43,217 nucleotides of DNA from Planctomycetota bacterium (GTDB lineage: Bacteria; Planctomycetota; Phycisphaerae; Phycisphaerales; SM1A02), in NCBI GenBank assembly GCA_009926625.1, contig RFON01000022.1:1-43217 (forward strand), in the 5' to 3' direction. Position numbers and translations under genes: made by a program. Below the pieces are notes generated by a model. The model ran no database searches. It saw only the letters and a program-made list of their open reading frames with translations, and was not told where the DNA came from. This document shows positions 1 through 43,217 of the stretch, in pieces (the stretch's first letter is position 1; each line of letters begins with the position of its first letter).

Positions 1-1435
1 GTGCGTTGTCAAAGTAGGGAACGATGTAGAGGAGGTCCCGAATGTCATACACAACGGTGACGCGACGAAGCGCGAGTTCCGTTGCAGAGGCGATCACCAC
101 CATGCCGCCTTCGACCATCCAGTCAGGGCGATTCGCCGCTCCGTCGCGGTTGGATGCAGCGTCCGCCTCTTCCGTTGAACGCAGCACCATGTCGAGCGCT
201 GCTGCCCAAGAAATCGGTGCGGGCATGGTGAGCGTGACGGTTGAGTCCCGCTCGACGACCGGCTCCGACGCGCCCAAGGACTTCCAGTCCACATAAAAGG
301 GCAGTCCAGTCTCGGTTTGGAAAAACTCGATGACCGATGAGAACGGCGACTCGGGAAAGTCAATCGTTGACTTCTCAAGCAACTTGGCGATCGCCTTGCG
401 ATCCGCATCGGTGTCGCGGTAGCCCGATGCCGCATACGCGCCCTCTCGGCGCACCGAGAGTGCTGGCCAGTCTTCGGGGTACGACATCTGCGCATCGAGA
501 CTGCGAGGGCCAGGACCGCTGAGGTTGATCTTCGGGGGAACGAACGAAGCCTGCGCATCCACCGCGAACTCCGAAAAGGCAAACGAGCGTCGGCGCTGAA
601 GTTCGGAGTAGCGGCGATACAAGATGCCCGACTGGAGCACATCCCGCATGGCGAGCGCCGACGCGTTGGTCGGGTCGAGGAAGAGAATCTCGTCGACAAC
701 CTCCAGTGCCTCTTGGTACTTCATCTCCGCCTGCAATTGGCGGACGCGCACCATCCCCTCATTGATTGTCCGCTGGCGCTGCTCCAACTGCGCCTTGCCT
801 TGCGCCGCAACTTCCCGCTGCGACTGTGCCGAATCGGCCGCCTTGGCCATATCCGACTCGGCGGACTTCCCGGCGTTGATGCGGGTCAGTTCTTCTTCGA
901 CGCGCCCCATGCGCGCATCGAAGTCCGCCGGAGCGAGCAGCGCACGGTTCTTCTGAAGCTGCATCTTTGCCTGCATCGCAATGCGCTCAGCTCCCGCGTA
1001 ATCGCCCCTGTTGAACGAATCCCCTGCGCGAATCAGCAACTCATCGAACTCGACCTGCACCTGCTCGCGCAAGACCGCGTCGTCGCCGACCACCTTGTCG
1101 ATCGCCGAACCTTGATTCAGCGCTGCTTGAGCATCGGAGAGCCCCTTGGTTGCCTCGGCGTCGCCGGGCGCCTGCGCGAGCACCGCTGCCCAAAGGTCGA
1201 GTGCCTGTGCCCACTGGCTTCTTGCCATCGCCTGCCGAGCCTGCGCGCGCACGAGGGCTGCATTCGCATCGCCACCCGTTGCTGGTGCAGCGGGCTGCGC
1301 CGCCGGCTGCTGCGCTGGCGCGGGATCCTGTGCAGCTGAAACAGCCGCGGATGCGAGGCACACGAGCGCGGCGGACGAGAAAGGCACGATTGCCGACGAG
1401 ACAACGCGGCGCAAGAGACCAAGGGGCAGGGTCAT
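1..1435 (-). CDS. Exported TPR / secretin N-domain (STN-like) protein, 3' end beyond window
   Basis: Reading leftwards from the ATG at 1433-1435, the frame stays open for 478 codons to the window edge, so the C-terminus is missing. The product starts with an Arg-containing hydrophobic signal sequence ending near AVSA-AQDPAP, followed by an Ala/Pro/Gln-rich linker. Two TPR-like helical pairs follow (around residues 60-110 and 225-265), separated by a charged, probably coiled-coil stretch. From about residue 350 the sequence looks like the N0/STN domain of secretins and TonB-dependent receptors (FPESPFSSVIEFFQTETGLP, then a repeat unit ending MVVIASATEL). The last residues, VVYDIRDLLYIVPYFDNA, are the kind of linker seen in planctomycete secretin-like proteins. 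I infer an outer-membrane or periplasmic assembly protein related to GspD/PilQ. No beta-barrel secretin domain is visible because the gene is cut. It is divergent from carA. Confidence 0.72.
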   Translation of the reverse strand, partial: MTLPLGLLRRVVSSAIVPFSSAALVCLASAAVSAAQDPAPAQQPAAQPAAPATGGDANAALVRAQARQAMARSQWAQALDLWAAVLAQAPGDAEATKGLSDAQAALNQGSAIDKVVGDDAVLREQVQVEFDELLIRAGDSFNRGDYAGAERIAMQAKMQLQKNRALLAPADFDARMGRVEEELTRINAGKSAESDMAKAADSAQSQREVAAQGKAQLEQRQRTINEGMVRVRQLQAEMKYQEALEVVDEILFLDPTNASALAMRDVLQSGILYRRYSELQRRRSFAFSEFAVDAQASFVPPKINLSGPGPRSLDAQMSYPEDWPALSVRREGAYAASGYRDTDADRKAIAKLLEKSTIDFPESPFSSVIEFFQTETGLPFYVDWKSLGASEPVVERDSTVTLTMPAPISWAAALDMVLRSTEEADAASNRDGAANRPDWMVEGGMVVIASATELALRRVTVVYDIRDLLYIVPYFDNA

Positions 1436-1464
1436 TCAGTACTCCACTAGCGGGTGCAAGAGGC

Positions 1465-1484
1465 AGTTGCCTCCATTGGCAACT
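1465..1484. repeat. Perfect 7-bp inverted repeat in the intergenic region upstream of the secretin-like gene
   Basis: AGTTGCC at 1465-1471 and GGCAACT at 1478-1484 are exact inverted copies around a 6-base centre (TCCATT). The element lies 30-49 bases before the ATG of the leftward secretin-like gene, in the 212-base space shared with carA. It could be an operator or a hairpin in the 5' leader. No regulator can be named, and a palindrome of this size can arise by chance. The rest of this intergenic region shows no other clear signal apart from the -10-like hexamer before carA. Confidence 0.35.
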
Positions 1485-1632
1485 CGTTCAGGACTCTTTG
1501 GGAATCGGGTCGAGGTTCGTGGTCGATCGTGGGGCGACATCCGTGCCGTGTTTGAGTGCGTTGCATGCACCCCGCCTCGAGGCGAGCGGAAAGAGTAAGC
1601 GCACTGCCATCGGTCCGCAAGCGACCTCGGGC

Positions 1633-1638
1633 TATCAT
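1633..1638 (+). promoter_or_regulatory. Candidate -10 box (TATCAT) next to the carA start
   Basis: TATCAT ends 9 bases before the carA ATG at 1648. If used as a sigma-70 type -10 element, transcription would begin at or a few bases before the start codon, giving a leaderless or nearly leaderless mRNA. No purine-rich Shine-Dalgarno sequence is visible before this ATG, which fits. No convincing -35 hexamer is present 16-18 bases upstream, so this remains weak. Confidence 0.3.
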
Positions 1639-1647
1639 CGCGCGTTC

Positions 1648-2897
1648 ATGGATCAGACCAATGGGAGTTATGCGCCCGCACACGCTGTGGCGCGTCTGGC
1701 CCTTGCCGACGGCAGCGTCTTTGAGGGAGTTGGTTTCGGCGCATTGGGCACTTCGGTGAACGCCACCGGCGAGGTCGTGTTCAACACGGCGCTCTGCGGC
1801 TATCAAGAAGCGCTCACTGATCCGAGTTACTCGGGCCAGATTCTCACCCTGACTGCGACGCAGGTCGGCAACTACGGCGTGACCGCCGACGACATGGAAA
1901 GCGCCGTCCCAACTGTGCGCGGGTTCGTCGTTCGCGAACTGAGTCGCGTGCGCTCCAACCAGCGCGCAGTCGAGGACCTGTCGCAGTGGCTCGCGCGGCA
2001 CGGCATTCCAGCGATCCATTCCATCGACACACGCGCGCTCGTGCGGAGACTGCGCAGCGGCGGATCGATGAACGGTGTGCTGAGCGGTGATCCGACGCGC
2101 AGCGACGAGCAACTCATCGCGACCGCCCGCGCAGGCGCGCTGATGACTGGGCAGGATCTCGCGAGCGCGGTCAGTCCGCGCACCGCATCGAGTTGGGACG
2201 AGACACTTGGCGAGTGGGCACCGCGCAGCAGCAGTTGCATGCGAATCGCCTCGCGTCCGCTGCATGTCGTCGCGATCGACTGCGGTGCGAAGCGCAACAT
2301 CTATCGCAATCTGGCTGAACGCAACTGCCGTGTGCAGGGGTTCCGCTCGATGTCACCGCCGACACCATCCGCGCGATGCGCCCCGATGGACTCTTTGTGT
2401 CGAACGGTCCCGGCGACCCGGCCGCGGTCGCCACCACCATTGCAACACTCCGCGAGATTGCGGGCGAAATCCCCACCTTCGGTATTTGCCTTGGCCACCA
2501 GCTGCTTGCGCTCGCCCTCGGCGCGAAGACCTACAAGCTGACATTTGGTCATCGCGGGTCGAACCAACCCGTCCGCAACCTGCTCTCCGGCAGGATCGAG
2601 ATCACCAGCCAGAACCACGGCTTCTGCGTTGATGAAGCGTCGCTCCGAGCGGCCGGTGGCGAACCGACCCATGTGCACCTGAACGATCAGACCATTGCCG
2701 GCTTCCGTCATCGCGCGAAGCCGATCTTCAGTGTGCAGTACCACCCCGAAGCATCTCCAGGACCACACGATTCCGATTACCTCTTCGATTGCTTCATCGA
2801 AATGATGGAGAGCGGGAAGCCGCTGACGGAGGCCACGATGCGCGAATCACAGTCTCGCACCGCACTGCTCGTCGCTGGCGACGCTGGCGCGAGATGA
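1648..2897 (+). CDS. carA: Carbamoyl-phosphate synthase small (glutaminase) subunit, reading frame interrupted by an apparent 1-base deletion
   Basis: CarA hydrolyses glutamine and passes ammonia to CarB to make carbamoyl phosphate for pyrimidine and arginine synthesis. From ATG 1648 the frame encodes a typical CarA N-terminal domain ([41 protein letters not shown]) and the start of the amidotransferase domain ([15 protein letters not shown]). After the G run at 2337-2340 the protein continues in another frame: [12 protein letters not shown], the nucleophile motif [16 protein letters not shown] and [20 protein letters not shown], ending at the TGA at 2895-2897. One extra G in the run (GGGG to GGGGG) restores a continuous frame reading [21 protein letters not shown]. 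Both halves keep all expected motifs, including the Cys and His of the catalytic triad, so a base-calling or assembly error is likelier than real decay. The end overlaps priA by 4 bases (ATGA). Confidence 0.88.
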
Positions 2898-5209
2898 CCG
2901 GCGCGCGGTCGGCGGCGCCGAGTGCCACCGCAGCGGCATTCGTGCGCGTTGCGGTGGGGCGAGGCATCGATCGACATCCAGAGGGACTTGTGTATTCGGT
3001 GCCTGCGGACGCTGGCGCGATCGATCTCGGTGATCATGTCGCCGTTCCGCTTGGGCGCGGTCAGTCGGCGGTGGACGGCGTGGTCGTTGCCGTCGGCGGC
3101 GCGGAGTTGGCTGGACCAGATGTTCCTGCCGAGAAAATCAAGTCGGTGCGCTCGGTACACCGCGACACGCCGCCGCTGCCGCGGCTACTCGTGCGCTTGG
3201 CGCAGTGGGTTGCGTCCTACTACTGCGCGCCGATCGGCGTGACGCTCCAGTCCATCACGCCATCTGCGGTGCGCGCCGGAGTGGGCAGGACAACGCGCCT
3301 GATGGTCGATCTTGCCCATCCGCAGCCCGAAGGCACCGTGCACCCATCTCGTCGCCGCGTGCTCGAGGCACTTGCCGCGATGCCCGCCGCGCTGCGCCCC
3401 TGTGAAGCGCGCGACCTCGCTGCCGCAGCGGGCGCGCGCACGCTCGCTTCAGTGCGCGCGCTGGTGCAGAGCGGTCATCTCACGGCCATTCGACAAACGA
3501 CCGTTCAAGCCAAGTGGCGAGATGGTCTTGGCATGGATGGAACGCTCCCCGCGCTGACTGCCGCGCAGCAGTCGATCGTCGACGGAGTGGCGCGCGTGTT
3601 CGGAGCGTTCAGCCAGCACCTGCTCTTCGGCGTGACGGGTTCCGGCAAGACAGAGGTCTATCTCCGCCTGGCAGAGCGCGTTCTCCTTCAGGGAAAGTCG
3701 GTGCTGTGGCTCTTGCCGGAGATTGCCCTGACGCCGCAGGCTGCGGGCCGAGTGATGGCGCGGCTGCCCACGCACCGTGTTGCGATCCTGCACTCGGGAC
3801 TCACCGCGGCGCAGCGGCACGAACAGTGGCTCGCCGCCGGCAGCGACGAGGCCAAGGTCGTGCTCGGTGCTCGAAGCGCGGTCTTTGCGCCGATTCCAGA
3901 CGGGCAACTTGGGCTCATCGTCGTCGACGAAGAACATGACAGTTCCTACAAGCAGGATCAAGCGCCGCGCTACAACGGCCGCGATGTGGCGATCCGTCGC
4001 GCGCACCTCGCGGAGTGCCCCGTGCTGCTTGGGAGTGCAACGCCATCACTCGAAAGTTGGTGGAACGCGACGCGCCGCAGCGTGGCGACGCTGCATCGGC
4101 TTCCCGACCGCGCGCCAGGGCTCGTGGTACCGCGCGTGGATGTCGTGGATTTCCGCCGAGAATCGATGCTTCATACGGATCGTCGCATTCGGCTCATCGG
4201 TCCATCCATGGAACACGGGCTGCGACGCGCGCTCGACGGCGACGGGCAGGCCATCGTGCTGCTCAACCGCCGCGGGTACTCGAATTGGATCGCGTGCCCC
4301 GATCACGCATGCGGCTGGACGATGCAGTGCGACCACTGCGAAGCGGGCATGGTGGTTCACCAACTGCCTGCCGAGGGTGGGCGCCGCATCACGCGCTGCC
4401 ACCACTGCGGTGCGGAGCAGCGCGTGCCGACGCAATGTCCACGGTGCAGCAAGCGGGCTTCCATCTTTGGGCTCGGCACGCAGAAGGTCGAGGAGGAGTT
4501 GCAGCGCATGTTCCCCGAGCTCGATGCCGCAGGGGGCATCGCGCGCGTCGACAGCGACACGATGGAACGCGCCGAGGATTTCCATGATGTTCTTGGCCGC
4601 TTTGCACGAGGCGAGATCCGGCTGCTGCTTGGGACACAGATGATTGCGAAGGGGCTGGACTTCCCGCGGGTGCAGATGGTGGGCGTCGTGAGCGCGGATA
4701 CGGCGCTCAACATGCCTGATTTCCGCGCGAGCGAGCGGACCTTCCAACTCGTGGCGCAGGTGTCGGGGCGCTGTGGTCGTGGGAGCGCCGGCGGGCGCGC
4801 GGTGATCCAGACATTCCAGCCTGAATCCGATGCGATTCAGTCTGCCGCGCGCGGCGACTATGAGGGCTTTGCGGTCCGCGAAGGGAACCTGCGCGAACGC
4901 CACGGACTTCCTCCCGTGCACCGCATGGGACGAATCGTTGTCCGTCATCATTCGCAGGCCGAGGCCAAGCGCATCGCTGCGGCGCTGCGCGGAGGGCTTG
5001 TGTCCCTGCCCGAAAGCCGCGGCATCCGCGTTCGTGAACCAGCGCCCTGCCCCGTGGCGCGCATCGCCGATCGATGGCGCGTTCAAGTGGAGGTGCTGGC
5101 CGAGACCGCCGCGGCACTGCAACGATTGATCGCCGCGGCACGATCGCGGGGTGTCGTGAAGCCCGGCGAAGTGATGGCGGTCGACATCGATCCAACGGCG
5201 CTGCTTTGA
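2894..5209 (+). CDS. priA: Primosomal replication-restart helicase PriA
   Basis: This 771-residue protein is a 3'-to-5' superfamily 2 helicase that reloads the replisome at stalled or recombined forks. An N-terminal DNA-binding region (residues 1-200) precedes Walker A GVTGSGKT at 246-253 and the DEEH box at 345-348. The zinc-binding insertion has all eight cysteines (468, 473, 479, 482, 502, 505, 515, 518). The C-terminal helicase motifs include [20 protein letters not shown] and QVSGRCGRG. The ATG at 2894 was chosen because it starts just before the conserved N-terminus and overlaps the carA stop as ATGA; a longer in-frame extension from 2789 lies wholly inside carA. Length is normal for the family. 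Translational coupling to carA is possible, but the pairing has no obvious functional logic. Confidence 0.95.
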
Positions 5210-5228
5210 TCCTGGCATGATCCTGGCA
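5207..5228 (+). repeat. Tandem duplication of an 11-base unit at the priA stop
   Basis: TGATCCTGGCA occurs twice in direct succession (5207-5217 and 5218-5228). The first three bases of copy one are the priA stop codon. It looks like a recent slippage duplication in the priA-sucA spacer. No function is evident. Confidence 0.7.
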
Positions 5229-5262
5229 TTGCTCGTAAACACTGCAGGTTCCTCTGCGATCC

Positions 5263-5271
5263 TGCTACACT
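5263..5271 (+). promoter_or_regulatory. Candidate extended -10 promoter element for sucA
   Basis: The 122-base gap between priA and sucA contains TGCTACACT, matching an extended -10 (TGn plus TACACT). It would give a leader of roughly 55 bases before the sucA GTG at 5332. No good -35 hexamer is seen, which extended -10 promoters can tolerate. A TACACT also occurs upstream of the RCC1-repeat gene on the other strand. Confidence 0.35.
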
Positions 5272-5331
5272 CCCCGACCGCGGATCGGCGCGTGTGCCGA
5301 CCGCTGCACACCCCATCCTGCGGAGCCATCC

Positions 5332-8286
5332 GTGACCAATTCAGGGCACGACAAGTCGGAATCGAATCGCGCCGCACGGCAATCAGTGAACAGTTGGGAC
5401 GCAGCATTCATCGATGACCTGTACGCCAAGTGGCTGGCCGATCCGGAGTCGGTTGAACCCTCATGGCGGCAGTTTTTCGCGGGCTTTGACCTCGGACTCG
5501 CACGACCAGCGCCCGCTGAGCCTGGTGCACTTCAGGCGGAGGGTGGCCAGTCCGTTGGTCGAGAGGCGACGGGAACGGAAGTCGACGGTCAGCATGCTCA
5601 GGATCAGCGGCGCGTCGACGCGCTGATCAACCGTTACCGCGAGTTCGGGCACCTCGCAGCCACGATCGACCCGCTCGGCACGACCCGACCATTCCCCGAT
5701 GCGCTCACGCTCGAAGGCTTTGGGCTCAATGACACGCACCTCGCGCAGCAGTTCGATGCGGGGTCGCTGCCGATTGCCTCGCCCGCCACGCTCGGCGCGA
5801 TCATCGAGCAGCTCGAGCGAACCTACTGCGGACACTGCGGCGTGGAGTACATGCATGTGCCGAACCTCGAGCAGCGAGAGTGGCTCGAGCGCCGCACCGA
5901 GCAGGCGCGCGGTCGGTGGGGATTCGGACCAGAGCAACAGCGGCACATCCTGGCACGGCTCATCGACGCGGATGCGTTCGAGTCGTTCCTGGCGATGCGT
6001 TATGTCGGCAAGAAGCGGTTCGGTCTCGACGGCGCGGAAGCGCTGATACCGATGATCGATGGCGCCATCGAGACCGGCGCAGCGCTCGGTGCGCGCGAGT
6101 TCTGCTTCGCGTTCGCCCATCGCGGGCGCGTCAGCCTCCTCTGCAACGGACTCGGCAAGTCGTACGAACAGGTGCTGACCGAGTTCGAGGAATCGTGGAC
6201 CGACTCGTTCGCGCGCGGTGGCGGCGATGTGAAGTACCACCAGGGGTTCAGTGGCATGCGCGCGACCGCCTCAGGCGAGGTGCGGGTCAGCGCATCGGCG
6301 AACGCATCGCATCTGGAGTTCATCAATGCAGTCGTGCTTGGTCGCACGCGCGCCAAGCAGGACCTTCGATCGGATGGCGAGCGCCGCGAAGTGATCCCCG
6401 TGCTGATCCATGGCGACTCGTCGTTCCCAGGTCAAGGATCGGTGGCGGAGTGCTTCAACTTCATGTTGCTGAAGGGGTACGCGGTCGGCGGCGCGCTTCA
6501 CCTCATCATCAACAACCAAGTCGGCTTCACGACGAACCCAGAGTGCACATTCGGCGGCTCGTACTGCTCGGATCTTGCCAAGGGCTTCGGCGTTCCTGTC
6601 TTCCATGCCAACGGCAGCGACCCCGAGGCGTGCGTGTGGGCGGTTCAGATGGCCGTCGAGTTTCGTCAGGCGTTCGGCGTCGATGCCGTGGTCGAACTCT
6701 GGTGCTATCGCAAGAACGGACACAACGAGACGGACGAACCGTCGTTCACGCAGCCGCTGCTGTACAAGCGGATCCGCGGGCACACGCCGGTGGCTGCGAT
6801 GTACCGCGATCGACTCGTCGCGCAGTCCGTGCTGACGGCGGACGATGCGGATGCGCTGGCGAAGGCCGTTCACGATCGCATGGATGCCGCGCAGACCGCG
6901 GTGCGCGCGAAGCCCGTGCAACCGAGCGTGCCCCCGTTCGCTGGACGCTGGAATGGATTGCGTCACGAGTATTCGTGGGATCATGTCGAGACGGGCGTTC
7001 CACTGGCAACGCTGGTGAAGGTCGCAGCTGCGCTGTCGAAGGTGCCCGATCACATCACCCCGCACAAGACCATCGCTCGGCTCATTGCCGCGCGTGGCAA
7101 GGTCGACTCGGAGGTGCGCATCGACTGGGCGCTCGCGGAGTTGCTTGCGTATGGGTCGCTGTTGCAGGAAGGAAGCACTGTCCGCATCAGCGGACAGGAT
7201 GTGGAACGCGGCACCTTCAGCCACCGCCATGCAGTGGTGACATGCCAGGAGACGTCCGGCACATTCAGCCCGCTCACCCAGCTCGGGCGCTTCGAGATTT
7301 GCAACAGCCCGCTCACGGAAAACGCCATCGTCGGCTTCGAGACCGGCTACGCGCAGGTCGATCCGAATGCGCTCGTCATTTGGGAAGCGCAGTTCGGCGA
7401 CTTCGCCAATGGCGCGCAGGTGATCTTCGACCAGTTCCTCACAAGTGCGGAGATCAAGTGGGACCGCGCGTGCGGGCTCGTGCTGCTGTTGCCGCATGGT
7501 TACGAGGGCCAGGGCCCCGAGCATTCCTCTGCGCGGCTCGAGCGAATCCTTCAACTCGCGGCGGATGACAACTTGGAGTGCGTCTACCCGACCACCACCG
7601 CGCAGGTGTTCCATGTCCTTCGGCGCCAGCTGAAGCGCCCATTCCGCAAGCCACTTTTCGTGATGACTCCCAAGAGCATGCTGCGGCTTCCAGCGGCGCA
7701 AAGTGCCGGCGAGGAACTCGTGCAGGGACACTTTGCGCGCGTGATCGATGATGCCGAGGCGCAGCGCGGCGGCATGGTGTCGCGCGTGTTCTTCTGCTCT
7801 GGGAAGATCTTCCATGAGATCGATGCGCAGCGGCGCGAACTCGGTGACCGCGGCAGTGCGTTCGTGCGCCTCGAGCAGATCGCCCCCTTCCCCGCGGAGG
7901 AGGTGGAGGCGATCCTGAAGCGCTACCGCGGTGCAGAGATGCACTGGGTGCAGGAAGAGCCGCGCAACATGGGTGCGTTCCGCTTCGTGCAGTCGCAGAT
8001 GCTCGACCGATTTGGGGTGAACCTGAAGTACATCGGCAGGCCCGATTCGGCGACGCCCGCGGTAGGGTCAACCAAGGTTCACGAGAAGCAGGCGAAGGCG
8101 CTGCTGCTCGAGATCTTCCCGACGCTCGCCGTTGCATCGAGGGCGGCGGGTACCGACGCGAGTACAGAGGTGGACAAGGAGGCGGCGTCATCGTCCGACA
8201 CCTCAGAGGTCACGCCCGACGAGGCGAGCGAACCCAAGGGCAAACGATCTGGTGCGAGCCGCAGAACGACCGCGCAGAAGCGCTGA
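5332..8286 (+). CDS. sucA: 2-oxoglutarate dehydrogenase E1 component (thiamine-diphosphate dependent)
   Basis: The E1 subunit decarboxylates 2-oxoglutarate and transfers the succinyl group to the lipoyl arm of E2 in the TCA cycle. The 984-residue product has the short N-terminal E1 helix (WDAAFIDDLYAKWL, EPSWRQFF), the thiamine-binding core (FAHRGRVSLLCNGLGK, GDSSFPGQGSVAECFNFMLL, LIINNQVGFTTNPE), the conserved GHNETDEPSFTQPLLYK, and the C-terminal transketolase-like half (LPHGYEGQGPEHSSARLER, VQEEPRNMGAF). There is no fused succinyltransferase domain of the actinobacterial type. The start is GTG with GGAG about 10 bases upstream. After the conserved domain ends, a low-complexity Ser/Glu/Lys tail of about 40 residues is appended, which is unusual for the family. 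sucB follows after 15 bases, so the two form an operon; the E3 gene is not in the window. Confidence 0.96.
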   Translation: MTNSGHDKSESNRAARQSVNSWDAAFIDDLYAKWLADPESVEPSWRQFFAGFDLGLARPAPAEPGALQAEGGQSVGREATGTEVDGQHAQDQRRVDALINRYREFGHLAATIDPLGTTRPFPDALTLEGFGLNDTHLAQQFDAGSLPIASPATLGAIIEQLERTYCGHCGVEYMHVPNLEQREWLERRTEQARGRWGFGPEQQRHILARLIDADAFESFLAMRYVGKKRFGLDGAEALIPMIDGAIETGAALGAREFCFAFAHRGRVSLLCNGLGKSYEQVLTEFEESWTDSFARGGGDVKYHQGFSGMRATASGEVRVSASANASHLEFINAVVLGRTRAKQDLRSDGERREVIPVLIHGDSSFPGQGSVAECFNFMLLKGYAVGGALHLIINNQVGFTTNPECTFGGSYCSDLAKGFGVPVFHANGSDPEACVWAVQMAVEFRQAFGVDAVVELWCYRKNGHNETDEPSFTQPLLYKRIRGHTPVAAMYRDRLVAQSVLTADDADALAKAVHDRMDAAQTAVRAKPVQPSVPPFAGRWNGLRHEYSWDHVETGVPLATLVKVAAALSKVPDHITPHKTIARLIAARGKVDSEVRIDWALAELLAYGSLLQEGSTVRISGQDVERGTFSHRHAVVTCQETSGTFSPLTQLGRFEICNSPLTENAIVGFETGYAQVDPNALVIWEAQFGDFANGAQVIFDQFLTSAEIKWDRACGLVLLLPHGYEGQGPEHSSARLERILQLAADDNLECVYPTTTAQVFHVLRRQLKRPFRKPLFVMTPKSMLRLPAAQSAGEELVQGHFARVIDDAEAQRGGMVSRVFFCSGKIFHEIDAQRRELGDRGSAFVRLEQIAPFPAEEVEAILKRYRGAEMHWVQEEPRNMGAFRFVQSQMLDRFGVNLKYIGRPDSATPAVGSTKVHEKQAKALLLEIFPTLAVASRAAGTDASTEVDKEAASSSDTSEVTPDEASEPKGKRSGASRRTTAQKR

Positions 8287-8301
8287 ACGAAGGAGCAGTC
8301 C

Positions 8302-9546
8302 ATGGTTGATGTCACCATCCCGAGCCCCGGCGAATCGATCACCGAAGTCACGCTCGGTACTTGGCGGAAGTCCGATGGGGAGTGGGTGGAAAAGGATGAA
8401 CTGCTGAACGAGATCGATTCCGACAAGGCAACGCTGGAGTTGCTTGCGCCAGCAGCGGGTGCACTGAAGGTGGTCGTCAAGAGCGGGACGGAACAGAAGG
8501 TCGGCACGCTCGTGGCGAAGATCGATGACTCGGCTGCGCGCCCGTCGGGTGCGTCCGCGCCTGTCACGAAGGGCGCGGAGAAGGTAGCGGAGCCCCCAAA
8601 GGCTGCGCCTTCCAAGTCGACGCCTCCTGCGAAGGCAAAGGTGATCGAGACGAAACCATCCGAGGCGCCGAGCCGCGCCTCTGGTGTCGCTCGAAAGATG
8701 GCCGCCGAGCGAGGAATCGATCTCGGCACCGTCGAAGGGACTGGACCATCGGGGCGAGTGATGAAGGCCGACATCGAGGGCTTCGCGCAGTCCGAGGGTG
8801 CGGCGGGCGCGGACGCCCCCGCTGGTGCACGCGGATCACGCGGCGTGCGGCGCGAGAAGATGACGCGCCTGCGCCAGAAGGTGGCCGAGCGACTCGTGCA
8901 GGCGCAGCGCACTGCCGCGATGCTCACCACATTCAATGAAGCGGACATGAGCGAGGTGATCCGCCTGCGCACCGAGCACAAGGAAGCCTTCGAGAAGGCG
9001 CATGGCGTCGGGCTTGGCTTCATGGGCTTCTTCGTCAGCGCGTGCGTCTCCGCACTGCAGAAGTATCCGCGCGCGAATGCGTTCATCGTGGGGGACGAAA
9101 TCGAGTACCACGACTACGCAGACATCGGCGTCGCCGTCGGGACGGAACGCGGGCTGGTCGTCCCAGTGCTGCGCAACACGGAGCGAATGGGCTTGGCAGA
9201 CATCGAGCGTGAATTGAAGTCGCTCGCAGTGCGTGCGCGGGATGGCAAGTTGTCGGTCGATGAGATGACCGGGGGAACCTTCACCATCTCGAACGGCGGC
9301 GTGTACGGGTCATTGATGTCCACGCCGATTCTCAACCCGCCGCAATCGGCGATCCTCGGCATGCATGCGATCAAGAAGCGCGCCGTCGAGGACCCGCATC
9401 GCCCAGGCGCGGTGGCGATCCGCCCGATGATGTATCTCGCGCTCTCGTACGACCATCGCATCATTGATGGTGCAGAAGCCGTCGGATTCCTCGTGCATGT
9501 CAAGGACTGCCTCGAGAATCCAGGGCGCCTCCTGCTCGGTGTGTGA
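8302..9546 (+). CDS. sucB: Dihydrolipoyllysine-residue succinyltransferase, E2 of 2-oxoglutarate dehydrogenase
   Basis: E2 takes the succinyl group from E1 on a lipoyl-lysine and transfers it to CoA. The 414-residue protein has one lipoyl domain with the modified lysine at residue 42 ([14 protein letters not shown]), an Ala/Pro/Lys-rich hinge, a peripheral-subunit-binding domain at about 126-160 ([31 protein letters not shown]) and the catalytic acyltransferase domain with SYDHRIIDG near the end (His385, Asp389). SucB is preferred over other 2-oxo-acid E2 proteins because of the adjacent sucA and the [14 protein letters not shown] type core. A clear AAGGAG lies before the ATG. It is co-transcribed with sucA. 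Confidence 0.95.
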
Positions 9547-9638
9547 CCCGTCGCGTGCTTCACGGGGATCGGCGCAGGTGCGTCGGCATGTATCGTTTCA
9601 GTACTCCTGACCCGCCCCACTGCATTGGAGGATTTCTC

Positions 9639-10205
9639 ATGCGAACATTGATTCCCTGCCTGCTTGCGTGCTGCCTCGTACTTGGCTGTAGCGGTGGAGA
9701 AGAGTCGGAAGAGATGGAAGTCGCCGAGGGCGACACGATGTACACGCCGCCTTCGAAGCCCACGGTCGCGCCGCCAGTCGTGACGGTGGACATGGCACGA
9801 TACGCACGCGACTTCGGGGCATCGTTCCAGACGCAGGCGGATGCCGTGGACAAGATGGCACAGGGCAGCACGCTCTCGATTGCCGACAGCGACGCCTATT
9901 GCAAGGCGCAGGAGCAGATGGCGCGCTTGGCGCTTGAGATGAATGACATCCTTCAGAAGAATCCTCGCTGGCAGCGCGCCATGACCGAAGCGCTCGAGAA
10001 AGAAGGCAAGGCGGGGATCATTGCGATGTATCACGCCGAGAACGCGCTGAAGAAGGCGAAGTCGTCCGGCAAGTCAGGGCGTGCCACGGGCAAGTGTCCC
10101 GATGAAGTGACGAAGCTCGTTGCGGACAACCAACTCATCATCAACCGCATCCGCGGATTGATGCCGTATTCAAAGGATGAGATGGCGCCTCCCAAGGGCA
10201 AGTGA
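9639..10205 (+). CDS. Small predicted lipoprotein of unknown function
   Basis: The 188-residue product starts MRTLIPCLLACCLVLGC, a lipoprotein signal with lipobox V-L-G-C and the lipidated Cys at 17, followed by an acidic linker (GGEESEEMEVAEGD). The rest is mostly helical, with two further cysteines (SDAYCK and GKCPDE) that could pair across the envelope. No known domain is recognised. The ATG at 9639 was chosen over the in-frame upstream extension from 9543 because it has a strong GGAGG 8 bases ahead and puts the lipobox at the usual distance. It follows sucB after 92 bases with no clear terminator between, so some read-through is possible. It converges on ftsI, with 68 bases between the two stop codons and no convincing terminator hairpin. 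Confidence 0.75.
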   Translation: MRTLIPCLLACCLVLGCSGGEESEEMEVAEGDTMYTPPSKPTVAPPVVTVDMARYARDFGASFQTQADAVDKMAQGSTLSIADSDAYCKAQEQMARLALEMNDILQKNPRWQRAMTEALEKEGKAGIIAMYHAENALKKAKSSGKSGRATGKCPDEVTKLVADNQLIINRIRGLMPYSKDEMAPPKGK

Positions 10206-10273
10206 GGCGATCTGCATTTCCGCTGGGGGGATGAACGCCTGCCGACCAAAGCGCTGCCCTGCGACCTGACTCT

Positions 10274-12301
10274 TCAGCGCCTCGACGAGGTTCGCTGCGC
10301 ACCCGACGGCTTGCCCGACGGAGACTTCACCGCGGACTTTCCGCCCGTGCGAGTGGGCGTGCGATGCGCGATTACGGCAGGTTCATCGGGGTTTGACTCA
10401 GCAGCAAGATCGCCGTCAGTCGCGACATCCGTGAAAATCAGCGCAGCAGCGACGCGCTCCTTGGCATCGGGAGCGAGGTCCTGCCCCGTGGCGAGGATCG
10501 TTGCGCGCCGCTCGGGCAACTGATCAGGCTTCACGCCGAGATACTGCAAGGATTCATCGACCACATCGCGGACCACGGGTCCCGCAATCGAACCGCCGAA
10601 GTGGCCCTTCCGCTTGTCTGGGTCGTCGATCACGCAGAGCACGACAACCCGCGGGTCCTCGTACGGCGCCGCTGCAATGAAGTTCGCGACATAGCGGTCC
10701 TCGAAGTACCCCTTGCCCTGCCCCGCCGGCTTTGGAAGTTGCGCCGTGCCCGACTTGCCGAACATGCGGTAGAGCGCACTCTGCGCGCGACGTCCAGTGC
10801 CTTCGACGAGCACGCCTTCCATCGCGCTTCGCGACTCGAGCGCGATGTGCGTCGGGAGCGCCTGCGTTCGACTGACGGGTGCCGCGTTCGCGGGTGCTGC
10901 ATCGGGCAGCGCAAGACGCGGCTGCGGCAGGAAACCACCGTTGCAGAACGCGCTGAACGCCCGCACCATCTGCACTGGGGTCACGCCGATCTCATGCCCC
11001 ATCGCGACGGAAGTCTGCGTGTACTTCGACCATGACGATGATGGAGTCACCAGTCCGTCGGTCTCACCAAGCAGCCCCAGCCCACTCGGCTTGCCGAAGC
11101 CGAAGCGTTCGATGACGGCGGAGCGCATCTGGTCAAACGACATCCGCTCACCAGCGATTGCCATTCCGCTGTTGAGGCTCTTCACGAGCACCGTTCGCCA
11201 CGACACCGGTCCGTAGTACTTGACATCGCGGATGGCGCGCCCGAACGATGTGCGGTACGGCCCCGTGGTTGGCGTCGGCAGTTTGCTGTTTGGCGAAAAG
11301 ATCCCGATCTCCGTTGCGGCAGCCCACACGAACGGCTTGAATGTCGAGCCTGGCTCGAACGGATCGCTGAGGCATCGGTTGCGACCGAGCGCTGGATCGA
11401 TGCGGCGCGATGGATCAGTCGTGACCTCGTTCCAGCCCGCGCGAGTCTGCAGGATGTCCGCCATGGCAAGCACATCGCCCGTGTGCGGGTCCATCACGAC
11501 GATGCGGCCGCCACCCGCGTTGTACTCGCGCACCGCCTCAGCCAGACGCCGCTCGGCGATGTCCTGAATCACTATGTCGATCGTCAAACGGATGTCAGTG
11601 CCGTCATCGGCAGGCACGAAGTCCCCATCATCAATGTGAAGCACATTCCTTCGGACATCGCGCAGGAATGTGAGCCGGCCGTTCACCGCAGCCAGGCGCT
11701 TCTCGAACGCCAGTTCCGATCCCGACAGCCCCTTGTGCTCGAAGCCGACCTTCCCGATCAGCGGCGCGGCCACGGAACCTTGCGGGTACTCGCGCACGAG
11801 CTTCGATTCGATGCCGACTCCCTCGATCTTGAGGCTGCGAACGCCGTCGAGTTCCGTATCGCTCAGGCTTGGATCAAGCACTACATAGCGATCGTCAGCC
11901 CGCGCGCGAAAGATTGCTTCGATGTCGGCGGCGGGGCGTCCGAGCACGGTGGACAGCGACATCGCTGCTTCGGTGAAAGGATCTGCGGTCGACACCGCCT
12001 GCGGATCCGTGCGGAGACCTTGCTGCAACTTCTCCTGCCCGACCTTCCAGATCGTCGCGGGATCCGCGAAGAGGCGGTGCCCGACGACGCTCGTCGCAAG
12101 GATGCGCCCGCGTCGATCCATCAGCCTTCCCCGCGCAGCCAATTCGACCGATGTGGAGGTTCGCGACCCCATGGCTGGCGAGAGTCTTTGCGGTGGCAGC
12201 GTCTTGAGTTGCGTGACACGAACGAGCGTCACGGTCATCAGCATGACGACGATGCAGATGACCCAGTGGGTCCACGCGCGAATTCGCTGCGGGTCATTCA
12301 T
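10274..12301 (-). CDS. ftsI: Division-type peptidoglycan transpeptidase (FtsI / class B PBP)
   Basis: This 675-residue class B penicillin-binding protein cross-links septal peptidoglycan. A single N-terminal membrane anchor (residues 10-30, THWVICIVVMLMTVTLVRVT) is followed by the PBP dimer/pedestal domain (RGRLMDRRGRILATS near 58-71) and the transpeptidase domain with all three motifs: S319-T-F-K322 (FEPGSTFKPF), S375-L-N377, and K516-S-G-T519. There are no PASTA repeats. A C-terminal Ser/Arg/Lys-rich tail of about 70 residues (TPTRTGGKSAVKSPSGKPSG) extends past the catalytic domain. The ATG overlaps the stop of the FtsL-like gene (ATGA), and the position after rsmH and an FtsL-like protein matches the classic division cluster, so FtsI fits better than PBP2/MrdA. 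It is the last gene of the long leftward run. Confidence 0.93.
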   Translation of the reverse strand: MNDPQRIRAWTHWVICIVVMLMTVTLVRVTQLKTLPPQRLSPAMGSRTSTSVELAARGRLMDRRGRILATSVVGHRLFADPATIWKVGQEKLQQGLRTDPQAVSTADPFTEAAMSLSTVLGRPAADIEAIFRARADDRYVVLDPSLSDTELDGVRSLKIEGVGIESKLVREYPQGSVAAPLIGKVGFEHKGLSGSELAFEKRLAAVNGRLTFLRDVRRNVLHIDDGDFVPADDGTDIRLTIDIVIQDIAERRLAEAVREYNAGGGRIVVMDPHTGDVLAMADILQTRAGWNEVTTDPSRRIDPALGRNRCLSDPFEPGSTFKPFVWAAATEIGIFSPNSKLPTPTTGPYRTSFGRAIRDVKYYGPVSWRTVLVKSLNSGMAIAGERMSFDQMRSAVIERFGFGKPSGLGLLGETDGLVTPSSSWSKYTQTSVAMGHEIGVTPVQMVRAFSAFCNGGFLPQPRLALPDAAPANAAPVSRTQALPTHIALESRSAMEGVLVEGTGRRAQSALYRMFGKSGTAQLPKPAGQGKGYFEDRYVANFIAAAPYEDPRVVVLCVIDDPDKRKGHFGGSIAGPVVRDVVDESLQYLGVKPDQLPERRATILATGQDLAPDAKERVAAALIFTDVATDGDLAAESNPDEPAVIAHRTPTRTGGKSAVKSPSGKPSGAQRTSSRR

Positions 12302-12606
12302 CCGCCGATTTCCGTGCTCCGCTGCGGCGGATTGCTCGGCGCGGCATCGAGTCGCACCGGTTCAAGCCGATACGGAATCGCGCGCCAACGGCGATCGAGC
12401 CGGTCGACGGCACTCCGAACATCATCGGGACTTGTGCGGCGCGCGATCTCCGTGCGGAGCGACCAGAGCGTCCGCTCTTGCTCGAGCATGCGCCAGTGTG
12501 CGCGCGAGATATCGCGTGCCAACTCGTATCGCTGCTGGCGCTGCGCCAACACGCCGCAGGCGAGCACGCCCACACCAACGATGATTGCGGCGATCTTCGC
12601 GAACAC
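12298..12606 (-). CDS. FtsL-like small bitopic division protein
   Basis: This protein of about 102 residues has one membrane segment at the N-terminus (FAKIAAIIVGVGVLACGVLA), then a charged helical region likely to form a coiled coil (QRQQRYELARDISRAHWRML), and a short proline-rich end. Size, topology and location between rsmH and ftsI are those of FtsL, which pairs with FtsB and activates FtsWI; sequence similarity alone is too weak for certainty. I chose the GTG at 12604-12606, 10 bases after the stop of the LysM gene. A longer in-frame TTG start at 12651 would overlap that gene by 35 bases. Neither start has a good ribosome-binding site. Its stop overlaps the ftsI ATG. Confidence 0.7.
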   Translation of the reverse strand: MFAKIAAIIVGVGVLACGVLAQRQQRYELARDISRAHWRMLEQERTLWSLRTEIARRTSPDDVRSAVDRLDRRWRAIPYRLEPVRLDAAPSNPPQRSTEIGG

Positions 12607-12616
12607 CGCCGAATTC

Positions 12617-13360
12617 TCAGAGATCGCTTGGAACGCGCAGCGACTTTCCAATCCGAAGGTCGCTCGGGTTCTTCATGCGGTCACGGTTCGCTTGATAGAT
12701 GGCTTCCCACTTCTTGGCGGAGCCCAGTTCGCGCGCAGCGATTGCGCCGAGGGTGTCCCCCTTCTGGATGACATACTCGCGCCCCGATGCCGCCGGCGTC
12801 GGTTGCGCCAACTGCGGCATCGATGCTTGCTGCAGCGGCACGGCGACCTGCTGCAGCGACGGCGCAGGCGCTGCCTCGCCGCGCAGCACATGCACAGCCG
12901 GCAAACGCACCGTCATTCCCGCGCGCATCTTCGTTGGGTTGGGAATCGTTGCCTTGTTGAACTCAGCGAGTTCCTTCCACAGGTTGCCGTTGCCGTACTT
13001 CGCCTGGCAGAGCTTGTAGAGCGTCTCCCCCTCGCGCAGCGTGTACAACTCGACGGGCAATCCCACAGGATCTGCGCCCTGCACGGGTGATGGAACGATC
13101 CCCTCTGGCAGCGCAACGGTATCGCCGCCCTGCTGGAATTGCCGCTGCTTCGCAGCAGGCTGCGGCGCGGTCGCGCCAGTCACTTGGATCGGCTGGATGG
13201 AAATTGGTGCAGCCGGTCGCACTTCACGGATCTGGGTGTTCGCCGCAAGATCTGCGGTCGGGCGGCGCTGTCCCGCTGAGAAGTGGTCGGAAATCAGGAT
13301 GCCGACGAACAGCAGCAGCCCGAAGCCGAGGACGATGGCGAGTTTGTGCTCTCGTGTCAT
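12617..13360 (-). CDS. Membrane-anchored protein with two LysM domains, in the division cluster
   Basis: The 247-residue product has a short cytoplasmic start (MTREHK), one transmembrane segment (LAIVLGFGLLLFVGILI), a periplasmic Pro/Gln-rich linker and two LysM domains. The first is around residues 105-160 (LREGETLYKLCQAKYGNGNL, ending RAGMTVRLP). The second is at the C-terminus (IQKGDTLGAIAARELGSAKK, ending IGKSLRVP). LysM binds N-acetylglucosamine in peptidoglycan, so the protein probably tethers the inner membrane to the wall or helps position the septal machinery. No catalytic domain is attached. It starts in an ATGA overlap with the rsmH stop and has an AGGAAG upstream. A LysM gene at this spot is not part of the textbook rsmH-ftsL-ftsI order. 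Confidence 0.88.
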   Translation of the reverse strand: MTREHKLAIVLGFGLLLFVGILISDHFSAGQRRPTADLAANTQIREVRPAAPISIQPIQVTGATAPQPAAKQRQFQQGGDTVALPEGIVPSPVQGADPVGLPVELYTLREGETLYKLCQAKYGNGNLWKELAEFNKATIPNPTKMRAGMTVRLPAVHVLRGEAAPAPSLQQVAVPLQQASMPQLAQPTPAASGREYVIQKGDTLGAIAARELGSAKKWEAIYQANRDRMKNPSDLRIGKSLRVPSDL

Positions 13361-14337
13361 GGGAGGGACTTCCTTGTCCCGAGCGCGATTGCTCGGAGCT
13401 TTGCAGACCTTGCCCGGGGGTTTGCCGCGACTTCAGTGTCGCTGGCAACCTCGGGCCGACGAGTCAACCGGTGAGCCAACGCGGCGTCCACCAGCGCGGC
13501 GAATGAGCGCTTGACTTGGCGGTCCTCCAACGAATGAAAGGAGATGACCGCTACACGAGCCTCGTCCGAGAGCCACCCTGCGCCACGCGCTTCCGCCGCC
13601 GAGGTGATCGACCCCAGCAGTTCCTCCAAGGCTCTCAGCTCGTCGTTGACGGCGATCCGAAGCGCCATGAAGGTTCGTGTGGCAGGGTGCAATCGGGAGA
13701 ACCGTGCGCGCGAGCCGTATGCCTCGCGCACGAGTCGAGCCAAATGCGCCGTCGTCGTAATCGGCTGAGTGATTCGAGATTGTGCAATTTTGCGAGCGAT
13801 TGCGCGAGAAAACGGGTCCTCGCCAAGCGTGGCGATCAGGCTGGCGATATCGGACTCGCTGAGGTCTCGGACGAGATCCGCTGCGGTCACGGGAAGCGAG
13901 CGGTCGAGGCGCATGTCGAGCGGACCATCGTCATGGAACGAGAAACCCCGATCGGGTGTGTCGATCTGATTGCTCGACACGCCGAGGTCGGCAATCAGGA
14001 TGTCCGCACGAACTCCCAGTCGGTCCGCGACAGTCGCAACCGAACGGAAATCTGCATGAACGCCTTCGATGCGCGAGTGCGGCGCGGCAGTGCGGGTGCG
14101 TTCAAGTGCATGCTGGAGGTTTCCAGCATCGCGGTCAAGCAGGATGACGACACCTGGGTCGACTGCGGCTGCCAACGCGCTTGCGTGTCCGCCGCGCCCC
14201 GCCGTTGCATCGATCACGCAACCACCACGCTTCGGAGCCGTCAAGTCGATCACTGAAGCGAGCAAGACGGGCTGGTGCCCATGCGCATGACGACTCGAAT
14301 CCTCGGCTGCCGCATTCCCCGCGCTGTCGTGCGTCAC
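13357..14337 (-). CDS. rsmH: 16S rRNA (cytosine1402-N4)-methyltransferase RsmH (MraW)
   Basis: RsmH methylates N4 of C1402 in the decoding centre of 16S rRNA using S-adenosylmethionine. The 326-residue protein has the N-terminal substrate region (GHQPVLLASVIDL), the SAM-binding loop (VIDATAGRGGHASALAA), ILIADLGVSSNQIDTPDRGF, RAIARKIAQSR, and the C-terminal ISFHSLEDRQVKRSF signature. Length is normal. The GTG start overlaps the stop of the upstream glycosyltransferase gene by 4 bases (GTGA), and its own stop overlaps the LysM gene. rsmH is usually first or second in the division cluster after mraZ; here mraZ is absent and a polysaccharide-priming enzyme takes that place. Confidence 0.95.
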   Translation of the reverse strand: MTHDSAGNAAAEDSSRHAHGHQPVLLASVIDLTAPKRGGCVIDATAGRGGHASALAAAVDPGVVILLDRDAGNLQHALERTRTAAPHSRIEGVHADFRSVATVADRLGVRADILIADLGVSSNQIDTPDRGFSFHDDGPLDMRLDRSLPVTAADLVRDLSESDIASLIATLGEDPFSRAIARKIAQSRITQPITTTAHLARLVREAYGSRARFSRLHPATRTFMALRIAVNDELRALEELLGSITSAAEARGAGWLSDEARVAVISFHSLEDRQVKRSFAALVDAALAHRLTRRPEVASDTEVAANPRARSAKLRAIALGTRKSLP

Positions 14338-15671
14338 ACCAATTGGTCCGACTTGCCCGCATGAATGGGCGTTTCATCGGGCCCCGCTTCTGACCGCTCC
14401 ACTGTTCGACGATCATGCAGCGTCTGCTCGATCCAGCGCTGGATCAGCGCGATCTTCACCGCCACTGCCACGACGATCCCGAAGAACGCAGCGCCGATCG
14501 CATACACCACAAGCACGCGTGTCTCGGTCAGGAGCAATACTGCAGTGAGTGCGACGCCAATCACGGTGAACGACATGGTGATGCCGTACAGCGCACAGAC
14601 AGCCTTCCTGACTGATCCGAAGAAGCGCTTGACCTGATGGTGGATGTGCTGCGCATCGGGTGTGCTCAATGGAACGCCTGCAACCTTGCGGCGGATGATG
14701 GCGAGCGTGGTGTCTGTGATCGGCAGCCCGAAGACGATGAAGCCAGCCACCACGAGACTCGGCGGTCCGTCTTCGCCGAACAGCAGCACGATCGTCACAC
14801 ACAGGTACCCGATCAGCAGGCTCCCGCAATCGCCGAGGAAAATGACCGCTGGATTGAAGTTCCAAGGAAGGAATCCGAGAGTGGTTCCAAGAAGTGCCAG
14901 CGCGAGCGCCACGCGAACTCCAACGAGGCTGGTCGACGGATTTTCGATCATGACCGTGGACGCAACAAGCAGCCCCATGGCCAGGAACCCCATCGACATG
15001 ATCGTCGCGCTCCCCGTCAGGAGACCATCGAGACCGTCAATCAGGTTGGCCGCATTGCATCCTGCGATGATGACGAAGGCGAGGAATCCAGTGCCGATCC
15101 AGTAGTACAGCGTTCCCGCTTGAACAGCAACGCCTCCGAGGGTGAACAGCACCTCGTCCGGCATGCCGAGGAACGGGGAGAGAATTCCCGTGACAGCTCC
15201 GATGCCGATGCTGGACGAGGCCAGTGCAGCTGCGGCAACGAGTTGTCCCGCGATCTTCAGCCGCGCATCCCACTTCCAGATGTCGTCGGCAAGCCCAGTG
15301 AGGGCGATGGCGACAGCCCCGACGAGAATCGACAGCGGCACGGGGGCCAATTCCTCGGCAGAACCATCAACCGCGACGAGCGCAGCGAACATCGCCGCCA
15401 CGAATCCGATGAACACGGCAAGTCCCCCGAGGTACGCAACGGGAGTCGAATGCACTTTGCGCTTTCCGTCCGGCTTGTCGATGACACCGAACTCGAAGGC
15501 AATCCACCGAACGAGCGGCGTGGCCACGAGGGTGACAAGGAAGCCCGCGATGAAGACGGGCGCGAACGAATTCAGGATCTCGACCGCATCCACGAGCACC
15601 TCGTGGACCTCAGGACGATCCAGGAGCCCCCCCGACGGCAACGGCCACGCTGGGGTGACTTCCGTGATCAC
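14334..15671 (-). CDS. WecA/TagO-type undecaprenyl-phosphate sugar-1-phosphate transferase
   Basis: The 445-residue integral membrane enzyme belongs to the MraY/WecA family, which moves a UDP-linked HexNAc-1-phosphate onto undecaprenyl phosphate to start glycan synthesis. Family signatures are visible: GLADDIWKWDARLK (first Asp pair), NAANLIDGLDGL, FLGDCGSLLIG and the C-terminal TPDAQHIHHQVKRFFGS. The HxHH end and NxxNxxDGLDGL form fit WecA/TagO/WbpL enzymes rather than MraY. About ten membrane spans can be traced. It starts with GTG two bases after the stop of the chain-length gene and ends inside the rsmH start, so translation is probably coupled on both sides. Its role is most likely priming of the exopolysaccharide made by this cluster. 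The sugar it uses cannot be read from the sequence. Confidence 0.88.
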   Translation of the reverse strand: MITEVTPAWPLPSGGLLDRPEVHEVLVDAVEILNSFAPVFIAGFLVTLVATPLVRWIAFEFGVIDKPDGKRKVHSTPVAYLGGLAVFIGFVAAMFAALVAVDGSAEELAPVPLSILVGAVAIALTGLADDIWKWDARLKIAGQLVAAAALASSSIGIGAVTGILSPFLGMPDEVLFTLGGVAVQAGTLYYWIGTGFLAFVIIAGCNAANLIDGLDGLLTGSATIMSMGFLAMGLLVASTVMIENPSTSLVGVRVALALALLGTTLGFLPWNFNPAVIFLGDCGSLLIGYLCVTIVLLFGEDGPPSLVVAGFIVFGLPITDTTLAIIRRKVAGVPLSTPDAQHIHHQVKRFFGSVRKAVCALYGITMSFTVIGVALTAVLLLTETRVLVVYAIGAAFFGIVVAVAVKIALIQRWIEQTLHDRRTVERSEAGPDETPIHAGKSDQLV

Positions 15672-15673
15672 TG

Positions 15674-17920
15674 TCAGGTCGCTCCGCTGGCCGGCGTTGG
15701 AATCGTCGCTTCGGTCGGGGTCTCTGCCGCGTATCTCGAGGCCATCTCCGCGTTCTTGCGGTAGTAGCCGCCAGCAGTCTGCTCTGGTCGGTTCAGGACG
15801 GCTCCGATGAACCGCCCGCGCTGGGCGGTCAGTTGTCCAATGAGTCGACCGATGAGTCCGCGCTGATCACGCATGGCCCGAACGACGAGCATGGACCCAT
15901 CGACGCGGTTGGCAACAGCCATCGACTCTGCCGCAAGTGCCATCGGCGCAGTGTCGATCAGCACGAGGTCGTACTGCTCACGCATCGCGCCCATCACTTC
16001 GGTCATCCGCAGCGTGTCGAGCAGTTCGATCATGTGGCTTCGACCTGCGCCCACAACATCGGCTCCGATGGCGGCACGCTGCACGACATCCGCAAGCGTG
16101 TTGGTGCCGGCAAGCACATCACCGAGACCAAGCCCTCCCTCTGGAAGTCCGAAGGCTGTGCACAGCCCTGGACGCCTGAAGTTCGCATCCACCACGAGCA
16201 CACGCTTGCCGATGACGAGCGCGCTCGACGCCAGATTGGTGATGATGGCGGTTGCGCCGGCGCCAGGCAATGCCGAAAAGATGCCGACAACCGAGCCGCC
16301 TTGATCGGCGAGGTTCTTGATGAGATTGGTCGAGACTTGCCGCAAGGACTCGGCGAGCGCCGACTGCGGCGACTCACGAACCACGAACGACACCCTCGCC
16401 GGCGCGGTGGGATCATCCCTCCGATCGGGGATGACTCCGAGCACGCGGCCACTCGCCAACGCCGCCAACTCGCTCGCGAATCGGACTCGCTGGTCCATGA
16501 ACTCCTTGAGGAAGATCAGTCCAACGCCGACCAGGATCACCAGCACCCAAACGCCAGGAAGTACGACCTTCCAATTCGGGAAGAACAGTTCGCGAGGCGT
16601 CAGCGCACGCTGCGCCACTTCGACGGGAACCGAATCCTCGCGCGAGCGTGCAAGGTCGAGTTCGCCGACCGTCTTGGCAACGACACCGCGCTCCTCCTCG
16701 AGGCGCTTCTGGCGCTCCTTCATCGCCTCCAGTTCCGCAACGCGCGAAGCCAATTCCTCAATCCGCTTTCGTTCGAGTTCGAAGTCGCCCGTCTGCTTCT
16801 TCAGCAGATCTTCAAGCCCACCCTGACGATCAGTCACGCTCTTGAACTGACCGTTCAAGTCACGCTGGACGATCTCGTCGAGTGCCTTGTCCTTCTGGGC
16901 CCGCGCCGAAGCGAGCGTCTCCTCTGCATACCGCACCTCTGGATGCTGCGGGCCGAAGCGCGCATTCTTGCTCTGGAGCTGGATCGTCAGGTCATTGAGA
17001 TCGCGGTTGAGCTGCATGAGCGCAGGATCCATCTCCGCCTTCTGGATGTCGTCCTTCGATGGCTCGAGCCGCCCCTGCAACTTGGAATCCAGTTGCCCAC
17101 GCTGCGACTTCACCAGACTCAGGTCCATCGTCGTCTCAGCGATCAACTTCTGCAGTTCCTCGAGCCCACGCTGCGACTGCTGCGCGTTCTCCTCGAATGC
17201 AGGAATCCCCTCTTCCGTGATGAAACGGCGAATCGCCGCCTTCATGCTGTCGATCTGCTGGTCCAATTCGTTCTGCTTCTTCACGAAGACCTGCTTGATG
17301 CCGTTGAACTTGCGGTCGCTCTCGGCGTTCAGCATGTCGAGATAGGTGGTCGTGATCGCGTTCAGCACGACCGGCACATCGCCGGCGACATGTGCCTTCC
17401 AATACAGTGCGAAGAATTGGGTACCGCGGCGATGTCCAGACGAGATCTCGTCCTCAAGGTCATCGACAGCCTCGTCCACCACGAACTGCCCGTTGTCATC
17501 GAGGTAGTACTCGTGCCAGGATGTCTTCAACACATCCTTGCTGGAAATCGCCTTCACGAGCACATCGCGCATGACCATCTGTTGCGCTTCCGTCTGTGCA
17601 AGTCGAGCGACGGTTTCCTCCTGCGTCGCGTTCTCGCCAAAGATCTCCGTTGCCTCGCCCAGTTGGGGACGCAGGCGAAGGATCACCTGACCGCTGTAGA
17701 GCGGGTAGAGATACTCCGCGCCGAATTGGAACACGACGGCGAACACGGCTCCGCCGATGGTCCACCAGATGATCTTCTTCCAGTTCTGCTGCAGGACGCG
17801 GACGGGATCGATCGTCGCTCCCCGCGTAACGGTTGGCTGCGAACGGGGTGCGCCCGAAGCCCGTTGCGGGGCGCTGGCTGAAGGGGTGTTTGAGGGCGAA
17901 CCTGATGTTGGCGAAACCAC
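15674..17920 (-). CDS. Wzz/Wzc-like polysaccharide chain-length protein with degenerate P-loop kinase domain
   Basis: The 748-residue protein has the co-polymerase architecture of Wzc/GumC/ExoP. A Ser/Pro-rich cytoplasmic start precedes TM1 (about 50-72), a long periplasmic coiled-coil region (about 200-430, many Glu/Gln/Lys heptads) and TM2 (about 453-471), followed by a cytoplasmic CpsD/ParA-like domain. In that domain the Walker A region reads SALPGAGATA (549-558): the invariant Lys is Ala556. Walker A' reads VLVVDANFRRP, with Asn580 where Asp is usual. Walker B (LVLIDTAPMAL, Asp656) is kept. Tyrosines are few at the C-terminus (GGYYRK, SRYAAE) compared with the Tyr cluster of active BY-kinases. 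I infer a structural or ATP-sensing role without normal kinase activity. GTG start with AAAGGAAG about 8 bases upstream. It follows the giant TPR gene by 19 bases. Confidence 0.9.
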   Translation of the reverse strand: MVSPTSGSPSNTPSASAPQRASGAPRSQPTVTRGATIDPVRVLQQNWKKIIWWTIGGAVFAVVFQFGAEYLYPLYSGQVILRLRPQLGEATEIFGENATQEETVARLAQTEAQQMVMRDVLVKAISSKDVLKTSWHEYYLDDNGQFVVDEAVDDLEDEISSGHRRGTQFFALYWKAHVAGDVPVVLNAITTTYLDMLNAESDRKFNGIKQVFVKKQNELDQQIDSMKAAIRRFITEEGIPAFEENAQQSQRGLEELQKLIAETTMDLSLVKSQRGQLDSKLQGRLEPSKDDIQKAEMDPALMQLNRDLNDLTIQLQSKNARFGPQHPEVRYAEETLASARAQKDKALDEIVQRDLNGQFKSVTDRQGGLEDLLKKQTGDFELERKRIEELASRVAELEAMKERQKRLEEERGVVAKTVGELDLARSREDSVPVEVAQRALTPRELFFPNWKVVLPGVWVLVILVGVGLIFLKEFMDQRVRFASELAALASGRVLGVIPDRRDDPTAPARVSFVVRESPQSALAESLRQVSTNLIKNLADQGGSVVGIFSALPGAGATAIITNLASSALVIGKRVLVVDANFRRPGLCTAFGLPEGGLGLGDVLAGTNTLADVVQRAAIGADVVGAGRSHMIELLDTLRMTEVMGAMREQYDLVLIDTAPMALAAESMAVANRVDGSMLVVRAMRDQRGLIGRLIGQLTAQRGRFIGAVLNRPEQTAGGYYRKNAEMASRYAAETPTEATIPTPASGAT

Positions 17921-17939
17921 GTGGCGCTTCCTTTCTTGG

Positions 17940-20900
17940 TCAGCCGCCGGTGCTGCCGTTCAGCTCCCGCTCGACCGCATCGATTTCCCGCTGCGCATCT
18001 GCATCTGGCCGAAGCGCCTTGGCGCGCGTCAGCGACGCGATCGCATCGTCTCGGAATCCGCCCTTGAGCTGCGCCATCGCGAGGTGGGCGTAGGTGGTGG
18101 CGCTCGCCTGCACGCGCGACGCGCGGCGGAGCAACCCGATCGCCTCTGGGTACTCACCCTTCTTGGTGAGCGCAAACCCGAGCGTGTCCATGAGATCCGC
18201 ATTGACGGGGTTCAGGGCCAGCGCGCGGCGGGCGCGTTCAATCGCCTGCGGAACCTTGTCGAGTGCGGCGGCTTCGAGATACGCCACATTGTTGAGCAGC
18301 AACAGGTCATCAGGCTGCAGCGCCAACGCCTTCTCGTAGTGCTCAGCCGCCTTCGCCATGTTGCGGCGCTGGTACTCGATGTTCCCGAGCATTCGGTACG
18401 CAGCGAATCGTTCCTGGTCGTTCGTGGCAGCCGCGAGTGCGCGCGTCGCGAAGTCGAGGGCTTTCTCATACCACTGCGGTCCCGTCTCGCCGAAACGCGC
18501 AGCGACCCCAACCAGGAGTGGCGATGACGGGTTGGCACCGGCACACTCCACCACGAACTTGTCGAAGTCCGCCATCTTGTCGCCGGGATAGAGCGTGCTG
18601 GCAGCAAGCACCCATTGGTCGCCGCTGACTCCCTTGGATGGATCGATGGCGCGCACGAGTTCTCGCAGTTGCTGTCGCCCCTGCTGCCGCGCAATCTCCG
18701 TATCTCCCGTCGCAGCGAGCGACGCAGCCGCCATCATCTGAAGGAACGGGACCTGCGGCACCACGCTTGGCACCGCTTGAAGCGCCCGCAGCACGCCCGC
18801 TAGGTCAGGTGGGGAACTCGTTGCGCGAAGGACAATGGCCTGAATCAGGTAATCAGGGTTCTGCGTAATGCTGAACAATGTCTGGTTGCTCGTAGCGGCA
18901 TCGAGGTTCTTTCCGGCTGCCCGTTGCGCCTCGCTGAGTGCCTGAAGCCATGTCTGATTCCGCGGCTCGTCCGCAACGGCCGCCTGGGCGGTTGCGATCG
19001 CGCCGCCAAAATCGCCCGCGCCAAGTTGGTAAGCGATGAGAGCCCGACGGGCCTCGACCGTTCTGGGATTCTGCTCCACAAACTTCCTGCACACATCGAT
19101 GGCAGCAGCCATGTCGTTGCGGTCCGTCTGGATGGACGCGAGCAGGCGCGTGGCGGGCCAGTAGCTGCCTTGCAACTCGATCGCCCGCTCCACATTCTGA
19201 AGCGCCTGCCGCGCCATGTCGGGGTTGCCGCTCTTCTGATAGCGCCGCTGGAATGAAGCGGCGCGCACGATGAAAGGGAGCGGACTCGCAGGGTCCATCT
19301 TGATGGCCTCATCGAGCGACCGATTCAGTTCACCGAGCACACGGGCCTCATCAGCGGGCGACCCGCTGAACTCGGGCTGATCCATCTCGGCGTTGGCAAT
19401 GTCTGCCGCCAACAGCCGATCGTTGAATGTGACCTTCTGGCCCGCCTGCTTCGCAACTTCGGCACTCATCTCCTTCGCACCCTTGAAGTCGCGAACTTCC
19501 AGTCGAAGCGCAGTGATGTTGCGCGCAAGATCCAACGAAGGGCTCTTCGCGTAAGCCGCTTCCAGCACATCGAGCGCCTCACGAGGGACCCGACGGTTGG
19601 ACCACACCTGAGATACGGCACGCGCGGCATCGCTGGTGGTACTGGTGTCGAGGGCGATCGCCTTCGCGAATGCCTCCTGCGCCGGCTGCGACAATCCCAT
19701 TTCCAGGTTCAGTTCACCCAGGTCCACCCAAGCCGCCCACTGCATCGGACCCGTGAGCTTCTCGGCGGCTGAGCGCAGCATTTCGCTCCCCTCCCGCCCA
19801 CGACCCGCGCGCTGGAGTGCTGCGGCATAAATCCGAACCGAAGCATTGTCACTCGTATTAGCTCGCAAGAGGGACTCAAGGATTTTCTGTGCGCGCTCCG
19901 CGTTCGCCTTCGTGTATTCCGCGATGATCGCATCTTGCCGCTCCTTGCCGAGGGAATCCCACTCCTTCGGCGGATAGACGGGCTCCGAGTTGTCATTGAG
20001 GACGAGTTCGCGCGTCACGGGCGTCTCGACGAGAAGGCGCATCAACTGCCGCGCGTTGTCGACATCGGATGGTCGGACCGAGTACAAGCGAGTTCGCTCC
20101 ACGATGCTGCCAGCGCGATTGCCGTACACCGCCTCCAGATCGAGGTATGCGTTTCGGACTTCAGGGTTCCCAGGGAGTGCCAGCATGGCACTACGCAGCA
20201 CTTCGCGCGCCTTCGTGGTCTGACCAGACTTCGCCAGCAGCATCGAATACAACTGAATGGTCATCGGGTCGTCTGGTGCACGATCAAACGATGTTGCGAG
20301 GGCCTCGCGAGCACCTTCCATGTCGCCGCTGCGCTCGCGCGCCATTCCAAGCAGTCGGTACGCCGCCGCTGATGCTCCAGGCACAGCCACTGCCTGCTCG
20401 AACGCCTGAATTGCCTGGGGAAACTCTGCCTTGGCCAAGTTCATACGCCCGCGCATCAGGAACGGAATGGCCTTGTCCTGCGAGTGCTGCTCCGCCAGCG
20501 CAATGAGTTCCCGCAACCGCGCGTCGTTTTCCGCTTGAAGCGCATCGCTGAAGAGCCGATCGAGCAGCGTGGTGTCCCCGGGGGCGAGTTCGAGGGCGCG
20601 CGGCACGGCCTTGTCGGCGGCAGCCTTCGCCTCATCCAGTTGCGCCTGCACAGTTGCGCGAGCCGCATCCGCCACGGACTTCAGGCGAATCGCGAGCGAG
20701 TCGCGAAGCATCAGCATGGTTGTCGCAACCAACACCGCTCGTTCGCTGTCACTTCGCTTGCTGCCATCGGGCAGGGTCTGGTCTGCATAGGCCTGCACGC
20801 GCTCGACAGGCGACTTGATTTCAGCCAGGATCTTCAGGGACTGAAGAGGACCATCGTTCGGTGACTCCGACAGATAGACCGCAAGCGACGCCTTTGCTTC

Positions 20901-22793
20901 ATCCTGCTTGCCCATGAAGAGCAGCCACTGCACGAGCGTCCGCTTCAGGCGAATGTCGTTGGGGACTCGCACGAGGGCATCGCGAAGCACGGTGAGCGCA
21001 CCTTCCAAGTTGCCCTCGTTCGCCAACTGCTCTGCGTTGCCGAGCGCCTTCAATCCATCGTCCGTGGTGCTGACCATGCCGTCGCCGCGGACCTTCCCCA
21101 GTTCCGCAACGATTTGCTGCGCGACTGCATTGTTGGGCTCCGCGGTCAGCACCATCTGAGCACTCCGCTTCGCTTCCGCGAGCCGTCCGAGCCGCGCCTC
21201 GAGGCCAGCGCGAATGAGGTAGAACTGGGTGAGCCCGGGATACTCGTCGATCCCTTGGTTGATCTTGATCAGCGCAGCTCCCTGCTCGCCGCGTTGCCCG
21301 AGCGCCGATGCTGCGAGCAGATAGAACTCCGGGGGAACGCGCTTCTGGCGCGCAAAGAGATCCTCCAGTCTCGTGATTGCCGTGAGATAGTCTCCTTCAG
21401 CAAACGCAATCTTCGCGTCACATCGGAGGGTCGCGAGATCGCCATCGCGGGTTCCCACCACCTTGACGAGCCTTTCGCGCAGCGCCTTCAGCGCAGCGAT
21501 CTGCGACTTGCGGAGCTGGGCGTCCTTCCCTTCATCCATTCGCGCGTAGGTGATTGCGAAGATCTCCTCGAGTGATCCCGCACGCACCTCATCCGCGTAG
21601 GCGGCCAGCATCGACACCTTTGGCGGCGGCATCGACACGATCGTCTCGTAGGTCGCCATGGCTTTGTCGAACTCGCCGGTCAATCGCTGCAGCCGTGCGA
21701 GCGCGTTCAACTCGAGGATCGGCGTTCCAGACTTCTCGATCGCTGCTGCGAGCAGGGAGATCGCCCGCTTGATTGCATCCGCATCCTCGAGCGAACCCAC
21801 GACCCCGGACAGTTCGACCAACTGGCGGGCATCAAGCTCCGTTGCCTTGCCCGCCTGATCCGACGATCGATCGCCGCCGGCCCAAAGCAGCGGGTCGAGA
21901 ACGCTCCGAATGGCTTGTGGGGTGGCAAGCGGATTGTTTGCCTTCCGCAGCGCGGAGAGATGCATCAGTTCCACGATGGCGATCTGCGAACTCCCGGGGT
22001 TGGCTGCCTTTGCCTCGGCAAGGAGCCTCGCGAAATCCTCTTCGCGAGTCTTGGCGAGCGCCACTTGGCTCGACGCGTTGAGGCGAAGCACATCGTTTCC
22101 AACCGCCACGAGCAGGGAGCTCCACAGCTCTGGATCCTTTGGGTTGCCCTTCAATACCTCTTGCGCGTCGCCTTCGACCTCGGTGCGGTCCTCTGCGGTC
22201 AGCAGCTCCTCACGGTTCAGTTGCGCAGCGAGCCCGATCGAGCGAAGCTTGGCGTACAGCGGATCCGACTCCGGCACGCGATCAATCGCCTCTTCGGCGG
22301 TGGATGCCACCGCCTGCCACATCTCCAACTGCCCAAAGGTGCGCGCGCGCTCCATTTGCGAATCGAGCAGCGCCAGCCATTGATTGCCATCGCGCGGCGC
22401 GGAGCGGGTTCGGCGCTGCAGCAGCGCTTCGCGGCGACCGTACAACTCCTGTGCGTCGGTCGCGGTCTTGGGCGTCATCAAGCTCAGCGCATCGAGCATC
22501 TTCCCGCTGAAAGCCAAGTTGTTCGGCTGCTTGCTGACAGCTCGCCCATAGCGGGCGACCGCCTCCTGATACTTCTTGTACGCCTCATCAAGTTCCCCCG
22601 CCTTTTCGAGCGCCTGTGCCTGCGCAACCAGTTCATCGCCGCGCTGCAGGTTCTTCTCAGGGGCCGCGAAGTTCGTGTACCACCACAAGCCCGCAAGCAC
22701 AACGCCAACGAAAAGCAGGAAGCCTCCGATGAGGAAGATGAACTTCTTGTTGAGGCGGGACTGCCCACCTGACTTGTTGAAGGTGTTCGCCAT
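17940..22793 (-). CDS. Very large membrane-anchored TPR protein of the exopolysaccharide/exosortase cluster
   Basis: The 1617-residue protein has a short basic cytoplasmic start, one transmembrane segment (residues 18-40, FIFLIGGFLLFVGVVLAGLW) and then more than 1500 residues of helical repeats, very many of them TPR-like (for example AYRLLGMARERSGDMEGARE, AAEHYEKALALQPDD and TLGFALTKKGEYPEAIGLLR). The repeats face the periplasm. Giant TPR proteins such as PrsT/EpsD-like proteins are found beside exosortase genes and are thought to organise polysaccharide secretion; that is the best analogy here. No enzyme domain is seen. The ATG lies 3 bases after the stop of the DUF3485 gene, so the two are surely co-transcribed. 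Two or three repeats near the C-terminus are the closest to the TPR consensus; the middle is diverged. Confidence 0.85.
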   Translation of the reverse strand: MANTFNKSGGQSRLNKKFIFLIGGFLLFVGVVLAGLWWYTNFAAPEKNLQRGDELVAQAQALEKAGELDEAYKKYQEAVARYGRAVSKQPNNLAFSGKMLDALSLMTPKTATDAQELYGRREALLQRRTRSAPRDGNQWLALLDSQMERARTFGQLEMWQAVASTAEEAIDRVPESDPLYAKLRSIGLAAQLNREELLTAEDRTEVEGDAQEVLKGNPKDPELWSSLLVAVGNDVLRLNASSQVALAKTREEDFARLLAEAKAANPGSSQIAIVELMHLSALRKANNPLATPQAIRSVLDPLLWAGGDRSSDQAGKATELDARQLVELSGVVGSLEDADAIKRAISLLAAAIEKSGTPILELNALARLQRLTGEFDKAMATYETIVSMPPPKVSMLAAYADEVRAGSLEEIFAITYARMDEGKDAQLRKSQIAALKALRERLVKVVGTRDGDLATLRCDAKIAFAEGDYLTAITRLEDLFARQKRVPPEFYLLAASALGQRGEQGAALIKINQGIDEYPGLTQFYLIRAGLEARLGRLAEAKRSAQMVLTAEPNNAVAQQIVAELGKVRGDGMVSTTDDGLKALGNAEQLANEGNLEGALTVLRDALVRVPNDIRLKRTLVQWLLFMGKQDEAKASLAVYLSESPNDGPLQSLKILAEIKSPVERVQAYADQTLPDGSKRSDSERAVLVATTMLMLRDSLAIRLKSVADAARATVQAQLDEAKAAADKAVPRALELAPGDTTLLDRLFSDALQAENDARLRELIALAEQHSQDKAIPFLMRGRMNLAKAEFPQAIQAFEQAVAVPGASAAAYRLLGMARERSGDMEGAREALATSFDRAPDDPMTIQLYSMLLAKSGQTTKAREVLRSAMLALPGNPEVRNAYLDLEAVYGNRAGSIVERTRLYSVRPSDVDNARQLMRLLVETPVTRELVLNDNSEPVYPPKEWDSLGKERQDAIIAEYTKANAERAQKILESLLRANTSDNASVRIYAAALQRAGRGREGSEMLRSAAEKLTGPMQWAAWVDLGELNLEMGLSQPAQEAFAKAIALDTSTTSDAARAVSQVWSNRRVPREALDVLEAAYAKSPSLDLARNITALRLEVRDFKGAKEMSAEVAKQAGQKVTFNDRLLAADIANAEMDQPEFSGSPADEARVLGELNRSLDEAIKMDPASPLPFIVRAASFQRRYQKSGNPDMARQALQNVERAIELQGSYWPATRLLASIQTDRNDMAAAIDVCRKFVEQNPRTVEARRALIAYQLGAGDFGGAIATAQAAVADEPRNQTWLQALSEAQRAAGKNLDAATSNQTLFSITQNPDYLIQAIVLRATSSPPDLAGVLRALQAVPSVVPQVPFLQMMAAASLAATGDTEIARQQGRQQLRELVRAIDPSKGVSGDQWVLAASTLYPGDKMADFDKFVVECAGANPSSPLLVGVAARFGETGPQWYEKALDFATRALAAATNDQERFAAYRMLGNIEYQRRNMAKAAEHYEKALALQPDDLLLLNNVAYLEAAALDKVPQAIERARRALALNPVNADLMDTLGFALTKKGEYPEAIGLLRRASRVQASATTYAHLAMAQLKGGFRDDAIASLTRAKALRPDADAQREIDAVERELNGSTGG

Positions 22794-22796
22794 GTC

Positions 22797-23639
22797 TCAG
22801 GACTCCTTGGATTCCAGTCGTTCAACCTCGGGCCAGTCCGGCAGGCACTTCATCACCGCTGGGAGAACCTGCCCGAGCAATTCAGCTGTCGCAGCCGACC
22901 AACGCTCTTCGGCGTTCTCGGCATCGTTGACAACCATCGAGAACTGAATCTTACAGTAATACGCGTGGCGGTTCGCGAGGTCGAACGCGTAGGTGCGCAC
23001 GACATACGGCGATGAAGTCATGCGTCCATTGGCGACGAAGAGATACCCGCCAACGAAACGCACACCTGCCTTTGCCTCTTCCTGGAAGACCGTCACGGAA
23101 AACTCCGTCTCTCCAAGCGGCATGTGAACGGTGCTCTCCACGCGAGTGACGGGATCGAGAACGCGCGCGATGGGATAGCGCTCGCCCGATGCGAGATGAA
23201 TGGGCCCAGACTGCAAGTCCCACGCCGTGCGGTCGATGGGGACCGCAACCTCATGCGGCTGCTTCACCATGAGCATGCCCGCTGCGCCCCAGCAGCGCTC
23301 AGGCACATGGGGCACTGCATCGACCATCCCCGTGTAGTACGCGATGTGCAGCAGGAGAACGCCCTTCGATGGATCGCCGTCAAGCGCGTAGTGCCGATCG
23401 AGGTACTGATTCGTGCCGAGACTCTCAACCATGGCGTCACCCATGCGCCCATCCTGTCCAACGCGCCGCCAGCGGCCAAGCTTGGCCGGGATCGTGTCGA
23501 ACGACTCTCGGAGCGACACGGGTTCCTTGCGGAGGTACACATTCAGCGCTGCAACGCTTGCACGGAACGCAACGGACGACAGCACGAGCACCCCAAGCAG
23601 CGCGGCGAATGCCCATCGGATGGATCTGCTAAACAGCAT
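22797..23639 (-). CDS. Exosortase-associated EpsI/DUF3485-family protein
   Basis: The 280-residue product has an N-terminal membrane anchor or uncleaved signal (residues 9-30) and an extracytoplasmic domain of the EpsI/DUF3485 type: a W-containing start (PAKLGRWRRVG), a YYTGMVDAVPHVPERCW motif with His111 and Cys116, and a late SPYVVRTYAFDLA region. In many bacteria this domain is fused to the C-terminus of the exosortase or encoded next to it; its biochemical role is not settled. Here it is a separate gene whose ATG overlaps the end of the exosortase gene by 11 bases, so the two are likely made together. The His-x-Pro-x-x-Cys motif is intact. Confidence 0.85.
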   Translation of the reverse strand: MLFSRSIRWAFAALLGVLVLSSVAFRASVAALNVYLRKEPVSLRESFDTIPAKLGRWRRVGQDGRMGDAMVESLGTNQYLDRHYALDGDPSKGVLLLHIAYYTGMVDAVPHVPERCWGAAGMLMVKQPHEVAVPIDRTAWDLQSGPIHLASGERYPIARVLDPVTRVESTVHMPLGETEFSVTVFQEEAKAGVRFVGGYLFVANGRMTSSPYVVRTYAFDLANRHAYYCKIQFSMVVNDAENAEERWSAATAELLGQVLPAVMKCLPDWPEVERLESKES

Positions 23640-24582
23640 GCGCCACCTTGGGTCCTTCGTCGACCATCAAGCGCTGAATGAGCCACAGGGCGCCCATGTA
23701 AAGGAACAATCCTGGAATCAGCCACAGCACACCGATGAACTCGTGCACCTCGCCATCGATGAAGTTTCGGTTGAACTGCGAAAGCACGCCGAGCGATGCA
23801 ACGCGGACAATGTTGACCGCCAGTGCGATCGGAAGCGCAGCGGACACGAGCAGCGCACGCTGCCAAAAGCGCGTCAGACTGGTGGCCGCAAGAAAGACGC
23901 CAAGCGCGGCGAACGCCACCAGCATGCGCATGCCTGAACATGCCTCGGCAACATTCAGGGGGAACGACTCACCGCCCGACCACACCACGAGTGTGTTGCC
24001 GCTGCGATCCACTTCCATGCCGATGATCGTCAGCAGGAAGTAGGCGCCAACCGCGGCGATGTCTTGCAACTGGAAGGTGATCTTGTTGAGCATCACCTCG
24101 GACAGCGTTTGCCCGAACACCCACAGGAATCCAAGCGGAAACCAGAACCACCGCAGTGCCTTCGTTCCAAAGAGCACCCATGCGATCCCGATCAGCGTCA
24201 GCAGGATGCCGACCGACATGATGTTGTGATGGAAAAGCGGCTTGGGACCGAACACGCAGAGCAGGTACCAGCCCACACCGAGCATGATCGGCAGCAGACC
24301 CAACCAACACGGGGCGAACGGTTGCAGCGCGGCGAGTTCCTTGCGTCGCAGCCAGATGAAGTAGCCGGTGATCGCAGGGATCAGCAGCGTGTGCGCCCAG
24401 TCGCTCGGTTGCGTGATTGCGAACATCACCTGTCGGCGGAAGAACTCGAAGAAAACCACCGCAAGGAGCGCGGCAAGCAGGCCCCCAAGCGCAATCGCCG
24501 CGGGAAGCTGCACGCGAACCTCTGTGCCCCGCAAGGGGTTCGGGAACGGCGAATCGGTGGATGTTTCAGGCACTGCGGTCAT
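23629..24582 (-). CDS. Exosortase (membrane cysteine transpeptidase family)
   Basis: This 317-residue polytopic protein has about eight membrane helices and the exosortase catalytic residues in order: Cys215 in AEACSGMRML, Arg260 in LPIALAVNIVRV and His280 in EVHEFIGVLWLIPGL. Exosortases cleave PEP-CTERM-like tails of exported proteins and are typically linked to extracellular polysaccharide loci. None of the exported proteins in this window ends in a recognisable PEP-CTERM tail (PEP motif, helix, basic end), so the substrates must lie elsewhere or carry a different signal. The subfamily cannot be assigned confidently. A 116-base spacer separates the ATG from the upstream export gene, enough for an internal promoter, though none is clear. 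Confidence 0.9.
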   Translation of the reverse strand: MTAVPETSTDSPFPNPLRGTEVRVQLPAAIALGGLLAALLAVVFFEFFRRQVMFAITQPSDWAHTLLIPAITGYFIWLRRKELAALQPFAPCWLGLLPIMLGVGWYLLCVFGPKPLFHHNIMSVGILLTLIGIAWVLFGTKALRWFWFPLGFLWVFGQTLSEVMLNKITFQLQDIAAVGAYFLLTIIGMEVDRSGNTLVVWSGGESFPLNVAEACSGMRMLVAFAALGVFLAATSLTRFWQRALLVSAALPIALAVNIVRVASLGVLSQFNRNFIDGEVHEFIGVLWLIPGLFLYMGALWLIQRLMVDEGPKVAHAV

Positions 24583-24698
24583 TGTGTCATACCCATCCCG
24601 ATGGAACCTTGTTCGGCGAAAACCGCTCCACTCTCCAATCAGTTTCCCAGCATGAGCACTCCCGTTCGCGACAACCCGCTCGAATCAGCAGGCCTGAA

Positions 24699-26519
24699 TC
24701 AGTTGCCCGTGATATTGACCGGCGGCGGACCGAACACATCGTTTCCGAAGTTCCTGTCGAGCAGGAATCCGAATCCATAGGTGATCCGCAGCCCGTTGCG
24801 GAACACAGCCAAGGGGGTTGCCCAGAAGTTCGTTCCAATAATCACATGATCGTCCTTCTTCAGGATGATGTCTGGTTCTGCCATGTTTCTGATGGCCGCG
24901 AGATTCACTCGGATCGCGGCTTCGCGTCCACCTGGCAGGCGGCGCACAAGATCCACGCGCTCTGGAATCGCGATCTCGGTCAATCCTCCCGCTGCTGCCA
25001 CGAGGCGACTGAGCGTGAGTCGTCCGTAGTTGGGCAACTGGAACACGCCTGGACGCTGGATCTTGCCATCGATGTAGACAACGCCGATCGGCGGGAAGGT
25101 CAGGTAGATGTCATCGCCTGGACGGACCACCACATTCTGCGAAGGATCGCCGCGCACGAGGCGGTCGTAATCCACTTCGATGATGCGAGCCTTGAAGAGT
25201 GACCGCGGATCCTTGTCCTGCGAGGCATCGATTGAAACGTCCGACGCTGGCGTGACAGCCGTCGCTGGGACAGCGGATTCCGCCGAACTCTTCGCAGCGG
25301 TCGTGTCCGCTTCCTGCTTCGCGGCGTTCGTTCCACGAATGCGAACCCACTGCTGGCTGTTCACATCGAAGATGAACGAGTCCGCGTCGTTCGCGAGTTG
25401 CGCGGCGGGCTTGCGCTGCGTCGCGTTCGATGCATTCACGCCGGGTCGCTCCGCGACCGTGACGGGCTCGAGCGTGTCAACATCGACAGGAGGCGGCGAC
25501 TGTGCACTCCCGACGGCACCAGGGCTCGCGCTCTTTCCGGCTTCCGTCTTGGGCGCGGCTGGAGCGGGCGCCGGCGCCGCTGGTGGTGCGGCTTGCGGTG
25601 CAGCCGGCGCTGCTGGCGGATTCGACGGAGCTGCCCCCGCGTCTGTCGGCTTGCCATTGCCGTCCGACTCGCTCAGCTGATTGATGAGTGCCTCGATATC
25701 CACTGGATTTGCCTGTGTTGCCGCGGGCTTTGTCGCTGGCTGGACGGGCGGCGCGATGGGCGCGGTCTGCTGCGCCGCAGGCTGCGTGGGCTGAGCATCG
25801 TCTCCCCCGCCACCACTGAGCACGCCAGCGGATTCGCGCTCGGTGGCGTTTTCGACCGCCATCGACCGCACAACGAGCACCCGCTCGCAAATCACGTCAG
25901 CGCCGCCCGCGAGCGCGATCGCCTGCGTGAGTTTGAAGTTCGGCTTGGTCAGCGCGAACACGCCACTGTTCTGCACGGCTCCCTGGATGGCGTAGTCAAA
26001 GCTCCGACCCTCCTGAATATCCACCGTCACAACGGGATTCTTGATGAACGGTTCGAGTTTCTTGCGGATCTCCTCGCGGAGTTCATCGAGCGTCAGTCCA
26101 GACGCCTGAATCTCGTTGATCGTTGGCAAGCGGATGAAGCCTCCCGCATCCACCACTCGAACGGCTGCTTCCGTCTTTCCCTGCGTGATCAGTTCGTAGA
26201 TTTCGACCTGAACCACATCGCCCGCTGCCAGACGGTATTGAAGCGTGTTGGCAATCAAGTCCTGCGGCTCAGGCGGTCCTGTGACACCCAGCGGCTCCTC
26301 GGGCGGCTCGATGACGTCGATACGCTCCAGCACCGGAATTGTCGTTGGCGTCGTCTCGTAATACCCCGTGACGCTCGGATCCATATAGGAGTCCGTCTCG
26401 CATCCCGGGAATCCGCCGAGCGTCAGCGCGAAGAGGGCGACCCAAAGTCCCACCCGCAGCCATCGGCACGCGAGCCGCCCCGTGGCGGATCCACCAAGAG
26501 GTTGGCTAGTGAGCAGCAT
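24699..26519 (-). CDS. Wza-type polysaccharide export lipoprotein with an unusual Ala/Pro-rich insertion
   Basis: The 606-residue product begins with a hydrophobic signal ending LTLGGFPGC (candidate lipidated Cys40; the lipobox is non-canonical). A poly-export domain spans about 85-180 (RLAAGDVVQVEIYE and EEIRKKLEPFIKNPVVTVDI), followed by a first SLBB-like segment (AIQGAVQNSGVFAL). A second SLBB lies near 465-560 (VYIDGKIQRPGVFQLPNYGR). This is the outer-membrane channel architecture of Wza/GumB, through which polysaccharide leaves the cell. Between the two SLBB parts sits roughly 200 residues of low-complexity Ala, Pro, Gln and Thr sequence (about 225-430), absent from ordinary Wza proteins. 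It is the first gene of the leftward run and is probably preceded by the main promoter. Confidence 0.88.
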   Translation of the reverse strand: MLLTSQPLGGSATGRLACRWLRVGLWVALFALTLGGFPGCETDSYMDPSVTGYYETTPTTIPVLERIDVIEPPEEPLGVTGPPEPQDLIANTLQYRLAAGDVVQVEIYELITQGKTEAAVRVVDAGGFIRLPTINEIQASGLTLDELREEIRKKLEPFIKNPVVTVDIQEGRSFDYAIQGAVQNSGVFALTKPNFKLTQAIALAGGADVICERVLVVRSMAVENATERESAGVLSGGGGDDAQPTQPAAQQTAPIAPPVQPATKPAATQANPVDIEALINQLSESDGNGKPTDAGAAPSNPPAAPAAPQAAPPAAPAPAPAAPKTEAGKSASPGAVGSAQSPPPVDVDTLEPVTVAERPGVNASNATQRKPAAQLANDADSFIFDVNSQQWVRIRGTNAAKQEADTTAAKSSAESAVPATAVTPASDVSIDASQDKDPRSLFKARIIEVDYDRLVRGDPSQNVVVRPGDDIYLTFPPIGVVYIDGKIQRPGVFQLPNYGRLTLSRLVAAAGGLTEIAIPERVDLVRRLPGGREAAIRVNLAAIRNMAEPDIILKKDDHVIIGTNFWATPLAVFRNGLRITYGFGFLLDRNFGNDVFGPPPVNITGN

Positions 26520-26523
26520 GAGT

Positions 26524-26574
26524 GGATGGGTAAACGGGGATCAGCAGATCGTTGGCACACAGCCCAACCCATCC
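26524..26574. promoter_or_regulatory. Spaced 8-bp inverted repeat in the leader upstream of the polysaccharide export gene
   Basis: GGATGGGT (26524-26531) and ACCCATCC (26567-26574) are exact inverted copies 35 bases apart, immediately upstream of the export gene ATG at 26519. A weak -10-like TATCTT (minus strand, complement of 26587-26592) lies just upstream, so the repeat would fall in the mRNA leader of the operon. It could be a leader hairpin or operator. It is not a convincing intrinsic terminator for pyrB, since no T-run follows. Confidence 0.3.
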
Positions 26575-26641
26575 GTGGGATCGAGAAAGATACATCGTCT
26601 CGCGAAGCGCAATGGTGTGAAAATGCAAGCCTTGAGTTCAA

Positions 26642-27577
26642 TCATCGACAAACTGGTTCAAGACTTGCGACAACTTCCTCCAATACCGCCATTCGCGCCG
26701 CAACCCCATGGGTGACCTGACGCAGGATTCGGCTGCGCATCGGATCATCCGCTACGCGGTCGTCGATCTCAATGCCGCGGTTCATCGGTCCAGGATGCAA
26801 AACCACCGCGTGCGGCGCGAGTCGAGCCATTCGTTCTGGCGTAAGCCCAAACATGTTCCGATAATCACTCGCGATCGCCCCTCCTGCTGCGCGTTCAAAT
26901 TGCACTCTGAGCATCATGACTGCATCAGAGCCATCAAGCGCCTCGTCGAGGTTCGTCATCACGCGAACGATGCCCGGGCCCTCTGCGATGTGCTCGAACG
27001 CCTTCGAAACGAGCGTCGGCGGTCCAACCAGCCGCACACTCGCGCCAAGCAGCGAGAGTGCGTGAGTGACGGAACGCGCGACGCGGCTGTTGCTGATGTC
27101 GCCAACGATCGAAACGGTGCGCCCCTCCACCGAACCGAACTCCTCCAGCAGGGTCGACACATCGAGCAACGCCTGGGTCGGGTGTTCGTGCCGTCCATCG
27201 CCAGCGTTGATGACCGGGCACTTCACGCCATCCGCAACCATTTGAGCACCACCCGACACGCCGCAGCGCATCACGATCGCGGTCACGCCCATGCACTCGA
27301 TGTTTCGCGCGGTATCCACGAGTGACTCGCCCTTGCTCATGCTTGAGCCACTCGGCGTGAGGTTGAACACTTGTCCGCCAAGCCTGTGCACCGCGGTCTC
27401 GAAGCTGCAGCGGGTTCGCGTCGAGTCCTCGAAGAACAGGTTGGCGATCACGCGCCCGTGCAGCGAAGTGCGGTGCGGCTCGGTGCCCTCCGCGACGGGA
27501 AGGTTTCGGCGAGTGGCTTGCAGAAGGCGAACGAGGTCAGTCCGCTTCATGCCTGAGATGGTGAGGAAGTCTCCCAT
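26642..27577 (-). CDS. pyrB: Aspartate carbamoyltransferase catalytic subunit
   Basis: PyrB condenses carbamoyl phosphate and aspartate in the second step of pyrimidine synthesis. The product (311 residues from the ATG at 27577) has the carbamoyl-phosphate loop FFEDSTRTRCSFE, the SKGESLVDT lysine loop, the HPTQALLD motif and the aspartate-binding end VLHPGPMNRGIEID. I chose ATG 27577 (MGDFLTISG) because it gives the usual length; an upstream in-frame ATG at 27616 adds 13 basic residues with no homology. Downstream of carB and nuoH on the same strand, it links carbamoyl-phosphate supply to its use. No pyrI regulatory-chain gene is nearby. Confidence 0.95.
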   Translation of the reverse strand: MGDFLTISGMKRTDLVRLLQATRRNLPVAEGTEPHRTSLHGRVIANLFFEDSTRTRCSFETAVHRLGGQVFNLTPSGSSMSKGESLVDTARNIECMGVTAIVMRCGVSGGAQMVADGVKCPVINAGDGRHEHPTQALLDVSTLLEEFGSVEGRTVSIVGDISNSRVARSVTHALSLLGASVRLVGPPTLVSKAFEHIAEGPGIVRVMTNLDEALDGSDAVMMLRVQFERAAGGAIASDYRNMFGLTPERMARLAPHAVVLHPGPMNRGIEIDDRVADDPMRSRILRQVTHGVAARMAVLEEVVASLEPVCR

Positions 27578-27637
27578 GCTGCGCCGCGCACGCGTGCGAC
27601 CGCAAGGGTAACGCATGCCAGCCGCGTCGGCACGCGA

Positions 27638-27856
27638 TCAACCGCGCGTCAGTGCCCGCATCCGCCACACCCAGGCGCCATACTCGATCAGGGCACGAAC
27701 CCGCTGCGCGCGCGAAACCGGCCATCGTCCGTTGCCGAACGCGGTCTCATCCCGCCACTGCCAGTAACGGCTTCGAATCCGCCCCCGCGACTGCAGTGCG
27801 ATGCGCGCGAGACACATGGTTCCGCGCATCGCATCCAGCAGAGTCAGTCGCTGCAT
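27638..27856 (-). CDS. Small basic, Trp-rich protein of unknown function between nuoH and pyrB
   Basis: This is a 72-residue open frame starting with ATG 4 bases after the nuoH stop. The product is rich in Arg and Trp (LQSRGRIRSRYWQWRDETAF, then ALIEYGAWVWRMRALTRG) and has no signal peptide or membrane helix. I do not recognise a family with certainty. Close spacing to nuoH, the fit of the frame between two real genes and its distinctive aromatic composition support it being genuine; lack of a visible ribosome-binding site and the small size count against. A longer version starting at 27919 would overlap the end of nuoH by about 60 bases. Confidence 0.5.
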   Translation of the reverse strand: MQRLTLLDAMRGTMCLARIALQSRGRIRSRYWQWRDETAFGNGRWPVSRAQRVRALIEYGAWVWRMRALTRG

Positions 27857-27860
27857 CGCT

Positions 27861-29211
27861 TCAGTGCACCGACAGCGGTCCCTGCCGCCGATCGGGAATG
27901 GCTGCATCGTCCAGCGCAACAGGATGTGTGGACACCGTCGACGCGCGTTCGTTCGGCAGCGGCGAGAAGCGGCTGCCGATCAATGGGATCCTGCGGTTCA
28001 CTGCGTCCTGCTTCGGCATCAGTGGATAGACCGCCCAGATGATGACCGCGCAGCCGATCGATGCCAGCCACATGTACTTGTCCACGCCGAAGTATGTGAC
28101 TGTCGCCGCCGCAGCGAGCAGCAAGATTGAAACAGGGATCATGCCCTGCCACGCCAGCTTCATGAGTTGATCGAAGCGAAAACGCGGGAGCGTCCAGCGG
28201 ATCGCCATGGCGAATGCGAGCATGAAAGCGGTCTTGCCGATCATCACGCCCATCTGCAGAAGCACCACGCCCAAACCGCCAACGAGCGGGAAATCCCAGT
28301 TCCACTGCGACGGTGTCAGCCCGCCGACAGGATTGATGCTCCAGCCGCCGAGGAACAGCAGCGCGAAGAATGCGGACCCAGTGATCACATGGAAGTACTC
28401 GGCGAGGAAGAACATCGCGAAGCGCATCGACGAATACTCCGTGTGGAATCCGCCGACCAGTTCGCTCTCTGCTTCCGCGAGATCAAACGGTGCGCGATTG
28501 GCTTCCGCCAACAGGCATGTATAGAAAACGATCGCTGCGAGCGGCTGCTGCAGGATGTTCCAGCCCTGGTGCTGCTGATGCGCGATGATCGCATAGGGAT
28601 CGAGCGAGCCCGCAAGGAGCACCACACAGAGCAGGCACAGCCCCATCGGGATCTCGTACGAAATCATCTGCGCGCTCGCACGAAGCCCGCCGAGGAACGA
28701 GAACTTGCTGTTGCTCGCCCATCCACCGAGTGCAACGCCGTAGACACCGAGGCTTGCCGCAGCGATCAAGTAGATGATGCCGACATTGACATTCGCCCCC
28801 GTGATGCGCACGAGCGAGTCCCCGATGCTCGCACTCGCGCCAAACCACTCCACGAGCTTCGCGGAGATGGTCGAGAGGTCGAGGATGCCTCCCCAAGGGA
28901 TGATGATGAAGGCCATCATCGCGGGCACGATGCTGAGCCCCGGACCGAGCGTGAACAGGATCGAGTCCGCGCCGCGCGGCGTGTGCTCTTCCTTGAAGAT
29001 GAACTTCAGCCCGTCCGCGATCGGTTGCAGGAGCCCCTTCGGACCGACTCGATTCGGTCCGACGCGGTCCTGCATCCAGGCGCTCAACTTGCGTTCAAGC
29101 ATCACGCCGTACGCACAGCCGCCAAGGATGACATGCAGCATCAGCACCAGCACGACGGCGTTCGCGATCAACTGCGGGATGCCGCCCGTGACGGGGATCA
29201 AGGGGATCGAG

Positions 29212-29219
<8 letters not shown>
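27861..29219 (-). CDS. nuoH: NADH-quinone oxidoreductase subunit H
   Basis: NuoH is the membrane subunit of complex I that contacts the quinone-binding site. The 452-residue protein has the family signatures [76 protein letters not shown] and FLGGWSINP, with eight or more membrane helices. It is longer than usual (about 330-350) because of an extra hydrophobic loop and a C-terminal tail of about 50 polar residues after the last helix ([20 protein letters not shown]). The ATG at 29219 overlaps the carB stop by 8 bases; the 3-codon-longer TTG start is less likely. No other nuo gene is in the window, which is unusual. Confidence 0.93.
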
Positions 29220-32694
<3,475 letters not shown>

Positions 32695-32823
32695 GCGGTG
32701 ACTCGCGTTGGTGCGGAGTGCCGCTCGCGCGGCGCGCTCAGTCCAAACGGGCGAGAGGATAGCGGATTGGTCCGATCGTTCCCATCGAGAGCAGGCAGAT
32801 TCGAACCGCCCCGTCAAAGCGGA

Positions 32824-32829
32824 TACCCT
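32824..32829 (+). promoter_or_regulatory. Candidate -10 box (TACCCT) immediately before ruvA
   Basis: The carB-ruvA divergent spacer is 142 bases (32695-32836). TACCCT ends 7 bases before the ruvA ATG at 32837, so a transcript from it would be leaderless or nearly so, and no Shine-Dalgarno sequence is seen there. On the other strand a TATCCT lies about 55-60 bases upstream of the carB ATG. Neither has a good -35 box. Confidence 0.28.
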
Positions 32830-32836
32830 CGAAGGC

Positions 32837-33574
32837 ATGATCAGCCGCATCGAAGGGACGCTCGAGCGGGTGGGCGACGACCATGCGCTCGTGGCGGTCG
32901 GTGCGTTGGCCTATGAGGTGTCCATTCCAGCGGCGGATGTGCAGCGATTGCAGGATCGCCTCGGCGAAACCGTCCTGCTGCACACCCTGCATTACCTCGA
33001 GTCGCAGGGGCAAGGCGCCAGCTTTTGGCCGCGCCTGATCGGCTTCCAATCCGAAGCGGACCGCGATTTCTTCGAACTGGTGACGAGCGTCAAGGGCATC
33101 GGCGTCCGACGCGCGCTGCGGGCGCTCACGATTCCCTTCCCTCGCGTGGCTGAGGCGATCGTTCGCAAGGACCTTGGCACGCTCGTCGCGCTCCCAGAGA
33201 TCGGGCGGAAGACTGCTGAAACGATGGTGCTCGAACTGCGCGACAAGGTGGAGCGTCACGCGATGCGCAGCGGCGGCGCGCCCGTCGCCGCGCCATCCAA
33301 CACGCCATCCAATGCACCACTCGGGCGCACCGCCGCGGCGAAGGGGCGACGCGCGGCTGCGGTATCGGCGTCGGCGCCTGGGGCGATGCCCGCGGGCGCG
33401 CCACCCATCAGCGCGAGTGCCGTCCTCGACGCAGTCCATGTGCTTGTGCAACTGGGCGAGAATCGCCTCGATGCGCGGTCACTCATCGACGCGGCACTTG
33501 AGCGTGCGCCCGAGATCGCAAGCGCCGATGCGCTCGTTGCGGCGGCGCTCGCACTGAAGGGAGTTGCGAGGTGA
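32837..33574 (+). CDS. ruvA: Holliday junction branch-migration protein RuvA
   Basis: RuvA binds four-way junctions as a tetramer and loads the RuvB motor. The 245-residue protein has the N-terminal OB-fold domain ([20 protein letters not shown]), the two helix-hairpin-helix motifs ([14 protein letters not shown] and [16 protein letters not shown]) and a C-terminal RuvB-interaction domain. An Ala/Pro-rich linker (about residues 150-200) joins the second and third domains and is longer than usual. The ATG at 32837 is the start of the conserved OB fold; the upstream extension lacks homology. Its TGA overlaps the GTG of the next gene. ruvB and ruvC are not in the window, but another Holliday-junction family gene (ruvX) follows two genes later. 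Confidence 0.93.
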
Positions 33575-34656
33575 CACATCGTCACGCAGTCATCATGGCC
33601 GGCGGATCAGGCACTCGACTCTGGCCGCTGAGCCGCGCGGATCGACCGAAGCAACTGATGCCGATGCCTGGTGGCGGGACGCTGCTCCAAGCTGCCGCTG
33701 GTCGGTTGGAGGGCGTGGTGCCCGCCGCGCGCCGATTCGTCTGCGCATCGCGTTCCTATGCCGCGGACATTCTTGCGGCGATCCCTGGACTGCAGCCTGA
33801 TCGATTCCTCGGCGAGCCGATGGGACGCGACACATTGAACGCGGTCGGCTTCGCCGCTGCCGTTGCTGCAGCGCGTGATCCGAATGCCACGCTTGCGGTC
33901 CTCACGAGCGACCATGTCATCGAACCTCAGGATGTCTTCGCAGAGAAGCTCGATCTCGGCTTCCGACTCGTCGAAGCTGACCCGAGTCGGCTCGTGACCT
34001 TCGCCATCACGCCAACCTTCCCTGCCACGGGCTACGGCTATGTCGAGCAAGGTGACGCAATCGAGGGATTCGCAGGCGCATTCGCCGCACGGCGATTCGT
34101 CGAAAAGCCGGACCTCGAGCGCGCGAAGCAGTTCATCTCGGCGGGGACATTCGGATGGAACAGCGGCATGTTCATCTTTCACGCAGCGACGGTGCTCGAT
34201 GCAATCGATCGCTTCCAACCAGCGTGCGGGCACGGGCTGCGACGCATCGGCGCCGCCTGGGCAACGGATCGCGCGCAGGCGGTCGTGGATGATGTCTATC
34301 CGTCGCTCACGAAGATCAGCGTCGACTATGGCTTGATGGAACCCGCGTCGCGCGATGCTGCATTCACGATTTGCGTTGTGCCCATGCCGATCGCGTGGCG
34401 CGACATCGGCAGTTGGCCCGCGTACGCATCACTGCTGCCGAGCGACCCATCGGGCAACCGTGCATCGTCGATGACCGCGCACCTGGCATCGAGTGATGTG
34501 GCCTGCATCAGCGACGATCCGTCGCACCTGATCGCCACCATCGGTCTCGAAGGCGTCGTGGTCGTTCGGACAGCCGATGCCACGCTCGTCTGCCGAGCCG
34601 CGGACGCCGAGCGGGTGAAGGAACTGGTGGCATTGCTCCCGCCTGATCGCCGCTGA
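33571..34656 (+). CDS. Mannose-1-phosphate guanylyltransferase
   Basis: The 361-residue nucleotidyltransferase makes GDP-mannose from mannose-1-phosphate and GTP. The N-terminal signature AGGSGTRLWPLSRADRPKQL is the family's GTP-binding and catalytic motif; LTSDHVIEP, FAITPTFPATGYGYVEQGD, RRFVEKPDLERAKQFI and GTFGWNSGMFIF follow in the expected order. It is the short ManC/GMP form without the phosphomannose isomerase domain. The start is GTG, overlapping the ruvA stop (GTGA), so translation is probably coupled. GDP-mannose is a common precursor of exopolysaccharides and glycolipids, so it may serve the locus at 14-26 kb, although the two are separate transcripts. Confidence 0.92.
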   Translation: MTHRHAVIMAGGSGTRLWPLSRADRPKQLMPMPGGGTLLQAAAGRLEGVVPAARRFVCASRSYAADILAAIPGLQPDRFLGEPMGRDTLNAVGFAAAVAAARDPNATLAVLTSDHVIEPQDVFAEKLDLGFRLVEADPSRLVTFAITPTFPATGYGYVEQGDAIEGFAGAFAARRFVEKPDLERAKQFISAGTFGWNSGMFIFHAATVLDAIDRFQPACGHGLRRIGAAWATDRAQAVVDDVYPSLTKISVDYGLMEPASRDAAFTICVVPMPIAWRDIGSWPAYASLLPSDPSGNRASSMTAHLASSDVACISDDPSHLIATIGLEGVVVVRTADATLVCRAADAERVKELVALLPPDRR

Positions 34657-34663
34657 TGCCGCC

Positions 34664-35074
34664 ATGCGCTTCCTCGCCATCGACCTCGGCGATCGACGAA
34701 CGGGGATTGCCTGTGCCGACGATGTGCTGCGCATTCCTGCACCCATCGAAGTGATCGAGGCATCCACGCGCGAGGTGCTGTTGCAGTCGCTCGCACGCGC
34801 GATCGACTTGTACGGACCCGATGCGTTGGTGATCGGCCTGCCGCTCAACATGGATGGTTCGGAGGGACCGCGTGCGAAACTGACGCGCGAATTCTCGGCG
34901 GCGTGCGAGGAGCGCTTTCGCCTGCCCGTGCATTTCCAAGATGAACGCCTGACGAGCCACGCCGCGGAGGCATCGCTCAACCGCAGCGGAAGGACACACG
35001 CGCAGAAGAAACGCATCCGCGACGCGCTCGCCGCATGCGAACTTTTGAAGGACTTCCTCGCGCAGCGCGCATGA
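34664..35074 (+). CDS. ruvX: Putative pre-16S rRNA nuclease / Holliday junction resolvase-like YqgF
   Basis: The 136-residue protein has the RNase H-like fold of the YqgF/RuvX family: AIDLGDRRTGIA at the N-terminus (first catalytic Asp), VIGLPLNMDGSEG, FQDERLTSHAAEASL and the C-terminal RIRDALAACELLKDFL with the last acidic residue. In E. coli this enzyme trims the 5' end of 16S rRNA; a role in junction resolution has also been proposed. The ATG follows the previous stop by 7 bases, so it belongs to the ruvA operon. Its stop lies 5 bases from the convergent pgl stop, leaving no room for a terminator between them. Confidence 0.93.
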   Translation: MRFLAIDLGDRRTGIACADDVLRIPAPIEVIEASTREVLLQSLARAIDLYGPDALVIGLPLNMDGSEGPRAKLTREFSAACEERFRLPVHFQDERLTSHAAEASLNRSGRTHAQKKRIRDALAACELLKDFLAQRA

Positions 35075-35079
35075 GGCGT

Positions 35080-35874
35080 TCACCCGTGGGGCGGCGCCGC
35101 CGACGCGCGGTCGAGATGCCACACGAGCGTGCCGACGGGTCGGATGTTCTTGATCGGCAACACGGTGAAGTCATCGCGGCCAGTGGCGACGCGGTGAATC
35201 ATCGGCGCCTTCTCGCTGCCGAGCGCGAGCACGGCGACGAAGCGGGCGGCGTTGAGCAGCGGATAGGTCATCGTCACGCGTGGCGGCGGTGTCACACTCG
35301 GACCATCGCAGTCGCAGACGAGCAGCTTTCGCTCGTGCAGTGCCGCCGTTTGCGGGAAGAGGCTCGCGGTGTGTCCGTTGTCGCCCATCCCCAGCAGCAC
35401 GAAGTCGAGACGCTGCTCGGTCAGGGGACGGCGACTGAACGCGGTGCGCAGCGCGCGCTCGTAGCGCGCAGCGGCATCTGGAACCATCGCTTCGATCGGA
35501 TGCACCTGCGCGGGCGGGATGCCCGAGTGTTCGACGATGATTTCGTGGATCTGTCGCCAGTTGCTTTTGGGGTGGTCGAATGGAACGCGCCGCTCGTCGA
35601 CGATCCACAGGTGCGTGCGGTCCCATGGCAGCCGCCGATACATCGGGTCGGTCATCAACGACTGGTAGAACGGAAACGGCGTCGATCCACCCGACAGCGC
35701 GAGATGAAAGTCGCCAAGGTTCGCGGCGCAATCGCGCGCCTGCTCGAGCAATTCGCTGCCAAGCGCCTCGGCCGCGTCGTGCGGGTCGGCCGACACCTGC
35801 ACGCGCCCCCACAGCGGCGGAACATCCGGCGTCGGACCATCGGGCGCGAGCGGAATCGGCGCATCGTTCGTCAT
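35080..35874 (-). CDS. pgl: 6-phosphogluconolactonase
   Basis: This enzyme hydrolyses 6-phosphogluconolactone in the oxidative pentose-phosphate pathway. The 264-residue protein is of the DevB/SOL type with FHLALSGGSTPFPFYQSL, RTHLWIVDERRVPFDHPKSN, LDFVLLGMGDNGHTASLFP and a late VTMTYPLLNAARFVAVLALG. I chose ATG 35874 (MTNDAPIPLAPDG), which gives a normal length; the longer frame to 36084 overlaps the kinase gene and lacks homology. There is no Shine-Dalgarno sequence; instead the bases just before the ATG are nine Cs. It lies 73 bases downstream of the Ser/Thr kinase gene on the same strand, with a weak hairpin (CTCCCA/TGGGAG, 35914-35940) between. Confidence 0.92.
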   Translation of the reverse strand: MTNDAPIPLAPDGPTPDVPPLWGRVQVSADPHDAAEALGSELLEQARDCAANLGDFHLALSGGSTPFPFYQSLMTDPMYRRLPWDRTHLWIVDERRVPFDHPKSNWRQIHEIIVEHSGIPPAQVHPIEAMVPDAAARYERALRTAFSRRPLTEQRLDFVLLGMGDNGHTASLFPQTAALHERKLLVCDCDGPSVTPPPRVTMTYPLLNAARFVAVLALGSEKAPMIHRVATGRDDFTVLPIKNIRPVGTLVWHLDRASAAPPHG

Positions 35875-35883
35875 GGGGGGGGG
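35875..35883. repeat. Nine-base G/C homopolymer abutting the pgl start codon
   Basis: Nine consecutive Gs on the plus strand (Cs on the pgl coding strand) directly precede the pgl ATG. Such tracts mutate by slippage and would change only leader length and spacing here, not the reading frame. Another run of nine Gs lies within the RCC1-repeat gene near 40324-40332, coding for prolines. Confidence 0.75.
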
Positions 35884-35947
35884 AGGGTAAGCGAGGTCAT
35901 GCCAACCAAGCCACTCCCAATTCGCACGGAAGCATGGGAGCAGGAAC

Positions 35948-38854
35948 CTATCGCCCCGCGCGTGGCTCGCGGGCACGGCGGAGGAACTCCACTTCCGCCT
36001 CCTGCGCAGGAAGGCGCAACTTGGCGGGTCCCTGCGGATCCAACTCCGCCCAAGCCGACAGCGCATCCCTGAGCATGACGGCATTCACCCACCGTGCATC
36101 ACTGGTGTCTGAGCGTTGGGGCTTGTCGTCCTGCATCGATTGCAACAGGGCCACCGCATCCGCGATGCGCCCCTGCGCCCGAAGATTCTCGGCAAGATCC
36201 GCCGTCACATTGAACACCGCGACCGCAGTTGGATCGCCAGCCAACCGCAAGCGCGCGCGCACCTCGCTCAAGATCTGCTCGGCCTCAGGCAAGCGCTGGG
36301 CCACGCCCAATACGAACGCCTGCTGACGGCGAAGCTCCCCCCACCACGGTGCATCCTGCAATCGCCGAGAGGCTGCGAGGCGAACAGACTCATCTGCCAG
36401 GGCCACGGCATCGGCAATCGCCGCACCCGACGGACGGTCACCCGCTGCTCGCTTGGCAGTCATCACAGCCAACTCCATCAATGTCAGGACAAACTCATTC
36501 GGCGGCGTGACCAGACTCTCGCCGATTCGGCGGCTCGTTTGGTGAATGCGAAGCGCCTCATCGAACGACTCGCCGAGTGTGCCGTTATCCATCTGCACGA
36601 GTACCGCCGCAACATTCCCACGACTGTCGAAACTCAGCGGATGCGCGTCGCCGTAGAACTGCGCATCCACCTCCGCCGCCCTGCGAAGGAGGGCGATCCC
36701 CTGTACCTGCCGCTCGTTGGAATGCTGATGCGCTGCAAGGGCAAGACCGAGATGCGTCAGCACATTGGCAAGCAGACGGTCAGGCACTGGCTGCATTTCC
36801 TCGACTTCCTGTCGTGCCTCCTCGAGTACCCGAACGGCATCATCGAGTTGACCGAGTTCCCGAAGCGCATCGCCCAGCGATGAAGCGGCGGCTATCTTCA
36901 CATCCGCTGGCAGATTCGGTGTCGTAAGTACGGTCTCGAGTTCGGCCCGAACGCCCTTCCAGTCCTTCTTTGCTTCCAAGAGCGCGGCGAGGGCGCGGCG
37001 CGCAGCAATCGTGTCAAGATCGGCTGACCCATACAGTGCCAGACGCCTTGCCAGCACTTCGCGCAGTGTTTGTTCAGCCTCTGCCTTGTTTGGCGATGTC
37101 AACGCCACCCACTCGCGAGCGGCGAGCGTTCTCCGATCGTCTGACCCCAGTCGTGATTGGTAGAGATCAAGCGAGCGCCGAAACAGTTCAGCGGCTCGGG
37201 TCCGCTTTCCGAGTTGCTCATAGGCGCGCCCAGCGGCCATCAGCAATCCAGCATGAACGAAGGGATCACTCGCATGCTCACGCTCCGCTCGTGCCACCGC
37301 TCGCTCCAACATGATGTCCGTGACCAGTGTCGACGCGACATCCGTCAGATTGATGTTGCGGAGCAATTCCCGTACGGGCTGTTGCATGGCCGCCGCACCG
37401 CCATTCTGCTCACCGAGCGCGGACACTTGCCTCATGATCTCCGCCGCAAGGCGCGTTCCCGTGTCTCCTCCGCCAAACTCGCTTGCGAGGCGCACCTGAT
37501 GTCCGAGGACCGACTGGATGTCTCGTTCGCGTTGCTCCGCTTGCTCGCGGGCAGCACGCTCCGCGATCACCGCAGACTCCGCGCGACTCCGCGCACGCGA
37601 TTCGGCGAGCGCGTACCACACGCTGACGAGCGCACCGACCGCGAGTGCCGCCGCCACCGCACCCACTGAACCGACGAACACGCGATTGCGACGCACAAGT
37701 TTGCGAAGCCTGTAGATCCTGCTCTCGGGCGCGGCGACAAGCACACGACCTGCCAGGTAGTTCCGCAGATCCTCCGCCATGTCTCGAGGCGTTGCGTAGC
37801 GCTGTTCGCGCTCTTTCCGCATCGCCATCATCGGTATCCACTCCAGTTCGCTCTGAAGCGCGGTCGTCAACGCCGCAAGATCGCTCTGTCGCGCGGCAGC
37901 GATGCGCATCCCTACGCCATCATTGCGCGTCGATACCGTCGAGAGGCGCTTGCTGGGTGACGGCGGATCCTCCTCACGGATGATGCGCTGAATCTCTCGA
38001 TACGCCCGACTACGAAGCTCCTTCGGCTCGAAGGGCAGCGCGCCAACGAGTACCTCGTACAACATCACGCCGAGTGAATACACATCCGTGCGCGTGTCCA
38101 CATCGATCGCATCAGGCTCTGCCTGTTCCGGGCTCATGTATTCCAACGTCCCGATCATCTGCCCCAGTTCCGTGACAATCGAGTGGTCATTCATGCGCCC
38201 ATGAAGTGCCTTCGCAATGCCGAAGTCGATGACCTTCGGGATTGGGCGATCGCCATCGCCCGTCATCACCAGCACATTGCCGGGCTTCAGGTCACGGTGG
38301 ATGATCCCCTTGTTGTGCGCATGCTGCACTGCGTCGCAGATCTCAGCCATCAGCTGTATCCGCGAACGGACATCCAACTTTCGCTCGTCGCAATACTCAT
38401 TCAAGGGCTTCCCTGGCACATACTCCATCGCGAAGTAGGGACGCCCGCGCTCAGTGATCCCGCCATCCACCACCTTGGCGATGTTGGGGTGGTTCATCAA
38501 CGCCAACGACTGACGCTCCTGTTCGAAGCGACCGAGCACTGTCGATGAGTCCATTCCAGCGTGGATCAGCTTCAATGCGACCTGCTGCACAAACGGCTCC
38601 TTGCGTTCAGCAAGCCACACCGTTCCAAATCCGCCCGAAGCAATCGTGCGCACCAATACAAACGGACCAATCTGATCGCCCGGCTTCTCCAGTACGACAC
38701 GCTCTCGCAATCCGCCGGTCCCTGACTTGACGGCATCTCCCACCCCAATGGAAGCCAGCGTTTGCCCCTCGCTTCCAACATCGTGCCCATCGCCGCTGGG
38801 CTTGCGATCCACTCGGTCAGCTGGTGAAGCGCCGTCTGTCGGGTAGTCGTTCAT
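35948..38854 (-). CDS. Transmembrane Ser/Thr protein kinase with TPR-like sensor tail
   Basis: The 968-residue protein has an N-terminal Ser/Gly-rich region, then a PknB-type kinase domain from about residue 62: GGFG in the glycine loop (74-77), ATP-binding Lys95 (VALKLIHAG), HRDLKPGNV with catalytic Asp188, DFG at 210-212 and SPEQ at 241-244. A basic juxtamembrane segment leads to one membrane helix (about 392-414, VFVGSVGAVAAALAVGALVS), then a long helical extracytoplasmic region with TPR-like units (AGRAYEQLGKRTRAAELFRR, QTLREVLARRLALYGSADLD). This is the kinase-TM-TPR layout common in planctomycetes. All catalytic residues are present, so it should be active. It starts 25 bases after the stop of the RCC1-repeat gene, so the two are probably co-transcribed. 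Substrates are unknown. Confidence 0.93.
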   Translation of the reverse strand: MNDYPTDGASPADRVDRKPSGDGHDVGSEGQTLASIGVGDAVKSGTGGLRERVVLEKPGDQIGPFVLVRTIASGGFGTVWLAERKEPFVQQVALKLIHAGMDSSTVLGRFEQERQSLALMNHPNIAKVVDGGITERGRPYFAMEYVPGKPLNEYCDERKLDVRSRIQLMAEICDAVQHAHNKGIIHRDLKPGNVLVMTGDGDRPIPKVIDFGIAKALHGRMNDHSIVTELGQMIGTLEYMSPEQAEPDAIDVDTRTDVYSLGVMLYEVLVGALPFEPKELRSRAYREIQRIIREEDPPSPSKRLSTVSTRNDGVGMRIAAARQSDLAALTTALQSELEWIPMMAMRKEREQRYATPRDMAEDLRNYLAGRVLVAAPESRIYRLRKLVRRNRVFVGSVGAVAAALAVGALVSVWYALAESRARSRAESAVIAERAAREQAEQRERDIQSVLGHQVRLASEFGGGDTGTRLAAEIMRQVSALGEQNGGAAAMQQPVRELLRNINLTDVASTLVTDIMLERAVARAEREHASDPFVHAGLLMAAGRAYEQLGKRTRAAELFRRSLDLYQSRLGSDDRRTLAAREWVALTSPNKAEAEQTLREVLARRLALYGSADLDTIAARRALAALLEAKKDWKGVRAELETVLTTPNLPADVKIAAASSLGDALRELGQLDDAVRVLEEARQEVEEMQPVPDRLLANVLTHLGLALAAHQHSNERQVQGIALLRRAAEVDAQFYGDAHPLSFDSRGNVAAVLVQMDNGTLGESFDEALRIHQTSRRIGESLVTPPNEFVLTLMELAVMTAKRAAGDRPSGAAIADAVALADESVRLAASRRLQDAPWWGELRRQQAFVLGVAQRLPEAEQILSEVRARLRLAGDPTAVAVFNVTADLAENLRAQGRIADAVALLQSMQDDKPQRSDTSDARWVNAVMLRDALSAWAELDPQGPAKLRLPAQEAEVEFLRRAREPRAGR

Positions 38855-38879
38855 CTCGCCTCAGCGAAAAGCTATCCAC

Positions 38880-41800
38880 TTACTGACCAGGGCATGGGCC
38901 CCATGCGCCAAGCACAAGAGCGAGATCTGCGCCCTCCACCAGACCGTCCCCGTTTACATCCGCCGCACCAGATCCCGATTGCCATGCAGCCAAGACCATC
39001 GCGAGATCTGCCGCCTCAACAAGGCCACTTCCATCGAGGTCCCCGACGCATGGCGGCGCGGCCAATTCGGCAACCCGAAGTCGAACCAGCGGAGCAGAAG
39101 AACTATCCGTCAAGCTGACGAGACCCGCGTCCACTAGGAACAAGTCCTCGCCACCCTGTCCGTCCATGTCACCGCGCGCACAAAAGAGTGGTTTCGTGGA
39201 CGGCTGCTCCGATTGCTGCCCAATAGTGATTGGCCGCGCCTGCCCTGACAGCGATGGCGGAACATCCACTCGGATCAGCACTGCCTTGGACTCCAAACCG
39301 AGTGTGCGATGAACACTCACGATGTCCTTGTCGCCGTCCGCATCCACATCGAGCAGCACAACATCCAGCCCCGATGATGCGCCCGCCGGAGCAATGGGAA
39401 CTGGTGCAGAAAGTCCGGTCGACAATCCGCGGAAGAGTGTCAGAACGGGAAGTGCTGATCCGCTGCCCTGTGCCACGGGCGCCGCGTTCGCCGAAATGAG
39501 TTCAAACCGACCGTCACCATCGATGTCCGCTTCGTCCATGGACAGCGGCTTGCCTGGAACTGCGATCGACTGTGCTTGACCCCACACCCCCGCACCATTC
39601 TGGGTGAGAACGACCACGCGTCCATTCTCGCCTACGAGTTGTTCGTCAACCGTCGTGCTGCTTGCGCCTCCAGTTGTCACTCGACGACTCCGCGACAGCG
39701 TTGTGGTCGGAGTCACTGGAACTGACACAGTTTGAATCACCGCCCCACTCGGCTGGTGAAGCGTAACGGCGCCGCCTGCGCTTCCGTTCGAATTGCCCGT
39801 CCCCGCACCGATGGTTCCCGCGCCAAGCCCTACCAAACCGCTTGATGGCGGAATCACCGTCACACTCAAGATTGGCCCAATGGGAACAAACTGCGTGCTC
39901 GGCAGGAAAGCGCCGTTCGATGGATTGGATGAATTGTTCGAATAGATACGCAGCCGATTGGGCGACTTCGTTCCCACCACTGCATCGGTGCGACCATCCG
40001 AGTCCAGAGGGCCAACTGCAAGACACATGGGCTCTGCAGCATCGAGTGGAACAATCCGATTGATGAGCCCATCCTGACCCGCATTTTCAACCAGTTGTAG
40101 GAATCCGTTCTGTGATGGGCCGTTGCTGACGGCGATCAGAAGATCGTCGCCACCCACGTTGTCCCAATTAAGCGTCTCTGCAGCAACAGCCGTACCCTGA
40201 AGTGTCGCGTTGTTGTTTCCCCCGAAAGCCGCATCTCCGTTGAGGGGCCGAACCACCAAGCTGAACTCGGTCATCCCCGCAATCGATGATCCAGACTGCA
40301 CGAGCGTGAGGAATGTCCCTGCTGGGGGGGGGACGGTCGTTTGGATGATGTCGAAAGCTCCTTGCGGATCGCCAGCCCGCAGCACCTTGATGTTGAGGTC
40401 GTTTGGAAGCACCGATGCGCCGCTCGCCACCAACCAGATTCGACCCGCCAAATTCGCGGTACCGCTTACATCGATCGATCGATCGGGTTGCGCAGACTGA
40501 GGAACAGTGAGGTCGACTGGCACAATGATCGTTGACCCACTGTTCGCTGTCAGCGTTGCGCACTGCGCGTCGCAGGTGCTGCCGACTGATCCGTAGGACC
40601 CTAGATTCACCGTGGAACTGCTTCCAGGTACCCGCATCCCCCCCGACGACCACTGCCAAATGCTTACGTTGTTCCAACTACTGCCGCTGACTGCAAGCGA
40701 TGCGGTTCCTGATCCGCCCGTTGTGGTGCACTGACTGTGAGACGCCGGCAGAAGCGCAACTGCATGGCTCCCATTACAACCCGCCTCCAAGGAGACGGCA
40801 CCTGCCACGAGAGTTGCGCCAGCGCAGTCACCGGACCAACACCGCACGGTCCCATCTGCAAGCAGCGCCATCGAACTCGACGAAGATGCTGAGACCCGAA
40901 CAACGTTCGCCAATCCTGAAAGAACAGTGCTCTGCCCAAACTGGTTCTTACCCCAAGCTGCAATGGTGCCGTCAGCCCGTGCTGCCAAGCAGTAGGAAGT
41001 GCCCGCCGAAATGTGCACGGCGTTCGCCAAGATCTGACCGAGGTACTGCACGGGCTGTCCCGTTGCAGACCCGGTGATGGCCCCGCCAGAAGCATTTCGC
41101 CCGAGGCACTGGCCATTATCGTTGTTGCCCCAGCACACCACCTGACCGTTGTTTCGAAGTGCCATGGAGTGCTCGTCGCCACCGTCAATCATTGTCACTC
41201 CGCTGAGACTGGATGGCACTATGCACTGACCTCGATCTGGCGAGACACCGTTGGAAAGCCCAGCACCCCATGCCACCACCGTCCCATTTTGCCGTCGCGC
41301 GAGCGAGTGGTAGTGCCCCGCTGCAACTTCCACGATGCCAGTCAAGGTTTGTCCACCGATCACCACTGGCGTACCTGAAGTGTCGATGAATGAAGAAATG
41401 CTTGCCCCCGTGGAGTCTGTACCGCGGCACTGCCCCTGCTGGTTGTAACCCCACGCCACGACCTGACCAGAGGGCAGAAGCGCCATGCTGTGAATCGTCC
41501 CGCCAGAGATGTCTAAGGCTGACGAGACCGAACTGGGGACATCGCATTGTTTCTGCCCATTGCCACCCCAACACACCACCTGACCGCTGGAACGACGAGC
41601 CATGGAATGGAAGCCGCCTCCTGCGACCTCGACCAGATCGGACCATGGCGCCTGCGGTGAGTTGCACTGCGACTGCTGATTGTCACCCCAACAAACGATC
41701 GAACCGTCCGATCGGAGCGCAACGGCGTGATCAATTCCCACCGCGATCTGCTGTACGCCTTCCAAGGGTGGCGTTGGCTCGTTGAGTTGTCCCCAATAGT

Positions 41801-42740
41801 TGCTTCCCCACATCTTGACCTGCCCATTCGACTTGAGAGCGACCGTGTGGGATCGCCCGCACCCCACCTGCACAACTCCTGTCAATCCGGTTGGAACAAC
41901 CGTGACACCACCTTGCGGATGCTGCCCCCCCGCAGTGTTGCTACCCCACGCAACAACAGTGCCCGATGCGAGCACTGCAGCCGAATGGGCATATCCCCCC
42001 GACGCCTGCAGGACTCCCGTCAATACCTGCCCGTTGATGCGCAACTCCTGTCCCGAGGGCGAGCCGGTGATCGCGCCGCCACCCGCCGCGGATCCCAAGC
42101 ATTGCCCATAGTCGTTCTGTCCCCAACCAATCACACGACCTGCAGTGGTCACTGCGAGGGTGAAGTACTCGCCGCAGTCGACTCTGCTCGCCTGGAGTGC
42201 GGCTGGCGGTGTCGACTGGCCAAAATGCGGTTGTCCCGATGTCCCTGGACTGCCAGCGCCCCAACAACGTACTTGTCCACTCGCAAGTCGTGCAACAGTG
42301 TGATACCGACCACACGAGACCTCGACGACAGGCCCAAGGTCTGCCGGCGTTGCTGCCTCGTTGAAGAAACCAGTTCCAGAAACTCCAAATCGCTTGAGCG
42401 ATCCATCTCTTTGGAGACAGTATGTTTGCGTCTCGCCAGCCGCCACTTGGATGACCGACTGAAGTCCCGACGAAGGCGTCGCTTGTCCGTTGTTGTTCCC
42501 TCCCCAGGCAGCAACCGTGCCATCGGCAAGAATCGCCACCGACTGAACACTTGCGTCGATACCGACCGCGGGCAGCAGAACTTGCGGCCGCGGGGTTCCC
42601 CCACCGTAAGCCGCATACCCGATACCCACAACCTGACCCTGCGCGTTTGCCCGCGAACACACAAACGAACACAGGAGGGCAGCTGCGATCCAACTAGCGA
42701 CAAACAGACGAAGGTGAGCGCGGTTGTCTTGGAGGTACAT
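38880..42740 (-). CDS. Large secreted RCC1-repeat protein with C-terminal dockerin-like domain
   Basis: The 1286-residue product (from ATG 42740) has a signal peptide (LRLFVASWIAAALLCSFVCS, cleavage near ANA-QG). Residues to about 660 consist of RCC1-type blades, recognisable by their WGxNxxGQ cores (AAWGGNNNGQ, GWGQNDYGQC, MWGSNYWGQL, AWGKNQFGQS). I count 13 clear or degenerate units plus a possible half unit at the start, enough for two seven-bladed propellers. Three blades carry a similar long loop (GGGAITGSPSGQ, GGAITGSATGQ, TGASISSFIDT). The middle has FG-GAP/VCBS-like segments (DIDGDGRFELISAN, DVDADGDKDIVSVH). The end has two Ca-binding-like loops (GDLDGSGLVEAADL and ADVNGDGLVEGADL) between cysteines, as in dockerin-type tails of Phycisphaerae. 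The upstream 40-residue in-frame extension is not used because it would bury the signal peptide. Confidence 0.88.
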   Translation of the reverse strand: MYLQDNRAHLRLFVASWIAAALLCSFVCSRANAQGQVVGIGYAAYGGGTPRPQVLLPAVGIDASVQSVAILADGTVAAWGGNNNGQATPSSGLQSVIQVAAGETQTYCLQRDGSLKRFGVSGTGFFNEAATPADLGPVVEVSCGRYHTVARLASGQVRCWGAGSPGTSGQPHFGQSTPPAALQASRVDCGEYFTLAVTTAGRVIGWGQNDYGQCLGSAAGGGAITGSPSGQELRINGQVLTGVLQASGGYAHSAAVLASGTVVAWGSNTAGGQHPQGGVTVVPTGLTGVVQVGCGRSHTVALKSNGQVKMWGSNYWGQLNEPTPPLEGVQQIAVGIDHAVALRSDGSIVCWGDNQQSQCNSPQAPWSDLVEVAGGGFHSMARRSSGQVVCWGGNGQKQCDVPSSVSSALDISGGTIHSMALLPSGQVVAWGYNQQGQCRGTDSTGASISSFIDTSGTPVVIGGQTLTGIVEVAAGHYHSLARRQNGTVVAWGAGLSNGVSPDRGQCIVPSSLSGVTMIDGGDEHSMALRNNGQVVCWGNNDNGQCLGRNASGGAITGSATGQPVQYLGQILANAVHISAGTSYCLAARADGTIAAWGKNQFGQSTVLSGLANVVRVSASSSSSMALLADGTVRCWSGDCAGATLVAGAVSLEAGCNGSHAVALLPASHSQCTTTGGSGTASLAVSGSSWNNVSIWQWSSGGMRVPGSSSTVNLGSYGSVGSTCDAQCATLTANSGSTIIVPVDLTVPQSAQPDRSIDVSGTANLAGRIWLVASGASVLPNDLNIKVLRAGDPQGAFDIIQTTVPPPAGTFLTLVQSGSSIAGMTEFSLVVRPLNGDAAFGGNNNATLQGTAVAAETLNWDNVGGDDLLIAVSNGPSQNGFLQLVENAGQDGLINRIVPLDAAEPMCLAVGPLDSDGRTDAVVGTKSPNRLRIYSNNSSNPSNGAFLPSTQFVPIGPILSVTVIPPSSGLVGLGAGTIGAGTGNSNGSAGGAVTLHQPSGAVIQTVSVPVTPTTTLSRSRRVTTGGASSTTVDEQLVGENGRVVVLTQNGAGVWGQAQSIAVPGKPLSMDEADIDGDGRFELISANAAPVAQGSGSALPVLTLFRGLSTGLSAPVPIAPAGASSGLDVVLLDVDADGDKDIVSVHRTLGLESKAVLIRVDVPPSLSGQARPITIGQQSEQPSTKPLFCARGDMDGQGGEDLFLVDAGLVSLTDSSSAPLVRLRVAELAAPPCVGDLDGSGLVEAADLAMVLAAWQSGSGAADVNGDGLVEGADLALVLGAWGPCPGQ

Positions 42741-42952
42741 TGTCGGAAAATCCCAAATTTTGAGCGGAAAGGTCGGGGGCGAGTGTAGAACGGGAATTCG
42801 GATAAGCGATTCAGACACGAAGCAGAAAAAATAGTTTCTACGGTTATTGGCCATCACCACAATTGCCGGAGGGCTGCGTGATCCAGAGTTGATTGTGACG
42901 GTGAGCAGTCCTTCTAGTCTTGTAATGATTCTTCCCGTTTCAGAGTGCAGCG
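42741..42952. promoter_or_regulatory. Divergent regulatory region between the RCC1-repeat gene and the second kinase gene
   Basis: This 212-base region is visibly richer in A and T than its surroundings and must carry both start signals. Leftward, a TACACT (complement of 42782-42787) lies about 40 bases before the RCC1-repeat ATG. Rightward, a TGTAATGAT stretch (around 42920-42928) lies about 25 bases before the kinase ATG at 42953. No reliable -35 boxes or operator repeats were found, so exact promoters are not assigned. Confidence 0.35.
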
Positions 42953-43217
42953 ATGTCAGACCGGCGCGTCAACCTCCACGAGCATTCACCCTCCGAATCC
43001 CCAGGCGAATCGATCGGTCCCTACCGATTGATCGAGATCGCAGGGCGCGGCGGGTTCGGAACGGTGTGGCGTGCCGTCCGAGCGGAGCCGTTTCATCAGG
43101 TTGTCGCGCTCAAGGTGATGAAGGCCGGCATGGACTCCGAAGCTGTTCTTGCGCGATTCGATCAGGAGCGCGCTGTCCTTGCACGCATGGATCACCCATC
43201 GATCGCGCGCGCGATCG
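42953..43217 (+). CDS. Second Ser/Thr protein kinase, N-terminal part, runs off the window
   Basis: From ATG 42953 the frame stays open to the last base (88 codons). After a short polar start comes the beginning of a PknB-type kinase domain: ESIGPYRLIEIAGRGGFGTV (glycine loop), VVALKVMKAGMDSEAVLARF with the ATP-binding Lys, and EQERAVL-like helix C (FDQERAVLARMDHPSIARAI). It is a close paralogue of the kinase at 35948-38854; the two share GGFGTVW, EPF-x-Q-VALK and AGMDS at the same spacing. It diverges from the RCC1-repeat gene. The catalytic loop and anything beyond lie outside the window, so the presence of a membrane helix or sensor tail is unknown. Confidence 0.9.
   Translation, partial: MSDRRVNLHEHSPSESPGESIGPYRLIEIAGRGGFGTVWRAVRAEPFHQVVALKVMKAGMDSEAVLARFDQERAVLARMDHPSIARAI

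Follow-up and report, generated by a model that had tools for sequence, protein, structure and literature searches.

Two gene sets with different tasks, one for polysaccharide export and one for cell division, form a single run on contig RFON01000022.1 of a Planctomycetota bacterium (assembly GCA_009926625.1; all 43,217 nucleotides analysed, referred to as the window). Does this arrangement tie surface polymer export to septal wall synthesis, as the original prediction proposed, or did the two sets come together for another reason?

Composition of the gene run

Analysis of the window sequence returned the ten predicted co-oriented genes from the Wza-type exporter to FtsI, in agreement on genes, order and families (Table 1). 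In transcription order these are wza, exosortase, EpsI-like, PrsT-like TPR, Wzc-like, WecA-like, rsmH, LysM, ftsL-like and ftsI. All ten are encoded on the minus strand, hence the run is read from 26519 to 10274. The strand had been left unstated in the original prediction.

From the exosortase gene (xrt) to ftsI no gap exceeds 19 bp (xrt-epsI −11, epsI-tpr 3, tpr-wzc 19, wzc-wecA 2, wecA-rsmH −4, rsmH-lysM −4, lysM-ftsL 10, ftsL-ftsI −4 bp), i.e., these co-directional genes leave no space of terminator or promoter size, as in a single operon. The wza-xrt gap of 116 bp is outside this tight stretch. The predicted overlaps, GTGA at wecA/rsmH (14337–14334) and ATGA at rsmH/lysM, were found in the sequence, and GTG at 14337 is the sole candidate rsmH start ahead of the methyltransferase match. 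Judged from spacing, the predicted co-transcription is likely. The same strand carries pyrB, nuoH and carB ahead of the run, so that the 122-bp gap between pyrB and wza is its one natural left border. Beyond ftsI come a small gene, sucB, sucA, priA and carA, all on the opposite strand.

Table 1. Genes of the run and flanking features in the window, with the matches on which the names are based.
Feature	Position	Strand	Evidence
wza-type polysaccharide export protein, 606 aa	24699..26519	-	Poly_export and SLBB domains over Pfam cut-offs
Exosortase (xrt), 317 aa	23629..24582	-	PF09721 (5e-47) and TIGR02602 over cut-off
EpsI-like protein (DUF3485), 280 aa	22797..23639	-	PF11984 over cut-off
Large TPR protein, PrsT-like, 1617 aa	17940..22793	-	TPR families over cut-offs; TIGR02917 (4e-48) below its cut-off
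Wzc-like chain-length determinant / tyrosine autokinase, 748 aa	15674..17920	-	eps_transp_fam and XrtA-associated kinase models matched below cut-offs (E 1e-26 to 1e-25)
WecA/TagO-type polyprenyl-phosphate sugar-1-phosphate transferase, 445 aa	14334..15671	-	PF00953 over cut-off
GTGA overlap, wecA stop / rsmH start	14334..14337	-	Sequence
rsmH (mraW), 326 aa	13357..14337	-	TIGR00006 and PF01795 over cut-offs
LysM protein, N-terminal membrane segment, 247 aa	12617..13360	-	PF01476 over cut-off
ftsL-like small membrane protein, GTG start, 102 aa	12298..12606	-	Named solely from position, size and a single N-terminal membrane segment; nothing in Pfam above cut-off
ftsI-type penicillin-binding protein, 675 aa	10274..12301	-	Transpeptidase and PBP_dimer over cut-offs; FtsI/SpoVD models below cut-offs
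pyrB, outer flank common to both arrangements	26642..27616	-	
sucA (2-oxoglutarate dehydrogenase E1), other flank	5332..8286	+	
sucB (E2), other flank; cassette's upstream partner in sister genera	8302..9546	+	

The transferase gene adjoins rsmH, and its product belongs to the same superfamily as MraY, which would turn the run into a plain wall-synthesis cluster. The mraY model (TIGR00445, 1e-16) was, however, outscored by TIGR02380 (4e-23), both below cut-offs, and the genome has a separate MraY: contig C3 ends with murE-murF and the beginning of mraY, and contig C56 starts with the rest of an mraY, its C-terminal part scoring over cut-off (murD is on contig C15). We hence reject MraY as the identity of the window transferase. 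Moreover, the latter has the motif HIHH where the separate MraY has HHHF, and its orthologue accompanies the exosortase module where rsmH is elsewhere. A plain wall-synthesis cluster is next to untenable.

Exosortase, EpsI-like, Wza-type, Wzc-like and PrsT-like TPR genes are common to the window and to XrtA/PEP-CTERM exosortase/polysaccharide clusters. Compared with these clusters, several window proteins score below curated cut-offs, and we recognised no glycosyltransferase, flippase or polymerase among the genes of the run. Among PEP-CTERM targets the genome gave one match (6e-4), in a search that a divergent signal would escape. With the dcw cluster the window shares adjacent rsmH, ftsL (by position only) and ftsI in the usual order, but a LysM gene stands between rsmH and ftsL, the cassette follows a polymer module, mraZ is not directly upstream of rsmH, and mraZ and murE-murF-mraY are elsewhere.

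The fusion extends across a genus and into its family

We compared the surroundings of 57 rsmH loci outside the window, drawn from a sample of 61 genomes (the source genome and 60 relatives), 58 of which have rsmH. wecA leads directly into rsmH at 23 of the 58 loci: in 18/18 members of the genus with rsmH, in 5/17 genomes from other genera of the family, and in none of 23 genomes outside the family (three of these offer less than 500 bp upstream of rsmH). The module is visible back to wza in 16 of the fused genomes; in the other seven the contig ends first.

Searching named genome contigs for the window WecA protein, by peptide patterns that favour close kin, gave 34 loci, of which 18 repeat the sampled genomes. 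rsmH follows wecA in 14 of the 16 further loci, and the remaining two end inside wecA (one shares its assembly with one of the 14). All 34 are from metagenome-assembled genomes labelled Phycisphaerales, Planctomycetia, Planctomycetaceae, Singulisphaera or uncultured bacterium, several from lakes, judged by their names. The phylum-wide view comprised 30 loci, the best-scoring of 119 genomes rather than a random draw. We found no title describing a fusion of polymer module and division cassette in a literature search that most subscription journals lie outside. The adjacency thus goes beyond one assembly; the fused arrangement is real and has long been kept.

Module and cassette are separate units elsewhere

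The cassette also occurs without the polymer module. A LysM-type frame follows rsmH at all 58 loci and an ftsI-type gene completes the cassette at 53, the contig ending first at the other five; rsmH-lysM-ftsL-ftsI is the usual cassette across the order, with or without the module. The original prediction had singled out the missing mraZ and the end of the run at ftsI. This is true of the run, where murE, murF and mraY do not follow ftsI, but it is not special to the fusion. mraZ is present in 57/61 genomes, in the source genome on another contig, and in none of the 54 genomes with both mraZ and rsmH are the two linked (47 on another contig, seven at least 144 kb away). As this separation is seen throughout the sampled order, we rejected the missing mraZ as a mark of fusion.

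In 9/12 non-fused family genomes the cassette lies downstream of a co-oriented sucB, at 372 bp or less in six and at 1.2 to 3.1 kb in three; sucA is visible in eight of these nine. Three of the nine sucB-rsmH junctions (−4, −1 and +1 bp) are as tight as wecA-rsmH. No sucB was found in the flank examined in the other three genomes, a flank that is short in two of them. Outside the family neither sucA nor sucB gave a match in the vicinity of rsmH, and other frames stand upstream of it.

The polymer module was followed in 20 non-fused blocks, chosen for an exosortase match and mostly also a transferase match in one place. The order of the wza, exosortase, TPR and Wzc-like genes is conserved in them, and wecA comes after the module in 17; the stretch end cuts two, and G031 has no wecA there. 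Seven of the blocks are from other families, representing four of the five families sampled. Outside the fused group, module and cassette are thus independent units. Five further family members have the module elsewhere, with no pyrB found ahead of it.

The cassette lies in opposite directions between the same flanks

In three genomes of three genera (G020, G024, G031), the polymer module stands tail-to-tail behind ftsI, and the spacing of the wecA and ftsI stops is 1 bp in G020 and 12 bp in G024. pyrB adjoins wza in these three as well as in all 16 fused genomes with wza visible. Fused genomes have a convergent sucB behind ftsI, within about 4.5 kb, in 17/17 cases with enough flank; the ftsI-sucB interval holds extra genes in some, one of them a transporter in G033. 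Because the pyrB and sucB-sucA flanks stay in place, only the four-gene cassette differs in direction. Two related genome sets thus carry it in opposite directions between the same outer flanks.

How often the cassette turned is less clear. In the cassette-gene tree (57 rows) the fused rows fall in two separate positions, with G034 joining G024 and G031 on long branches, and a single fused clade was disfavoured for these genes (p-AU 0.025). In contrast, the polymer-gene tree (41 rows, quick method) unites the fused rows in one clade (SH-aLRT 99), which a combined-gene tree (39 rows, simpler model) supports at 76. G028 was left out of the tree rows, and G003 and G007 of the polymer-gene tree. 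Cassette and polymer trees disagree, and the combined support is only 76: a single inversion is the simplest explanation, but there may have been two, or one that was later reversed. Since neither state occurs in any outgroup, we read the direction of change from the sister group. A search of the window for inverted repeats at the inversion ends gave only short imperfect pairs, none joining both cassette ends, which is weak evidence as the event is old.

The wecA-rsmH junction is the tightest of the run

The wecA stop and the rsmH start overlap in 23/23 fused genomes, by 4 bp in 19 and by 1 bp in four. At the other nine junctions of the same genomes, which are kin and no independent sample, 31 of 164 cases show a 4- or 1-bp overlap (ftsL-ftsI 17/20, rsmH-lysM 5/23, remainder few). 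For every junction the start nearest the upstream stop was taken. The 14 further named loci speak against invariance: eight permit an overlap of this size and four have gaps of 2 to 26 bp; in L123 and L131 the domain match starts ahead of the nearest start and leaves the spacing unassignable. Among the 23 fused genomes wecA-rsmH is the tightest junction of the run. Its overlap is stricter than that at the cassette's own rsmH-lysM junction, for which plain read-through gives no explanation.

Genome compaction may answer this in part. The lake Phycisphaerae lineage described in PMC6461901 has a mean genome size of 2.6 Mb and a mean intergenic spacer of 43.5 nt; the same text names the metagenome-assembled genome that is L125 and G034 here, with membership of the lineage implied and not stated. 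The source genome measures 2.58 Mb. Streamlining alone could have produced the overlaps, with the cassette's own promoter inside wecA and an adjacency that means nothing for expression. But other junctions of the run drift, rsmH-lysM from −11 to 119 bp across fused genomes, and wecA-rsmH does not. A consensus scan found nothing promoter- or terminator-like at 14334, but its totals are no higher than shuffle expectation (3 against 2.5; 8 against 12.4), and it carries no weight either way. We regard compaction as the sole cause as rather unlikely.

Alternatively, the RTGA overlap itself may have been selected, keeping the WecA-type step and the septal cassette balanced while export and septal wall synthesis share an assembly at the division plane. 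We hold this fixed proportion to be decidedly improbable.

Division genes and the proposed link to septation

FtsZ/tubulin was found in 0/61 genomes by a search that was positive in 13 of 14 controls. According to PMC12283558, Phycisphaerae have retained most of the dcw genes but not ftsZ, ftsB and ftsA (with few ftsA exceptions), a divergence likely related to cluster fragmentation; the scattered wall genes and the missing FtsZ agree with that account. The dcw passages of PMC12283558, PMC5147048 and PMC10632474 likewise describe fragmented dcw genes in Planctomycetota, with ftsZ lost and most others kept in Phycisphaerae, and report that in Planctopirus the ftsI and mraW genes are not essential. 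Those passages do not mention this cassette, its LysM gene or its position behind a polymer module.

With division so unusual, polymer initiation or export and septal peptidoglycan might be made together, via shared undecaprenyl phosphate or at the division plane, and the fusion kept for this. The uniform wecA-rsmH overlap (23/23 against 31/164) and the persistence of the fusion throughout the genus and in five further genera would fit. On the other hand, sister genera hold the cassette behind sucB, with comparably tight junctions in three of nine, and the polymer module elsewhere or tail-to-tail; this weakens the proposed functional tie. The fusion is also absent from the 23 genomes of other families, and the unrelated neighbours pyrB, sucA and sucB have been preserved equally long. 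RsmH, whose gene stands at the junction, is a 16S rRNA methyltransferase rather than a wall enzyme. We consider coupling as the reason for the fusion unlikely; a functional link of export to septation is conceivable, though unsupported. In sum, the observation behind the original prediction is confirmed and its interpretation partly supported.

Discussion

We favour operon rewiring, at a probability of roughly 65%: a cassette reversed in place, served by read-through and translational coupling and selected for steady housekeeping expression. In this view the inversion took the cassette from behind sucB to behind the polymer module. Transcription of the cassette would then depend on read-through, started either in the polymer module or at a promoter inside wecA; read-through is suggested because the cassette has no promoter-sized gap of its own, often so in both arrangements. 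rsmH would be translated by termination-reinitiation at the RTGA overlap. Selection may have acted on steady expression of the housekeeping cassette and not on a partnership of export and septal wall.

The upstream partner varies, from 2-oxoglutarate dehydrogenase in sister genera and the polymer module in fused genomes to other frames outside the family. An exchangeable partner points to expression support rather than to a dedicated link between export and septation. As close relatives carry the cassette behind an energy-metabolism operon, the fusion alone is no proof that export and division cooperate.

Gene neighbourhood is often taken as functional evidence, and here its history is visible. 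A division cassette swapped 2-oxoglutarate dehydrogenase for a polymer-export module by an apparently clean four-gene inversion, and the new wecA-rsmH junction became a fixed stop/start overlap. The locus thereby offers a natural test of what operon partnership means, in bacteria that divide without FtsZ.

Exosortase, transferases and the surroundings of the polymer module

The exosortase frame was much longer, about 1.8–2.2 kb, in 8 of 20 polymer blocks fetched from relatives and chosen by exosortase match (L141, L142, L143, L145, L149, L151, L155 and L159), and a separate EpsI-like gene was not found in these same eight. This pattern suggests that exosortase and EpsI are fused into one protein there. 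Although an exosortase is present, the window's own genome gave only one PEP-CTERM match (contig C26, 6750–6815), i.e., either the exosortase has few targets or the sorting signal is divergent.

In several relatives, the polymer module contains a frame of about 1 kb between wzc and wecA, for which the interval in the window's genus is too tight. A second WecA-like transferase, on another contig of the window's own genome, is adjoined by an NAD-dependent epimerase. The small gene next to ftsI was found in the window's genus and weakly in one relative, G023.

Features in the window and in one fetched locus of the same genome
Feature	Position	Strand	Remark
Small gene, family not recognised	9543–10205	+	between ftsI and sucB
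Membrane-anchored LysM protein	12617–13360	-	between rsmH and ftsL
Serine/threonine protein kinase with TPR region	35948–38854	-	
Giant RCC1-repeat protein with FG-GAP and a dockerin-type domain	38880–42860	-	
Second WecA-like transferase beside NAD-dependent epimerase	L095 (contig C16), 339–2865	-	

The LysM protein of the division cassette

The membrane-anchored LysM protein separated rsmH and ftsL in all 58 rsmH loci from the order to which the window's genome belongs. Phylum-wide, rsmH was followed by a LysM-type frame in two of 30 loci, these being the best-scoring of 119 genomes, and one of the two belongs to the same class. In these bacteria, which lack FtsZ, the division cassette may have gained the LysM protein at class level.
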